A DNA stretch of 46,218 nucleotides from a virus, in the IMG/VR virus record IMGVR_UViG_3300019886_000008, positions 1 through 46,218 of that record; one strand, given 5' to 3'. Positions 1-46,218 of this stretch are shown piece after piece. The position numbers were made by a program, and so were the translations under genes. The notes below the pieces were generated by a model. That model was given only the letters and a program-made list of their open reading frames with translations, had not been told where the DNA came from and did no database searches. Positions within the stretch are counted from its first letter, which is position 1, and every line of letters starts with the position of its first letter.

Positions 1-866
1 ATAGCGGCGACGGCGCCGAGAAGACTGCCGGCACCTGCTGCTGTCGTCTGCCAATTCTTAAACATGGATACTTTCCTGGTTGGGGAAGCCACGATGGCTT
101 CTGGGGATATCTGGTCAATAGGAACCTGACCTGTTTGCGGGGGCAGGAACACGGCAAAACTTCCAATGGCCGACTCTACCACGGCCATCTCTTTTTGAAG
201 CATGGCAATCTGCGCCGCGTATGCGTCGCGCATGCCGTGCATCTGATCGAGCACCGCCGCCTGGCGGCCGGCGTTGGTCGCATCAACCAAGACTGCGTGC
301 GCCGCTGGGACCGTGGCTGGCACGATAATTTTTGGCGCCTCGGTAGTGGCCGATTTCGCCGCATCAACTTTGGCGATGGACTGTGAGAGCATCCAAGTGT
401 TGTAGGCGTCGTATGCGTGTCCTATGCGCCCGGTGCCAGGGTTCCCGTTCATTGGCAGGGTGCCGAGACCGGCGGTCGCCCGCGCGGGATTTTCAAACAC
501 CCAACAGAAATTCGCCGTCAGGTTTTCGATCGGCCGAGTGCCAGGGTTTCTAATTTGGGCATCGAGAGAAACAAAATATTTCCCGAGTTCCCAAATTGCA
601 TAGTCGCATTGAGTGAGGAGATCGTCTCGAAGGTTGGGGCCACGCGCATCGCAGAACCCAGCCAACCGCGTCTTGCGCGGGGCGCCGTTCGAGTCTCGCC
701 ACTCTAGAAAGCCGCCGCTACCGTGATCGGCATTGACGCGCTCGAAGGTGCTGTCGAGATTGACGCCGCTCTCGCCGCACCCATTGCCGACGATGGCCGC
801 TGCTCCGAACGGATGATAGCCATTCTCGACGAAGTGTGAGAGGGCGATCTGTTGGCGCTCTGTCAT
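1..866 (-). CDS. Endolysin-like phage tail-lysozyme with C-terminal membrane segment (partial, cut by left edge)
   Basis: An open frame runs from an ATG at 866 off the left edge (288 complete codons, no stop). Its ATG overlaps the stop of the upstream fibre gene as ATGA. The first ~140 residues resemble the phage tail-lysozyme family (Phage_lysozyme2 type): an IALSHFVENGYHPFGAAAIVG segment followed by GCGESG, where the Glu is the expected catalytic acid. The same layout occurs inside the 1104-aa virion protein at 12617-15931. A charged, helical linker follows. From the codon at 65 comes FKNWQTTAAGAGSLLGAVAA, which resembles the start of small phage holins, and an AGGAAAG Shine-Dalgarno sits just before that in-frame ATG. 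It could therefore be an endolysin fused to a membrane anchor, or two nested products. A role in wall degradation at lysis is inferred. Confidence 0.7.
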   Translation of the reverse strand, partial: MTERQQIALSHFVENGYHPFGAAAIVGNGCGESGVNLDSTFERVNADHGSGGFLEWRDSNGAPRKTRLAGFCDARGPNLRDDLLTQCDYAIWELGKYFVSLDAQIRNPGTRPIENLTANFCWVFENPARATAGLGTLPMNGNPGTGRIGHAYDAYNTWMLSQSIAKVDAAKSATTEAPKIIVPATVPAAHAVLVDATNAGRQAAVLDQMHGMRDAYAAQIAMLQKEMAVVESAIGSFAVFLPPQTGQVPIDQISPEAIVASPTRKVSMFKNWQTTAAGAGSLLGAVAA

Positions 867-2851
867 TGTTCAAACGCACTCATGTTGATATTGGATGGCG
901 TGCACGTGCTCCCAGATGTGGAAGCTACCGCTATGTCGTACCAAAGAGCCACATTCAGAGTCTGCGATGAAGAAGGAATCGCATTTAACGAAAATGGGAA
1001 TTGAACATTGTTTGAAGTGACGATGGATGTTGTAAGACCGGTTCCAGTCGAGGCCGCGCCGTTCGTCGGTGCGGTTCCCGTCCCAAAGCGCAAATTTACA
1101 AAGCAGCTCTGACCGCTGGTGCTGTTTAATATGTCGCCACCGACAATAAATAGGATATTGCCGGTCTTTGTTGGGGTGATCGCTCCGGCCAATCCCATCA
1201 TTACGCTGGAAGTGCTCGTTGTCGGGGTTGGGGCTGATGGGTTCTTCTGGATTGCTGCTCCGGAGCGGGCCACCCAAGAGGGGTTCTGACCGCCACCATT
1301 TGTCTGCAGGATTTGCCCGGAAAGACCGGGGCCAAGGACGCTCCACGTAGACGAGCCGCGGTAGACGATCGAGCCCTGCGTAGACCCAAGAGTGTTGTCC
1401 AGGACCGCTGACATGGTGTTGTCAAGTGGCGCCGCAGACCCTCCGCTGATGTTGCTTTTTATGGTGCTATTGGCGGCGTTCGCGAGTGCCACGGTCCCCG
1501 TGGTCGTAACGGGGCCGCCAGTGAGACCGGTTCCGGTCGCGACATTGGTGACCGTGCCGGTGCCGACAACCGCCGTCCAGGTTGGATTGGCGGAGACGCC
1601 CTGCGTCGTTAGAACCTTGCCGGAGGTATCGGGAGCAAGAACCGTCCAACCAGAGCCGGACCGATAGAGAATGTCTCCCTGTGCATTGCCGGCAGCCGAG
1701 TCGATAATCGATGTAAGGGTGTTCCCAATCGGAGCCGCAGAGCCGCCGGTGATGTTGCTCAGCACGGTCCCCGCGGTTACGACGCTATACGGTGTCGTGG
1801 AATAAACGACATTGCCGCTTGTGTCGACGCCTGTGGCGACGTTGCCAGCCGGGGCGGTCGAGGAGAACACGCCACCAAGGGCAACAGCCGTTGGGGCGGT
1901 GACGGTCGAAGATGTCCAGGATGGGTTGGCGGCAGCGCCGCCGCTCTGCAGGAACTGGCCAGCGGTGCCTGGCGTGAGAGCATTCCATGCGCTCGCTCCG
2001 CGGTAGAGGATATCGCCTTGAACATTTCCAATGGCGGAATCGATAACCGCAGACGGGGTGTTGTCGATCGGCGCCGCCGCGCCGCCGCTGACGTTGCTCT
2101 TGATGGTGTTGTTCGAGGCGCTGGCGAGCGAGATCGTGCCCGACGTGGCTATGGGGCCGCCCGTGAGGCCGGTGCCCGTGATGATGTTTGTGACGGTGCC
2201 CGTGCCGAGGATTGATTGCCACGCCGGATTTGCGCTTGGTCCCTGCGTTGCGAGGACCTGCCCGTTGGTCCCTGGCGGCAGAGCAGCCCAGCCGCCGGAG
2301 CCACGATAAAGGATATCGCCCTGGACCGACCCAAGTTGGGCGTCTATCGCGGGGGAGAGCGGCGTGACGCCGGCCGAAAATAGCTGCCCGTACTGGCCAA
2401 AGAGCTCGCGCTGGCCAGCGATGAGCGTTGAAATGGATTGCTCGTACTCGCGTCGGCTGATGCCAGGTGCGGTCGGAACTGTGAGATTGCGAGGATGCCA
2501 ACAGCCGGCGACAATCACCGTCCCGCTCGTCACCGGGGGAGTGAAGTTCACGACGATGTCGGTGACCGGCAGCGCGAGAGTGTTCAGCGCCTTGCCGCTG
2601 GCCGAAGCGCAATTCCAAAGGCTCGACGGATAGGAGTAGAGCGTTCCCGCAATCGTGACCTGGAGGTCGGAGCAATCACCGAAGACCGGAAATCCGACCT
2701 GCACCTGCATGGTGCTCGAGGTGATGTTGTAGGTCTGCGTGCGGTTCGCGTCGGCGATCGGCGGGATCGGTGGCGGAGCCTGCGCGAACGCAAAAGGTGC
2801 AAGTAAGGCACCAAATGCTGCAAGTAAGGTCCAAGTCGCTGCTTTCAGCAT
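863..2851 (-). CDS. Exported tail-fibre/adhesin-like repeat protein (662 aa)
   Basis: I chose the ATG at 2851 because it gives a textbook Sec signal peptide (MLKAATWTLLAAFGALLAPF then AFAQ) and overlaps the upstream stop by 7 bp. The open frame extends further upstream without adding plausible protein. Residues 25-168 are a unique N-terminal domain. Residues 169-529 hold four tandem ~100-residue units built around QGDILYRG...GxxLxTxGxxANPxW and GTGTVTN...GTGLTGGP, repeats typical of phage tail fibres. Residues ~545-662 form a C-terminal head domain (ITPTKTG, GTGTAPTNGAA, QFPF, final EQ) that is clearly homologous to the whole of the 193-aa protein at 5226-5807. Low-charge, Ser/Thr/Gly-rich composition fits an extended beta-fibre. 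The signal peptide is unusual for a virion component; it may be displayed on or secreted from the infected cell. Confidence 0.8.
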   Translation of the reverse strand: MLKAATWTLLAAFGALLAPFAFAQAPPPIPPIADANRTQTYNITSSTMQVQVGFPVFGDCSDLQVTIAGTLYSYPSSLWNCASASGKALNTLALPVTDIVVNFTPPVTSGTVIVAGCWHPRNLTVPTAPGISRREYEQSISTLIAGQRELFGQYGQLFSAGVTPLSPAIDAQLGSVQGDILYRGSGGWAALPPGTNGQVLATQGPSANPAWQSILGTGTVTNIITGTGLTGGPIATSGTISLASASNNTIKSNVSGGAAAPIDNTPSAVIDSAIGNVQGDILYRGASAWNALTPGTAGQFLQSGGAAANPSWTSSTVTAPTAVALGGVFSSTAPAGNVATGVDTSGNVVYSTTPYSVVTAGTVLSNITGGSAAPIGNTLTSIIDSAAGNAQGDILYRSGSGWTVLAPDTSGKVLTTQGVSANPTWTAVVGTGTVTNVATGTGLTGGPVTTTGTVALANAANSTIKSNISGGSAAPLDNTMSAVLDNTLGSTQGSIVYRGSSTWSVLGPGLSGQILQTNGGGQNPSWVARSGAAIQKNPSAPTPTTSTSSVMMGLAGAITPTKTGNILFIVGGDILNSTSGQSCFVNLRFGTGTAPTNGAASTGTGLTTSIVTSNNVQFPFSLNAIPSSSQTLNVALWYDIAVASTSGSTCTPSNINMSAFEQ
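1265..2347 (-). repeat. Four tandem coding repeats in the fibre-like gene
   Basis: Four units start at about 2347, 2044, 1705 and 1402 (minus strand). They encode residues 169-269, 270-382, 383-483 and a truncated 484-529. Units 1 and 3 are the closest pair (both carry GTGTVTN and GTGLTGGP). Unit 2 has a diverged middle, and unit 4 ends after QNPSW, where the head domain begins. Degenerate amino-acid repeats of this kind are a site for recombination-driven change of fibre length. Confidence 0.75.
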
Positions 2852-4215
2852 GAGTGTGGACTCGATGGCACGGTGCCGGTCTGAGGAATGACGAAGCCAG
2901 GCGGTCCCCACGTCGGAGGTAGACCAACGAAACTCACCGGCGAGTTGAACACCGGGCTTCCGGCGGCGATCTTGTAGGCCCAGCATGTGAGCATCGGGTC
3001 TTCGAGCACAGGATTTGAATCGGTGTAATCACCGGTCGTGCTGATGGCCGCCCCGGTATAGGCGCGATAGGCATTGTTCGCGACAAGCAGCGGGTTCACG
3101 GGCGAGCCGCTGATCTTTTGGTAGCCCGTGCCGCCGCCGCCGCTAATGACGATGTTGTTCTGGAAATGGTTGCCGCTCATCGTTCCTGCCACGCAGCCGG
3201 TGCCGGCCGATGTTTGGTAGCCGATCGTCTTTTGGCCGCGCGTGGACAGATCGATCAGGTTTCCAGAGAAGACATTGTTGTTCCCACCATGAATGTGCGT
3301 GGTGTTCCCGCCGCTGTTCCCCGTGACGACGTTGCCGGATATGGTCACATTCGACATACAATCGTCGAGATAGATCGCGCTCCCGCTATTCAGGCCGCCG
3401 ATCACGGCGCCGTCTTCGATGTAATTATTTTTGATCTTTACGCCAGTCGCGGTCGCCGCAGTATCGATGACGTAGATCGCGCCGCAGTCAGACAGGCTCG
3501 TGCATGTGCTGGCTACATAATTTCCTTGGATCACCAGGTTCGAGATATTGCCGCTCACATTCGAAAACGCGATACCGAACGATGCGATCCTCGTGACAGC
3601 GTTGTTCGTGATGACAGCACTCGCGCAGCCATAGCAATGAATGCCGGCCTCGTTCTGTGACCCCACGCAATTGCCGGAGTTAACTACACAGAAACCATCG
3701 GAAACGATATTGTTTTTGACGGTCAGCGATTGGCTTCCGCCAAGACTCGAGATCGCGGAATACCGGAAATTATGAAGCTTCAGTCCGATGATCGTGATGT
3801 TGTGTGCATTGCCGACAAAGAATATATCCCAAAGCCCGGTCCCGTCCGATGTCGAGCCGCCTGTAATATCAGCATTATTCACGCCATCAGGCGGATAATT
3901 TGACCACGTCTGGCCATCGTCGGTCGTCGTTTGCAGGGCGACGGCGCAAGTGGTCGTGCCATTGCAGATCGAGGCATCGGCGGCCGGCGGCGCGTAGCTT
4001 CCAGAACGGATGTAGCAGGTTTTGTTGGTTGCGCTTCCCTCCATCGCCAGCTTGCACTGATGGAGCGTCGCAAACGGTGCGGCCAGCGTTCCGACGTTGC
4101 TGTCATTCCCATTGGTCGCGACGTAGAACGCCGGTGCGATCGTGTCGAGTACGGTGAAGCCGGGCGCGCAGGCAATTCCCACAGCAGCCGCGAAGAGGAT
4201 CGCTAGCCAGCGCAT
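2845..4215 (-). CDS. Exported right-handed beta-helix protein (456 aa)
   Basis: The start is placed at the ATG at 4215, which gives a signal peptide MRWLAILFAAAVGIACAPGF; a GTG eight codons upstream adds nothing. The mature protein opens with FYVATNGNDSNVGTLAAPFA, the usual N-terminus of DUF1565/pectin-lyase-like beta-helix proteins. It continues with regularly spaced solenoid rungs (NITIIGLKLHNF, LTVKNNIVSDG, AVITNNAVTRI, LVIQGNYVAS, VKIKNNYIEDG, VTISGNVVTGN). Ten or more Cys residues would suit disulphides after export. It overlaps the next gene by 7 bp. By family and position it may bind or cleave a surface polysaccharide; I see no catalytic site I can name. Confidence 0.8.
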   Translation of the reverse strand: MRWLAILFAAAVGIACAPGFTVLDTIAPAFYVATNGNDSNVGTLAAPFATLHQCKLAMEGSATNKTCYIRSGSYAPPAADASICNGTTTCAVALQTTTDDGQTWSNYPPDGVNNADITGGSTSDGTGLWDIFFVGNAHNITIIGLKLHNFRYSAISSLGGSQSLTVKNNIVSDGFCVVNSGNCVGSQNEAGIHCYGCASAVITNNAVTRIASFGIAFSNVSGNISNLVIQGNYVASTCTSLSDCGAIYVIDTAATATGVKIKNNYIEDGAVIGGLNSGSAIYLDDCMSNVTISGNVVTGNSGGNTTHIHGGNNNVFSGNLIDLSTRGQKTIGYQTSAGTGCVAGTMSGNHFQNNIVISGGGGTGYQKISGSPVNPLLVANNAYRAYTGAAISTTGDYTDSNPVLEDPMLTCWAYKIAAGSPVFNSPVSFVGLPPTWGPPGFVIPQTGTVPSSPHSC

Positions 4216-4313
4216 AGGCGTGCCGCCGCGATCACACACGGGATGCCGTATATCGCGATGGCGAATAGCAGCCCGATCAACATAAGATTGTGTGTGAGGT
4301 CATCTGGCGTCAT
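4203..4313 (-). CDS. Small membrane peptide (36 aa)
   Basis: The ORF fills most of the gap between the 261-aa gene and the beta-helix gene. It starts MTPDDLTHNLMLIG, then has one hydrophobic helix (LIGLLFAIAIYGI, CVIAAA), and its stop lies inside the beginning of the beta-helix gene (13-bp overlap). The Shine-Dalgarno is weak. It may be a genuine microprotein or a leader that couples translation. No function can be assigned. Confidence 0.4.
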   Translation of the reverse strand: MTPDDLTHNLMLIGLLFAIAIYGIPCVIAAARLCAG

Positions 4314-4382
4314 CGAGCGTGGTTCCAGCCATCAGAATGGCCAGACACTCATGGTTCCTACGCGCGTGGCAACGCACCAAGG

Positions 4383-5168
4383 TCAGGGGGGTGCACTCTT
4401 TATTTCAATGGCCAGCGCTACACTGGTGACGGCTTGACTCGCCCATGTCCAAGCAACCGCCGTCTTGTTGATTGCCCATTCCGCCGAAAGCTCGCCCGTG
4501 AATTGATTTGAGAGCCCGACGAATCCGGTACCCTCAACTATCGCAGCCGCCGCATTGTTGCGAACGAATCCATAGGCTGCATTGGTGGGCGCGCCGAGCG
4601 CCGCAAGTGTCGCGGTGATCCCTGTATTTGTTCCACTCCCATTGGTGCCGGCAAACTGGACAACGGCTCCTGAGCCATGCGTGCCAGACAGGTCGACATT
4701 CGAAAACTCATCGACGGACCATCCTATAAAGTTCTGATTAATCCCACCGAAGTCAATAGTTAGCTGGCCTGAATGAGGAACAGGAGATAAGTCGCGGAAC
4801 ATGTGAACGCCGCGAATTCCGCCGCCATCAAACTGGCTGCCAATCAAAACCCACGTGCCGCCAGCGCCAGACACAGTCGGGACTTGCGCGGTGCTTCCCG
4901 TTACCGTGATGATGTCAAGCTTGTTTGCGCCGATAAGGGTGTGGTCCGCTGTGAAGGCGTTAACTGTGTTTGTCTGAAAGCCGAAGGTCAGATTTTTGGC
5001 AGAAATTGGTGGATTGATATAGACCGATGCCCCATCGACATACGCAAAACGGCCCGTCCCGTCATGCGTGGCTTTGATGGCGTCTATCTGGAACATCCTA
5101 ACGATACTACTTGTGACGCTGTCGAATACATCTGTAAGCTCGAAATCCAATAATCCAGTCATCGCCAT
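4383..5168 (-). CDS. Modular fibre-like protein with shared 'FDS' module and paralogous C-domain (261 aa)
   Basis: Residues ~8-55 carry a module (FELTDVFDS...QIDAIKATH...YVDGASVYINPP) also found in the genes at 7864-8364 and 8380-9183. Residues ~75-258 are homologous to the exported 291-aa protein at 5804-6679; shared blocks include VSGAGGTWVxI, FRDLSP, LTIDFGGxNQ, GTHGSGAxVQ, NAAYGFxRN, and the end WTWASQxVTSVAxAxEIK. Unlike that paralogue it has no signal peptide of its own, but an 18-codon hydrophobic ORF ends 4 bp upstream. Probably a surface or fibre component; ligand unknown. Confidence 0.7.
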   Translation of the reverse strand: MAMTGLLDFELTDVFDSVTSSIVRMFQIDAIKATHDGTGRFAYVDGASVYINPPISAKNLTFGFQTNTVNAFTADHTLIGANKLDIITVTGSTAQVPTVSGAGGTWVLIGSQFDGGGIRGVHMFRDLSPVPHSGQLTIDFGGINQNFIGWSVDEFSNVDLSGTHGSGAVVQFAGTNGSGTNTGITATLAALGAPTNAAYGFVRNNAAAAIVEGTGFVGLSNQFTGELSAEWAINKTAVAWTWASQAVTSVALAIEIKSAPP

Positions 5169-5172
5169 GCCC

Positions 5173-5229
5173 TCATAGTGGGGGATTTATAAAGAGCCAT
5201 AGAAGGAGCGCGAGGAGAAGTATCTTCAT
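5173..5229 (-). CDS. 18-codon hydrophobic leader-like ORF
   Basis: The ATG at 5229 overlaps the stop of the 193-aa gene as ATGA. The ORF encodes MKILLLALLLWLFINPPL and stops 4 bp before the ATG of the 261-aa gene. The product looks like a bare signal-peptide core. It could be a translational coupler, a tiny membrane peptide, or the remnant of a signal peptide once fused to the downstream gene, whose paralogue is exported. Coding status is uncertain. Confidence 0.3.
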   Translation of the reverse strand: MKILLLALLLWLFINPPL

Positions 5230-5807
5230 TGCTCCACCGCTACGACATTCGCATTAGTTATAGTACAGGTACTAGCTACCGTAATAAACAAAGATACGTC
5301 TATCCAAACGGCAGTGCCTACAGTTAGACCGGTTACAAGCGCAGAAAGCGCGAATGGAAACTGATTTGCAGCCACCGGCTGTTTAAGATTAAAACTAGTT
5401 CCACGCGTAGTTCCTGTTGCCGCCGCCCCATTGATAGGCGCCGTCCCCGTACCGGTGCGGATTTGAGCAGTACATACAGAGGCGAGTGTATTATTTGCTA
5501 TGGTTCCGTTTATTGTGATGAAGACCGTTCCAGTCTTAACCGGGGTGATGGTCCCGCCAAGCGCCATCATCACGCCCGGCGTAGTGGCCGTTGTCGCCGC
5601 GGGCGCCGCGGATGTGGCAGTGGTCGCGGCACCTAAAATCCCCGAGAACGCACACTTGCTGCTGACGCCGCCTATCGTGCAGTAGAACAGGTCCGTACCA
5701 GCATATGGAGTCGTCCCCGCCGGGAGCGTCGGTAGCGTCTGCTGCGCGAAGGCGGACGAGCATCCCAGGGTTGCCGCGAGAAGAAGAGAGAATAGAAGTT
5801 TTCTCAT
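5226..5807 (-). CDS. Exported head-domain protein (193 aa)
   Basis: It begins MRKLLFSLLLAATLGCSSAF with cleavage likely after FAQ; the LGC could alternatively make it a lipoprotein. The mature part (VMMALGGTITPVKTG, NGTIANNT, RTGTGTAPINGAAATGT, QFPFALSA, VWIDVSLF, final VEQ) is homologous to the last ~115 residues of the 662-aa fibre. It therefore looks like a free-standing copy of the fibre's head domain. Its ATG overlaps the stop of the 291-aa gene by 4 bp (ATGA), so the run is translationally coupled. Confidence 0.7.
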   Translation of the reverse strand: MRKLLFSLLLAATLGCSSAFAQQTLPTLPAGTTPYAGTDLFYCTIGGVSSKCAFSGILGAATTATSAAPAATTATTPGVMMALGGTITPVKTGTVFITINGTIANNTLASVCTAQIRTGTGTAPINGAAATGTTRGTSFNLKQPVAANQFPFALSALVTGLTVGTAVWIDVSLFITVASTCTITNANVVAVEQ

Positions 5808-6679
5808 AAGAACATATCCAAGCCAGCGTCTGTGAGAAGTGCAGATGTGTTTTGCAAAAGAAGGATTGCGCCGCCCAGATCACCCCCAGGGCCCAATCCA
5901 AGGACAGGCCATGGACTCGCCTGCGGGACAACCGGACCAGTTGATGCCTTTATCTCAGCGGCTATAGCAACGCTGGTCACTGACTGACTCGCCCAGGTCC
6001 AATCAACGGTATTATCGTTCAGTTTCCATTCGGCAACATGCTCGCCGCCGGCGGTCATGAAATTAGCAAGGCTCGTGAACCCAGAGCCGATCGTTATTGT
6101 GTTCGCGCCGCTGTTTCGAATGAAGCCATAGGCCGCGTTATTGGCCGAACCAAAGGCGGAAAGAGTTATAAGGCCGCTAGTTGTGGTCCCCGTCGCCGGA
6201 TTGAGGCTGCCGGTCTGAACGATGGCGCCGGAACCATGAGTACCTGTCGTATCTGTCCCTTGAAGCTGATCAATGGACCACCCGACACTGCCTTGGTTCA
6301 CTCCGGCAAAATCTATCGTTAGGATGCCGCTGCCTGGTGAGGCCGACAAGTCTCTGAATAACGTTACCGTCCTGGCGCCAGCGCTTCCGTCACTAACGGT
6401 TGCTATTTGGACCCACGTTCCACTCGCTCCCGTTACCGTGGGAACGGTTGCGGGCCCGGCGCCTGTGAAATTTCGAGAGGCGACACTAACGATAACAAGC
6501 GCATTTGCCGTTGGCGAAATGCTTGCAGTTGTCGTGGAAGTAACCGAGGCAGCGCTGCCCGTCGTGAGATTAGAAGCGGTGATCGCCGCCCATGCTTCAG
6601 GGCACGCCAGACATAGTAAGATACTGGCTGTTGCAAGCCTGAGTATAATCGAGCGCGTTAGAGCAGCCGCCACCGGCAA
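5804..6679 (-). CDS. Exported paralogue of the 261-aa fibre-like protein (291 aa)
   Basis: The N-terminus (MPVAAALTRSIILRLATASI followed by LLCLACPEAWA) is a Sec signal peptide. Residues ~32-245 match residues ~60-258 of the 261-aa protein at 4383-5168, with identical motifs (TVTGASGTWVQI, FRDLSASPGSGILTIDF, GTHGSGAIVQ, TWASQSVTSVAI). The last 45 residues (Gly/Leu-rich, ending GLDMFL) are not shared. The start overlaps the preceding small ORF by ~80 bp, which is long for this genome, but no later start preserves the signal peptide. Beta-rich adhesin or fibre domain; function inferred only from context. Confidence 0.7.
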   Translation of the reverse strand: MPVAAALTRSIILRLATASILLCLACPEAWAAITASNLTTGSAASVTSTTTASISPTANALVIVSVASRNFTGAGPATVPTVTGASGTWVQIATVSDGSAGARTVTLFRDLSASPGSGILTIDFAGVNQGSVGWSIDQLQGTDTTGTHGSGAIVQTGSLNPATGTTTSGLITLSAFGSANNAAYGFIRNSGANTITIGSGFTSLANFMTAGGEHVAEWKLNDNTVDWTWASQSVTSVAIAAEIKASTGPVVPQASPWPVLGLGPGGDLGGAILLLQNTSALLTDAGLDMFL

Positions 6680-6770
6680 TGAAGCCTCCTCGCCCGTAGC
6701 CGGACATCATAAGTTGTTGCGCCATCGCGGGCCCGACCCACGAGAAATAAGCTATCGCGGCGAGTACCAG
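6597..6770 (-). CDS. Small possible exported peptide (start uncertain)
   Basis: The frame contains a signal-like stretch (LVLAAIAYFSWVGPAMAQQ) followed by LMMSGYGRGGFIAGGGCSN and two further Cys. No ATG precedes the hydrophobic part. A CTG at 6770, 2 bp after the upstream stop, would include it; the first ATG (6725) gives a 42-residue product without it. It overlaps the start of the 291-aa gene. It may be real, a leader, or a decayed gene. Confidence 0.35.
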   Translation of the reverse strand: MVLAAIAYFSWVGPAMAQQLMMSGYGRGGFIAGGGCSNALDYTQACNSQYLTMSGVP

Positions 6771-6772
6771 TC

Positions 6773-7867
6773 CTATTTGTATGCAATAGTAAGCGATACG
6801 GCGGATGCGGTCGCGTTCGTTACGTCCGTCGTAGCATACCCCGAGGATACGCAAATCCCGATCCCAGTGGCGAAGGCAAGCCCTGCCGAGATGTCCTGGA
6901 CGAAACCGGCGCCGCTCGTGGAGGCGGGGATCGCAAGCTGATAGACCAAATTGGTTGCAGATGAACATGTCGGCGCACTCGCAGTATTATAGAACCGCAC
7001 GTAGTTAATCGTCGCGGAATTGTTCGTCGCCGTGACGTGGTAGACCTGCCCTGCTGAGGCCTTCACGCTGGTGGAATTCGTGGTAGCTGCAGGTTGAAGG
7101 AAGAAAGTCGTAAGTCCGCCAGCCGTTGTCGGGGTTGGCTGAGCGTTCACAGAGAATGGAGTATTGTCAGACGAAACCGTGACGCGCGGCGAACCGGTGC
7201 CGGTCACGCCGTTGCCCATAAGCGGCGTGACGCCGTTGATCTGCTTTATATTGTCCTGTGCAACAGTAGCGGTGATTGAGCCAGCTATCGTCGCGAGATT
7301 GCCCCCGCTCTCTAGGGCAAGAGCTGCAGTGCTGGTATTGAGGCCGGCGTTTGAGAGGACGCGAAGGTTACCAGAAGTGTCGAGCGAAAGAGGGTCCGTC
7401 TTTGCGGTTACATAGGTCGGTGCCCCCGTTGTTACCGCACCCTGCGCAAGGGGTCCATTTTGACCGGACGTATTTCCACCTTGTGCATCGCCTACCTCGC
7501 CAATCAAGGCCGAGCCCGCCGCAAGAGCAGGAAGCGTGGTAATTGTGCCTATGTTCCATGTGCCTGATTGCGTGACGGCGCCGATGACGTTGGCACCAGT
7601 CGGCAATCCGGTATTCGGGCTGAAGGTTACAACCGTCGCCTGATCGCCAGCCACTGCTGCGGTGCTTGCGGCCTTGACGCTGGTGCAATTCGCGCCAGCA
7701 GATTGATCGCAGGTCACGACGTGCGAGAGATTGAACCCGGAGCCGTCAGTCGTTGTGACGATGGTTGCGCCGGAACCGGGAGTGACGCCAATCGAGCCTG
7801 CGCCAGCAAACGCCTGTGTGGCGCCGAGAAGGAGGGCAAGAAGCGCGATCCTAACGCGGTTCATCAT
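6773..7867 (-). CDS. Exported fibre-like protein (364 aa)
   Basis: The open frame begins upstream, but the ATG pair at 7867/7864 overlaps the stop of the 166-aa gene and gives a clear signal peptide, MMNRVRIALLALLLGATQAF then AGAGS. The rest is Ala/Thr/Ser/Gly-rich beta-type sequence with low charge (SGTWNIGTITTLPA, SVKASAGQVYHVTATNNS, YVRFYNTASAPTC, AFATGIGICVSSGYATTD, ending LTIAYK). The C-terminal ~110 residues resemble a compact beta-sandwich like those at the ends of phage fibres. Part of the coupled exported cassette; no enzyme motif seen. Confidence 0.7.
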   Translation of the reverse strand: MMNRVRIALLALLLGATQAFAGAGSIGVTPGSGATIVTTTDGSGFNLSHVVTCDQSAGANCTSVKAASTAAVAGDQATVVTFSPNTGLPTGANVIGAVTQSGTWNIGTITTLPALAAGSALIGEVGDAQGGNTSGQNGPLAQGAVTTGAPTYVTAKTDPLSLDTSGNLRVLSNAGLNTSTAALALESGGNLATIAGSITATVAQDNIKQINGVTPLMGNGVTGTGSPRVTVSSDNTPFSVNAQPTPTTAGGLTTFFLQPAATTNSTSVKASAGQVYHVTATNNSATINYVRFYNTASAPTCSSATNLVYQLAIPASTSGAGFVQDISAGLAFATGIGICVSSGYATTDVTNATASAVSLTIAYK

Positions 7868-8364
7868 AGTATGGACTCCACAACAAGCTGATCGGTAGGA
7901 GTGGGCGGCCCAACCGGCACGATCGGTTGGGGATTGGGGAAGATTGAAGCCCCGCTCACATATGAGAAGCGCGCAGGATAGATATGCACGGCAAAAATCG
8001 CGTCGATTTGGAACATGATGCGCAGGACGTTTAATGTCATGTCGAAGACGACAGTCAGCTCCCACGGGAATATTTGAACTGCTTGCTCTATGTTCGTGTC
8101 GAGGTCCACACTCGCCGCAGGACCGAAGATTGGCAACGCACTTGCGGGCGCCAGACCGGTTGCGGGGAGCGGGTTGTCGCTCCCGTATGGATTGGGGATC
8201 ACGTAGCTGTATCGCGCGGGGAAGTTTGCGACGGCACTGTTCCCGTCCACGAGCGGCAAAGAGATTTCCTTCGCTGCAACCGAATCGAAAACCATGACGA
8301 TCGGATCGTGCGGCGTGCTCGGTGGGATTCCCACCCCATCGCTTGGATACCGAGGATCGTACAA
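7864..8364 (-). CDS. Two-module protein of the phage 'FDS/PARY' family (166 aa)
   Basis: It consists almost entirely of two homologous ~50-residue modules. The first has VFDSVAAKEISLPLVDG, FPARYSYVIPNPYG and DNPLPATGL. The second has ELTVVFDMTLNVLRIMFQID, YPARFSYVSGA and a Pro-rich tail. The first module nearly duplicates the first module of the 267-aa neighbour, and the second matches its second module and the N-terminus of the 261-aa protein. No signal peptide. It looks like a repeated connector or docking domain of tail appendages; I do not recognise the family. Confidence 0.65.
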   Translation of the reverse strand: MYDPRYPSDGVGIPPSTPHDPIVMVFDSVAAKEISLPLVDGNSAVANFPARYSYVIPNPYGSDNPLPATGLAPASALPIFGPAASVDLDTNIEQAVQIFPWELTVVFDMTLNVLRIMFQIDAIFAVHIYPARFSYVSGASIFPNPQPIVPVGPPTPTDQLVVESIL

Positions 8365-8379
8365 GGTGCCGATCTCCTG

Positions 8380-9183
8380 CTATGCAGAATTGAACGTCGC
8401 ATAAATGCTGATGGACACATTGGTGAACGTCGTGCCGCCAGGATAAGTGCTTGGAAGAGTCACGTCGCCGCCGGCGTCAAAATAGAACTTCGGAGGGCCG
8501 ACGCTATCAAACTTACCTCCCATTGTCGTTCCGATCGCCAAAACTGCAATATTGATAACCGTCCCGGCCGAAACCAACGGATTTGTGAGCGCTGGATGTG
8601 TTTCGAATCCTACCGCCCCTGGTACAAAACTTGCCGTTTTTGCGAGAAGCAAACCAGGTGACGCGCCAGCCCCACTATTATCGTACATACCCAAAAATGC
8701 TGTCGCGCCGGTTGCAATTCTTGAGTGCACCGAGATGGATTGTAAGACACCGTCTTGCGGCATCGTGAAGCCGCCGCCGAGACAGGTCGCGCCGGCGGAA
8801 TAAGTTCCATTGCTTCCCCCGATGGCGGTATAACCAACATTGAAAGGAACTGGCGGCGGCACATCCCCCACCGGCGCCCCACTTACCCATGTATAGCGCG
8901 CCGGAAATTTGTGCGTGGCAAAGATGGCGTCGATCTGTTGCATTTCAACTTGGACACCAAGCAGGCTGTCAAATACGACTGTGAGCTCAAACGTCAAAAG
9001 CGTAGATGTTGATGGCAGGCCGGTCGCGGGAAGCGGGTTATCATTGCCATACGGATTGGCGATGACATAGCTATAGCGCGCTGGGAATCTCGCGACGGCA
9101 TCATTGCCATCGACAAGCGGGATGGAAATCTCTTTGCCGAGGACGGAGTCAAAGACCTGGACGATTATGGGCCCGCCGGTCAT
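8380..9183 (-). CDS. FDS/PARY two-module protein with C-terminal beta domain (267 aa)
   Basis: Residues ~8-60 (VFDSVLGKEISIPLVDG, FPARYSYVIANPYG, DNPLPATGL) and ~66-115 (ELTVVFDSLLGVQVEMQQID, FPARYTWVSGA) are tandem copies of one module. Residues ~120-267 form a separate Gly-rich, jelly-roll-like domain (VGYTAIGGSNGTYSAG, QSISVHSRIATGATAFLGMY, ending ISIYATFNSA). The ATG overlaps the stop of the 1144-aa virion gene as TAATG, so it is the first gene of the appendage cassette and coupled to the virion module. A short-tail fibre or fibre-attachment role is plausible. Confidence 0.65.
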   Translation of the reverse strand: MTGGPIIVQVFDSVLGKEISIPLVDGNDAVARFPARYSYVIANPYGNDNPLPATGLPSTSTLLTFELTVVFDSLLGVQVEMQQIDAIFATHKFPARYTWVSGAPVGDVPPPVPFNVGYTAIGGSNGTYSAGATCLGGGFTMPQDGVLQSISVHSRIATGATAFLGMYDNSGAGASPGLLLAKTASFVPGAVGFETHPALTNPLVSAGTVINIAVLAIGTTMGGKFDSVGPPKFYFDAGGDVTLPSTYPGGTTFTNVSISIYATFNSA

Positions 9184-12100
9184 TAATTCACTGCCCTATG
9201 TTTGCGGCGCGGTTTTGGTGGCGCCGGGGGCGGTTGGGGAGGCGGCGCGACAGGTGCTGGGGCGGGCGGTTGCGGCTCTTGCGGCGGCGCTACAGGGGCT
9301 GACGCTGGCTGCGGCATCGGTGCGGCGACAGGCTTTTGCGCATGGTGTGACCGCGGCGGTCCGGTCTTTTCGGCGCGAGGCGCCGACTCCTCTGGCTCCT
9401 CATGCGAGACGGTTTTTGGCACCTTAAAACCAAAGGTGCGGTCGATGCCAGCTTCAACTTTGTCAAGCTGGATTCGCAAGCCCATTAGATTTTGCAGCGG
9501 CAGCATAACCCGCAAATTATGGACGTCGCTACCACCGAAATTGCTTACATCTCCCTTCTTGGTTGAGTGCGAAGTCACTGCGTGAGCCGCAGTCGTCAAG
9601 GTCCTTTCAGCGAAATCGGCAGTCGGCCCCATAAACTGTCCGGCTAGGTCAACATCGGCTCGGCGAGATGGTGGCGTGTACGCTCCATAAAGCCGATCAA
9701 ATGACCATTGCCCGCGCGTCGCTCCTGACACCGATCGATTTAGCTCTCCAAACCATCCTGTCATAGCGCTCCGGTCGAGAGATTCCTTGATCCATTCCGG
9801 GAAGGTCTTCGGCTGTGGCTGACCGGACAGCTCATGATAAAGGAATGTCGCAAGCGCTCCCATGCCCATGGTCGTCAAGACGCCCTGCAGCGAACGAAAA
9901 TCGCGCTGTTGCAAATTGGCGATCAGAATTTTCTCGGTCGCCGCCGCCATAAAGTTCCGATACTGCGTGAGCATCCCGGCGAACTTGTTGTCCATGAAAA
10001 TCGGCTTGTCTCCAATGCCGGCCTGCATCACGGTCATGGAGCTTTCATGTTGCAAAGCAGCGCCGAAAGCCTCACGCGCACCTTGGTCAGTCCAATCAGA
10101 GAGATTGGCGATCTTGCGGCCGTCTACTTCAGTACCGTGCGCTTCATATTGCTTACTAATACGGACCGCCATCTCACGGCTGATTGAGTTTTGCGCGAGA
10201 AACTCAATCTCTTTCGCCGATGCAGTCCCGTCCGCAACACGAGCCGTTCTCCTGCCTATTTCTCCCTGCGTTACAAGAGAGGACAGGCTTTTCGCCAAGT
10301 CAGTCAGTGGAGTGTGGAAATTTAGAATCATGGATTTATCGGCCCCCCACGCCATCGCGCGAGATAGCCTGTTTTGCGGCGCGGAGTCGGATATGTCGTA
10401 AAGATTGTGCCGGATGTGGCCGAGCATTCCGTCAACGCCCAATCCTGCGTCCTTGGCTTGCTCCCTGACGATGCCGCGGAACTGCGATGACATGAAGCTC
10501 TTGATCATCGGCATCCAAGAATCGCGGAAGACGGTCTTCAGCCCATAGCGAAAGATACCATTCGAAAGATCGGTGAGCCGCACGGTAGACGATGTTCCGA
10601 GCTGGCGGGTGAGGTTGTAGTTTTGGAAGTCGCGGATCGCGGCGGCAGCCTTCCGCGACCAAGGGGATAAATCCCAACCTTGAACACCTCGGAACCGATC
10701 TCGGGCTGCCTCCAGGTCAGCAAGCACGCCGTCGCGCTCCTTGATGATCTTCGTTCCGTCCGAGCCCGGCAGTATTTTGGCCGCATATTCTTCCTCAATA
10801 CGTCTGCGCACATCGGTCATTGCGACATCGCCGAAGCGCCGCGTCATCAGCACGTCGGGAACGATGGAACGTACTATCGACGCGACTCCTTGCATGGCGT
10901 CGGTCTTGATGAGGCCGCGATTGATAAGCTCATTTACCTCGATCGGCATCTTGCGTTCACGGAGCGATCCGCGAAGGTCGCTTAGGCCGGGGTGGAAGTC
11001 TGTGCCAGCCGACTGAACATCGTAATCGAGTCGGCCGTCCGGCGACCCTATTAGCCGATTCGTCCACTCTTCCGCGCGAGACCGTAGCTCTTGGCGAGAG
11101 AGACCAGTCTCTACTTTGAGCATGCGCTGGGCCGCCTCCTCTGGCGCTTCCCCTTCTTTGAGCGCAGACTTGCCTTTCCACTCGTTGACTGCAGATAGGT
11201 CGCCGCCGGAAATCCTAGCTTGTAATCCGGCCTTTGCCTCTTGCTCGCGGCCAAGATAATCGGTGAACAAATCACGCGTGCCAGCATAATCCTTCACGAT
11301 TGCATCGCGGTCCGGCATCAGGGGGAAAAACGATTTGGCCCCCTTCGGGGCGGACAGGTCTTCTGACAATAGAGGATTGCCGTTCACATCCTTGGTGTCT
11401 TTCGCCATCTGCGCGACCGGATCGAAAATCTTTGACCGCAGGTCTTTCGCCGCTTGCTGGACTTCCGGCACTGCATGCTCGTCGCCGTTGTGCATTGCGG
11501 CGCCTGTTTTCTGAAGAAAGTCACGGTAGCTGAGTTTATCGGCCGTAGTCGGAGCACCGACTCCCTCCTTCGCGGCGGCGAACTTGAGCGTCCCTGGCTG
11601 ATTAGAGCCGTAGTAGTGCTGCTTCCACGCATCATCAAGGATGTCATGTGCCTGCGCCTGGTATCGATTCTTGATATCGAGAGCGACGTTTTCGAGGGGC
11701 GGTCCGAATGGCGCAACTTGATCGCCAGGCTTGAACTGCAACCCGGTGTTGGCGATGTCGTTCATCGCCCGCTTGGCCTCGAGACTGTCCGATCCGTAAA
11801 TCCGCAGGTTCGGAGACGCGCCCCATTTCTGAACGCCGAACGCGCTTTTCATGTCGAGCTGGCGCGTGTCTACAGGAGCCGCTCCGGCCGGCTGCATAGC
11901 GGCCTGGACAGCGGGAGGCTGGACTTCCACCGGAGCCATCGTTCCATCGGTATTTATGCGCGGTCGCGCTGCTTCCACCTCGGCAGTTGCTCGCTCCATT
12001 TCCGGCCCGGATAGATGACTGCCAGCTTTGCCCAAGACACCGCCGAGGATGGCGCCGGTTCCGATGTTCTCCCCATACTCTTTCCAGGTCGATCCGCCTG

Positions 12101-12617
12101 GTTTGGAAGCAGCTCCATAGGCGCCGAACGCCGCTCCATAGGCCGCCGTGGCCGCTGTTGCTCCGAGCCGCTCCTCGCCGAGGATTGGGATTGCCATTGT
12201 TGGATCGATGAAGCCAGCCGCGACACCCGCGATGGTTCCAGGCCAGCCGGCGGAATCTAGCACCTTCTGATTGGCCGCGTGCTGATCCTGCTCGGCCATC
12301 AGGTATTTGGTGTAAGCCTCGTTTTGTGAACCGGCATAGATCGAAAGCTGATCACCTTCGTGCGGCGTACCCTTGAGGGTGTCCAAGGGATTGTAGCCAG
12401 GTGTCGGTTTGTTCTCTGGCATCGACTGCGCAGCCGCGTGCGCATTCAAAAAGTTTCCCGTGAAGGTACCGGGCTGACGTAGAGCCGCGTCAATCGTCTC
12501 GCTTGCCGATGGCGCAGGAGTTGGGGCCGCGGGAACCGGTTCAGCGGCTTGCGGGGGCGGAGGAGCCGACGTTGCTAGATCAGGATCGCTCTGCGCGCCT
12601 TCGGTGAATAAGGGCAT
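9183..12617 (-). CDS. Large internal virion (ejection) protein (1144 aa)
   Basis: Size and position, directly after another >1100-aa virion protein and a gp14-like protein, match the internal/ejection proteins of T7-like podoviruses (gp15/gp16 set), which enter the cell envelope with the DNA. The N-terminus is Pro/Ala-rich. Residues ~125-200 hold Ala/Gly-rich hydrophobic segments (IAGVAAGFIDPTMAIPILG, ATAATAAYGAAFGAYGAA, GTGAILGGVLG) that could insert in membranes. The middle is long and helical. The last ~80 residues are a Pro/Ala-rich tail ending in basic KPRRKHRAVN. No catalytic motif is obvious. It shares a 1-bp TAATG-type junction with both neighbours. Confidence 0.75.
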   Translation of the reverse strand: MPLFTEGAQSDPDLATSAPPPPQAAEPVPAAPTPAPSASETIDAALRQPGTFTGNFLNAHAAAQSMPENKPTPGYNPLDTLKGTPHEGDQLSIYAGSQNEAYTKYLMAEQDQHAANQKVLDSAGWPGTIAGVAAGFIDPTMAIPILGEERLGATAATAAYGAAFGAYGAASKPGGSTWKEYGENIGTGAILGGVLGKAGSHLSGPEMERATAEVEAARPRINTDGTMAPVEVQPPAVQAAMQPAGAAPVDTRQLDMKSAFGVQKWGASPNLRIYGSDSLEAKRAMNDIANTGLQFKPGDQVAPFGPPLENVALDIKNRYQAQAHDILDDAWKQHYYGSNQPGTLKFAAAKEGVGAPTTADKLSYRDFLQKTGAAMHNGDEHAVPEVQQAAKDLRSKIFDPVAQMAKDTKDVNGNPLLSEDLSAPKGAKSFFPLMPDRDAIVKDYAGTRDLFTDYLGREQEAKAGLQARISGGDLSAVNEWKGKSALKEGEAPEEAAQRMLKVETGLSRQELRSRAEEWTNRLIGSPDGRLDYDVQSAGTDFHPGLSDLRGSLRERKMPIEVNELINRGLIKTDAMQGVASIVRSIVPDVLMTRRFGDVAMTDVRRRIEEEYAAKILPGSDGTKIIKERDGVLADLEAARDRFRGVQGWDLSPWSRKAAAAIRDFQNYNLTRQLGTSSTVRLTDLSNGIFRYGLKTVFRDSWMPMIKSFMSSQFRGIVREQAKDAGLGVDGMLGHIRHNLYDISDSAPQNRLSRAMAWGADKSMILNFHTPLTDLAKSLSSLVTQGEIGRRTARVADGTASAKEIEFLAQNSISREMAVRISKQYEAHGTEVDGRKIANLSDWTDQGAREAFGAALQHESSMTVMQAGIGDKPIFMDNKFAGMLTQYRNFMAAATEKILIANLQQRDFRSLQGVLTTMGMGALATFLYHELSGQPQPKTFPEWIKESLDRSAMTGWFGELNRSVSGATRGQWSFDRLYGAYTPPSRRADVDLAGQFMGPTADFAERTLTTAAHAVTSHSTKKGDVSNFGGSDVHNLRVMLPLQNLMGLRIQLDKVEAGIDRTFGFKVPKTVSHEEPEESAPRAEKTGPPRSHHAQKPVAAPMPQPASAPVAPPQEPQPPAPAPVAPPPQPPPAPPKPRRKHRAVN

Positions 12618-15600
12618 TATTGCCGTCCGTTAAGCATGCCGACCTGGCCGAGTATCCCCATGGCGGTGTGACGGGTACCAAACTTCTCTTCCGCCTCATC
12701 CATGGCCTGCTTGGGATCGGCGACAAACCGGCTAGGAAGAGCGCCCCACCTCCCGTTTGCGTCCTTAACGACAACTTGATAGGTGGGAGCCGTGCCGGAG
12801 TGCATTTCGTCGGCGGTCCGCTGATCGGGAATAAGATAGTGATCGCTCGAGCCAGGAGCCAATCGCGCAACATCATCGGCGAGCTGCTTCCCGATATAAG
12901 ACTTGTCGCCATCGACGGGCGGATAAGCGGATGAATATTCAGGCGGGTGCATCATGACTCGGCCGTCGTTCGCGCCGGATGCTCCCCACGTGGTCGCGAG
13001 CTTGCCTAGGGCGTAATCCTTGGCCGCAGACGCGTCGCCGGTCTTGAGGTACTGCTCGCGGAAAAGGTCGTCGTATTGGCCCTTCAAGGCCGTGCCGGAA
13101 AGCGAATCGCCAGGCGTGGCGTTCGGTCCTAGCCATGCCGGCGAGAGTGCATTGGCGACCGACTGCGGCGTCATCTTGTTGGCGATCGCAACTTCATCGT
13201 TGCGCGATTTGATGACAGACGGATTCGAGCTGGCCTTAGCGGCCTCTATGCGCTCCTCTGGTGTCTGGAATTGCCCGACACTATGCCAGGCGGCGAGGTC
13301 AGAGGATGCGTCTTCGCCAAATCGCCTGTCGAATGTCTGCGGATTGGATTTCCACGCCTCGGTCAAAAGATCATTCGCCGCGCCTGCCCGCGTGACATCC
13401 CCAGAATGAGCCATATTGACCACGGCCTTCGCGATCGTCGGGTCGGCGAGCGTCGCATCGCGGGACGGCGGCGGAAGGTTCTTGATGCTGTCCAGGATGG
13501 CCTGCGCGGTCTGCGGCGGTCCGTATGTCATCCAATCAGTGAGCTGCGGTTTCTCGGCCTCTGGGATGGCGCTGAGAGATATTCCTGGCTCGCGGCCGGC
13601 AACCCTAGCGATGATGGCAGCTCGAGCCTGTATGCCCTGCGAGATAGATGCCGGATCGTTGTAATTGATCGGACCAGGCGTCTGGCTAGGATCGATCATT
13701 TTCGCGCGGGCCGCATAGCCGATCGGATCATGCGCCAATGCCGCCGTCGCATCCGCATGCTGTTGCTGAATTGCGCCACCGATGCCGGCTTGGAACAAAT
13801 CGTGACCGCCCGCTAGGCGAGAGACGGCCTGTTGATAAGTCTCCGGCCCGGCAGGGCCGCCGTCGCCCGACACCTGGCTTCCACCGGCGCCGGAGCCCGG
13901 CGTAAGGCCGGCGGCCGAGGAGATACGGGAAGCGCGCTCCTGTTCCTTTGGATCGCCGGCGGAGAGCTGGACATATTGCGCCATCGTTTCAGGCGGCGGC
14001 AGGGTGTGGTTTTGCAGCGAGCGTTCGATCGAGCCGCCGAGGTCGTTTGCCGTTTTGGCCCGCACACCCGGATCAGAGGCTACAGACGCGGTGTACGGCG
14101 CCGCTGCCATAGGATTGGCCGCGACGTGCTCTGGCGTGAATGGCTGACCGCTGACGGACGCCTGCGCGCCGCCTCCTGCGAGGTTGCCTTTTGCATAATT
14201 CGCCCAGCGCGCCGCGCCATTGTTCACCGCCGGGGCCTCGTACTTGCCGGTGAAGGCCGATGTTAGAGCGGCTGGGGACGCCGTGGACGTGATCGGCAAC
14301 CCGTACTGGCGAGCTTCCTTGTCGACATATTCAAGCTGGGTATTGAATGAACTCGGGTCCTTACCATTTGCTGTTGCCCAACTCTTGAGAGCCATCGCGC
14401 GAGGTGTATTCCAGTTGGCGATCCCAGAGGCCGCCTCCGCCGCATGCACCCCTCCAAGCCTATCCCAAGATGTGCCGGACGGGCCAAATCCTCCCTCGCC
14501 CTGGTACGCTCCCGTATTAAGCGTCCGCCCGCTTTCGCCAGATAGAGTTGCCACCATGGCGTGAGAAGCATTCGCCGACCATCCCTTGCCGACAAAATAA
14601 TTATAGGCGGCGGCTTGCCTCGTCGGACCGCCGATCGGCGCAGCCGGAGCAGGTTGTCCTTCTGCCAAAGCCGTCCCGCTCTGCGACGGCGTAAGACCTG
14701 CCTTTATGGGATTTACAGCGGTCGCTGGCACATGACCGGCGATGATCGCCACAGTCGCAGGATCGCCCGTCATTATCGCGTGGTTCGACAATGCGCCATA
14801 GGATGGAGGGCTAACCGGAGCGCCAGAATTGGCCATCTTGATGGTGTGATCTGTCGCCTGCCGGTTCGCTTGGATCGAGTCAGCGTTGAGACCATCGATA
14901 TAAGCGACGCGCGAGCTGGCTTGCTGGGTGATCGTCGCGCGGTCCTGGTTGCTCAAGTTCGGGATAGCGTTGACGCCATCAGTCGCGGCTTTGATTGCCG
15001 CCGTTTTGCCGCCTTGCTGATAGGCGTTATCGACCAGGCTCGACACATGGTCGCCGAGAAATCCATTTAGCCTCTGAGCGAGCTGGTTGTCGGCATCTAC
15101 CTTGCTAAGACCAGAGGCCGGGTTGGCGGCGAGCGCCGCATAGCGATCCTGTAGCCTATCTTGTAGATTGTCGTATTGCGGCGAATTGATCTTACCGTTT
15201 CTTGCCAACGTGCTCATGTCAGCCGAGACGGAATCAATGTCAGTTTGGACGGCATGCCCGGAAGCAATCATATTCGCCGAGGTTTGCTTCGCCAGCAAAT
15301 CGCGGTAGTGCTCGTCGCCTACTTTTATCGCGTAAAGTTTGGCTGCCGTGCCGTATTGCTGGCCTAGGGCGTCGTAATTGCGACCTTGAACAAATCCGCC
15401 CCAGGCTTGCTTAAAGCCTTCTGGGCTTCCCTCATTATCGAGACGGATTTTCTGCGCAGCATCAGCAACAGTAATAGATTCCGATGATGCATGGCCGGCG
15501 GCATATGACTTGCTGACCGCGGCGGCAGGGTCGCCGCCGAACAGGCCGCCTAGCGAAGGAATGACGCTTTGGCCGCCACTCTGATCGCGCGTAACCTGAG

Positions 15601-15931
15601 AGGCTGGCGGGCTGCCAACGGAGCTGGCCGCTGGGGCGTCGCTGCCAGCAAGGCCGGCTTGCGCCCCGGCCGCGTAATCGGCGCCTGATTGCTGCTCCTT
15701 GCCACCCTTAACAATGCTATCGATGAGAGGCGAGAACCCCTCGGAGATGCCGTTGGCCAGAGCGGTCAGCGCCTGCGTGCGCGACATCATAGCCTTTGCG
15801 ACCATGTCGCCCGTAACGCCAGGCCGAACCTCTTCCAGAGTTACATTGCCAAGCCGCTCGTAGCCCGCCGCGATGTTTTCTTTGTCTGAGGTCCCTACGA
15901 CCGGACCGCTATCGAGGGGAGACTGCGCCAT
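12617..15931 (-). CDS. Internal virion protein with tail-lysozyme domain (1104 aa)
   Basis: Around residues 436-560 lies a phage tail-lysozyme domain: AYNYFVGKGWSANASHAMVA, then GESG with the expected catalytic Glu near residue 465, GEGGFGPSGTSWDRL, and a later WNTPRAMALKSW. This should cut peptidoglycan locally so that DNA can cross the wall. The rest is Gln/Ala-rich and helical. The C-terminal ~200 residues contain KSYIGKQLADDVARLAPGS and DQRTADEMHSGTAPTYQVV, a layout seen in gp16-like virion proteins. It lies between the gp14-like gene and the second giant internal protein. The domain call is from motif recognition. Confidence 0.8.
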   Translation of the reverse strand: MAQSPLDSGPVVGTSDKENIAAGYERLGNVTLEEVRPGVTGDMVAKAMMSRTQALTALANGISEGFSPLIDSIVKGGKEQQSGADYAAGAQAGLAGSDAPAASSVGSPPASQVTRDQSGGQSVIPSLGGLFGGDPAAAVSKSYAAGHASSESITVADAAQKIRLDNEGSPEGFKQAWGGFVQGRNYDALGQQYGTAAKLYAIKVGDEHYRDLLAKQTSANMIASGHAVQTDIDSVSADMSTLARNGKINSPQYDNLQDRLQDRYAALAANPASGLSKVDADNQLAQRLNGFLGDHVSSLVDNAYQQGGKTAAIKAATDGVNAIPNLSNQDRATITQQASSRVAYIDGLNADSIQANRQATDHTIKMANSGAPVSPPSYGALSNHAIMTGDPATVAIIAGHVPATAVNPIKAGLTPSQSGTALAEGQPAPAAPIGGPTRQAAAYNYFVGKGWSANASHAMVATLSGESGRTLNTGAYQGEGGFGPSGTSWDRLGGVHAAEAASGIANWNTPRAMALKSWATANGKDPSSFNTQLEYVDKEARQYGLPITSTASPAALTSAFTGKYEAPAVNNGAARWANYAKGNLAGGGAQASVSGQPFTPEHVAANPMAAAPYTASVASDPGVRAKTANDLGGSIERSLQNHTLPPPETMAQYVQLSAGDPKEQERASRISSAAGLTPGSGAGGSQVSGDGGPAGPETYQQAVSRLAGGHDLFQAGIGGAIQQQHADATAALAHDPIGYAARAKMIDPSQTPGPINYNDPASISQGIQARAAIIARVAGREPGISLSAIPEAEKPQLTDWMTYGPPQTAQAILDSIKNLPPPSRDATLADPTIAKAVVNMAHSGDVTRAGAANDLLTEAWKSNPQTFDRRFGEDASSDLAAWHSVGQFQTPEERIEAAKASSNPSVIKSRNDEVAIANKMTPQSVANALSPAWLGPNATPGDSLSGTALKGQYDDLFREQYLKTGDASAAKDYALGKLATTWGASGANDGRVMMHPPEYSSAYPPVDGDKSYIGKQLADDVARLAPGSSDHYLIPDQRTADEMHSGTAPTYQVVVKDANGRWGALPSRFVADPKQAMDEAEEKFGTRHTAMGILGQVGMLNGRQ

Positions 15932-15932
15932 A

Positions 15933-16403
15933 TTAAATAAACTTCCCTAATAGACCGCCGAGGCCACCAATCAGCGCGCCAGCGACGCCCAGCCCTTCAT
16001 TGTCGCGTGCCGTCTGCGCAGCCTTGGTGTAGAATTGAGAGGCTTGTAAATCCTGAAACGCCTGATTTTGGATATTGCCGACCGTCCTGGTGATGTCTTG
16101 ATTGCCAAGGCCGATCGTCGCGTTCTCGATCGCCGTTCCGGAAGGGGAGGCCATCTCGACCCCGCTGGCCGCGCGCACCGCGTTTATGTTCCCAAGCGTT
16201 TCCGTCAGATGCTGCGTCATCGCGGTGTCAGTCTGGTTGGCCTTGATCAGACCTTCCCAGTACTTGTCCATCTCGTTTTTGGCGTTCTGTTCGTCGCCCG
16301 CCGCCGTGGCCTCGCCCTGCCCGATCGCGCTGATCGCGCCGCCGATCCCGCCCAATTCAGGGTTCCACCTTGGGTCTTGGGCAAGTTGCCAGGAGGTTTT
16401 CAC
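15933..16403 (-). CDS. T7 gp14-like internal virion core protein (156 aa)
   Basis: It is a small, helical, Ala/Gln-rich protein with a central RAASGVEMASPSGTA motif (the ASGV...GSP pattern of gp14-type core proteins) and a C-terminal Gly-rich hydrophobic segment, LGVAGALIGGLGGLLGKFI. It sits 1 bp from the lysozyme-bearing internal protein and 5 bp from the tail tubular protein B gene, the expected gene order. In T7 the equivalent protein is ejected into the outer membrane; that role is inferred here. Confidence 0.7.
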   Translation of the reverse strand: MKTSWQLAQDPRWNPELGGIGGAISAIGQGEATAAGDEQNAKNEMDKYWEGLIKANQTDTAMTQHLTETLGNINAVRAASGVEMASPSGTAIENATIGLGNQDITRTVGNIQNQAFQDLQASQFYTKAAQTARDNEGLGVAGALIGGLGGLLGKFI

Positions 16404-16408
16404 TTTGG

Positions 16409-18649
16409 CTACACCGTCACTTCGAGTGTGAATTCAACTAAGGTCAAAGGCCCAGGAGCATCCTTGATAAGCTGTATGGAAGGATCGAACGAACGCCCCA
16501 GAGGGCGCGTCCGGTAGGTGTTTGTTTTTAAGTTCGGCTGTGCGAACGGATTATCGCCAAAATCAAACGGCGGTATCGACCTACCGCCAAAAACGAACCC
16601 GTTTGAATCGATGACGCTGGCCGCGGCCCTGGTGATCTTGCGGCGCCTCTGTCTCTGGTCCTGCGCCTGGCCTAGCGGCGCTTCTGGCATGAACGGGGAA
16701 TATATCGACGTAAACGGCTGACCACCGACAAGCGTGGGGCTAGAAAAATCATCGTCTGGGTTCTTGATAAGGAAGCCATTCACATCCACGCTTCGCAAGC
16801 CGTAGTCGATCGCCCCGTCCATGACCCGCACTTGACCATTCGCAAAAACAGCGAATTGACCAATACCGGGGCGCACCATGCTAACCGGAGGTGAATTCAC
16901 CAGCACTGAATGATCAAGGTAAGCGGAAGGGTCCACAAACTCCACGATGAATGCGCCGCCGTAGTTTGTATTGAAAATAACATCCAGAAAGCCCTGCGAT
17001 AGCCAGACGACGTCCCCAACGCCAGTCCATGGTACCCACCCAACAAAAGTCTTATCGTCCTGCACCCGGCCGACCACAACGGACCCGTCCGAGTTTAAAA
17101 CGTAGATGTATCGCTCTGGGAAACCCTCGTCGCCGCGCCCTACCGCGATTGTGACTGGCTTATTTATGAGCTGCGAATGGTTGATCGTTAAATCCTGCTC
17201 TGTATACGGAGTCGTGAAATTCCCGGTTCGGATAATCGCGGAAATCCGATCGCCAGATGCCGATACGAAAATCAAGGCGTCTCTAGTAACTGCAGGTTTT
17301 ATCTCAGAGGATGTTGCATCTGAAATCGAGGCGAAGCGAACTGTTCCAGGTTGAAGCGCCTGGCCGCCTGTGGAAACTGGTACGTAGTAGACGCCCTTGT
17401 CGGTTAACATGAATTCGTCGCCGTTCCACTCGGCAACATTGCGAATACGCGGCGACCCTTCGATGAATTCGAGCATAGCGCTGTCTGCGGATGCGCCTGC
17501 GGCAGGATTGGAGATCGCCGCCGCACTATCAACCCAGAACACGTCATAATTCCCCGGAGAGCTCCAGAGGATAGCGTTCGGTCTCAGCGGGAAATCACAG
17601 AAACCAAGCCGCTGATGGGCAAAGAAGCACGCCCGCGGCCAGTTCGTTGAGTTCATAAATTCTTGCTGCCAGGTAAGTATCGAGAGCGGGCTCGGTGAAA
17701 TGCCGCTCGCCGCGCCACCGATAATCTGCAAGCTGGCCCATGCGGAGACAAGAAAATCGCCGTTTACAACAGCCGGGCTCTGATTGTTGAGGACGGTCCC
17801 AAAGACCGACAGGAAGCCGCCAGGCGCAGGTCCGTAACCGGCAACTTCCACGATCATCTTTGATAATGAAGTCTCGGCAATCGTCCCGATCGGGAACATC
17901 TGGCTTATTTGCGGCGAGTACCCAGGATTGACGCCAAACCCGAAGCCGGTAGCCAGGCTCGACGAAATGACGGTGCCGAATCCCGTTCCAACATAGGCGT
18001 TATCGAGGCGCCCCGTTCCGGTGAAGCGCACCTGATATCCGGCCAAGGAATAGATTTGGCCAACCTGCAAATTGCTGAATATCCCGGCGGACGCGGTCAG
18101 GCTGATATTGCCGAACAACGCGCTGGGAAAAATCGTGACGCCGCGATTAGAAAGCCGGAAGAATGGCTCATTGATCTGCGGCCCGATCTGCGCAAAGGAG
18201 AATGGCACGAACGAGAAAGCGTTAGACGGGAGGGACGCGTTCCACAGCGCTAACTGTGGCTTCATCCCAGGGAAGCAAATCACGATCCTATCTTCGGTCG
18301 TGCACCAATTTATCTGATCGACTGTAGCGTCCGTCCAAATATATGCTGCGGATGCAAACTGAGTGACGACGTTCCCGGCAAGGTCAAAGATCACGATCGC
18401 GCCGGCTGGGAAGGAGATGATGAGCTCCTGCGCCGGTGACATCCGGAATCGCTCGGCCCGCCTGGAGTTTGGGAAATTAACCGCTGTCCTTCCAGGGCGC
18501 ACCTCGATCGTTCCGGTATTCCGCTGGCGCCAGTTCGACATGGTGCGAGCGCCGGTCTTCGGCACCTTCACGTCCTCGCGCCGGTTCGCGTCTTGATCGA
18601 CCTGGCCGCCACCAAAGTCTGTCTGGGCGAAAACAAGCCTCTCAGCCAT
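16409..18649 (-). CDS. Tail tubular protein B-like (nozzle) protein (746 aa)
   Basis: The ATG at 18649 overlaps the stop of the tubular A gene as ATGA and is preferred to the GTG/ATG three codons earlier. The N-terminal ~60 residues contain NWRQRNTGTIEVRPGRTAVN, the RPGT-type motif of gp12/tail-nozzle proteins. A long beta-rich body with several WVPWTGVGD- and GGVYYVP-like blades follows. The C-terminal KTNTYRTRPLGRSFDPSIQL fits a module packing against neighbours. It should form the hexameric tail tip that holds fibres and gates DNA. Confidence 0.8.
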   Translation of the reverse strand: MAERLVFAQTDFGGGQVDQDANRREDVKVPKTGARTMSNWRQRNTGTIEVRPGRTAVNFPNSRRAERFRMSPAQELIISFPAGAIVIFDLAGNVVTQFASAAYIWTDATVDQINWCTTEDRIVICFPGMKPQLALWNASLPSNAFSFVPFSFAQIGPQINEPFFRLSNRGVTIFPSALFGNISLTASAGIFSNLQVGQIYSLAGYQVRFTGTGRLDNAYVGTGFGTVISSSLATGFGFGVNPGYSPQISQMFPIGTIAETSLSKMIVEVAGYGPAPGGFLSVFGTVLNNQSPAVVNGDFLVSAWASLQIIGGAASGISPSPLSILTWQQEFMNSTNWPRACFFAHQRLGFCDFPLRPNAILWSSPGNYDVFWVDSAAAISNPAAGASADSAMLEFIEGSPRIRNVAEWNGDEFMLTDKGVYYVPVSTGGQALQPGTVRFASISDATSSEIKPAVTRDALIFVSASGDRISAIIRTGNFTTPYTEQDLTINHSQLINKPVTIAVGRGDEGFPERYIYVLNSDGSVVVGRVQDDKTFVGWVPWTGVGDVVWLSQGFLDVIFNTNYGGAFIVEFVDPSAYLDHSVLVNSPPVSMVRPGIGQFAVFANGQVRVMDGAIDYGLRSVDVNGFLIKNPDDDFSSPTLVGGQPFTSIYSPFMPEAPLGQAQDQRQRRRKITRAAASVIDSNGFVFGGRSIPPFDFGDNPFAQPNLKTNTYRTRPLGRSFDPSIQLIKDAPGPLTLVEFTLEVTV

Positions 18650-19311
18650 CAAAACCACCCTCCAACACGGCGCACCCGGCGCTTCTCGAGGAACCCCGAT
18701 CGGAAGGGCACTCGTCGCGGCATTTCGGAATCAGCCTTCGAGCGCGCCTCGCTGATTTCCTCTGCCGCCAGCTTTTTCGTCGTTATCGCCGCCTTATCGT
18801 CTTCGTTCAGACCCTGATAGAGGAGCGATTCAACTTCACGTGTGAGTGTTTCATGGATGCCAGGCGTTACGTCGAGAATTACGCCCGCGTGCTGCGTCGG
18901 ATCGATTAGGTAGAGGGCCGTGACGCCGTTTGGGGCATAGCAATGGATTTGGTCGCCAATTATTTTATAGTCTAGCGGAGGTGGCATAGCCGCCCCGCCG
19001 TCCGCTCTAAACCCAGAAAGCGGCTGAACCATCAGCGCAAGATCGGTGCGCCATACGTTTTCGAGGTGCAAACAATCCGCGGGCTTCTGGAAAATGTCGG
19101 CGTACCCAGGATAGGTCGATGCCCCGAGCCTGGTAAGCTGGATGGTCGCGGTCTGGAAAGTCCAGTTGTGCTTGTAGAGCACCTGGAGCAGCATGCGATC
19201 ATAGGCGGTCGAAGCCGCGATCCACTGATCCGAGCCGTCGTCCGTCGTGACTGGCTCATTGCCCGTGGCGATCAGGGCATTGTTGATGAGCGTTAGCTTG
19301 TCGAGCAACAT
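18649..19311 (-). CDS. Tail tubular protein A-like adaptor (220 aa)
   Basis: The N-terminus LLDKLTLINNALIATGNEPV is the hallmark of the gp11/tail tubular protein A family. It is followed by AASTAYDRMLLQVLYKHNWTFQTAT and a C-terminal helical hairpin. Length matches gp11-like adaptors (~190-220 aa). It is the first gene after the intrinsic terminator at 19326-19353 and is coupled by ATGA to the nozzle gene. The protein is expected to form the ring between the portal and the nozzle. Confidence 0.8.
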   Translation of the reverse strand: MLLDKLTLINNALIATGNEPVTTDDGSDQWIAASTAYDRMLLQVLYKHNWTFQTATIQLTRLGASTYPGYADIFQKPADCLHLENVWRTDLALMVQPLSGFRADGGAAMPPPLDYKIIGDQIHCYAPNGVTALYLIDPTQHAGVILDVTPGIHETLTREVESLLYQGLNEDDKAAITTKKLAAEEISEARSKADSEMPRRVPFRSGFLEKRRVRRVGGWF

Positions 19312-19325
19312 GTCAGCGCCCCATT

Positions 19326-19353
19326 AAAAAACCCGCCCGTTTTGCCGGGCGGG
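19326..19353 (-). terminator. Intrinsic terminator between capsid and tail modules
   Basis: Read on the minus strand, an 8-bp perfect stem (CCCGCCCG/CGGGCGGG) with a GCAAAA loop is followed immediately by six T. The plus strand has no U-tract, so it acts on leftward late transcription. It lies in the 72-bp gap between the 123-aa gene and the tail tubular A gene and probably reduces read-through from the highly expressed capsid genes into the tail genes. Confidence 0.85.
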
Positions 19354-19383
19354 CTATCCCTTTAGAGCCTATGAACGTTCAAA

Positions 19384-19755
19384 TCATTTGTGGGCGGGCT
19401 TTGCCGGCGCCGGCATCGCCGGCAACTCAGTGAGCGGCTCTTTCTTTTCAACAGGCGCATGTTGCTGTCCGACAGAGGTCTTGTCGATCACTTCCACGCC
19501 GGGGCCCGGCACATCGAGCGTCCAAACATCAGGGGCGTGCTTTTCCGCCGCCTTGTAGTCCATGAGAAACATATCGTGTTTTTCGATCTTCCCGTCAGGC
19601 CTAGTGTAAAATGCCGTGACCTTTTCGGGGACTGTCACCACGCCAAATGGCGTCGTGTGCGGTAGGCGCGCCCAGGTCTCAAGCGCGTCGATGCGCGTTT
19701 CAGGGGTCGGGGCTGGAGTCGCAACGGGAGCCGCATCTTTTTCCACTTTCGTCAT
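19384..19755 (-). CDS. Small virion-module protein, paralogue of the 110-aa gene (123 aa)
   Basis: The ATG at 19755 is chosen because GAGGA lies 5 bp before it. An ATG four codons earlier (19767) overlaps the previous stop. The core VTAFYTRPDGKIEKHDMFLM plus DYKAAEKHAPDVWTL and VIDK aligns with the 110-aa protein at 19999-20331 (DGTIELYDMHSIDYEEAAAA, PDDWAL, IIDK). Both ends are Pro/Ala/Lys-rich and probably disordered. The family is unknown to me; position after the capsid genes suggests a head-completion or decoration role. Confidence 0.6.
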   Translation of the reverse strand: MTKVEKDAAPVATPAPTPETRIDALETWARLPHTTPFGVVTVPEKVTAFYTRPDGKIEKHDMFLMDYKAAEKHAPDVWTLDVPGPGVEVIDKTSVGQQHAPVEKKEPLTELPAMPAPAKPAHK

Positions 19756-19763
19756 TTTCGTCC

Positions 19764-19997
19764 TCATTCCCAGCCGCGATAACAGCTGTTCTTGATTGTG
19801 TTCCCCGGAAATCCATGACCGTCGAAGATAGTGCCGCTTTGTGCTGACATAGCCCATTTGGCTTTGTCTGCGCTTTTCAAAGCTTCAGTCCAATCTTGCT
19901 TGTCTATAAGCGCGCGGACGCATGAAGTCCCATCTCCGAAATAGGCCGTGAATACACCATTCGGTTTGTTCGCCGGAATTGTCGACCCGCCTGCCAT
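19764..19997 (-). CDS. Hypothetical protein in capsid module (77 aa)
   Basis: A short ORF (MAGGSTIPANKPNGVFTAYF...CYRGWE) sits between the two paralogous small genes, 1 bp from one and overlapping the start region of the other. It has aromatic and Cys residues (CVRALIDKQDW, NSCYRGWE) and no membrane segment. Tight packing on both sides supports it being real. No function recognised. Confidence 0.55.
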   Translation of the reverse strand: MAGGSTIPANKPNGVFTAYFGDGTSCVRALIDKQDWTEALKSADKAKWAMSAQSGTIFDGHGFPGNTIKNSCYRGWE

Positions 19998-19998
19998 A

Positions 19999-20331
19999 TT
20001 AAGGAGCTCCCGCCGCGCCCGTGCGAATCTTCCGCTTGACCTGGTTCATCGTCAGAGCAGCGTCCATCACCGGAGGACCGCTGGCCTTCAAGGATTGCGG
20101 CGTCGGGAAAACAGGATAGTTTCGCTTGTCGATGATCTTAGGCGCGGTCGGGCCCACAGGCATCTTGTAGTCTTCGGCCAACGCCCAATCATCGGGACGC
20201 GCTGCCGCCGCCTCCTCGTAGTCGATCGAGTGCATATCATACAGCTCGATCGTCCCATCCTTGCAGGCGAGGTAGTAGCAATCGACGCGCCCCACCGGGG
20301 TTTTTGTAAATTTCACTGGCTCCATGGCCAT
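19999..20331 (-). CDS. Small virion-module protein, paralogue of the 123-aa gene (110 aa)
   Basis: It contains GRVDCYYLACKDGTIELYDM, DYEEAAAARPDDWAL and KIIDKRNYPVF, which align with the 123-aa protein at 19384-19755. The C-terminus is basic (NQVKRKIRTG). It overlaps the capsid-cement gene by 19 bp. A duplicated small structural or assembly protein is the simplest reading. Confidence 0.6.
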   Translation of the reverse strand: MAMEPVKFTKTPVGRVDCYYLACKDGTIELYDMHSIDYEEAAAARPDDWALAEDYKMPVGPTAPKIIDKRNYPVFPTPQSLKASGPPVMDAALTMNQVKRKIRTGAAGAP

Positions 20332-20813
20332 CTGCTCGCGAATGCCGTGTAGGTGATCGACTTGGCGGTGCCCGCCACCGTGTTGAAGAGGTATAGAAAC
20401 TCATAAGCCACGTCGTTCTGCACCATGTCCGCGAAGATGATGAAGCGGCCGGGCACGGTAGTAGAGCCGGCGCCAGTACCCGCCGAGCCCGTCGAGCCAT
20501 TCGGGATCAAGGTGAAATTGCCAACCTTCAACCCACCAAGGTGAACAGGCGCCGAGCCATTGGAATTGTTCGAACCCATGACGTCTATGTTGTAGATATC
20601 ATCGGTATTCGCGGTGACTAGTGCGCTGATGTCGATGATGATAGCCACCTTCATGCGGCCAAGTTCTCCAACGATGCCGAGGTCGGTCCGGGGCAGAGCG
20701 GCGCCAAGGTCCAAAATTTTATTTGCCGCCGCGACCTGACCGATCCCGTTGGCAGTCGTTGCAGCCGCCCCATCGGCGAGCTGCATGAATTTGTCAAAGC
20801 TATAGGAATCCAT
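20313..20813 (-). CDS. Capsid cement/decoration-like protein, Bbp16-like (166 aa)
   Basis: It is immediately downstream of the major capsid gene. The pattern AAANKILDLGAALPRTDLGI, then GELGRMKVAIIIDISALV, and later PGRFIIFADMVQNDVAYEFL resembles the small capsid cement proteins of BPP-1-like podoviruses (an N-x-I-DLG motif, then a beta-sandwich). Length fits. It would trimerise on the shell to stabilise it. The assignment is by recall of the family pattern and position. Confidence 0.6.
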   Translation of the reverse strand: MDSYSFDKFMQLADGAAATTANGIGQVAAANKILDLGAALPRTDLGIVGELGRMKVAIIIDISALVTANTDDIYNIDVMGSNNSNGSAPVHLGGLKVGNFTLIPNGSTGSAGTGAGSTTVPGRFIIFADMVQNDVAYEFLYLFNTVAGTAKSITYTAFASRWPWSQ

Positions 20814-20842
20814 TTTCGGTTATCCTTATCCCCGTCCCGTCA

Positions 20843-21829
20843 TCAGGCGATGATCGCTAATTGCTGAATACCAGCAAGCCTCATGAAGCAGAAGTAGTCG
20901 TTGTCGACGAGGCCGACATCCCAATGGAAATGCGTATTGTAGGTGATGCCGTCCTGCAAGAGGCCGTAATCGCGGACTTCCATGGGCGCGTTCTGAATGC
21001 CGCACAGGCGATTTTCGCCCAACGCCACAACATAAATAGAAGCGCATTGCGCAGCGCCGCCGCCAGGTGCCACTTCGGTAAAGGGCAGGATTGGCGGGTT
21101 GAGGGTCTTCTCGTAGCCGAACAGAAGCGGCAAACCCTGATAGGTCATGAACGGGCCGCCGCCAGCGCCGCCAGCCGCATTGTAGGGGCCGAACGGAGTG
21201 TCCGACTGCTTAATCACAAACCCGGAAACGGTCGTGTCTCGCGCGGCCCGGAGGAATCGATATTTCATACCCCACGGCACAATAATGTGCGTCGGGGATT
21301 TGACGTTCTGAATCGCCAGGTCGAGCTGAGACAGCGATAGCGCCGTGCCGCCGGATACGCCACCGGCATTGTCGAGCACCCGGCCCAACAGCGACGAACG
21401 CTTCTGAAGGCCGTTGAACACGGTGTTGTTGGACGTGTTATCGCCCTTGATAAAATTAGTGATGAAGAGCTGGCCAAGTTCAGCCATGCCGCTGATTTCT
21501 TCCCACGTGCGGCGGCGATCGCCGCCGCGATCAACCATCGACCGATCGACGGGGATGTCGTGATCGATCAAATAGGTCGCTTCCTGATAAGCAGCGACGA
21601 CGGCCGAGCCACTCGTTGATGGCGCATTGATGGCACGGAAGGCCATATTCGCCGGAAGAGAGACCTGCCGGTATCCATTCCAAGTAAACCCAGAGATGTT
21701 CTGGAACGGAAGGACATCCATCACGTCCGAGGATTTCGCAAATTCCTGGATAAGGGGCTGCACTTCCTCGGGAACCCCTTTGGCGTATTCGCCAATGGTC
21801 ATTACAGGAGTCAGGATAGGAGAAGCCAT
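20843..21829 (-). CDS. Major capsid protein (328 aa)
   Basis: The protein begins MASPILTPVMTIGEYAKGVP and has the layout of an HK97-fold shell protein of the BPP-1/podovirus type: an N-arm, an E-loop-like segment with NGYRQVSLPANMAFRAIN, a long helix (WEEISGMAELGQLFITNFIKG), a central HIIVPWGMKYRFLRAARD region, and a P-domain beta-sheet ending DVGLVDNDYFCFMRLAGIQQ. It is placed between scaffold and cement genes, as expected. No cleaved prodomain is evident. Confidence 0.85.
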   Translation of the reverse strand: MASPILTPVMTIGEYAKGVPEEVQPLIQEFAKSSDVMDVLPFQNISGFTWNGYRQVSLPANMAFRAINAPSTSGSAVVAAYQEATYLIDHDIPVDRSMVDRGGDRRRTWEEISGMAELGQLFITNFIKGDNTSNNTVFNGLQKRSSLLGRVLDNAGGVSGGTALSLSQLDLAIQNVKSPTHIIVPWGMKYRFLRAARDTTVSGFVIKQSDTPFGPYNAAGGAGGGPFMTYQGLPLLFGYEKTLNPPILPFTEVAPGGGAAQCASIYVVALGENRLCGIQNAPMEVRDYGLLQDGITYNTHFHWDVGLVDNDYFCFMRLAGIQQLAIIA

Positions 21830-21842
21830 TTACGTAATCCCC

Positions 21843-22664
21843 TCAATGGCGCGCGTTCTGCGCCCCTTCACGTTGCTGTTGGTGATACCAGGTGCGTTTA
21901 TCTACGTTGGAAAACTTGTCCCAACCGGGCGGCTTGCCGTCGTTCGCTTCCGGCGTTTCGCGGCCGGACGAGGAAAGATTGCCGACGCCTTGGCTCGTGA
22001 GCGCTTTCTTCATTGCCTCAATGCCCTTCACAATTTCGGGCGTATAAAGCACGGCGCTCAGTTGCTTTGCGGTCGGATCGTCGAACGATGCCTTGAACCA
22101 GGTGTCGAGCTCGCCGATGCGCGCCGCGGCGTTTTCGCCAAGCGCCTTATCGCGGGCGAGACGCCCTGTAACGGCAATGGATTGCTGTATCGCGTCCATT
22201 TGAAGCACAGCGCTGAATTGCTTCTGCGACATACCTGTTTCGTTTGCGATCTTGCGGAGAATAGCGAGACGAGGATCGTTTTGGTTAAACTCTGTGCCGG
22301 GCGGTAATTCCGCGAGACCTTCTGGGAGCTTGAATTCCTTGGGCAGCTCAGCTCTGTAGTCTTCGGCCTTCGCCGGAGTCTCGCCGCGCGCAGCCTCAAT
22401 GTCGGCTTTGAATTTCGCGGAATCCTCGAGGTGCTTGTTGAGATCGCCCCACTTCGGTTCGCGCCGGTCTTTGTCCCAAAAGGACTCTGGCAGCTGGTCT
22501 GGCTTGACCGCGCTATATGGCTTTGGTTCGTTTCCTGCCGGGGCCGAAGCCGTGCCCGTATCCGTCTGGGGGGTCGATAGGGACGCGTCGGTCTGAGCCG
22601 ACGGCGGCGTGCTGGCCGCGGCTGGTGGGAGACCTGAATTGTCCGCTTGCGTCGGGTCGGTCAT
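21843..22664 (-). CDS. Capsid scaffolding/assembly protein (273 aa)
   Basis: Directly upstream of the major capsid gene. It is highly charged and helical with a disordered Pro/Thr/Ser N-terminus (~50 residues). The motif SFWDKDRREPKWGDLNKHLED is typical of podovirus scaffold/capsid assembly proteins (LPESFWD...). It continues with KFKLPEGLAELPPGTEFN and a basic C-terminal helix likely to bind the coat protein. The first 152 bp overlap the upstream small gene. Confidence 0.75.
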   Translation of the reverse strand: MTDPTQADNSGLPPAAASTPPSAQTDASLSTPQTDTGTASAPAGNEPKPYSAVKPDQLPESFWDKDRREPKWGDLNKHLEDSAKFKADIEAARGETPAKAEDYRAELPKEFKLPEGLAELPPGTEFNQNDPRLAILRKIANETGMSQKQFSAVLQMDAIQQSIAVTGRLARDKALGENAAARIGELDTWFKASFDDPTAKQLSAVLYTPEIVKGIEAMKKALTSQGVGNLSSSGRETPEANDGKPPGWDKFSNVDKRTWYHQQQREGAQNARH

Positions 22665-22860
22665 TGTCGAGTTTAAAATCCAACATGCCTAAAATCTGTG
22701 AAGCCAAATTCCTTCGCCCCTCGCAGAAATACAACGCACCGAGTTCGGCGTTGCCAGCGCGAACCGATTTCAATTCGCGAGTAAGCCACTCATGAAGGAA
22801 CTCAGCTTGGGGAGATTTACCCAAAACAGCGATGCCGGTTGCGATCTCTTCGTTGGTCAT
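22513..22860 (-). CDS. Hypothetical protein between portal and scaffold (115 aa)
   Basis: The residue pattern MTNEEIATGIAVLGKSPQAE, FLHEWLTREL, LGALYFCEGRRNLASQILG and FKLDN looks protein-like, so I accept it despite a 152-bp overlap with the scaffold gene. An in-frame ATG six codons earlier (22878) is an alternative start. The C-terminal third, inside the scaffold overlap, is low complexity and may be fortuitous. Probably a minor head-assembly protein; family not recognised. Confidence 0.6.
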   Translation of the reverse strand: MTNEEIATGIAVLGKSPQAEFLHEWLTRELKSVRAGNAELGALYFCEGRRNLASQILGMLDFKLDNDRPDASGQFRSPTSRGQHAAVGSDRRVPIDPPDGYGHGFGPGRKRTKAI

Positions 22861-22909
22861 TGCGCTGGCCAAACCCATCCCCTTTGAGGGTCAAGAACGT
22901 GATGATCGC

Positions 22910-24529
22910 TCACATGCGGCCTCTGATTTGGAGCGCCGCCGGGACTGGCGCGGGGCCGGCGGGTTGCTCGACGGGCGGGGCGCCGGCCTGAGCAGGCGCG
23001 GTCGGCGCGGTGCCTTGCTGCAATTTCTGGATTTGATCTACCGCGGCCTGGACCTGCTCTTGCGTGCGCTGAACCCAAATGCCACCGCCTGGTATTTTCT
23101 TTCGGAGGTTCAGCATGGTCTTCAGGCCGTCCGTCCACATTTTGAATTCTTCAGGGGACGCCGCTCCGGCGATCTGCACAAACCGCGTGAACTCCGCCAC
23201 TTCTTGCTGTTCGGCCGCGCGCTGGGCAGGATTGAATGGCTGCAGTGACGCAGCCTTGCCGTCAATCTTGATTGGCTGAATGACGCCCTCTTTTTCCAAA
23301 ATATACTGGTATCTCGAGAAGACCCCTCCGCAAAATTCCGACCAGAAGACAAGCCCCGGCGTTCCGATCCGGCGCTGGGCCATCGTCATTTCGTCCAACC
23401 ACTGCGTCGCAGTCGGCGGGGTGTCGCCGGTTTGCTTTGGCCAATCGAGGAAGAATAGCCTGCGCAGCCGCTGCTCGAGGTCGTTCCGGTCATAAATCGC
23501 CGCGTCCGGCGGATTCGGCGTGTAGATTGCCTTGATCGCGCCTTCCGAGCCAGGACGCACCGGATATGCCATATCGCATTCGATACCGCTCTCGATATTC
23601 GTCCAGGAATCGTCAGGCCAGGCAATGGGAGGCCGTAATCCTAGCTCGAGGTTCTTGATCTTCGCCTCGGCCAGCGCGTCCTCTGTGCGCAGGTCAGGGA
23701 GGCTTTTGATCAGAGGCCCGACGCCCCACGACCATTCAGGGCTCGGGCTGAATCGCGCAACGATGAGCGGGCAACAGCCGATCCCCTTGATCTTCTTGCT
23801 ATCGACGAGCTCGTTGCCGATCAGGACGACATATTGCCAGGTCTCGTTGTCCTCTTGTTCCCAATCGCGCCAAAACCCCCACGAGATATTTGTCTTCGCG
23901 CGCGGGGAATTATCGATCTCGCGCTGCATTTTCTCCGGAAGCGTGATTCCCTTCGTCAGCGCTTTGATGTGGCAGTTGCGCGTCCAGCGCGACACAAACC
24001 GGTCGTCAATGCCACCGAACGGGCCCAGGTTTATTTCGAGCTCTCGGATTGGGATAGGTTGGCAGTTGATCGGCCGTCCGGCCTGATTACGATCAATCCA
24101 CATGCCGACAGTGCCGAGCGCTAGGTCAGGCGTAAACCCTAGGCCGCACGCCGGATAGAAGTTCGAGGAGGCAATCGCCTTGAAAATCTGATCGTCGCCG
24201 GCCCGCGCGGCCTTATTCACTATCTCGACCTGCGCCAGCGGGACGTGCATCCCGGCCTCGCGTTTCGCCCAGTGCTCCGACTCCGGCAAGAACGTGTTCA
24301 TGATGACGGTCGTGAAATCTTCCGTCAGTTCGAAGGCGAAGCTCTGATTGAGCTGGGCAAAATCCTTTGGCTTCACTTCAGATGTGGGGACAGTCGAGAG
24401 CACGTTGCGCGCGCGGTGCGGCGCGGCGAAGAAATATCCCTCGCGAATATCTAGCTCGAATTGGATTTTCATGCGCCGGCATTCGATCAGCCGATCGTTT
24501 GCCTCTTGCTGAAGCTTCTCGTCAGCCAT
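22910..24529 (-). CDS. Portal (head-tail connector) protein (539 aa)
   Basis: It matches the T7 gp8-like head-tail connector family: the N-terminal EANDRLIECRRMKIQFELDI, a TVIMNTFLPESEHWAKREAG block, INCQPIPIRELEINLGPFGG, a central RDWEQEDNETWQYVVLIGNE, the helical barrel region with QWLDEMTMAQRRIGTPGLVF, and a Pro/Ala-rich C-terminus. Length ~540 aa is normal for gp8-like portals. It forms the dodecameric DNA channel and packaging motor dock. It is flanked by the 90-aa gene (8-bp overlap) and the scaffold genes. Confidence 0.85.
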   Translation of the reverse strand: MADEKLQQEANDRLIECRRMKIQFELDIREGYFFAAPHRARNVLSTVPTSEVKPKDFAQLNQSFAFELTEDFTTVIMNTFLPESEHWAKREAGMHVPLAQVEIVNKAARAGDDQIFKAIASSNFYPACGLGFTPDLALGTVGMWIDRNQAGRPINCQPIPIRELEINLGPFGGIDDRFVSRWTRNCHIKALTKGITLPEKMQREIDNSPRAKTNISWGFWRDWEQEDNETWQYVVLIGNELVDSKKIKGIGCCPLIVARFSPSPEWSWGVGPLIKSLPDLRTEDALAEAKIKNLELGLRPPIAWPDDSWTNIESGIECDMAYPVRPGSEGAIKAIYTPNPPDAAIYDRNDLEQRLRRLFFLDWPKQTGDTPPTATQWLDEMTMAQRRIGTPGLVFWSEFCGGVFSRYQYILEKEGVIQPIKIDGKAASLQPFNPAQRAAEQQEVAEFTRFVQIAGAASPEEFKMWTDGLKTMLNLRKKIPGGGIWVQRTQEQVQAAVDQIQKLQQGTAPTAPAQAGAPPVEQPAGPAPVPAALQIRGRM

Positions 24530-24794
24530 TGGGCTTGGCGCCCCCGATTGGGGTCCCGGCTCTGCTGGTGAACGGAGTTTGGAAGCCTCCTGAAACAGTC
24601 GAGAACGGCGCGGGAATGCCCGCGGCCTGCATTGCGTTCTCTTGCCCGTAGTTCCGCAGCCAATCTAGGTTGATGCCGCCCAACTGCTTTTGCGTGGCGG
24701 CCGCAGTATCCTTGACGGACTGCTGCCACTGCTGCATGAGCTGCTGAGTAAACCAATCGTTCTGGCTGCTGCTGTCGCTGCCACCGCCGCCCAT
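24522..24794 (-). CDS. Small Gln-rich protein upstream of portal (90 aa)
   Basis: It begins MGGGGSDSSSQNDWFTQQLM, with further Gln-rich helix (QQWQQSVKDTAAATQKQLGG), then NLDWLRNYGQENAMQAAGI and a Gly/Pro-rich tail. It overlaps the portal start by 8 bp. Similar short helical proteins near portal genes occur in podoviruses, but I cannot assign a role. Confidence 0.55.
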   Translation of the reverse strand: MGGGGSDSSSQNDWFTQQLMQQWQQSVKDTAAATQKQLGGINLDWLRNYGQENAMQAAGIPAPFSTVSGGFQTPFTSRAGTPIGGAKPNG

Positions 24795-24837
24795 GTGTCG
24801 CCCTCGGTATACCGGGGTCGAAGGTGGATTATCGGGG

Positions 24838-24854
24838 GTGCGTTCTCAACGCAC
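24838..24854. other. Perfect 7-bp hairpin in a packaging-module gap
   Basis: GTGCGTT-CTC-AACGCAC lies at the end of the 140-aa gene in a 59-bp gap between the two minus-strand genes. No U-tract follows on either strand, so it is not a standard terminator; it may protect or process the transcript. Confidence 0.35.
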
Positions 24855-25276
24855 TAAGGGCGCGGGTAGAAGACTTCAGCCCCGGCGCGCAGGCAATCGG
24901 CGAAGAGGCGATCCGGGACCGCGGACAGTAATCCTCGACCAGGAAGGCCTACCAAATGCCGCACGGTCATCGTGCAACACCCGATTATCCGCATGTGAGG
25001 ACCAGGAAGCTCGCGGGCGGAGATGCGCAAAACAGCCCCCTCCGCCGCGGCGTCTGAAATATATTTCGGGGCTTCATGATCGGGGACAACCGCGACTTTC
25101 GTCCCCTTGCCGTCAGGATCAATGAAAATCCACGTTCCGGCCGATTCGCAATGACCGAAAGCGCAAACATGCTTCCAATGGCCTGGTATTGCCCAATTCC
25201 AAAAAGGGCTCGGAACCCGAGGCGAAAACGCCACGTACCAAACAGACACGCGCCCGCTCGTACGCTGGATAAACAT
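24854..25276 (-). CDS. Conserved-looking phage protein, function unknown (140 aa)
   Basis: The ATG at 25276 overlaps the stop of the 47-aa gene (TAATG) and has GGAAAG upstream. The protein is rich in aromatic, Cys and His residues (HWKHVCAFGHCESAGTWIFI, IGCCTMTVRHLVGLP) and ends LFADCLRAGAEVFYPRP. The CxTxVxRxLG-like segment followed by a helix recalls small phage proteins found near terminase genes. I do not recognise a characterised family. Confidence 0.6.
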   Translation of the reverse strand: MFIQRTSGRVSVWYVAFSPRVPSPFWNWAIPGHWKHVCAFGHCESAGTWIFIDPDGKGTKVAVVPDHEAPKYISDAAAEGAVLRISARELPGPHMRIIGCCTMTVRHLVGLPGRGLLSAVPDRLFADCLRAGAEVFYPRP

Positions 25277-25419
25277 TATTTTTTCTTTCCGCCCTTGCGG
25301 CCCTTGCCAGCCTCAGAATAAGCGATCGCAATCGCCTGTTTCTGCGGGCGGCCGGCGCGCATCTCGGTCGCGATGTTCGAGCTGGTCGTTTTCTTGGAGG
25401 AGCCTTTTTTCAGGGGCAT
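25276..25419 (-). CDS. Small basic phage protein of the MPLKKG...[12 protein letters not shown] type (47 aa)
   Basis: It encodes [20 protein letters not shown], then [17 protein letters not shown] and a Lys/Gly-rich end. This short sequence closely follows a very widespread but uncharacterised phage microprotein pattern (MPLKKG.S..TI..NI...I..GKPQKQAVAIA). Start and stop fit the overlap chain: its TAA overlaps the ATG of the 140-aa gene. Its position near the terminase and portal genes suggests a packaging or head role, but none is proven. Confidence 0.8.
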
Positions 25420-25428
25420 CTCAATATC

Positions 25429-25704
25429 TCATGAGGTTGGGATGGCGGCGAGCTGCGCTTGTAACGTCGCCTGGATGCCTTGAAACACAGGAACAGCCGC
25501 CTGCATCGCCGCGCTGGAGCCCGGAACATCCAGGGGGAATGTGACAAGCGAAACCCCGAATCCTCCCGAGTCCTTTATGTCAAACGCAGTAATCGTCCAG
25601 CCCTCCGCGATGCCGGCGTTCAAATCCGAAATAGCCTTGGTGATTGCGCCTATCTTGGTGGCGAGATCGCCAGCAAGTAGCGCGTTTGTTGTTGAAATAG
25701 CCAT
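25429..25704 (-). CDS. Small helical protein downstream of terminase (91 aa)
   Basis: The ATG at 25704 overlaps the terminase stop as TAATG; an earlier in-frame start at 25734 would lie inside terminase. The protein (MAISTTNALLAGDLATKIGA, ITKAISDLNAGIAEGWTITA, then a helical C-terminus) has no membrane segment or named motif. Coupling to terminase suggests a packaging or structural role. Confidence 0.6.
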   Translation of the reverse strand: MAISTTNALLAGDLATKIGAITKAISDLNAGIAEGWTITAFDIKDSGGFGVSLVTFPLDVPGSSAAMQAAVPVFQGIQATLQAQLAAIPTS

Positions 25705-27260
25705 TATCCTACTTTCCTTCCGCCAAGATTCCACCGCGTGCCGCCGTAACCCGACGTTTTAATCGGGCGTACGTTGACGATCGCGTCAAGGCCAACCATC
25801 GCCCGGCCCTCGCCCATCCCCAAGAAGGCATATTGCAGCGCGTCGCAGATATCCGAGTATTTGTCCTTGATGGGCTCAGGCTCACCGAGCGCGTTCTTCT
25901 TTATCCTGTATCGCCCGCTCATCGCCGCCTTCAGCGTCTGGCAGCCGGTCGGGCTGAGGTTGAATCGCGGCAATCCACGCACGAGCCCGTCGAGTGGGCC
26001 GCCGAGGACGCTCTCGACCGCCATAATCCGCGTCGCCATCGCATTATTCTTCACGGGTGCGGGGCTGACCAACAATCCATTGTATTTAAATACGTCATAC
26101 GATGTCCGTTCGTCAGCCTGGCCTCGATCTTGTCCTTTTGGATCACCAAAGATTCGATATCGGCAGCCGGCATAAGTTTTCTCAAGAAAACGCTTAAACT
26201 CAGGAGCAAATCCCGTGGCGCTAACTCCATAGCGTCTAAATTCGTGCTGAATGAAAATTCTTCCATCTATAACCTGCATGCAAATCGCGGCGGGACGCGC
26301 CCGTCCAAAATCGAGCCCGACGATGACATCGTGACCAGGGACAACCTCAAGGGTTTCCGCCGCAATATGTGTGTCGGAATTGAAGTTCTTGAATACGGGC
26401 GACCCATCCACGACAAACGTAATTTGATTCCGCAGACGGCTATCGATCCAAGCTTTTGTCTTACCTTGGGCTTTCTGTTCATAAAACGCCGCGCCTCCCT
26501 TCAACCACCGCACATTTTCGGCATCCGGATTAATCCGGTACCCCACAACATTCCGCCCAGTCTGACCGCGAAGCTCCAATAACGCCGGCGGTTGAACGAA
26601 ATACGCCCAGTCGTGAGGCAGACCCGCCTTGATGATTTCATCCTCGTCTTCCTCCTCAATCGGGACCTCGCCGGTGATTTTCGGCAGCCAATGCGTCTCG
26701 TCCGGAGCGTTCATGTCGGCGATAATGCCGTCCCACGTCGAACCGCCCCTCGTGACAGAGGGATACCGACCCGTGCGGCTCTCAGCCTCCATGAAAATCA
26801 AATGGCTCATATACTCGAGCTCGTTGAACCACGCGCCGGTGTATTCCATCGATCGGAACTTCTGAACGTCGCCCTCCTCCAATGCCGAGAAAAATACAAC
26901 GTCGAGCTCGATGTCCCCGATTCTGATCTCATGACGATAAGGCCGATCCCAAAAAAATCGCCCGAACTTTTCCTCGGGAAACCAATCAAGCCACGTTCTG
27001 ATGGTCGTATTTCGCAGATTGGGATACGAATCGCGCAAAATGATCCAGCGAGAGTGCCGCTTGCCCGTCTCCGGGTTTAAACGCTGCTCCATCGCGTGCA
27101 TGTAAATCCGCATCGCGCACGCAGAGCTCGTCCCCGAACCAAGCGGCCCCCGGATAATCGAAACATGGGAACGATCGCGCAAAAATTGCCGCAGAACTTC
27201 GCCGTCAGGCTGATAAATCGGGAATCCCTCTGGCGAGCTAGGAAGGCCAAACTCAGTCAT
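25704..27260 (-). CDS. Terminase large subunit (518 aa)
   Basis: This is the DNA-packaging motor. The ATPase half has a Walker A-like loop at residues 38-45 (GPLGSGTS, preceded by Arg37), an adenine-side TWLDWFPEEKFG region and a Walker B-like AWFNELE near 143-149. The nuclease half has the RNase H-like acidic triad in VIVGLDFGRA (Asp317), YRIFGDPKG (Asp373) and DKYSDICDALQ (Asp470/Asp473). Length fits the podovirus families. The usual P-loop Lys is replaced by Thr; an upstream Arg may substitute, as in other viral terminases. It overlaps the holin-like gene by 8 bp. Confidence 0.88.
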   Translation of the reverse strand: MTEFGLPSSPEGFPIYQPDGEVLRQFLRDRSHVSIIRGPLGSGTSSACAMRIYMHAMEQRLNPETGKRHSRWIILRDSYPNLRNTTIRTWLDWFPEEKFGRFFWDRPYRHEIRIGDIELDVVFFSALEEGDVQKFRSMEYTGAWFNELEYMSHLIFMEAESRTGRYPSVTRGGSTWDGIIADMNAPDETHWLPKITGEVPIEEEDEDEIIKAGLPHDWAYFVQPPALLELRGQTGRNVVGYRINPDAENVRWLKGGAAFYEQKAQGKTKAWIDSRLRNQITFVVDGSPVFKNFNSDTHIAAETLEVVPGHDVIVGLDFGRARPAAICMQVIDGRIFIQHEFRRYGVSATGFAPEFKRFLEKTYAGCRYRIFGDPKGQDRGQADERTSYDVFKYNGLLVSPAPVKNNAMATRIMAVESVLGGPLDGLVRGLPRFNLSPTGCQTLKAAMSGRYRIKKNALGEPEPIKDKYSDICDALQYAFLGMGEGRAMVGLDAIVNVRPIKTSGYGGTRWNLGGRKVG

Positions 27261-27492
27261 TCATGGGCCCGTAGCGCCAAGGGAAAAATATGCGGCGGCA
27301 GATCAATACGACTCCACAAAGAATCAGGCCAATCATACCCAAGGCAAAAATCGAGGAAAGAACCCCAAAAATGACAGAAAAATCAGCCGGCAACGCGCAA
27401 CCCACTGAATACCATACCAATGCTCCAAGAACGAAGCCCTCTGCCGCGAAAAAAATACCCCAGCGCATCTCCGCCCGCTCATAAATGGTCAT
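27253..27492 (-). CDS. Two-helix membrane protein, candidate holin (79 aa)
   Basis: Two strong hydrophobic segments (WGIFFAAEGFVLGALVWYSV; FSVIFGVLSSIFALGMIGLI then LCGVVLICR) are joined by a short loop. A charged N-terminus (MTIYERAEMR) and a basic C-terminus (RRIFFPWRYG) fit a class II holin topology. It starts 1 bp after the RlpA-like exported wall protein, making a plausible lysis pair. It could instead be an unrelated small membrane protein. Confidence 0.5.
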   Translation of the reverse strand: MTIYERAEMRWGIFFAAEGFVLGALVWYSVGCALPADFSVIFGVLSSIFALGMIGLILCGVVLICRRIFFPWRYGPMND

Positions 27493-27493
27493 T

Positions 27494-27820
27494 TCATACT
27501 CGCTTCAATCTAACCATCCCAAGGCCGGGAAATCGCAACGCTACCTTCACGCCGCGCGAAAGATCAACACACCGCTTGGTCCACAACGCCGGACCCCAAT
27601 CATTGTGGACAGCAATTACGCTTCGGCCGCGATAGGTGACTTTGTAACGGTCGCCGAAGTGATGAGATCGCAGGGCAATCGATAAACCACTGGGATGAAA
27701 CCGAGCCCCGCTCGCCGTCACATGCCCAGACTCAGCCCCATACCACGACGCTCGGCAGTTCTGAGCGCTCGCAGGAACACACGCAACAAACAAAATGAAA
27801 AGAACGACGATGATGGACAT
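27494..27820 (-). CDS. Exported RlpA-like double-psi beta-barrel protein, possible endolysin (108 aa)
   Basis: A signal peptide (MSIIVVLFILFVACVPASAQ) precedes a minimal RlpA/DPBB domain: ASWYGAESGHVTASGARF, the FGDRYKV strand, GRSVIAVHNDWGP with the conserved Asp74, and RCVDLSRGVKVAL. RlpA proteins are lytic transglycosylases acting on denuded glycan. The position usually occupied by the catalytic His (AHRTLPFG in bacterial RlpA) reads ALRSHHFG here, so activity is uncertain, although two His follow closely. It is next to a holin-like gene and after the tailspike, which suggests a lysis or entry role. Confidence 0.7.
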   Translation of the reverse strand: MSIIVVLFILFVACVPASAQNCRASWYGAESGHVTASGARFHPSGLSIALRSHHFGDRYKVTYRGRSVIAVHNDWGPALWTKRCVDLSRGVKVALRFPGLGMVRLKRV

Positions 27821-27824
27821 GACA

Positions 27825-28769
27825 TCACCCAGCGGGCAGTGGATTCCTCACAAACCCATTAAGCCCCACTTCGCCAGCAACCGCAACGACCGTCAATACC
27901 GCACCAGCACCCGCGTACATTTCCGGGTACTTGTCCATGCTCGACGTGTAAACAATGTTGCCGCGCGACCCGTCGCCAGCGACAATCATCCCGTCGCCCC
28001 AAAAACCATAAAATTGATTGGAAAATGCGCCGCTTATGCCGCCGTCAGGCGAGTTACCGAAATAAATCGCCGCCCCCTTGCCACCAGCCTGCCTCGATGA
28101 ACCTGCACCAAAAAAGTAACAGTCGTCGGCGTTGCACAACGCGTAAGCGCAACCGTCCTTGATCGTCACATGAGTGTCAGTCGCAACAACAAAACATGTG
28201 TTCAGGCTGCTTCCGCGAATCCCATCAAGGGTAATGCCGTTCGCACCGCCCCCTACCGAAACCGTCACACTCTCAAGGCTCGTCCGATAGTTCGGCAACG
28301 GCGCGCTCGTCTTCATCGTGCCGCAATAAACACCATTCCCCGTCACACCAACAATATGCAAGTCCTTGTAATGAGCCCGAGAAGACGACAAACACGAAAG
28401 CCCATTCCCAGCAATCCCAAAACCATCAATCGATAAATCAGAAATACCGCCGTTGTCGATCCGGCTCTCAGAACCAAATGGCTTGTCGGAAAAGACATTT
28501 CCACCGGCCGGCCCCGCCCACCGAATAATCGTCCCAGTCGCCGCAACGCTGTCCCAAATCGCAGGACCCCGAAATGCCCCCTTAATAAAAATATTGCTCC
28601 GACGTAAAATAGGGCTACCAATAGAATATACAGCAGGCTCTAAATATACCGTCCCCCCACCAGGACCAGTCGCTAAATCAGAAATCGCCCCGTTGATCGC
28701 CGGAGCGTTGTCCCCCAATGTCCACGGGACATCAATCTCCCACGTCCGACCGCCATTCGGCTTAGTCAT
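27825..28769 (-). CDS. Tailspike-like beta-helix protein, possible depolymerase (314 aa)
   Basis: The ATG at 28769 is preferred: GAGGA lies ~9 bp upstream and it overlaps the 46-aa gene by 8 bp. The protein has a pectate-lyase-3-like solenoid: an N-terminal DNAPAINGAISDLATGPGGG followed by TVYLEPAVYSIG, rungs such as GGISDLSIDGFGIAG and KDLHIVGVTGNGVYCG, and CYFFGAGSSRQAGGKGAAIY. Phage tailspikes of this type bind or cleave surface polysaccharides. At 314 aa it is short and lacks an obvious virion-binding head domain or an intramolecular chaperone. Confidence 0.7.
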   Translation of the reverse strand: MTKPNGGRTWEIDVPWTLGDNAPAINGAISDLATGPGGGTVYLEPAVYSIGSPILRRSNIFIKGAFRGPAIWDSVAATGTIIRWAGPAGGNVFSDKPFGSESRIDNGGISDLSIDGFGIAGNGLSCLSSSRAHYKDLHIVGVTGNGVYCGTMKTSAPLPNYRTSLESVTVSVGGGANGITLDGIRGSSLNTCFVVATDTHVTIKDGCAYALCNADDCYFFGAGSSRQAGGKGAAIYFGNSPDGGISGAFSNQFYGFWGDGMIVAGDGSRGNIVYTSSMDKYPEMYAGAGAVLTVVAVAGEVGLNGFVRNPLPAG

Positions 28770-28902
28770 CAGCCATTTCCTCATGCCCCCAGTCGTCATA
28801 ATTCGGCAAAGGATCAGCGCTACCCGTCACTAAAATATAAAAACCCCCCGCGATGCCGCTAATCGCGTAAATAAAAAACATAACCTTCAGAAAATTGCCC
28901 AT
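28762..28902 (-). CDS. Single-helix membrane peptide (46 aa)
   Basis: The sequence MGNFLKVMFFIYAISGIAGG followed by FYILVTGS, with an acidic end (YDDWGHEEMADD), is one membrane helix plus a short acidic tail. AGGTAG precedes the ATG. The N-terminus resembles that of the next upstream gene (MGKFLRV...). It is coupled to the tailspike by an 8-bp overlap. Function unknown. Confidence 0.55.
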   Translation of the reverse strand: MGNFLKVMFFIYAISGIAGGFYILVTGSADPLPNYDDWGHEEMADD

Positions 28903-28904
28903 CG

Positions 28905-29174
28905 CTACCTGTCACACCGATACGACCAACCCCAAAGCGGACTCCAATAACCCTGGTCGTTGTACTGACACCGCCATAAAGCCGTATCAATAATCTGACC
29001 CCCAGCCCACGTCGCACACGAATAATCAGGCTTGTAAAAACCCGCGTGCCCGCTCGTGCACAAATGAGCATCGCCCGGCCCCGAAAGACCATAATTGTAC
29101 GGATACCCCGCTAACGCAGGCGAACTAATCGCAAAAATACCAATCGCCGCAGCCACCCTCAGAAACTTGCCCAT
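28905..29174 (-). CDS. Exported Cys/Trp/Tyr-rich small protein (89 aa)
   Basis: The ATG at 29174 has GAGG 6 bp upstream and gives the signal peptide MGKFLRVAAAIGIFAISSPA then LAG. The mature ~67 residues carry four Cys and many aromatics (GYPYNYGLSGPGDAHLCTSG, CATWAGG, WRCQYNDQGYW, SYRCDR), suggesting a disulphide-bonded secreted mini-domain. It is the first gene of the leftward late block. Role unknown; it could be a surface or adhesion factor. Confidence 0.6.
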   Translation of the reverse strand: MGKFLRVAAAIGIFAISSPALAGYPYNYGLSGPGDAHLCTSGHAGFYKPDYSCATWAGGQIIDTALWRCQYNDQGYWSPLWGWSYRCDR

Positions 29175-29600
29175 CACATGCCTCACAATTTACGGAAAAA
29201 AATTAGAAGAGCTACAGAGCGAGGTACGAGTTCACTGAACAGCGCCCCGATTTTGCCCCCCCGGTCGCGCCCCTCGATAGCCCTATTACGCGCGTGCGCT
29301 GATGCAAACGACGCACATCCCTAAGAGATTGCAACACCTTAGTAGCTAGCCGTTGTAGTTCTCACTTAGCACCAGCTCTCTTGGGCTAGCCGATGAGGCC
29401 TACACCTAAGAACATATCCACTCGTCCAGCTCCGCTGTCTCATAGCTGCTGTTCGTTTGCGTCGTGGGTTGGTACGCGTCTAAGCGACGTGTTGTAGAGG
29501 GGTTAGTCGCGCGCGAGGAGGGGGCACGGTGTGGATAACCGCGATCACATTTTGCAACAACGCACTGTCTGCCGAGTATGGGCGCCTACATGCGCGGGGG
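29175..29600. other. Non-coding divergent region with short repeats
   Basis: No convincing ORF lies in these 426 bp. I see repeated short motifs: GCTAGCCG at 29345-29352 and 29385-29392, CCTAAGA at 29320-29326 and 29405-29411 with inverted copies near 29337 and 29363, an ACGACGCA/TGCGTCGT inverted pair about 150 bp apart (near 29310 and 29459), and the palindrome GTTCACTGAAC at about 29229. It probably holds the leftward late promoter, regulator sites or a structured RNA. Confidence 0.5.
29530..29538 (-). promoter_or_regulatory. Perfect DnaA-box sequence
   Basis: TGTGGATAA is the complement of the consensus DnaA box TTATCCACA. A second copy occurs at 31021-31029 inside the 140-aa HTH gene. 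Single boxes occur by chance, but this one lies in non-coding DNA beside the late/early boundary. Confidence 0.4.
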
Positions 29601-29630
29601 CTTGACATAATTGTGGCGAATGGCCTGAAA
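29601..29630 (+). promoter_or_regulatory. Sigma-70-like promoter
   Basis: TTGACA at 29601-29606 and TGAAAT at 29625-29630 are 18 bp apart. Transcription would begin near 29637, just before the 137-aa gene. The TTGACATA start is shared with the other promoters proposed in this phage. Confidence 0.5.
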
Positions 29631-29640
29631 TCGGTGCATC

Positions 29641-30054
29641 TTGTTAGACCTTATGTTAGACCCTTGCATGGCATTGAGTGGCGACGCGAAGCGTGAGTAT
29701 CAACGTATTTACATGGCCGAGCGCCGCGCCATTCAGCGCATGGAGAGCGATATGGCGAAGATGAACTGGGAGCGCGCCAACAGCCGCGTCGATAGTGGAT
29801 TTCAAGCTTGGGACAAGCGTGAGGCACTATTGGCGTTGGCCGAGACGTACGCCGATCCGCGCATGGACACGTCGCGATTTGGCAAGATCACTCCCACCAG
29901 AGAGGGATATATCACCCTCTTGGACATAGCCGAGTTGCGTGGCTACGCTAAGGAGTGGGCGTGGCACAGGTTCAAAGATCGGTTTGGCAAGTGTCCACGG
30001 TTTGATGAGAACGGTGCGCTGATTACTCGATCGGCGGCAGCCCGAAGGCGATAG
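29641..30054 (+). CDS. Lone plus-strand gene, possible DNA-binding or late regulator (137 aa)
   Basis: The frame opens with TTG at 29641; ATGs follow at 29653 and 29668, and the last leaves a ~30-nt leader. No clear Shine-Dalgarno is visible. The N-terminus is charged and helical (GDAKREYQRIYMAERRAIQR). The C-terminal part (GYITLLDIAELRGYAKEWAW, HRFKDRFGKCPRF) contains a GYxxxWAxxxFKxxFG pattern that I associate with the ends of phage nucleic-acid proteins. It is the only plus-strand gene between two minus-strand blocks and points at the replication operon. A late-gene regulator is one possibility. Confidence 0.6.
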   Translation: MLDLMLDPCMALSGDAKREYQRIYMAERRAIQRMESDMAKMNWERANSRVDSGFQAWDKREALLALAETYADPRMDTSRFGKITPTREGYITLLDIAELRGYAKEWAWHRFKDRFGKCPRFDENGALITRSAAARRR

Positions 30055-30065
30055 AGGCGGGGACG

Positions 30066-30082
30066 CCGGTTAGCGAAACCGG
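30066..30082. terminator. Short hairpin between convergent genes
   Basis: CCGGTT-AGCGA-AACCGG forms a perfect 6-bp stem 12 bp after the stop of the plus-strand gene and before the end of the minus operon. No U-tract follows, so termination is weakly supported. Confidence 0.35.
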
Positions 30083-30144
30083 TCTTGCGTAGGGAATGAT
30101 TGGTTATCCCTGCCGCCGTGCGCGCTCACACCACGCCCCCTAAC

Positions 30145-30255
30145 TCACATATTGCTGTTGAGACCGAGCCATTTGAACATGTGCGGCATAAGCACGATGG
30201 TCGCTGCAAAGATAGCGAGCATGAGCACGCAGAATATATAATCGTTTGCTTTCAC
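30145..30255 (-). CDS. Small membrane peptide (36 aa, GTG start)
   Basis: The GTG at 30255 overlaps the previous stop and has AAGGA upstream. It encodes MKANDYIFCVLMLAIFAATI then VLMPHMFKWLG, a single membrane helix with a short amphipathic end. It is the last gene of the leftward early operon. Function unknown. Confidence 0.55.
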   Translation of the reverse strand: MKANDYIFCVLMLAIFAATIVLMPHMFKWLGLNSNM

Positions 30256-30428
30256 TTAGTTATTTCCTTCAGCTTCTTCGCCAATCGTTTAGCAGCTGGT
30301 TCCCATGTCTTCTTCAGATCAGCTTCGATATAGGCGAGGAGGAGCTTGTTGATCGTTCTCTGTTCGTCAAGCTCCAGCGCCGCGCTGTCAAGCACTTCCC
30401 ATATGTCTTCGATTGTTTTGTCGCTCAT
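30252..30428 (-). CDS. Small charged helical protein (58 aa)
   Basis: It starts ATGAGC, overlapping the stop of the 160-aa gene, with a strong GAGGAAAAGGA ribosome site. The sequence MSDKTIEDIWEVLDSAALEL, DEQRTINKLLLAYIEADLKK and a Lys-rich end is a helical hairpin. No membrane segment. Perhaps a small regulator or assembly factor. Confidence 0.6.
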   Translation of the reverse strand: MSDKTIEDIWEVLDSAALELDEQRTINKLLLAYIEADLKKTWEPAAKRLAKKLKEITK

Positions 30429-30907
30429 TCCTTTTCCTCGATAACCGGTGTTCCCAAGTTCACCACATACCCGGCGGGCGCAAGGAGCGTTTGCTGGCGA
30501 TTGTCGTGCCTGCTCAGATCGACGTGAACGGCGGGCGCAGGGTCTTTGATGCGCAGGCGATCGATCGCAGCGAGCCTCGTAGCGCCTGGCTGAAGCGGGT
30601 TATCGCGGATTGATTGAGCCGTGGCGAAATTGGTTGGGTCTTCAGCCTCAAATCGTGCAAGCCGCTGTTCGTGCAGAGCGTCCTTGAACACGCGCTGATG
30701 CCGCCAGTACTCGAGGTGCCGCCTGGACATCCCGAGGGCCTTTGCAGCCACGTAATCGCCGATTGGAGTGCCTGGGGCGATCTTCTCGCCATTGCCGAGT
30801 GTGAGCTCCTGGTCAACGCCATGCCACATTGCGTGTAAAAGCCTCTTAGCGCGCGAGTCCAGTCTTACCGCTTGTTTATAGCCGTGTACGACAAGAGCTT
30901 TATTCAT
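30425..30907 (-). CDS. HTH protein, candidate small terminase subunit (160 aa)
   Basis: The ATG at 30907 (AAGGTGG upstream, ATGA overlap with the previous stop) is chosen. A helix-turn-helix-like segment, GDYVAAKALGMSRRHLEYWR, is followed by a basic helix (VFKDALHEQRLARFEAE) and RLAAIDRLRIKDPAP. This order (HTH recognising DNA, then a helical assembly domain) is typical of small terminase subunits, and the genome shows no other clear TerS. A replication regulator is the alternative. It is well separated from the large terminase, which is not unusual in temperate podoviruses. Confidence 0.5.
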   Translation of the reverse strand: MNKALVVHGYKQAVRLDSRAKRLLHAMWHGVDQELTLGNGEKIAPGTPIGDYVAAKALGMSRRHLEYWRHQRVFKDALHEQRLARFEAEDPTNFATAQSIRDNPLQPGATRLAAIDRLRIKDPAPAVHVDLSRHDNRQQTLLAPAGYVVNLGTPVIEEKE

Positions 30908-31326
30908 TTTTTCCACCTTGCGAATGCCGCAATACGCGCTATTTCGCTTCTTCGTTTTGCTGACAATTTGGACGCCCTTGCTAATCCGCCCCTGCTGGCA
31001 TTTGTAGCCAAAATACCCTGTGGATAACTCAATTCTCCCTCGAGAAAGTCGCTGCTTGCGGGAGCAGGCACAAGCGCTATTTCAACTCCCAACGCAGTCA
31101 GCAATTTGCCCATGCTCTTAGGGCCGATGCATTTCTGGTAGTTCCGCGGCACGCGTGGCTCAGCTATCAATTTCGCCGTGTAGCCCGATTGCAGTCCAGT
31201 CAGGGCGTCGAGCCCAAGAAAGCTAAGCCCCAATGACATGCGCCGGCGGTTGAGCATGGCGCGGAAGCTCTCGTAATCGCGTGCTGTGGCGCATCCCTCA
31301 TTCGGCGCACCAGTTATCGGGTTCAT
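30904..31326 (-). CDS. Alphaproteobacterial HTH-type phage protein (140 aa)
   Basis: I start it at the ATG at 31326 because that ATG overlaps the stop of the 34-aa ORF. The motif RDYESFRAMLNRRRMSLGLS, FLGLDALTGLQSGYTAKL and GPKSMGKLLTALGVEIALVP is a Cro-type helix-turn-helix of a family I associate with rhizobial and related prophages. The C-terminal ~35 residues (SRGGLARASKLSAKRRSEIA) are basic. Probably a transcription regulator of this operon or of late genes. Confidence 0.65.
   Translation of the reverse strand: MNPITGAPNEGCATARDYESFRAMLNRRRMSLGLSFLGLDALTGLQSGYTAKLIAEPRVPRNYQKCIGPKSMGKLLTALGVEIALVPAPASSDFLEGELSYPQGILATNASRGGLARASKLSAKRRSEIARIAAFARWKK
31021..31029 (-). promoter_or_regulatory. 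Second DnaA-box-like sequence
   Basis: TGTGGATAA, identical to the site at 29530-29538, lies within the coding sequence of the 140-aa HTH gene. It may be fortuitous. Confidence 0.25.
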
Positions 31327-31427
31327 TCCCCCAGCAACCATGTCCTCAACCAATCGTTGAGATCGATAAACGCCGCGATGCCGAAACACAGGCCGCCGAC
31401 GTCAAGGAGCAGTCTTTCAAAGCTCAT
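31323..31427 (-). CDS. Microprotein with hydrophobic core (34 aa)
   Basis: MSFERLLLDVGGLCFGIAAF then IDLNDWLRTWLLGE. It overlaps the upstream gene by 11 bp and the downstream HTH gene by 4 bp (ATGA), a pattern hard to explain unless it is translated. One short membrane helix is likely. Confidence 0.5.
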   Translation of the reverse strand: MSFERLLLDVGGLCFGIAAFIDLNDWLRTWLLGE

Positions 31428-31632
31428 TTTCAGCCGCGATCTCTCCTAGCTTTTGTTGCAGGGCCGTCGAGACGGCTGGAGGCGCGGTGCGGTAGTCTAC
31501 AGTATCAGCTGGCGGAAGCAGCTCAGCGGGCTTCCTGGAGGCCCTGGCGTTCATCCTCAGCTCATAGGCTAAGTGGCGGAATAACCGGCCGAGGCGCTCG
31601 CGCATCATTTCCATTTCGTGCTCAGCTCTCAT
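31417..31632 (-). CDS. Small charged helical protein (71 aa)
   Basis: The ATG at 31632 overlaps the stop of the 47-aa gene as ATGA. It starts MRAEHEMEMMRERLGRLFRH with a Pro-rich middle (ELLPPADTVDYRTAPPA) and a helical end. Unknown function; likely a small DNA- or protein-binding factor. Confidence 0.55.
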   Translation of the reverse strand: MRAEHEMEMMRERLGRLFRHLAYELRMNARASRKPAELLPPADTVDYRTAPPAVSTALQQKLGEIAAENEL

Positions 31633-31772
31633 ATACGTGTCCACGCGTGAAGGGCGACTGAGATGAACACTATGAAGCCGCCAATTATACAGCCAACAAT
31701 GATCACATCCCCAATCCGGTCGCTCATCATATCGATGTGCTTCAGTAGTTCATTAAACTGAGCGTCATTCAT
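31629..31772 (-). CDS. Small membrane protein (47 aa)
   Basis: MNDAQFNELLKHIDMMSDRI is followed by one hydrophobic helix (VIIVGCIIGGFIVFISVAL) and a basic end (HAWTRI). The ATG overlaps the stop of the replication gene (ATGA); an in-frame ATG four codons earlier exists. The amphipathic helix plus single span recalls small phage membrane regulators. Role unknown. Confidence 0.55.
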   Translation of the reverse strand: MNDAQFNELLKHIDMMSDRIGDVIIVGCIIGGFIVFISVALHAWTRI

Positions 31773-32545
31773 GTCGGTGGCCATTCGCTAGGGAATCTCC
31801 AACCGCCGTTATGGCACGGCGGCGATTTGCCTTTCGTCTTGCGCCAGTAAGAATCCCATGCCTCCCACTGCGGTGTGTCCAGCTCAACGCGAATGCCAAT
31901 ATCAGCATCGGCAATTGCGTGATGCTCCCCATTCGCAAGCGGCAACTCATCATCGTAGCAGCCCTTATTGAGCCACACGTCAGGCGCTTTGATGTATTGC
32001 TTTTCGGTTGATTGAGTGGCACTTGCGTATCGCTTTGCGGCATTGATTAAGTGCTCAAAACTCACTTGCTTGAGTGCCACCTCAAAGCGTTTGATGGCCG
32101 CTTGCTTGTTGATGCGCTTCGGAAATGCGGCCCAAAACTCCTCAAATTCCCTCGCGCGCGCGGCAGTTAGTGTAGAGGCCTTCCGAGGTAGAGCCTTGTT
32201 TTCCTTACTACCTTCTTCCCTATATATCTCCTGAACTAAATAACTAGGAGGGTTAGGAAGGGGTTTGATATTACTCTTTGGGGGAACCTCGGGAACCTGG
32301 CAAAAAGGCGCAACTTGGGCCTCAAATGCCGCATTTTGAGTTTTTTGAGTATGCTCAAACGCCTCAACTTGAGTGTTTTGCTGTGTCAATGATGCAACAC
32401 TTGCGTTTTTTGAGTGATCATTTTGAGTGTTTTGAGGTGCCTCAAAATCAGCAATAATGTCCGCAATGATGCTCAAAACATCCGCAACAATTGCTTTGGG
32501 CAATGCGGCAATGCGAAGCAAGATTGCGGGCGGTATGGGGATCAT
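31769..32545 (-). CDS. Replication initiator/helicase-loader-like protein (258 aa)
   Basis: The start at 32545 is fixed by an ATGA overlap with the 58-aa gene. Residues ~1-40 form a hydrophobic helical start. Residues ~40-90 are Gln/Asn/Thr-rich and are encoded by the repeat cluster. The C-terminal domain has the phage replication pattern AREFEEFWAAFPKRINKQAA, KRFEVALKQVSFEHL, INAAKRYASATQ, KQYIKAPDVWLNKGCYDDE, as in DnaT/replisome-organiser-like proteins. Lambda O similarly carries its origin inside its gene. It would recruit the host DnaB helicase. Confidence 0.7.
   Translation of the reverse strand: MIPIPPAILLRIAALPKAIVADVLSIIADIIADFEAPQNTQNDHSKNASVASLTQQNTQVEAFEHTQKTQNAAFEAQVAPFCQVPEVPPKSNIKPLPNPPSYLVQEIYREEGSKENKALPRKASTLTAARAREFEEFWAAFPKRINKQAAIKRFEVALKQVSFEHLINAAKRYASATQSTEKQYIKAPDVWLNKGCYDDELPLANGEHHAIADADIGIRVELDTPQWEAWDSYWRKTKGKSPPCHNGGWRFPSEWPPT
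32022..32478. repeat. TTTTGAG/CTCAAAA repeat cluster, putative replication origin
   Basis: Within the replication gene the motif TTGAG(T) or its complement CTCAA occurs at 32321, 32334, 32343, 32354, 32363, 32369, 32408, 32421, 32430, 32441 and 32472. More scattered copies lie at 32022, 32054, 32070, 32081 and 32141. Two are perfect inverted pairs: CTCAACTTGAG (32363-32373) and TTTTGAGGTGCCTCAAAA (32430-32447). The density far exceeds the rest of the window and forces a Thr-Gln-Asn-rich protein segment. This matches the iteron-type origins inside phage initiator genes. Binding by the encoded protein is inferred. Confidence 0.65.
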
Positions 32546-32718
32546 GCACGCGCTGCCTTTGAACGATATTTCCGATAATATTCGCGATTGTATTCTGTTA
32601 CGTGCTCGCGGTTTTTGTCGCGCCAAGCCGTCTTCCATTCACGATAATGAACAGGATCGCGGCTGTCGTGCAACCGTGTCTTTAGATGCGGTGCACCAAG
32701 CGATACCCTCGCGCTCAT
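32542..32718 (-). CDS. Small basic Tyr-rich protein (58 aa)
   Basis: GGGAGG lies 7 bp before the ATG at 32718, and the gene overlaps both neighbours by 4 bp. MSARVSLGAPHLKTRLHDSR is followed by HYREWKTAWRDKNREHV and TEYNREYYRKYRSKAARA. Repeated Y(N/R)xEYY-K patterns occur next to or within phage HNH nucleases, but no HNH residues are present. Probably nucleic-acid binding. Confidence 0.6.
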   Translation of the reverse strand: MSARVSLGAPHLKTRLHDSRDPVHYREWKTAWRDKNREHVTEYNREYYRKYRSKAARA

Positions 32719-32969
32719 TCCGCTGCCTCCCTAGCTCGCCAGCGTTCAAATGTCTTCGACCTGCCGGAACGTTCTCCTGGCTCAAGGATAGTCACCACCT
32801 TGCCATGCTCGAGGACGAAGGTCCCGTGATCAGTAACGAGCGACGTGGCGCCAACCGCAAGAGCTTCCGCGCAGATGGAAGCTATTTCCATTCTCCAAGG
32901 GTCGAGATTGATCTCCTGGACTCGCTCGATCCATCTGATGAGCGCATGGTCTGTAACTGGGCTTTTCAT
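32715..32969 (-). CDS. Small phage protein of the TDHALxRWxER type (84 aa)
   Basis: It begins PVTDHALIRWIERVQEINLD followed by WRMEIASICAEALAVGATSL, TFVLEHGKVVTIL and a basic tail. The TDHAxxRWxER start with a C-terminal strand pair is frequent among alphaproteobacterial phage hypotheticals, and its overall shape recalls small toxin or RNase-like folds. No activity is claimed. Confidence 0.6.
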   Translation of the reverse strand: MKSPVTDHALIRWIERVQEINLDPWRMEIASICAEALAVGATSLVTDHGTFVLEHGKVVTILEPGERSGRSKTFERWRAREAAE

Positions 32970-33199
32970 TTTTTTGCTTTCCTCCTCTTAACGACGATAT
33001 AGGGGCGCAACTCAGGATGAGCCGAGCGGAGAGCGTCTAGTATTTCTGGCGATTCGCTATTGCTGAATGCCAAACCAGATGCACATGCGGCGTGCTCGCG
33101 CAGATAGTTTGAGCGTGGATGCCAGCCGTCATTTTCGACGCGCTCTTTCATAAAAAGTGCGGCCTTATAAAACGCTTCGATCTTCTCTTCGCTTGTCAC
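32966..33199 (-). CDS. Hypothetical early protein (77 aa)
   Basis: MTSEEKIEAFYKAALFMKER, then HPRSNYLREHAACASGL and a basic C-terminus (YIVVKRRKAKK). It overlaps both neighbours by 4 bp in the ATGA chain. It is soluble, helical and small. Not recognised. Confidence 0.55.
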   Translation of the reverse strand: MTSEEKIEAFYKAALFMKERVENDGWHPRSNYLREHAACASGLAFSNSESPEILDALRSAHPELRPYIVVKRRKAKK

Positions 33200-33729
33200 T
33201 TTCTTGATTTCCTTGCGTGTGCCTCACAATAAAAATGTGCCGTGCGTTTTTTGTTGCAGAAGTGGAAGCCGGCATCCTCTGGCTCGCCGACCGGCCAGCG
33301 GCACCCGCAGACGGCCACCACAGCCGCGGCGGCGGGCGATATGGCCATCTGAGCGAGACGCCAGTCATTGGGCTCGATAAGAGCTATGGCTGGCGGGCGA
33401 GAGTTTGGGCGCTCTCCAGGTAGAGCCGGCTGGAATGGTCGCGCCAAAATACTCTCTACGGCGGCCTGGAATCGCGGCCTGAACCGCGCTGCCTGTTCCT
33501 CAATGGGCGTGATGAGCTCGCGGGCCACTTTGAGGCCAAGTTTTTCCTTCTGTGATTCCGCGAGCCGCAGTTGTGCAAGGCGATTGGTAGCTGCCGTAGT
33601 GTCTCCTTTTGCGTAATGAGGTTTCGGCGCCGGTATGGTTGGGCCGCGCGCTATCAGCTCATCATCGGCCGCCTGCGCTTTCCGGACCATTTTCTCGGAA
33701 TAGGCGATCCAGCTGCCCGTGATGGTCAT
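33196..33729 (-). CDS. GcrA-type zinc-motif protein fused to a coiled helical domain (177 aa)
   Basis: The true start is the ATG at 33729, overlapping the RuvC-like stop; the longer frame upstream is an antiphase read of that gene. The C-terminal ~38 residues, CGCRWPVGEPEDAGFHFC then YCEAHARKSRK, carry the Cys/Cys/Cys/His pattern (C143, C158, C168, H171) of the GcrA family C-terminus. GcrA's N-terminal HTH is missing. Instead residues ~45-100 (LAQLRLAESQKEKLGLKVAR, ELITPIEEQAARF) resemble the helical tail of small terminase/Nu1-like proteins. It may modulate host transcription or bind DNA for packaging. Confidence 0.6.
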   Translation of the reverse strand: MTITGSWIAYSEKMVRKAQAADDELIARGPTIPAPKPHYAKGDTTAATNRLAQLRLAESQKEKLGLKVARELITPIEEQAARFRPRFQAAVESILARPFQPALPGERPNSRPPAIALIEPNDWRLAQMAISPAAAAVVAVCGCRWPVGEPEDAGFHFCNKKRTAHFYCEAHARKSRK

Positions 33730-34187
33730 TTGCAAATGACCTCGGCGCCAAACCTCGCGATCAACGCCGCCTCGGCTCGGTTGTGATCTTTCTTGCGTTC
33801 GAAATGCTTGGCGCATGCCGGAAAAAGCTGGAGAGCGAGAGCTCGGGACTTTTCCTTGTCCTTTGTCAGCTTCCAGTGTTTTTTCCAGACTGTCGGGCTT
33901 ACCGAGCGGCGTGGAATATTTAATGCGCCAAGAATTCCGTCTATTACGCCGCACGCTCTGCCGAACTTGAAGGTGGATGACACTCCTTGCCCTGGCATTG
34001 CGCCGACAGCCTCGAACACGGCGAAATCCGGCGCCATCTGGCGAATCCGATCGGCGAGCCGTCCGCTGTCGATATGCCCGTAGGCCGTAGGGAAGTCCTC
34101 GGCAATGACGCGATGCGGCGCCTCTGGCCAATAGAAAGCGAGGGCGCCGCTAACGCCTGGATCGATACCTAAAATGCAGGTTGTCAC
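33726..34187 (-). CDS. RuvC-like Holliday junction resolvase (153 aa)
   Basis: All RuvC motifs are visible: ILGIDPGVSGALAF (Asp9), DFAVFEAVGAMPGQG (Glu59) and KKDHNRAEAALIA (Asp134 and Glu139), with a central TFKFGRACGVIDGIL. Length and motif spacing match bacterial and phage RuvC-type metal-dependent nucleases. It should resolve branched replication or recombination intermediates before packaging. Located in the early replication operon, overlapping both neighbours by 4 bp. Confidence 0.88.
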   Translation of the reverse strand: MTTCILGIDPGVSGALAFYWPEAPHRVIAEDFPTAYGHIDSGRLADRIRQMAPDFAVFEAVGAMPGQGVSSTFKFGRACGVIDGILGALNIPRRSVSPTVWKKHWKLTKDKEKSRALALQLFPACAKHFERKKDHNRAEAALIARFGAEVICK

Positions 34188-34561
34188 TCGGCTGCGTCTT
34201 CAAACTGCAGTTCAGCCTGTACGCCAGGATGAAGCCACTCGATGATTTGAGAATGCCGGGTAATTCTATCAATGATAGAATCTCGATCCATGCCCTTAAG
34301 CTGGAGAGCGAAATCGATATCCTTCTTCGGGATGCCGTCAGCCTTGGCAGCTTTGTACGCCTGGCGGATTTCTCCCGCTAGCGCAGCGAAATCTAGCTTC
34401 ATTGGTAGAATTTCGTCGCAAGCCTTCATGAGCAACGAGCGTTTTTGTTCCTGCGTGAGCTCCTTGACAACGCTGTTATCGCCCATGCCAGGCTCCATGC
34501 CAGCGTGCATGTAGGCTTCGCCCTCTTTCGTCTTATTCCGTGATCCTAGCGGCCGTCCCAT
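34184..34561 (-). CDS. AT-hook-like early DNA-associated protein (125 aa)
   Basis: The ATG at 34561 has AAAGGA upstream; the frame extends further but with shadow sequence. It starts MGRPLGSRNKTKEG, an AT-hook-like GRP core. A central LTQEQKRSLLMKACDEILPM and a helical body follow (LAGEIRQAYKAAKADGIPKK, IIDRITRHSQIIEWLHPGV). The alternating helices with AKADG recall GapR/DUF2312-like nucleoid proteins, but I would not assign it to that family. Probably DNA-binding; upstream of and coupled to the resolvase. Confidence 0.6.
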   Translation of the reverse strand: MGRPLGSRNKTKEGEAYMHAGMEPGMGDNSVVKELTQEQKRSLLMKACDEILPMKLDFAALAGEIRQAYKAAKADGIPKKDIDFALQLKGMDRDSIIDRITRHSQIIEWLHPGVQAELQFEDAAE

Positions 34562-34696
34562 TTCGTTTTCCTTTCGTTGTGGTTGGACGCGGCGCCCAAC
34601 GGAGCGTTGCCAAGAGCCTAGTCCAACCATCGAACGGTTTGGAGGCGTTCGAGGAGCTGCGAGCGTTGACAGCCCAGGGCTCTTACCGCGCGATTC
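34562..34696. other. Non-coding leader with nested inverted repeats
   Basis: The gap upstream of the 125-aa gene contains GGTTGGAC/GTCCAACC arms about 50 bp apart with AACG-GAG-CGTT between them, and an AAGAGCC/GGCTCTT pair further out. This suggests a folded leader RNA or regulator sites. I see no ORF in it. Confidence 0.35.
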
Positions 34697-34840
34697 TTAT
34701 TTGCGGGTTGGTGGAAAATTAAACTCAGGTCCCGTGATTCCGAAGGCGATAAGAGACACGATCAGAAGCCCGGCGTTGAAGGCGAGGTCGATGGCTGGGA
34801 AAATTCCGATGCCTGTGAACATTTCTCCAACTCCTTCACA
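34697..34840 (-). CDS. Small membrane protein, start uncertain or frameshifted (47 aa)
   Basis: The hydrophobic frame FFPAIDLAFNAGLLIVSLIA then FGITGPEFNFPPTRK is coherent, with a single membrane helix. In its own frame the only start is GTG at 34840, without a ribosome site. An excellent AAGGAG plus ATG (34823) lies in another frame that reads MFTGIGIF and would join the hydrophobic frame only after a one-base shift at a run of five T. Either a real frameshift, a single-base assembly error or a mutation could explain this. Confidence 0.45.
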   Translation of the reverse strand, partial: CEGVGEMFTGIGIFPAIDLAFNAGLLIVSLIAFGITGPEFNFPPTRK

Positions 34841-34855
34841 AATCGTGATTGTTAT

Positions 34856-35068
34856 TTACTCGGCCGCTTCTTTAGACGAAGGCGGCGAATAGAAATCATT
34901 TGGCGTAACTTTTCCCTCCGTAAAATCCAGAATTCGGCGCATGACCGCCCGCCTCGGCAGGCTATGCTCGCGCACCCAAATGCTCACGGCCTGCTGTGTG
35001 ACGCCGATCGCTTCCGCGAAGGCGGGCTGTGTGAGATTTTTTTCGGCGAGAAATTGGTCGAGCTTCAT
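34856..35068 (-). CDS. Cro/CI-like HTH repressor, first gene of leftward early operon (70 aa)
   Basis: MKLDQFLAEKNLTQPAFAEA, IGVTQQAVSIWVREH, SLPRRAVMRRILDFTEGKV and NDFY form a compact Cro/XRE helix-turn-helix with no oligomerisation domain, the size of a Cro. The promoter 6 bp upstream puts the transcription start at the ATG, so the mRNA is probably leaderless. It diverges from the 151-aa HTH gene across an 84-bp operator region and likely controls both directions. Confidence 0.75.
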   Translation of the reverse strand: MKLDQFLAEKNLTQPAFAEAIGVTQQAVSIWVREHSLPRRAVMRRILDFTEGKVTPNDFYSPPSSKEAAE

Positions 35069-35074
35069 AAGCTC

Positions 35075-35103
35075 ATAAAACGATATTTGGTTGTTTATGT
35101 CAA
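35075..35103 (-). promoter_or_regulatory. Leftward early promoter, predicted leaderless
   Basis: On the minus strand TTGACA (35103-35098), 17 bp, then TTTTAT (35080-35075). Six bases separate the -10 box from the ATG at 35068, so transcription would start at or next to the initiation codon. No Shine-Dalgarno is present. Confidence 0.65.
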
Positions 35104-35106
35104 CAT
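35091..35106 (-). promoter_or_regulatory. Putative operator shared with 35705-35720
   Basis: Minus-strand ATGTTGACATAAACAA matches 14 of 16 bases of TTGTTGACATAGACAA at the plus-strand promoter at 35.7 kb. It covers the -35 box of the Cro-like gene and contains the palindrome ATGT-TG-ACAT. It is the likely site for one or both HTH regulators. Confidence 0.55.
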
Positions 35107-35152
35107 CGAAACATAGTTAGCCTAACACGGAATATTTTCAGATACTTATGCG

Positions 35153-35608
35153 ATGGGAAGACGCCGGGTGGAGAAGAAGCATAAGGCCAAGCCGGCGTGG
35201 ACAACCCGGCTGGAGGAACTGCGTAAGCACGTCAAGCTTGACCAGGTGCAGTTCGCCAAAACGCTCGGCCTAGCCAGCCAACAGGCCTACAATCGGTTCG
35301 CTATGGGCAAGTCGGAGCTTAAGGCCGAGCTGTGCCTTAAAATCCGCAAGGAATACGGAGTGTCGCTTGATTGGCTAATTGCCGGGAACGAACCCGTCAC
35401 CTCGACCAGACAAGTTCCGGTCGAGTGGAAACCGGGGATTCCGCTAGCTGTCCACGCTCTCTCTCTTTCAGAAATGATCGCAGCTCTCGCAAAAGACCCC
35501 GCACTGCTTCAATCTGATCGCCCACCGGCCGACCGTCCTCAGCCGAAATCTCAAGATCGTTCAGCCGGCGAATCAAAGCCAGGAAAACCCTCTCCTCGAA
35601 AGACATAA
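35153..35608 (+). CDS. XRE-family HTH regulator, divergent partner (151 aa)
   Basis: Residues ~16-85 hold the HTH domain (WTTRLEELRKHVKLDQVQFA, KTLGLASQQAYNRFAMGKSE, CLKIRKEYGVSLDWLIAGN). The C-terminal ~60 residues are Pro/Ser/Lys-rich and end in a basic tail. No LexA-like peptidase motif is present, so induction by RecA-stimulated self-cleavage is unlikely. The ATG has no Shine-Dalgarno; a GATACT box 6 bp upstream could make it leaderless as well. It may be the CI-like maintenance repressor or a second Cro-like switch protein. Confidence 0.7.
   Translation: MGRRRVEKKHKAKPAWTTRLEELRKHVKLDQVQFAKTLGLASQQAYNRFAMGKSELKAELCLKIRKEYGVSLDWLIAGNEPVTSTRQVPVEWKPGIPLAVHALSLSEMIAALAKDPALLQSDRPPADRPQPKSQDRSAGESKPGKPSPRKT
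35397..35606 (-). CDS. Possible antisense ORF under the HTH gene
   Basis: The opposite strand encodes MSFEERVFLALIRRLNDLEI, then GDQIEAVRGLLRELRSFLKE and RERGQ, a strikingly amphipathic helical sequence. The sense gene here is low complexity. It ends within the regulator and could be a small antisense-encoded protein or coincidence. The start (35606, or 35648 in the same frame) has no good ribosome site. Confidence 0.25.
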   Translation of the reverse strand: MSFEERVFLALIRRLNDLEISAEDGRPVGDQIEAVRGLLRELRSFLKERERGQLAESPVSTRPELVWSR

Positions 35609-35704
35609 TTTTTTCGTCCGGCAGGCCTGATTTTATTTTCCACTGCATCGCGCCAAAATATCCGCCATGTCAAGCGTCGCTGCCAAAACATCCACGATAA
35701 AATA

Positions 35705-35737
35705 TTGTTGACATAGACAATGAGATATTGTTATATG
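35705..35737 (+). promoter_or_regulatory. Rightward promoter with shared operator
   Basis: TTGACA at 35708-35713 and TATATG at 35732-35737 (18-bp spacer; TTATAT at 17 bp also possible). The -35 box is embedded in the 16-bp element that recurs at 35091-35106. It would drive the operon starting at 35776. Confidence 0.6.
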
Positions 35738-35775
35738 CGCCATCAGCCAGACAATCACGCTGGCATGGAGAGCCA

Positions 35776-36396
35776 ATGTTGAAGCTCGTACAGCCAATCG
35801 AAACCAGCACAATTCCCTATGACAGCGCTGTGGTGGCGGGGAAAAAGATCGTTGCTGATATTGAGGACATGCAATGGCGGCTCGGCGCGCTTGCCGATCG
35901 CCTCGAGCCGAAATACGGCGACGCGACTTTGGCAAGGTTCGCCGAAGAGCTGGGCATCAATTACCGCACCTTGAAGAACATGCGCTGCGTTACCCGAGCT
36001 TGGCAGGAATCGGACTGCCGTCCGTCCTTTTGTATTGGCCAGTCTTTAATGGCCCATCCAAATCGAGAAGAGATCGTGCGCAAGAACCCATTCTTGACTG
36101 TCCACGCCGCGCGCGCGCTGTCCAGGGAACTGCGAGAGCCCGCGAAAGAAATAGTTGCGGCCGACCCCATCCAAGAAGAATGCGCGGATTGCGACGGCCC
36201 GGAAGAATTTTGGGTACGCAGTTTAGGCAACATCCTTGGGGATGTTCTGTCGATCCGCGCCATGTGGACCAAGCTCTATCCGGGCTGGGAAAAATTCGAA
36301 ATCCCTTCGTCGCATGTCACGCTTGCTAAGCAAGCGGCAAAGGAACTGAACCAATTGGCAAGCGAGTTGAGGAGTTTTGCACGTGTTAAGGACTAG
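35776..36396 (+). CDS. ParB/initiator-like HTH protein (206 aa)
   Basis: The ATG at 35776 follows GGAG by 5 bp; the longer frame is not needed. MLKLVQPIETSTIPYDSAVV leads to a DNA-binding pattern (DMQWRLGALADRLEPKYGDA, LARFAEELGINYRTLKNMR) and SFCIGQSLMAHPNREEIV, LTVHAARALSREL, resembling plasmid/phage regulators with a KorB/ParB-like HTH. A Cys/Asp/Glu-rich linker (EECADCDGPEEFW) and helical C-terminus follow. First gene of the rightward operon after the switch. Regulator or accessory replication factor. Confidence 0.6.
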   Translation: MLKLVQPIETSTIPYDSAVVAGKKIVADIEDMQWRLGALADRLEPKYGDATLARFAEELGINYRTLKNMRCVTRAWQESDCRPSFCIGQSLMAHPNREEIVRKNPFLTVHAARALSRELREPAKEIVAADPIQEECADCDGPEEFWVRSLGNILGDVLSIRAMWTKLYPGWEKFEIPSSHVTLAKQAAKELNQLASELRSFARVKD

Positions 36397-37006
36397 ACGG
36401 TTCTACTATGGCCCGCAAGGTCAAGAGAAAACCATGTGGTGGGACCTGAGATGGTCTCCCGCAACTGAAAACGTAACCATCAATGGCAAGCTCATGCATG
36501 CCTTGAAGGGCATGCCGGGGATGTCTGTTGGGTGTGTAATGTCCAACGTGGCATTCGACAAAAGCAACCAGCCAGCGTTCCCGCACACGGTCTACATGGC
36601 GCAGTTCCTGAAGAGCATTGCGCTTATTGTGGACGAGATCAAGAACGGCTCCCCGTCACATTGCGTGGTCTACGCGCACTCTTACGGCGACATTGTCGAT
36701 CTTAATGATGTGGGCGAGCTCAAAAAACTGGCAAAGGACAATCCAGCCTTGGTCGAGCGCGATTTTACGTTGCGCGCGTACCATTCAAGCGAGCCCGGCA
36801 AGAAGAAGTCGCCAAAGAACACACCAGAGCCCAAACCTGCGACCCCGAAAATAATGGTGGCCGCCGTCGAGAAACCCGACGGCGAAAATGCACCGGTTGC
36901 CCGTAAAAAGGCTCCTGTGCATCGGGGAGTGCTGGGAAGGGCGGTGAGATATGGTCAAGTTGATCGTGGCGTTGCCAAGCAATTGTCGGAAATGGCCAGG
37001 CGGTAG
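36383..37006 (+). CDS. Hypothetical early protein with basic C-terminus (207 aa)
   Basis: I prefer the GTG at 36383 because GAGGAG lies 7 bp upstream; the frame also has a TTG two codons earlier. The N-terminal ~135 residues are globular and aromatic-rich (RTRRFYYGPQGQEKTMWWDL, HALKGMPGMSVGCVMSNV, YMAQFLKSIALIVDEIKNG). The rest is Lys/Pro-rich, ending ARKKAPVHRGVLGRAVRYGQ and a helix. Overlaps the previous gene by 14 bp. Nucleic-acid binding seems likely; no family recognised. Confidence 0.55.
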   Translation: MLRTRRFYYGPQGQEKTMWWDLRWSPATENVTINGKLMHALKGMPGMSVGCVMSNVAFDKSNQPAFPHTVYMAQFLKSIALIVDEIKNGSPSHCVVYAHSYGDIVDLNDVGELKKLAKDNPALVERDFTLRAYHSSEPGKKKSPKNTPEPKPATPKIMVAAVEKPDGENAPVARKKAPVHRGVLGRAVRYGQVDRGVAKQLSEMARR

Positions 37007-37068
37007 GCATGGCCCTAGCCCATGCCGGGCGCGAGCGCGGCATGCACGAGGGCCAAGAGGAGAACGCC

Positions 37069-37263
37069 ATGATAAGCGGCCACAAGTCAGAGCAATCCGT
37101 CGTGAACCATATCCGCATGCTGTACGCGCTTCAGGACCGCACGAAGGAAGCCGATGATTTCATGTACAAGCTTGCGCAAGACTATCTCACTTCGAGCGCG
37201 GACAATGTCACCGCCCGTCGCCGTGCCCATGACTTGCTCAGAATCGCAGCGGGGACGATATGA
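37069..37263 (+). CDS. Small helical early protein (64 aa)
   Basis: The ATG at 37069 has GAGGAG 6 bp upstream, so the two earlier in-frame ATGs are rejected. MISGHKSEQSVVNHIRMLYA then DRTKEADDFMYKLAQDYLTS and RRRAHDLLRIAAGTI form two to three charged helices. Unknown. Confidence 0.6.
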   Translation: MISGHKSEQSVVNHIRMLYALQDRTKEADDFMYKLAQDYLTSSADNVTARRRAHDLLRIAAGTI

Positions 37264-37505
37264 CCATTTCGCGCGAGGTAGCAAACGTCATCGTCCACAT
37301 GATGACCGAGGCGCAGCTCGCCCGCGTCATGAACCGCATGAAGCGGTATTCCGATGCATTCCCAGATATCCGCGACGTGATCGCGCAGGCCGTCCACGAT
37401 GAGCTTGTGGCGATTATCGCCAATCTTCCGCCAACCGTGGAGCGACTCAATGACCGCGCACTCCCGACATTTTCCAATCCACCAGCCGGACGATCCGGGG
37501 TTTGA
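37260..37505 (+). CDS. Small helical early protein (81 aa)
   Basis: ATGA overlap with the previous stop. MTISREVANVIVHMMTEAQL, ARVMNRMKRYSDAFPDIRDV and AHDELVAII-like helices dominate, with a Pro/Ser-rich end. Unknown; probably co-translated with its neighbours. Confidence 0.55.
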   Translation: MTISREVANVIVHMMTEAQLARVMNRMKRYSDAFPDIRDVIAQAVHDELVAIIANLPPTVERLNDRALPTFSNPPAGRSGV

Positions 37506-37629
37506 CGAATTTCCCGAGCCCAACGTGGGCTATTATCCAGGCTGGCTCACCGCGATTATCTGGGTTGCACCGAGCGTATTGTTCTGGGCAATCGCCTATG
37601 TGGTTCTCATTGAAGTGGTGCTCCGATGA
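37450..37629 (+). CDS. Small membrane protein with acidic head (59 aa)
   Basis: The ATG at 37450 has GGAG 8 bp upstream. MTAHSRHFPIHQPDDPGFDE then GYYPGWLTAIIWVAPSVLFW and AIAYVVLIEVVLR: a His/Asp-rich head followed by one long membrane helix. Overlaps the previous gene by 56 bp and the next by 4. Function unknown. Confidence 0.55.
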   Translation: MTAHSRHFPIHQPDDPGFDEFPEPNVGYYPGWLTAIIWVAPSVLFWAIAYVVLIEVVLR

Positions 37630-37919
37630 CCAGGGAAGAGCTCAGAACCAAGGCGATCTGGACATTGGCATCCACAAATTTTGATTTCCAGAAGCCCGCG
37701 AACGCTCGCAGCTTCGCTCAAATGCCGACGTTTATCCGTGAGCTGCTCATTGAGAAAATGACCGTCGCCTTTGGTGCGCTTGGCGAGGCCGGGTTCCCTG
37801 TCCTTGGCGATATAACGAGCGAGATGATGCAGGCTAATAGCGAGCTTCCTCATAACTCGTCACTGGCAACTAGGTTTAAGACCATGCTCGAGGCCGGCGA
37901 TCTGACGAGGAAGCTATGA
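37626..37919 (+). CDS. Hypothetical early protein (97 aa)
   Basis: MTREELRTKAIWTLASTNFD, ARSFAQMPTFIRELLIEKMT and VAFGALGEAGFPVLGDITSE; mostly helical and soluble, coupled by ATGA on both sides. Not recognised. Confidence 0.55.
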   Translation: MTREELRTKAIWTLASTNFDFQKPANARSFAQMPTFIRELLIEKMTVAFGALGEAGFPVLGDITSEMMQANSELPHNSSLATRFKTMLEAGDLTRKL

Positions 37920-38239
37920 CAAGCGATACCTGGCCGTACGCGTTGAATTCACGCGGGCACCCAATCGTAACCTGTTTCTTGGACGCCGGGGTTGATGGCG
38001 AGATAGCGACCTGGCGATCCTACGTCGTGTTGCCAAAGCCGGCTGGCAAGTCCGAATTCAACTATGAGGCGGCAGCTTTCCGCGCCGGATGGAAGCGGGC
38101 CGCGCTAGGGGGCTGGTTCAAGCCAGGGGAATTGGCGCGGTTCGCAGGAGATGTCCGCGAGCTTTGTTTCTACATTGGCGTGGGCCCAGATTGGGAAGCG
38201 TGGGGGCATCAGACATACCGAGAAAGGCTCACGTCATGA
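37916..38239 (+). CDS. Hypothetical aromatic-rich early protein (107 aa)
   Basis: The sequence is mixed alpha/beta (MTSDTWPYALNSRGHPIVTC, IATWRSYVVLPKP, WKRAALGGWFKPGELARFAG, ELCFYIGVGPDWEAWGHQTY) with many Trp. Four-base overlaps on both ends. Unknown; shape suggests a small globular domain. Confidence 0.55.
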   Translation: MTSDTWPYALNSRGHPIVTCFLDAGVDGEIATWRSYVVLPKPAGKSEFNYEAAAFRAGWKRAALGGWFKPGELARFAGDVRELCFYIGVGPDWEAWGHQTYRERLTS

Positions 38240-38373
38240 CAAAACTTAGAACTTTTTTCTTTTTCTCATTTGGCCTGACTTTCTTGTTTGGCTTCCTGCT
38301 TGGCGTCTGGCTTGGCAAGCAGTCGCCGTGCTCTGAGGTCGAGCAAATAGATATTGGGAAGGTGCTGCAGTGA
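38236..38373 (+). CDS. Small membrane protein (45 aa)
   Basis: MTKLRTFFFFSFGLTFLFGF then LLGVWLGKQSPCSEVEQIDI: one membrane helix with a positive N-terminus and short acidic C-tail. Overlaps both neighbours (ATGA upstream, GTGA downstream). Unknown. Confidence 0.6.
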   Translation: MTKLRTFFFFSFGLTFLFGFLLGVWLGKQSPCSEVEQIDIGKVLQ

Positions 38374-38696
38374 CGGAAGATAAAATTGCGATCATGGTTC
38401 TATCCACCGGGATGGAGATGATCGGCGAGGTCCTTTCCGGCACAACCAAATTCGGAATTGACGCCCTCGTCATTTACAAACCGTCTGTTGTGTCGATCCA
38501 GCCGACCGGCCTCGGATTGCGCAGCGTCTTTGACGGCAATCCTGCTTATTCAGGGCCTGACTTGGCGATATCGCGCCACGCGGTCGTGATGATCTCCAAG
38601 CCGAGCAAGAACCTCTTGGACGCGTATAAGGCGCAGCGCGCCGGATTGCTCGCCGCCGCCCCGATCGGTCCAAAAATTACTGGAAGAAATCAATGA
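38370..38696 (+). CDS. Possible Sm/Hfq-like small protein (108 aa)
   Basis: The GTG at 38370 overlaps the previous stop. The core AIMVLSTGMEMIGEVLSGTT, IDALVIYKPSVVSIQPT and SRHAVVMISKPSKNLLDAYK has the strand spacing of phage LSm-like proteins (a G-E-V-like Sm1 and a later hydrophobic strand). RNA binding is a guess from this pattern. Upstream of and overlapping the recombination exonuclease. Confidence 0.4.
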   Translation: MTEDKIAIMVLSTGMEMIGEVLSGTTKFGIDALVIYKPSVVSIQPTGLGLRSVFDGNPAYSGPDLAISRHAVVMISKPSKNLLDAYKAQRAGLLAAAPIGPKITGRNQ

Positions 38697-39571
38697 TCGA
38701 ATCTCCCCTCCCCGTCGGCATTCATTACAATGTTTCGGCCGCCGCATATCACGCGGACCCATGTGAAAAGCCATCGCTGTCTTCGTCGGTGGCAAAAATT
38801 TTGATCGAGAAGACGCCGCGTCATGCCTGGCACGCGCACCCTCGGCTCAATCCTGATTTTGCGGCGGATAAGAGCCCCAAGTTTGATCTCGGCTCCGCCG
38901 TCCATGAGCTCATGCTCGGCAAGGGCGTGGGCTATACGGTCATTGACGCCGCAGATTATCGCGGCAAGGAAGCACAGCAAGCGCGCCAGAAGGCCCGAGA
39001 ATCCGGCACCGTGCCATTGCTCGGGGAGCAGTACAAGCAGGCCGTCGGGATCGCCAAGGAGGCGCTCGACGCCCTCGCCAAAATGGATGTGCATCTAGAG
39101 GATTACCGCAACGAGGGCGTGCTCATTTGGGAGAACCACGAGTTGCCATGTCGAGCGATGGTGGATTCGATCGGCCGCGGGATACACCAAATTTGGGATA
39201 TCAAAACCACGTCCGCAGGTCTCTCGGACTTTGCGATCGCCAGGAATATCGTCAACTTTGGTTATGATCTTCAGGCCGCCTTTTATATCAAAGGCATGGA
39301 AGCGCTCTTCCAAGAACTCACCGACCGCATCGAGTTCAGATGGGTGTTTGTCGAGACTGATCCGCCATATGACCTTCGCGTTATCCAGGCCGATGCAACC
39401 ACGCTGGAATTCGGGCGCCGCAAGGCCGGGGCCGCAATGCTCATGTGGGCAGCGTGCATGAGCTCTGGCAACTGGCCGGGCTGGCCACGCGGCATCGGGA
39501 AAATCACCTATCCGTCTTGGGCTGAGTCCGCCTGGCTCGACCGCGAGCTGCAAGAGGCGGGGATCGAATGA
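38693..39571 (+). CDS. RecE-like PDDEXK exonuclease (DUF3799 type) (292 aa)
   Basis: The N-terminus GIHYNVSAAAYHADPCEKPS then LSSSVAKILIEKTPRHAWHA is the standard opening of exodeoxyribonuclease VIII-like/DUF3799 phage nucleases. The catalytic core is AMVDSIGRGIHQIWDIKTTS, giving the D...(D/E)xK residues, preceded by GSAVHELMLG. Length is normal. It would resect double-strand ends 5' to 3' to make single strands for annealing, as in Red/RecET. The next gene is its probable partner. Confidence 0.82.
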   Translation: MIESPLPVGIHYNVSAAAYHADPCEKPSLSSSVAKILIEKTPRHAWHAHPRLNPDFAADKSPKFDLGSAVHELMLGKGVGYTVIDAADYRGKEAQQARQKARESGTVPLLGEQYKQAVGIAKEALDALAKMDVHLEDYRNEGVLIWENHELPCRAMVDSIGRGIHQIWDIKTTSAGLSDFAIARNIVNFGYDLQAAFYIKGMEALFQELTDRIEFRWVFVETDPPYDLRVIQADATTLEFGRRKAGAAMLMWAACMSSGNWPGWPRGIGKITYPSWAESAWLDRELQEAGIE

Positions 39572-39608
39572 TCTTGGCAGGGCCGGGCGAGGCAAGGCAA
39601 GGATTTAA

Positions 39609-40202
39609 ATGACTGATATTTTGCAAACAATCGAGCCAAAAAGCGATCAACTCAACGCCGATGATCTTCTTGGCGGCCGCACGATCACGATCACGATCAC
39701 CGATGTCACTATCGTGCCAGGCGATCAGCCGGTCTCGCTCTATTTCGAAGGCGACGACGGAAAACCCTACAAGCCCGGCAAGTCCATGCGGCGCGTTATT
39801 GTGAACGCATGGGGGACGGACACCAAATCGTACGTCGGCCGCAGGATGACGCTCTACCGCGATGACAAGGTGATCTTCGGCGGTGTCCAGGTCGGCGGAA
39901 TACGGATTTCGCATATGTCCGACATCAAGCAGAGCATAACGATGGCTCTCACGGCCACGCGCGCCAGCAGGAAGCCATTTACCGTTGAGCCGCTTGAAAT
40001 GGGAGCACAAGGCCGCATGCCTGGGGGCGTCTTTGCCGAGCCGCAGGAGCTGTTCGAACTCATCGAGAATGGCAACGAGGCGGCGACCGGCGGTATGCTG
40101 AAGGCATTTTGGACGAGCCTTTCACTAGCACAGCGCAAGGCAATCGGCGCCGCTCAGCTAGAAACATGGAAGAAAATAGCAGATGAAAAGTCCAATCCCT
40201 AA
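39609..40202 (+). CDS. Uncharacterised recombination partner, SSB/annealase-like (197 aa)
   Basis: It follows the RecE-like nuclease by 37 bp. The strand-rich core ADDLLGGRTITITITDVTIV, DQPVSLYFEGDDGKPYKPGK, SMRRVIVNAWGTDTKSYVGR and MTLYRDDKVIFGGVQVGG is a recurring companion of DUF3799 nucleases in alphaproteobacterial phages and looks OB-fold-like. A C-terminal helical segment (KAFWTSLSLAQRKAIGAAQL) ends the protein. Expected to bind or anneal single-stranded DNA; no Redbeta, Erf or Rad52 motif is apparent, so this is inferred from context. Confidence 0.65.
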   Translation: MTDILQTIEPKSDQLNADDLLGGRTITITITDVTIVPGDQPVSLYFEGDDGKPYKPGKSMRRVIVNAWGTDTKSYVGRRMTLYRDDKVIFGGVQVGGIRISHMSDIKQSITMALTATRASRKPFTVEPLEMGAQGRMPGGVFAEPQELFELIENGNEAATGGMLKAFWTSLSLAQRKAIGAAQLETWKKIADEKSNP

Positions 40203-40353
40203 GGTAGTTAGAATAATAGGAGCTGCATTTTTTATTCCTACGGCGGCTCTTTGCTTCACATTGCTAGTTCAGCACCCATCACCCGACAATGGTGGCATAT
40301 ATGAATTGTTGGCCGTTTCTACGTTTATGAGCGGTTTTCTGATATTTATATAG
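40183..40353 (+). CDS. Two-helix membrane protein (56 aa)
   Basis: MKSPIPKVVRIIGAAFFIPT with AALCFTLLVQ forms helix one, and YELLAVSTFMSGFLIFI helix two, separated by a short HPSPDNGG loop. Its start overlaps the end of the recombination gene by 20 bp. Holin- or exclusion-like topology; no known function. Confidence 0.55.
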   Translation: MKSPIPKVVRIIGAAFFIPTAALCFTLLVQHPSPDNGGIYELLAVSTFMSGFLIFI

Positions 40354-40360
40354 AAAATAC

Positions 40361-40389
40361 TTGACATAAATATAATACAGCACAATATC
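40361..40389 (+). promoter_or_regulatory. Putative promoter before the 38-aa gene
   Basis: TTGACA at 40361-40366, in an AT-rich stretch, with an AATATC or neighbouring -10 candidate at about 40383-40389. The -10 is poor, but the TTGACATAAA start matches the promoters at 29601 and 35103. Confidence 0.4.
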
Positions 40390-40406
40390 TAAGTATGGAG
40401 GATCGG

Positions 40407-40523
40407 ATGGTCGGTATTGCACTTGTAACATTCAGCGTATGTGTAACTTATTGCGTATCCGTTCTTTCCATTCGCATCGATAAACTAGAACGCAGAATAA
40501 AGGAGCTAGAAAAACATGTCTAA
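40407..40523 (+). CDS. Membrane-anchored short coiled-coil peptide (38 aa)
   Basis: GGAGG precedes the ATG at 40407. MVGIALVTFSVCVTYCVSVL then SIRIDKLERRIKELEKHV: one membrane helix followed by a clear leucine-heptad coil. Overlaps the next gene by 8 bp. Could oligomerise in the membrane. Confidence 0.6.
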   Translation: MVGIALVTFSVCVTYCVSVLSIRIDKLERRIKELEKHV

Positions 40524-40740
40524 GAGCAAAGAAGTTTCAACTATTACTAAAGCGGCAGGCATGGCCGCCAAGAACATCGCGCGGATGGAAGCCTGCGCAG
40601 AGCTTGTCCACGCCGAGGAGACAAAGCGCCGGAGCCTGCAGCTCGTGTCGACCGGCGAGCAGTTCAGCGCTCTGATCCGCCACGGTAAGACCACGCTCCA
40701 ATTCGAGGGCGATTCGTTCGCGGTAACGCATAACGACTGA
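40516..40740 (+). CDS. Small early protein (74 aa)
   Basis: MSKSKEVSTITKAAGMAAKN is followed by helical ARMEACAELVHAEETKRRSL and a beta-like LQFEGDSFAVTHND end. Soluble, no motif recognised. Followed by a strong hairpin. Confidence 0.55.
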   Translation: MSKSKEVSTITKAAGMAAKNIARMEACAELVHAEETKRRSLQLVSTGEQFSALIRHGKTTLQFEGDSFAVTHND

Positions 40741-40742
40741 CC

Positions 40743-40782
40743 CTTCGGCCTGCCGGGTGTCCTCCCGCCCGGCAGAGCGAAG
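40743..40782 (+). terminator. Strong hairpin after the 74-aa gene
   Basis: CTGCCGGG/CCCGGCAG forms a perfect 8-bp stem with a 10-nt loop, extended by CTTCG/CGAAG outside a small internal loop. It begins 3 bp after a stop codon. There is no U-tract, so it may attenuate, stabilise or process the mRNA ahead of the exported cassette. The rest of 40783-40910 shows no convincing gene. Confidence 0.5.
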
Positions 40783-40910
40783 CGCCAGGCAACGGCTCAG
40801 AAATGAGCCAGCGCATGCTGAGAAATCGGTATGAAAATGGAGCGCCTGTCCTAGGGATTAATGCGCGGATACGACACGCCCGCGACGCTTCATCCAAGAA
40901 AGGAAAGCAC

Positions 40911-41138
40911 ATGACACAACTAGGGTACTTTGGACTTGCAGCTGCGATGATCGGTGGAATGTTGCTTCTCGGCATCCCGGCGAAATCCCAGGAGCTCGAG
41001 GTAACGCCGTATGGGCCGCGCATTGGGATCGGGCCGCGCTATCATCATGAATGGAGACGCCACGAAGATTCCGATCGCGATTATTGGCGCCGGCGCCACC
41101 ACCGTCACCATCATCATTGGGATGACGACGAAGATTGA
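40911..41138 (+). CDS. Exported His/Arg/Asp-rich protein (75 aa)
   Basis: The ATG at 40911 has AAAGGAAAG upstream; a longer frame exists but adds non-protein-like sequence. MTQLGYFGLAAAMIGGMLLL then GIPAKSQE is a signal peptide. The mature protein is extraordinarily His/Arg/Asp-rich (YHHEWRRHEDSDRDYWRRRH, HRHHHHWDDDED), suggesting metal or polyanion binding in the periplasm. First of four consecutive exported genes. Unlike its cytoplasmic neighbours it looks like a host-derived or moron gene. Confidence 0.65.
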   Translation: MTQLGYFGLAAAMIGGMLLLGIPAKSQELEVTPYGPRIGIGPRYHHEWRRHEDSDRDYWRRRHHRHHHHWDDDED

Positions 41139-41148
41139 GGAGGATTAA

Positions 41149-41466
41149 ATGAGACGTATATTCGCAATTACGATGGTCGCAGCGCTCACCGCTGCCGCGC
41201 CGGCATATGCTCAGCATTGGCATGGGGGAGGCGGTGGGTGGCACGGCGGCGGAGGAGGCTGGCATCATGGCGGCAGTGGTTTTGGACCTGGCGCCGCCAT
41301 TGCTGGCGGCTTGCTCGGGCTCGGGATCGCTGGCGCTATAGCAGGGTCTCAATATAACGACGGCTATGACGATGGTTATACGCCGTACTACGCCGCTCCT
41401 AGATACAGCGCTCGCTGCCCATATGGCTACTACTTCGCCAGTGACGGACTGTGTTATCCGGGCTGA
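41149..41466 (+). CDS. Exported Gly/His-rich protein (105 aa)
   Basis: GAGGAGGA precedes the ATG. MRRIFAITMVAALTAAAPAY then AQ is a signal peptide. The mature part has a WHGGGGGWHGGGGGWHHGG region, a Gly/Ala segment long enough to enter a membrane (GPGAAIAGGLLGLGIAGAIA), an acidic-aromatic stretch (YNDGYDDGYTPYY) and a C-terminal CPYGYYFASDGLCYPG disulphide-like loop. Such Gly/His-rich envelope proteins occur in Rhizobiales. Metal binding or envelope modification is possible. Confidence 0.65.
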   Translation: MRRIFAITMVAALTAAAPAYAQHWHGGGGGWHGGGGGWHHGGSGFGPGAAIAGGLLGLGIAGAIAGSQYNDGYDDGYTPYYAAPRYSARCPYGYYFASDGLCYPG

Positions 41467-41529
41467 CGTTTCGGCATGGGCTTGCGAGCCCATTGCGAAG
41501 CGCCTGCTTCACTAACAAGGGAGATTAAA

Positions 41530-41673
41530 ATGACACACAATTTTCTAGGCCTATCAATCGCCTTCGCCATCTTGTGGATGGTGTTCGCCATCCCGGCCCA
41601 TGCCGAGACTTGCTACAGCACCTGCTCGACCAACAGCGGGGGCATTCAGACATGTAACTCGCAATGCTACTGA
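41530..41673 (+). CDS. Exported Cys-rich mini-peptide (47 aa)
   Basis: GGGAG precedes the ATG at 41530. MTHNFLGLSIAFAILWMVFA then IPAHA is a signal peptide. The predicted mature peptide is about 22 residues with four Cys in a Cx3C...Cx3C pattern (ETCYSTCSTNSG, TCNSQCY), a disulphide-paired hairpin. Its last 10 bp overlap the start of the exported protease gene, so the two are made together. Toxin, inhibitor, adhesin or protease substrate are all possible. Confidence 0.6.
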   Translation: MTHNFLGLSIAFAILWMVFAIPAHAETCYSTCSTNSGGIQTCNSQCY

Positions 41674-42317
41674 GAGGCTTGCTGTTCGTGCTTGCCGTCC
41701 TATTCGCGTGTGGCGCGCATGCGAGTGAGGCGGATTACCCGTCGAACAGTCGCGCGGCCTCACCAGTTCCAAGCGGCACTCGCGCGAGGCTGCATATCCT
41801 ACCATGCGAAGCTGGCACTTCGTTCAAGAAATGTTCGAACATTTCTTTGACTGGGGAGCTTACCATCGCTGATGGCGATGCCTTCGCGCTCAGGACAAAA
41901 GAGATTGCGCGCGCCGTCGTGACGCTCGCCGGGGAAGGCGGCAGCACGTTCGCCGCGATTAAGATAGGCGAAATCATCCACGCCAAGAAATACGCGACAG
42001 TGGTTAATGGGTTCTGCTTTTCCGCATGCGCGTACATTTGGATCGCGGGCCAAGATCGCGGCCTCGGGCTGGGCGGGATGGTTGTGTTCCATCCGTCCTA
42101 CAACATCGAGCAAGAGGACGTCGCCGACGGCTCTGGGAATGCCCTACTCGGGATGTATATGGCTCGCCTTGGCTACAATTATGACGATGTAATACGCACA
42201 ATTGGGCATGGCCCAAACGATCTCCACGTCGTATTCATGAAGCTGGACGGCGTTGTAGACCGCCGCAACATTACGGCCGTTGAGTTTAGGGCAATCCTCG
42301 CAGGAGAGCCGCATTGA
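41664..42317 (+). CDS. Exported ClpP-class (crotonase-fold) serine protease-like protein (217 aa)
   Basis: The signal peptide MLLRGLLFVLAVLFACGAHA is followed by a ClpP/SppA-like domain: SLTGELTIADGDAF, LAGEGGSTFAAIKIGEIIHA (the oxyanion GGS-type turn), KYATVVNGFCFSACAYIWIA with candidate nucleophile Ser120, and GLGGMVVFHPSYN with candidate His143. Four Cys (48, 57, 118, 122) could pair in the periplasm. This resembles secreted ClpP-like proteins of alphaproteobacteria rather than capsid-maturation proteases, and it lies far from the head genes. A substrate cannot be named; the coupled Cys-rich peptide is a candidate. Confidence 0.72.
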   Translation: MLLRGLLFVLAVLFACGAHASEADYPSNSRAASPVPSGTRARLHILPCEAGTSFKKCSNISLTGELTIADGDAFALRTKEIARAVVTLAGEGGSTFAAIKIGEIIHAKKYATVVNGFCFSACAYIWIAGQDRGLGLGGMVVFHPSYNIEQEDVADGSGNALLGMYMARLGYNYDDVIRTIGHGPNDLHVVFMKLDGVVDRRNITAVEFRAILAGEPH

Positions 42318-42586
42318 AGTTCGACGACCTTCCCCTCTACGCGACCGACAAGGAGCTTGCCGAGGCTTTTCTTGGCAAGCGCGCCTATCTGTGGCCGGCG
42401 ATCGCTCTGCATTACGAGGGGCGCGGGCTACCAGCGATCGATAGCCTGTTTGGCGGACGCTACGTCCCCGCTGTTATTAAATTCTTCGATGCGGTAAATG
42501 GAGTAAACGGCGCCGCGCCGATCCCCGCGGCAGATGGGGAGGAACAACCATGGCCGGCCCAAAACTCACGGAAACGCCAGGCTTAG
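42314..42586 (+). CDS. Winged-helix excisionase-like protein (90 aa)
   Basis: It starts at TTG 42314, overlapping the previous stop (TTGA). MKFDDLPLYATDKELAEAFL, then WPAIALHYEGRGLPAIDSLF and GGRYVPAVIKFFDAV follow a pattern I associate with a small gene just upstream of prophage integrases in alphaproteobacteria; the size and helix-wing layout fit a recombination directionality factor. It overlaps the integrase start by 37 bp. Excision control is inferred. Confidence 0.6.
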   Translation: MKFDDLPLYATDKELAEAFLGKRAYLWPAIALHYEGRGLPAIDSLFGGRYVPAVIKFFDAVNGVNGAAPIPAADGEEQPWPAQNSRKRQA

Positions 42587-43743
42587 TTTATATCAAGCGC
42601 AAGTGTGGGCCGTCAGTTCCGATCTGGCGCGCACCCAAAGCCGCCATCAAGGCAGGCTTCCCGATCAAGACGTGGAACCTTTCGGAGTGTCCGCCTGCCG
42701 AGCTGCCCGCCCGCTGTCAGCGCATTTGGGCCGAGGCGATGGACTTCAAGGGAGAGCATCCGCCCCTCTACAATGGGACCATTGGCTCCCTCATGGAGCT
42801 TTATCAGACGCATAAGGAATCGTCTTATCACCAGCTCAAGTCGACAACTTCCAGGACATACGACACCTATATCGCAAAGATCATCAAGGCTTACGGGGCT
42901 CGCCGCGTCGGCAACATAACCGGCCTCGACGTGCTGCGTTGGGCAGAAGCCTGGTCGGATGGCAAACAGCACCTCGCCGCCGCCATGATGGCCGCCAACG
43001 TATTGAAATCCGCACTCGGATTTGGGCAGCTCTGCGGCTTTGCCGACTGCAGGCGTCTCCGCGAAATCCTCTCGGTCCTGCATCTGCCACGCCCGAAGGC
43101 CAGGGAGCAGGCTCCAGGGGCCATGGAGGTGCGCCGGGCCATGGATGCCGCCATTGCCCTCGGGCAGCCCTCAGCGGCCTTCTGCTACGCCCTGCAGTTT
43201 GAGACAGCGGCGCGCCAGTACGACATCACCGGCCAATGGGTTCCGATCAACGACCCGCGCATTTCGCCAATTACTGGGCGATCCAAAAAATGGATCGGCC
43301 CGACGTGGGCAGCGATCAGTGAAGATATGATTTTTACTTTCACGCCAAGCAAAACAGAGCGAACAACCGGCCGCCGAATCGGTGTCGATCTCAAACTCTG
43401 TCCGCTTGTGATGGAGGCGATTGCAAGCATCCCCTCTGCGGCGCGGATCGGCCCCCTCGTGATCGACACTCGCACCGGCAAGCCGTTTCCCGGGAGGTCT
43501 TTTTTGGCATTGTGGGATAAGGTCCGCACGCGGGCTGGGCTTCCAAAGACATTATGGAACCGCGACCTGCGCGCCGGAGCTCTCACGGAAGGCGGCATGG
43601 CCGGGGCTACCGCAGATGATCGCGCCAAGCTCGCGGGCCACTCTGGGCCAAAGATGGTGCGCGGAGTTTACGACCGGGATGTTCTGGTGAGCGCCAACCG
43701 TGTTGCAGAAGCAAGGGCGAGATTTAGGAAGGACGGAAAATGA
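42550..43743 (+). CDS. Tyrosine-type site-specific integrase (397 aa)
   Basis: The catalytic domain (residues ~190-380) shows Arg222 in ALQFETAARQYDITGQW, Lys268 in TFTPSKTE, Arg341 in LWNRDLRAGALTEGG, His364 in KLAGHSGPKM and the nucleophile Tyr374 in VRGVYDRDV. The HxxR box reads RDLR, so its first His is replaced by Arg338. An N-terminal SAM-like DNA-binding domain spans residues ~75-180. It should integrate the phage into the host chromosome, confirming a temperate lifestyle. The excisionase-like gene precedes it. Confidence 0.88.
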   Translation: MAGPKLTETPGLVYIKRKCGPSVPIWRAPKAAIKAGFPIKTWNLSECPPAELPARCQRIWAEAMDFKGEHPPLYNGTIGSLMELYQTHKESSYHQLKSTTSRTYDTYIAKIIKAYGARRVGNITGLDVLRWAEAWSDGKQHLAAAMMAANVLKSALGFGQLCGFADCRRLREILSVLHLPRPKAREQAPGAMEVRRAMDAAIALGQPSAAFCYALQFETAARQYDITGQWVPINDPRISPITGRSKKWIGPTWAAISEDMIFTFTPSKTERTTGRRIGVDLKLCPLVMEAIASIPSAARIGPLVIDTRTGKPFPGRSFLALWDKVRTRAGLPKTLWNRDLRAGALTEGGMAGATADDRAKLAGHSGPKMVRGVYDRDVLVSANRVAEARARFRKDGK

Positions 43744-43928
43744 AGCCAGGTGATCGAGTTTTATGTTGGGCTGGGGATATGGCCACCGTAATTCAGATCG
43801 ATGGCAATGACGTGAAGGTATGCATCGATAGGACGGGGGAATCTTGGGTCCATCTGTCGCAAGTTCAGACCATGGAGCAAATTGGCGTCTCCGAAGCGCG
43901 CGCCAAGTTCAGGAAGGGAAGCGGATGA
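43740..43928 (+). CDS. Small SH3/KOW-like protein after integrase (62 aa)
   Basis: ATGA overlap with the integrase stop. KPGDRVLCWAGDMATVIQID and NDVKVCIDRTGESWVHLSQV form a compact beta-barrel-like pattern, followed by a helix (SEARAKFRKGS) resembling the integrase C-terminus (AEARARFRKDGK). Unknown; possibly an integrase accessory. Confidence 0.5.
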   Translation: MKPGDRVLCWAGDMATVIQIDGNDVKVCIDRTGESWVHLSQVQTMEQIGVSEARAKFRKGSG

Positions 43929-44116
43929 CACATAATATGATAATTGCAATCGGGTTTGCGATGATGATCGTCGGTCTAGCGGTGGTCATGATTGGGGTCT
44001 GGAAAGCTCCGATGATTCGCACAACTTGGACCGCCATAAAGCCAGGCGATCCGGACCAGGTCCTTACGATAGACAAGGATGGCAAGGGAACCTGGGATTA
44101 TCCCAAGAACAAATAA
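43925..44116 (+). CDS. Membrane-anchored small protein (63 aa)
   Basis: MTHNMIIAIGFAMMIVGLAV with VMIGVW forms one membrane helix, followed by a soluble tail (IRTTWTAIKPGDPDQVLTID, KDGKGTWDYPKNK). Coupled by 4 bp to the previous gene. Unknown. Confidence 0.55.
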   Translation: MTHNMIIAIGFAMMIVGLAVVMIGVWKAPMIRTTWTAIKPGDPDQVLTIDKDGKGTWDYPKNK

Positions 44117-44239
44117 ACACACGCCCAACGCACGCGTCACACGATAGATATATATATCAATGTGTTACTGCGCATATTTATTAACTGCTTGTTAATCCTA
44201 CGTCGTTGATTCCATTATATATAAGGAGAAGGTGACGAA
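44117..44239 (+). promoter_or_regulatory. AT-rich promoter/operator region
   Basis: This 123-bp gap is AT-rich. It holds GATATATATATC, the inverted repeat ATTAAC-TGCTT-GTTAAT (44180-44196), and a possible promoter TTGTTA (44189-44194) to CATTAT (44213-44218) with an 18-bp spacer. The -35 overlaps the inverted repeat, implying regulation. AAGGAGAAGG precedes the next ATG. As AT-rich DNA near the integrase it might also contain attP, but no core can be identified from this window. Confidence 0.45.
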
Positions 44240-44422
44240 ATGAACGAGATGAAAGAACTAGCCGCGAGGCCGATTAGTCTCGTTGAAACCCCTGTTGCCC
44301 ACGATCCAAACCTATGGTGCAGGATTTTGCGGCTAGAGGAAAAATGCAGGCGTTATGAGGAGAGGCTAGCTAGAATCGCTAGAATCGCAGCGCTCGCGGA
44401 AAAGGAAACGGTGACGAAATGA
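44240..44422 (+). CDS. Small coiled-coil protein (60 aa)
   Basis: Strong ribosome site (AAGGAGAAGG). MNEMKELAARPISLVETPVA followed by a charged helix (LRLEEKCRRYEERLARIARI) likely to form a coiled coil. First gene of the rightward end operon. Unknown. Confidence 0.55.
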   Translation: MNEMKELAARPISLVETPVAHDPNLWCRILRLEEKCRRYEERLARIARIAALAEKETVTK

Positions 44423-44697
44423 GCGAGATGGTAGAGCGCGCAAAGAAGGCGGTCGAAGAATGCGGAATAGATTGGCAGGATTGGGATGGAAATTACGGCA
44501 TCGCTGACAAATTCGATCTAATCGTCCGCACTGTCATCGCCGCCATGCGAGAGCCGACGGGAGAGATGATCGACGTAGGCAGCTACCCGGTTCCGCTTGA
44601 TGCTGAAATGGCGGCAACCTCAAACGAAATAGCGCTGGAGATTTGGAAAGCCATGATCGACGCCGCGCTTGCGGAAAAGGAAGAGGAAACGAAATGA
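44419..44697 (+). CDS. MSEMVER-family small protein, copy 1 (92 aa)
   Basis: It shares MSEMVER, a DWxD motif, AAMREPTGEM and a terminal WKAMIDAALA with the next gene. The pattern is common in small alphaproteobacterial phage proteins. Overlaps both neighbours by 4 bp. Function unknown. Confidence 0.65.
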   Translation: MSEMVERAKKAVEECGIDWQDWDGNYGIADKFDLIVRTVIAAMREPTGEMIDVGSYPVPLDAEMAATSNEIALEIWKAMIDAALAEKEEETK

Positions 44698-44942
44698 GCG
44701 AGATGGTCGAGCGGGTCGCAGAAGCGATGAATCGCTCCGAAGTAGATTGGCGGGACATAGACGAAGCTTCGGTCACCTGCCTTGCCCGCGCAGCGATAGC
44801 CGCCATGCGCCTGCCTACGCAGGAGATGGTTAAGGCTGGAGCACTTGCAACCAGGAAGATACTGGATTGGGACAGGTCTGCGACTGCGACTCGTGTATGG
44901 CAATCCATGATCGATGCCACACTCGCGGGAAAGAAGCCATGA
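44694..44942 (+). CDS. MSEMVER-family small protein, copy 2 (82 aa)
   Basis: Tandem paralogue of the 92-aa gene: MSEMVERVAEAM, VDWRDIDEA, AAIAAMRLPTQEMVKAG and WQSMIDATLAG. It arose by duplication and has diverged in the middle. Unknown function. Confidence 0.65.
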   Translation: MSEMVERVAEAMNRSEVDWRDIDEASVTCLARAAIAAMRLPTQEMVKAGALATRKILDWDRSATATRVWQSMIDATLAGKKP

Positions 44943-45055
44943 CGATGATCGTGTTCTTCCTCGGATTCGCCATCGGCTATCTGACGCGTGGCATCTTGGT
45001 GGTGGTTGGCGAAATATTGGACGAAGACCGCATCAGAAAATCAAAGCGCAATTAG
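44939..45055 (+). CDS. Small membrane peptide (38 aa)
   Basis: MTMIVFFLGFAIGYLTRGIL then VVVGEILDEDRIRKSKRN: one helix followed by a charged tail. ATGA overlap upstream; its end overlaps the convergent 270-aa gene by 15 bp. Unknown. Confidence 0.55.
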   Translation: MTMIVFFLGFAIGYLTRGILVVVGEILDEDRIRKSKRN

Positions 45056-45853
45056 ACTGGTATGCTGCCCTGGCGGCGCTTGATAGACTGGGATCGGAGC
45101 CGCGGGAGCGCGACTCGCTAGATATATAGTGCAAAGCAAGGAAAGGCCGGCGATTGCAGCCATGATGATCGTCATCGTATTTTGATTGCTACCTTGCACC
45201 GTCTGAGTTCTTTGTAACTCAAGAGCCGCCTCTTTCGCAGCCGCAATCACCTTGCGCGCAGCCTCTGTCTCCGCGCCTTCGTGGCGCCCGCCAGCGAGCT
45301 TCAATTGCGATAAGTCGTTCGCGATCTGGGCCATTGCCGGATCGGAGACCGCAGCCCGACCGCCCATATCGTAGCGAAACTTCTCTACCTCCGCGAGGCG
45401 CGAGTTCATTGTAGCAAGCGTAGCCACAATATTGTCAGAGGTTTTGTTGATCGTCTCGCTGAGAGACGTAGTGACTTTGTCCAACTGCGTCGAGACCAAA
45501 TCAGAGGTCGTCTTCATCTGCTCGCGTTGCGTCTCGGAAATCTGCTTGTCGTAATCTTTCTTCAGGGCGGCCAAGTCGTCGACCCGACGCCGCTCGGCGC
45601 TTATCACCATGTCGAAATAGGTGTTGACGTGTCTGATTTCCGCTGAAAGGTATCTTTCTGCGTCTGCGTCTTTCTCCCGCTGGAAGCGGGCTTGTGCGTC
45701 AACGAGCGCGAGAACGTTTTCGGTAGGGTCTATGACCGGAGCACCGCCAGCATCAACGCCGATGCCGGGCCGGCCAACCTTCCCCTCGTTTTTTGAGTAT
45801 CCGGCGGCGGTTGCTCGCCTGGTTTGACGGGCGTCGGGTGCCAAATCAACCAC
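45041..45853 (-). CDS. Coiled-coil protein with C-terminal membrane anchor (270 aa)
   Basis: The GTG at 45853 has AGAGGA 5 bp upstream and directly abuts the previous stop. After a disordered start (MVDLAPDARQTRRATAAGYS), residues ~50-215 are a long charged coiled coil (ERRRVDDLAALKKDYDKQIS, SDLVSTQLDKVTTSLSETIN). A single membrane helix follows near residue 228 (TMTIIMAAIAGLSLLCTIYL), with a short Pro-rich tail. The layout suits a membrane-tethered spanin-like or exclusion protein, or an inner-membrane late protein. It is on the late-gene strand next to the right edge. Confidence 0.6.
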   Translation of the reverse strand: MVDLAPDARQTRRATAAGYSKNEGKVGRPGIGVDAGGAPVIDPTENVLALVDAQARFQREKDADAERYLSAEIRHVNTYFDMVISAERRRVDDLAALKKDYDKQISETQREQMKTTSDLVSTQLDKVTTSLSETINKTSDNIVATLATMNSRLAEVEKFRYDMGGRAAVSDPAMAQIANDLSQLKLAGGRHEGAETEAARKVIAAAKEAALELQRTQTVQGSNQNTMTIIMAAIAGLSLLCTIYLASRAPAAPIPVYQAPPGQHTSLIAL

Positions 45854-46012
45854 CTATTTCCTCTGCTCCCACCGCCCAGCGATAAATCCCACCACAAGGC
45901 CGGCTACATACCAGCAGGCCGATGGTACGCTAAGCGACCAACCGTCGCAAGGAAGAGAGGTGCCGCTGCCACTGCTATCAAGAAGGCCGACCAGAGCAGC
46001 CAGCGGGTCCAT
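45854..46012 (-). CDS. Small protein with C-terminal membrane helix (52 aa)
   Basis: The frame MDPLAALVGLLDSSGSGTSL, CDGWSLSVPSACWYVAGLVV, GFIAGRWEQRK fills the gap between its neighbours exactly and ends just before the next GTG. A competing frame from the ATG at 46017 (MRWTRWLLWSAFLIAVAAAP..., 37 codons, to 45904) has a better ATGA overlap. I prefer the 52-residue frame because of packing. Membrane-associated, possibly lysis-related; both readings remain open. Confidence 0.45.
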   Translation of the reverse strand: MDPLAALVGLLDSSGSGTSLPCDGWSLSVPSACWYVAGLVVGFIAGRWEQRK

Positions 46013-46013
46013 C

Positions 46014-46218
46014 TCATAAAGGCCGCATTACAGTCAGGTTTGTTATTACATGCCTTCCGATCGGACCCATCCCCGAAGTGCAAGCAATCATCAATCCATG
46101 CGATGTCGCCTCATCGAACAAGCCAAGGATCGGCTGATAAAGCTCAGTCATCCTTTTCTTGAGATCGGCGGCGACATCGGCGTCCGAACGAACGGTCATG
46201 TCGAGTTTAACTATTTCA
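46014..46218 (-). CDS. Small late protein, runs off right edge (partial, at least 61 aa)
   Basis: The frame is open to the right edge (EIVKLD before the ATG at 46199), so the start may lie outside. MTVRSDADVAADLKKRMTEL, QPILGLFDEATSHGLMIACT and RHVITNLTVMRPL has a beta-alpha-beta look typical of small phage accessory proteins. Not recognised. Confidence 0.5.
   Translation of the reverse strand, partial: EIVKLDMTVRSDADVAADLKKRMTELYQPILGLFDEATSHGLMIACTSGMGPIGRHVITNLTVMRPL

Follow-up and report, generated by a model that had tools for sequence, protein, structure and literature searches.

Fibre-like proteins with predicted Sec signal peptides in the tail region of a podovirus-type phage

A podovirus-type phage was found to encode, next to its internal virion genes, a cassette of fibre-like, surface-binding proteins with predicted Sec/signal-peptidase-I (SPI) signals. 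Their export from the infected cell (host probably alphaproteobacterial) and their disulfide-bonded folding are strongly supported by sequence comparison. Tailed-phage virions are regarded as assembled wholly in the cytoplasm. For variable binding proteins, having no signal peptide has counted in favour of a phage origin (PMC6199706). A phage family that systematically exported fibre-like proteins would break that rule and open disulfide chemistry to phage binding proteins, giving either a new extracytoplasmic assembly step or released receptor decoys as a new class. Our search of the open-licence full-text literature returned no description of tailed phages that export fibre proteins through Sec, which is weak evidence of absence.

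Gene order around the cassette

The window (the whole stretch of 46,218 nucleotides that was analysed) is an IMG/VR virus record with its virion genes on the minus strand. The cassette has internal virion genes on one side and a gene for a lysozyme-domain protein on the other; adaptor genes are coupled to it. Proteins are named below by the coordinate of their start, and a slash marks a predicted cleavage site.

42550-43743: integrase
27825-28799, minus: pectate-lyase/beta-helix-like protein without a signal, adjoining the terminase (PF12708, E 7e-4)
27260-25704, minus: large terminase
24529-22910, minus: portal-like head-tail adaptor
21829-20843, minus: major capsid
19311-16409, minus: tail proteins
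16403-9183, minus: internal virion proteins, with the signal-peptide cassette next
9183-12617, minus: internal virion protein of 1144 aa upstream of the cassette (phrog_342, E 7.7e-73), the anchor for finding relatives
8380-9183, minus: 9183 protein, signal-less, with adaptor units and an FNVGY domain
7864-8364, minus: adaptor-only protein without a signal, having two VFDSV...RYSYV units; its gene is coupled to that of 7867
6773-7867, minus: 7867 protein, 364 aa, fibre-like; predicted signal MMNRVRIALLALLLGATQAFA/GAG, then a repeat region; ATGA-coupled to the upstream adaptor-only gene
6597-6854, minus: leader-like ORF, ...GLVLAAIAYFSWVGPAMA/QQLMMSGYGRGGF...C...C; no well-placed ATG, GTG or TTG (TTG 6854 lies far upstream)
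5804-6679, minus: 6679 protein, 291 aa, fibre-like; predicted signal ...LLCLACPEAWA/AITASN; beta-type domain (phrog_38872, E 1.4e-7)
5226-5807, minus: 5807 protein, 193 aa; predicted signal MRKLLFSLLLAATLGCSSAFA/QQTLP; adaptor-like motif TPYAGTDLFYCTIGGVSSKC; C-terminal domain also in the 2851 protein
5173-5229, minus: putative hydrophobic mini-ORF of 18 codons, MKILLLALLLWLFINPPL; ATGA overlap with the 5807-gene stop
4383-5168, minus: 5168 protein, adaptor-type, no signal peptide; same domain as the 6679 protein
4203-4283, minus: putative hydrophobic mini-ORF of 26 codons, MLIGLLFAIAIYGIPCVIAAARLCAG; overlaps the 4215-gene start
2845-4215, minus: 4215 protein, 456 aa, right-handed beta-helix (PF13229, E 5e-8); predicted signal MRWLAILFAAAVGIACAPG, with a less certain cleavage site; 14 cysteines in the mature chain
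863-2851, minus: 2851 protein, 662 aa, fibre-like; predicted signal MLKAATWTLLAAFGALLAPFAFA/QAPPP; fibre repeats; shares its C-terminal domain with 5807
3-866, minus: Phage tail lysozyme-domain protein (PF18013, E 3.7e-13), ATGA-coupled to the cassette end and running off the window

The five ORFs named in the original prediction (7867, 6679, 5807, 4215 and 2851) all lie on the minus strand at the claimed starts, and the claimed short overlaps are there too: ATGA (4 bp) at 7867/7864 and 5807/5804, and 7 bp at 2851/2845. These starts are credible because the TTG of the 6679 gene sits shortly behind a strong GAGGAGG and other genes begin within the stop of the gene before them (ATGA). The run has a sixth gene, 5168, whose product is a paralogue of 6679 (108/215 identical residues); the 6679 protein carries a C-terminal LLLQNTSALL motif. 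Searches of the cassette proteins against Pfam and PHROGs returned a single family match each (PF13229 for 4215, phrog_38872 for 6679), and a PDB sequence search gave nothing convincing.

Further leader-like ORFs had been proposed among these genes. They are present at 5229-5173, at 4283-4203 and ending at 6597, the last without a well-placed start codon. The two mini-ORFs might act as coupling leaders or encode tiny membrane peptides. The QQLMM... part of the third is conserved in two other loci (L005 and L033), the former keeping the cysteines, and a non-canonical start or a frameshift out of the 7867 gene is possible.

GcrA is a cell-cycle regulator of Alphaproteobacteria, and a GcrA domain stands at the C-terminus of the protein at 33196-34131 (minus). 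We infer an alphaproteobacterial host from this protein, which also suggests cell-cycle interference. The signal-less beta-helix-like protein beside the terminase is a candidate ordinary tailspike. Phage_lysozyme2 domains occur twice, in the internal virion protein at 12617-15931 (minus) and in the cassette-end protein at 3-866 (minus).

Signal peptides and their conservation in relatives

Signals were called with a home-made, rule-based predictor that combines an approximate von Heijne-type matrix with h-region, charge and -3/-1 rules. It passed 5/5 of the named ORFs and 8/8 exported E. coli controls, compared with 0/5 controls that are not secreted and 0/15 of the remaining virion-region proteins, in agreement with the claim of a signal peptide on all five. 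Each of them has a positive n-region, an uncharged hydrophobic h-region and small residues at -3/-1. Because shuffled sequences passed at rates of 0.7% (whole protein) and 7.7% (residues 2-40 of the five), amino-acid composition alone is insufficient to explain this result. The five proteins have neither a lipobox nor a twin arginine, which indicates Sec/SPI signals; lipoprotein and Tat readings were rejected on the same grounds. Signal-bearing genes made up 5/8 of those in the region versus 2/40 in the rest of the window (Fisher 6e-4). On this sequence evidence, Sec export of the cassette proteins is highly probable.

The 1144-aa internal virion protein, used as the query for relatives, recovered one, L005/L011, at 53% identity. 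Its tail region has the same gene order, with about ten consecutive signal-bearing proteins ending near a lysozyme gene, and includes orthologues of 7867, the short QQLMM.. ORF, 5807, 4215 and 2851, plus others. The 7867 and 4215 orthologues carry signals, and the 5807 orthologue (L005 19325) has 70% identity in its mature chain and another signal peptide (MRKLLFSLLLAATLGCSSAFA/QQTLPTLPAGTTPYAG in the window versus MRRLLFLLAFLASPAFA/QQTLPSLPAGSTPYAG in L005). Leaders were 26-65% and mature chains 58-70% identical in three of four window/L005 pairs (4215, 2851 and 5807), the exception being 7867, in which the leader is not less conserved than the mature chain. In a third phage (G002, composed of L197 and L196), signal-bearing proteins, including a homologue of the 2851 N-terminus, come after the genes for terminase, portal, capsid, tail and internal virion proteins. 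The architecture that was to be sought in related podoviruses is kept in L005/L011, in gene order and in some ten signal proteins, and the third relative keeps one. Two more loci, L013 and L046, encode four to five large signal-bearing proteins in succession (five in L013, of 447-1295 aa). The relatives form a group of uncultured phages, and among INPHARED cultured phages there was no close relative of the signal-bearing versions that were tested.

Cysteines and signal-less homologues

The C-terminus of the 7867 protein (residues about 246-364) is a jelly-roll-like domain with a Cys pair. This domain is widespread in phages, with at least 485 confirmed matches, and 34 matches came from bacterial genomes; Foldseek returned weak jelly-roll-type PDB hits and BFVD hits that were mostly uncharacterised phage proteins. 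Across 116 non-redundant, scorable examples, a matched Cys pair (APT-C ... GIG[FIY]-C) was present in 30/35 with a signal versus 0/81 without, a difference whose Fisher p of 6e-23 overstates independence because the examples are related and the signal is clustered on the tree. Signal-less examples as a rule have valine and alanine at the two positions; in one signal-bearing example (L147) the first cysteine of the pair is shifted by one. On a domain tree built without the two Cys columns, the signal label changed 8 times versus 30 for shuffled labels, and the signal/cysteine trait may have arisen only once. Across a set of proteins with, for the most part, about 40-50% identity to the window's domain, signal and Cys pair have been retained jointly.

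Even Cys counts are typical of disulfide-bonded exported proteins. At these loci they were found in 72/83 signal-bearing proteins versus 123/265 others (unclustered), and after single-linkage clustering in 36/45 versus 88/186 families (Fisher 1e-4), a test less tied to one family than that of the Cys pair. Mature chains of the cassette itself hold 14 (4215), 5 (2851), 4 (7867), 4 (5807) and 0 (6679) cysteines, the count of 2851 being odd; the description of several of these proteins as Cys-rich fits only some. Signal-bearing proteins also have signal-bearing neighbours more often, 54/330 beside signal-bearing examples versus 26/820 beside others. Periplasmic folding had been offered as one option, and in its oxidative form it is now well supported by the Cys-pair and parity data. 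Export with oxidative folding of the cassette proteins is very likely, and signal-peptidase cleavage and disulfide formation can be strongly inferred from these sequence patterns. Annotation error, already considered improbable, was rejected given synteny in a divergent relative, co-occurrence of signal and Cys pair, even Cys parity and the clustering of signal-bearing neighbours.

The same modules also occur without signals. The 6679 domain, which follows a signal, has its signal-less counterpart behind the adaptor unit of 5168, and the FNVGY domain, signal-less behind the adaptor units of 9183, is signal-bearing in L005 18687 and 21047 (about 40% identical). Two families unrelated to each other carry the signal as a simple prefix, and their mature chain begins where the signal-less homologue has residue 2. 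In the 7867 family, AFA/ADNTSITPGSGASVATDD with a signal corresponds to (L)ADNLPITPGSGATVATDD without one; signal-less members start M-ADN..PGSG (LADNLPITPGSGATVATDDVGG in L054), and signal-bearing members read ...AFA/ADNTSITPGSGASVATDDVS or ...ALA/ADNALVVTPGSG. In the 6679 family, mature A/AITASNLTTGS (AWA/AITASNL) corresponds to the whole-protein start M/AITVANLANVGS of L001 (M/AITVANL). Since the signal precedes an otherwise complete cytoplasmic phage protein, the exported chains are built like ordinary phage proteins. Signal-less phage proteins of the MADN..NAGSGG type, also present in Caulobacter phages KSC and S2B and Synechococcus phage S-SRP01, have the same C-terminal jelly-roll-like domain (A1 profile) and, as full-length homologues, share their N-terminus with the exported chains, but they differ in having no signal and a Cys pair in 0/81 complete examples. 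A few genes from its signal-less 6679-domain homologue, L001 (1-3620) encodes proteins with very long SPSASESASISPSAS repeats.

Possible roles of the exported proteins

The 2851 protein is the one with a likeness to a known virion fibre. Its mature N-terminus was modelled from three sequences (pLDDT 64), and most of the top PDB hits in Foldseek were docking domains of podovirus tail fibres (HRP29, LME-1, Carin 1, Kp7 and T7 gp17), although with weak scores (E 0.005-0.2, TM 0.37-0.50) for a model of that pLDDT. The resemblance of the modelled N-terminus to a podovirus fibre docking domain is suggestive only. Membership of the T7 gp17 family by sequence profile was rejected, as this N-terminus had no Pfam match at E<=10, PF03906 included, and a probability of about 1% in hhalign profile-profile comparison with T7 gp17-type N-termini. 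Its repeats match Pelagibacter-phage proteins. Like T7 gp17-type fibres (Phage_T7_tail, PF03906), which follow a gp16-like internal virion protein, the 2851-type protein has fibre repeats; its gene lies nearly directly after the gp16-like protein in L196 (one signal-bearing gene between) and several genes downstream of it in the window. Unlike the fibres of T7, K1F and KSC, which have no signal, the window proteins have predicted cleavable Sec signals and Cys pairs.

Our tentative explanation is that the cassette proteins would be made late, with the virion genes, and would accumulate in the periplasm until the lysis genes act and free them. Less surely, they might serve mainly as adsorption appendages that encounter the completed particle at lysis or later, docking through adaptor-type proteins or through their own N-terminal docking-like domain. 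The benefit would be disulfide-stabilised fibres, which could not be made in the reducing cytoplasm. A slight preference for docking comes from the retained whole-protein architecture, the coupling to adaptor genes and the one docking-like domain. We rate the explanation as a whole (export, periplasmic folding and appendages joining the particle at lysis) a little short of an even chance, and the full docking story at that level or somewhat lower. In its widest form, receptor-binding appendages would be Sec-exported, disulfide-bonded, completed in the periplasm and attached at or after lysis, splitting assembly across the membrane and making its last step common to particles of different genomes; this is conceivable and distinctly doubtful.

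Nearly as likely as docking, and by itself rather unlikely, is that the exported proteins never join a virion and serve as soluble receptor- or glycan-binding decoys in periplasm and lysate, against superinfection and the loss of progeny on debris. We entertain this reading because paired domains occur both with and without a signal: the same binding domains sit signal-less on adaptors and follow signals elsewhere in one genome (6679/5168) or in relatives (9183 versus L005 18687 and 21047). Several exported chains also come without a docking module, none being obvious behind the signal of 6679-type proteins. Signal-less receptor-binding candidates exist (27825-28799, 5168 and 9183 in the window; 13180 and 15392 in L005), so the exported proteins are not obviously needed for adsorption and need not be virion parts. 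In G002, no signal-less fibre candidate was found from the terminase to the cassette end, but the contig begins inside the terminase, and the idea that this phage has only exported fibres is weakened because the region upstream, where the window phage has its beta-helix gene, is missing. Decoys fit poorly with an apparent late-operon position, which is late for exclusion, with the large share of genome invested (the five L013 proteins) and with mature chains that retain the full architecture of their cytoplasmic homologues.

An improbable alternative is lysogenic conversion, in which moron-like, envelope-modifying genes with borrowed phage domains would alter the lysogen surface. The phage has an integrase, and an apparent O-antigen acyltransferase gene at 8529-9632 (minus) in L118, which we presume to be one from its LDGLRGIAAIAVVTRH motif, adjoins a signal-bearing fibre cassette and might modify a receptor. 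There is also a precedent in lambda Lom, a signal-bearing outer-membrane protein encoded between the tail spike and the tail fibres (PMC12309495). Lom and similar morons share with the window proteins a signal and a place among tail genes, but Lom is an outer-membrane beta-barrel, whereas the window has a series of proteins built from phage fibre domains and repeats, with no beta-barrel family found by Pfam search and with overlapping stops and starts that couple them to one another and to the run of virion genes. A Sec signal with disulfides is also the usual look of type II substrates, and secretion outside before lysis (for example, through Sec and then host type II), where the proteins would attach to or loosen the exopolysaccharide surrounding the infected cell, would suit the beta-helix member; with no sequence feature pointing there specifically and no catalytic domain identified beyond the beta-helix fold, it is less probable still. 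Least probable of all, the leaders would be hydrophobic N-terminal segments retained for virion assembly or membrane contact. Such segments might mislead a home-made predictor, and the tree clustering implies few independent origins, but mature N-termini are conserved after variable leaders in three of the four pairs (not in 7867), and the Cys pair and even parity likewise argue for cleaved, exported chains.

T5 Llp and P22 SieA are phage-encoded envelope proteins in superinfection exclusion. T4 antiholin RI has a cleaved phage signal peptide (PMC8385771). All three resemble the proteins described here as phage products acting in the envelope, but they are small or membrane proteins, whereas the window encodes fibre-domain arrays without a lipobox. 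Beyond the tail region, signal peptides were predicted for the proteins at 28905-29186 (minus) and 41664-42317 (plus), the latter having 4 mature cysteines and immediately preceding the integrase.

Follow-up and report, generated by a model that had tools for sequence, protein, structure and literature searches.

ClpP (S14 peptidase), the PH1510-N/NfeD1b membrane protease, a family of exported ClpP-class proteins of the Alphaproteobacteria, which we take to be COG3904, and a hypothetical protein of Agrobacterium phage Atu_ph07 are the described systems closest to gene D, which encodes an exported protein beside the integrase gene of a virus record. D resembles ClpP in fold (Z ~14) and in the positions of its Ser and His residues, but is exported, shares only ~15% identity with ClpP, has no conserved third acid and is accompanied by no cognate ATPase seen in its cassette. 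A profile of the D family finds PH1510-N as its best match among solved structures (E 7.7e-4; ClpP follows at E 0.0019), from which D differs in having His143 at the ClpP place and no NfeD-type C-terminal part. The signal peptide and the GG, CxSxC and FH motifs that mark the alphaproteobacterial family are all present in D (the second as C-x-S-A-C), as is an N-A-x-x-G-x-Y block; at 217 aa, D is shorter than many of these relatives (270–580 aa), lacks their W-L-T...G-I end and carries the additional residues Cys48 and Cys57. The Atu_ph07 protein, phage-borne and exported-looking like D, is 35.7% identical to it over 136 residues and is its best structural match in a viral library (E 4.5e-14), but is 281 aa long, belongs to a jumbo phage and has no gene like C upstream.

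In the open-licence papers searched, we found no account of the function of the exported alphaproteobacterial ClpP-fold family; one paper describes a secreted PDZ plus ClpP-like protein (PMC12419801). The peptide encoded by gene C, which overlaps D, recalls the alpha-hairpinins of plants, for which PMC11591084 gives the motif C-x3-C-x(4-20)-C-x3-C, some members being inhibitors of trypsin. The C-x3-C-x9-C-x3-C of gene C falls within the motif as given there, and convergence is likely because the motif is so short. Described here as new are a small phage clade within the exported ClpP-like family, which is uncharacterised, and a tiny phage peptide with twin CX3C motifs.

The integrase-proximal cassette

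The window, that is, the whole stretch of DNA analysed, corresponds to a complete virus record (46,218 bases, or 46.2 kb; IMGVR_UViG_3300019886_000008). Its proteins match PHROG families for a terminase large subunit, major head protein, head–tail adaptor, tail protein, T7-type internal virion protein with an endolysin domain, exonuclease VIII, repressor-like regulator and replication initiation protein. Because this set combines virion, replication and repressor-like matches with that of an integrase, the record is assigned, by sequence comparison, to a temperate, podovirus-like phage. The integrase is nearest to that of Sinorhizobium phage NV1.1.1 (38.6% identity over 97%). No near-identical phage for positions 30000–46218 was found among the phage records searched, and an integrase scan of viral contigs returned zero stretches. 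Elsewhere in the record are genes for an exported protein with a DPBB_1 lytic-transglycosylase-like domain, possibly with a part in lysis, for a small exported Cys-containing protein without a PHROG or Pfam match, and for a protein that resembles the GcrA cell-cycle regulator in its C-terminal part, a phage-borne GcrA-like end.

Table 1 Features of the virus record discussed in the text, in order of position.
Feature	Positions	Strand	Remarks
Capsid gene	20843–21829		~18 kb from gene D
Head–tail adaptor gene	22910–24529		~18 kb from gene D
Exported DPBB_1 protein, 108 aa	27494–27820	−	30.6 bits, cut-off 28.8
Small exported Cys-containing protein, 89 aa	28905–29174	−
Protein with GcrA-like end	33196–34131	−	31.4 bits, cut-off 26.9
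Small hydrophobic ORF	40183–40353	+
Small hydrophobic ORF	40407–40523	+
Strong hairpin	40737–40788	+	inner 10-bp stem 40750–40775
Gene A, 75 aa, His/Arg/Asp-rich	40911–41138	+	signal-peptide heuristic 2.80, borderline
Gene B, 105 aa, Gly/His-rich, exported	41149–41466	+	signal-peptide heuristic 4.29
Gene C, 47-aa exported peptide	41530–41673	+	signal-peptide heuristic 4.32
Gene D, 217-aa exported ClpP-class protein	41664–42317	+	signal-peptide heuristic 4.88
90-aa ORF	42314–42586	+	TTG start; overlaps D and integrase
Integrase, 397 aa	42550–43743	+	PHROG 1, E 1.1e-12
Small hydrophobic ORF	43925–44116	+	opens with MTHN, as gene C does

The cassette (positions 40911–42317) consists of genes A to D, which follow one another in one direction between recombination genes on one side and a 90-aa ORF and the integrase gene on the other; this is the early, integrase-proximal position that the original prediction had given it. 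All four genes had been expected to open with Sec signal peptides. By a home-made heuristic (not SignalP), B, C and D are predicted to do so, whereas A is only borderline, its score sitting at the cut-off. The heuristic accepted 70 of 8609 ATG starts (0.8%) in first-order Markov sequences, for ORFs of at least 45 aa, and 32 of 591 in the record itself, so a run of four signal-peptide neighbours is more than would be expected by chance.

The overlap of C and D, which had been put at 10 bp, has that length (41664–41673), the two genes being read in different frames. Shine–Dalgarno-like sequences lie upstream of A, B and C and none is obvious for D, which, together with the overlap, is consistent with translational coupling of D to C. 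D is probably also co-transcribed with the integrase gene, judging from the series of overlaps between C and D (10 bp), D and the 90-aa ORF (4 bp), and the 90-aa ORF and the integrase gene (37 bp). Of the excisionase and integrase genes predicted to follow the cassette, the integrase is supported (Table 1) and the excisionase is not: for the 90-aa ORF, Pfam, NCBIfam and PADLOC gave no match and PHROG a single one at chance level (E 0.25), and it is a putative excisionase gene by position only.

The strong hairpin that the original prediction had placed ahead of the cassette is present, downstream of the recombination genes. The region 40735–40815 folds as RNA at −44.2 kcal/mol (z −4.72), and none of 200 shuffled sequences was as stable. 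The hairpin has no T run and is absent from the output of a terminator scan that requires one. Three small hydrophobic ORFs flank the cassette (Table 1).

Genes A and B have few counterparts. For A, there was no Pfam, PHROG or NCBIfam match, and 0 of 149 genomes matched at E 1e-4; for B, tblastn with the low-complexity filter on found no phage record at E 1, and 1 of 149 genomes matched at E 1e-6. PADLOC matched none of the five proteins scanned at E 0.1, on which ground a known anti-phage defence system is rejected, and the lysogenic-conversion or defence module originally proposed is left without support.

Predicted fold, candidate active site and relatives of gene D

Searched alone, D matched no Pfam family. 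It matched PHROG 30575, to which no function is assigned, at E 3.4e-5, and NF045542 of NCBIfam, a ClpP-related head maturation protease, at 16.9 bits, below the cut-off of 120. A prohead (head maturation) protease is rejected for D by that score, by its export and by the ~18 kb that separate it from the capsid and adaptor genes.

The ClpP-class fold proposed for D is borne out by an AF2 model built from 69 aligned sequences (pLDDT 86.1, pTM 0.76). Foldseek matched the model to ClpP chains at E 1.8e-6, with TM-scores of only 0.39–0.46 (query length), and VIA-align placed ClpP chains in its top rows at Z 13.6–14.1 (139–144 residues, r.m.s.d. 3.2–3.7), with 1000 of 1000 aligned chains at Z of at least 5. 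On the strength of this model, D is predicted to fold as a ClpP-class (ClpP/crotonase fold) domain.

Ser120 and His143, the candidate catalytic residues named beforehand, align in sequence with the Ser and His of the ClpP family. Both are invariant, together with Gly92, Gly93, Cys118 and Cys122, in all 93 sequences that remained, D included, after de-duplication of 114. Conservation of the Cys and Ser residues is partly circular, because the viral-contig and species-genome scans demanded C-x-S-x-C; the motif is also present in 24 loci found without the pattern (9 by tblastn and 15 by genome search, some of them overlapping other loci), and His143 belonged to no search pattern. A conserved third catalytic acid was not found, no nearby column being conserved as acidic in the 93 sequences: Asp or Glu occurs in 45 at position 185, in 23 at position 186 and in one at position 187, which is anchored to what we take to be Asp171 of ClpP.

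Owing to the missing third acid, a serious, if unlikely, rival reading makes D a pseudo-enzyme: a binding protein with the ClpP fold whose active-site motif is retained for structural reasons, without a working triad. The divergent C-terminus of D, with a two-residue insertion where its relatives have W-L-T, points in the same direction. Against it stand the presence of Ser120 and His143 in every sequence compared, the His lying outside all search patterns, and the Ser/His and Ser/Lys dyads that are known in the ClpP fold.

Relatives of D were reached by several routes. With tblastn, a single phage, Atu_ph07, was found in two records, along with 13 plasmid records. Scans with D as a single sequence confirmed none of 7 viral-contig stretches and none of 72 species-genome stretches, so an alignment was needed; wider profile scans with ten aligned sequences gave nine loci in viral contigs, and in species genomes 110 of 133 candidate stretches were confirmed and 80 kept. 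In one bacterial family, 15 of 391 genomes carried a relative at E 1e-10. Among 69 relatives, 14 match Pfam CLP_protease at E 0.01 or better, nine match NfeD1b_N and 60 match NF045542 at E 0.01 or better, the last being a general ClpP signal. The signal-peptide heuristic was positive in 99 of 113 loci. These comparisons place D in a widespread family of exported ClpP-like proteins whose members are mostly alphaproteobacterial. One member, of 542 aa, is encoded on a 46.6-kb viral contig (L014:5133–7557, +) after ORFs that resemble holin and cell-wall hydrolase genes by inspection.

Closest to D is a protein from an 11.8-kb phage contig (L013), 41% identical to it. The two pair with SH-aLRT support of 100 in an 88-row tree, from which five long-branched rows (L099, L009, L045, L055 and L052) had been dropped. 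In the 93-row tree the group also holds the Devosia protein L099 (support 95/99, branch 5.66), so chromosomal members of the clade are possible. D and the L013 protein have in common the AHAS cleavage region at the end of the signal peptide, a short C-terminus and the extra Cys48/Cys57 pair, which occurs only in these two among the sequences compared by eye. A scan with the alignment of the two returned only L013's own contig again (L133). The L013 gene lies downstream of RecE- and RecT-like genes and has a 4-bp overlap with the gene that follows it; its location, and the family members at nine viral-contig loci, weaken the earlier claim that early phage operons do not usually include exported serine proteases.

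The wide distribution of the family in bacterial chromosomes and plasmids invites a reading in which the phage acquired commonplace envelope genes from a host and retained them as cargo for general host fitness, without a phage role. We regard this as distinctly unlikely, since the closest relative of D is a phage protein, not a host one, the end branch of D is long (1.33 changes per column), and A, B and C have no or almost no matches in the sampled bacterial family, which may not be that of the host.

The twin-CX3C peptide and its neighbour

The mature part of the gene C peptide comprises ~22 aa and its C-terminal sequence is ETCYSTCSTNSGGIQTCNSQCY, with the motif C-x3-C-x9-C-x3-C-Y. A model from a two-row alignment, of low confidence (pLDDT 70.9, pTM 0.38), has helices at residues 8–34 and 39–46, and fits, without establishing, an alpha-hairpinin-like fold.

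Scanning the collected loci for exported ATG ORFs of 28–90 aa with C-x3-C-x(5-14)-C-x3-C returned three: gene C itself; a 48-aa exported peptide on a viral contig (L140:1674–1820, −), which ends in ACYTHCNTYGNQTTCTQQCY and is 39% identical to C; and an 88-aa exported chromosomal protein (L157:1501–1767, +) with CYSRCLQFGGSPGACQPGC, in which the Cys spacing is that of gene C. The L140 peptide, from a record of 38.8 kb, is the sole clear look-alike found in phage DNA. It was the one real match among eight viral-contig stretches returned by a DNA pattern whose middle gap was 8 residues, against 9 in C; the pattern with a 9-residue gap returned ten stretches, none of them real, and a two-row profile (A4) returned 46 in viral contigs, of which zero were confirmed. 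By tblastn, gene C matched seven phage records, all at E 2 or worse and judged to be chance, and no plasmid at E 10, and the L140 peptide matched neither phages nor plasmids at E 10. In NCBIfam, C had a single match, below threshold (NF007464, E 0.0071, 17.1 bits, cut-off 168). In genomes of one bacterial family, C matched 8 of 391 at E 0.05 and profile A4 matched 88 of 391, many of these matches being confined to the signal peptide; from the A4 matches, 20 loci were collected. Present in two unrelated phage records, the twin-CX3C peptide may be a small product that recurs among phages.

The original prediction expected peptide and protease to be paired in other genomes. We considered 113 loci with a D relative, two of which had too little upstream sequence. 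In none of the remaining 111, which are partly non-independent as some proteins were reached by two routes (for example, L002/L015 and L019/L020), does a small exported four-Cys ORF end within 150 nt upstream; C and D of the record, serving as positive control, pass the same test. Only one genome is thus known to have the pairing. L013 likewise has no C-like gene upstream, and nothing in the L140 record matched D at E 1, in a search that had no positive control, so the expected conservation did not materialize. Some results point the opposite way. Near the D relative of Bradyrhizobium sp. 164 is an exported, His-rich two-Cys ORF of 56–61 aa that ends 42 nt before it (L022:5662–5847, +), and other small exported two-Cys ORFs occur near L049, L052, L071, L073, L080, L081, L084 and L119; none of these has four Cys, and they were therefore not counted as C.

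A functional partnership between C and D, with C as substrate, cofactor or inhibitor, is suggested by their overlapping genes, by the want of a Shine–Dalgarno sequence for D, by the export of both (heuristic) and by a motif in C that is also that of the alpha-hairpinins, among which PMC11591084 counts trypsin inhibitors. Set against the 111 relatives without such an upstream gene, L013 among the phages, and an L140 peptide whose record has no match to D, such a pair is quite improbable. Still more improbable is a two-part periplasmic device in which a disulfide-stapled helical-hairpin peptide would restrain or guide a phage-specific ClpP-class protease, with envelope proteolysis switched on only upon loss or oxidation of the peptide. 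If real, it would be a protease–inhibitor pair of a kind absent from the searches made.

A tentative role for the cassette

Our preferred reading, held tentatively at a probability of about 0.45, is that the cassette is accessory, moron-like cargo directed at the envelope, with D a probable periplasmic Ser120–His143 peptidase and C an independent neighbour. Lying between the integrase and the recombination genes, the cassette would form an optional block whose target is the host envelope. D would be exported, losing its signal peptide after AHA, and would modify an envelope protein, as a small periplasmic Ser120–His143 peptidase, while infection or lysogeny is being established; it would be supplied either early by the phage or from the integrase-proximal operon. 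Because D lacks a ribosome site of its own, its translation would proceed by re-initiation after C. C would be a separate exported peptide, probably a helix–loop–helix closed by two disulfides, that need not work with D, and A, B and C would be further envelope-directed products of the same optional block. The fold of D, its conserved Ser and His and the family-wide export are supported computationally; its activity, substrate, timing and benefit we infer.

A segment of another phage (L131) carries a 50%-identical neighbour gene, after which no run of exported genes follows on that strand, as is expected of optional cargo; absence from this one related segment is thin evidence for it. The least probable of the readings, and a very improbable one, is a role for D in lytic growth, such as helping envelope breakdown at lysis. 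The viral relative L014, placed directly after the ORFs resembling holin and hydrolase genes (by inspection), would agree with it, but in the present record 14 kb separate D from the lytic-transglycosylase-like gene, which is on the opposite strand, and D adjoins the integrase.

Alphaproteobacteria commonly encode exported ClpP-fold proteins, and the short, core-domain D of this phage offers a convenient minimal form in which to test for cleavage. Phages that carry D-type proteins point to the envelope as the place of action. The twin-CX3C peptide is worth annotating, as genes of fewer than 50 codons are easily missed.
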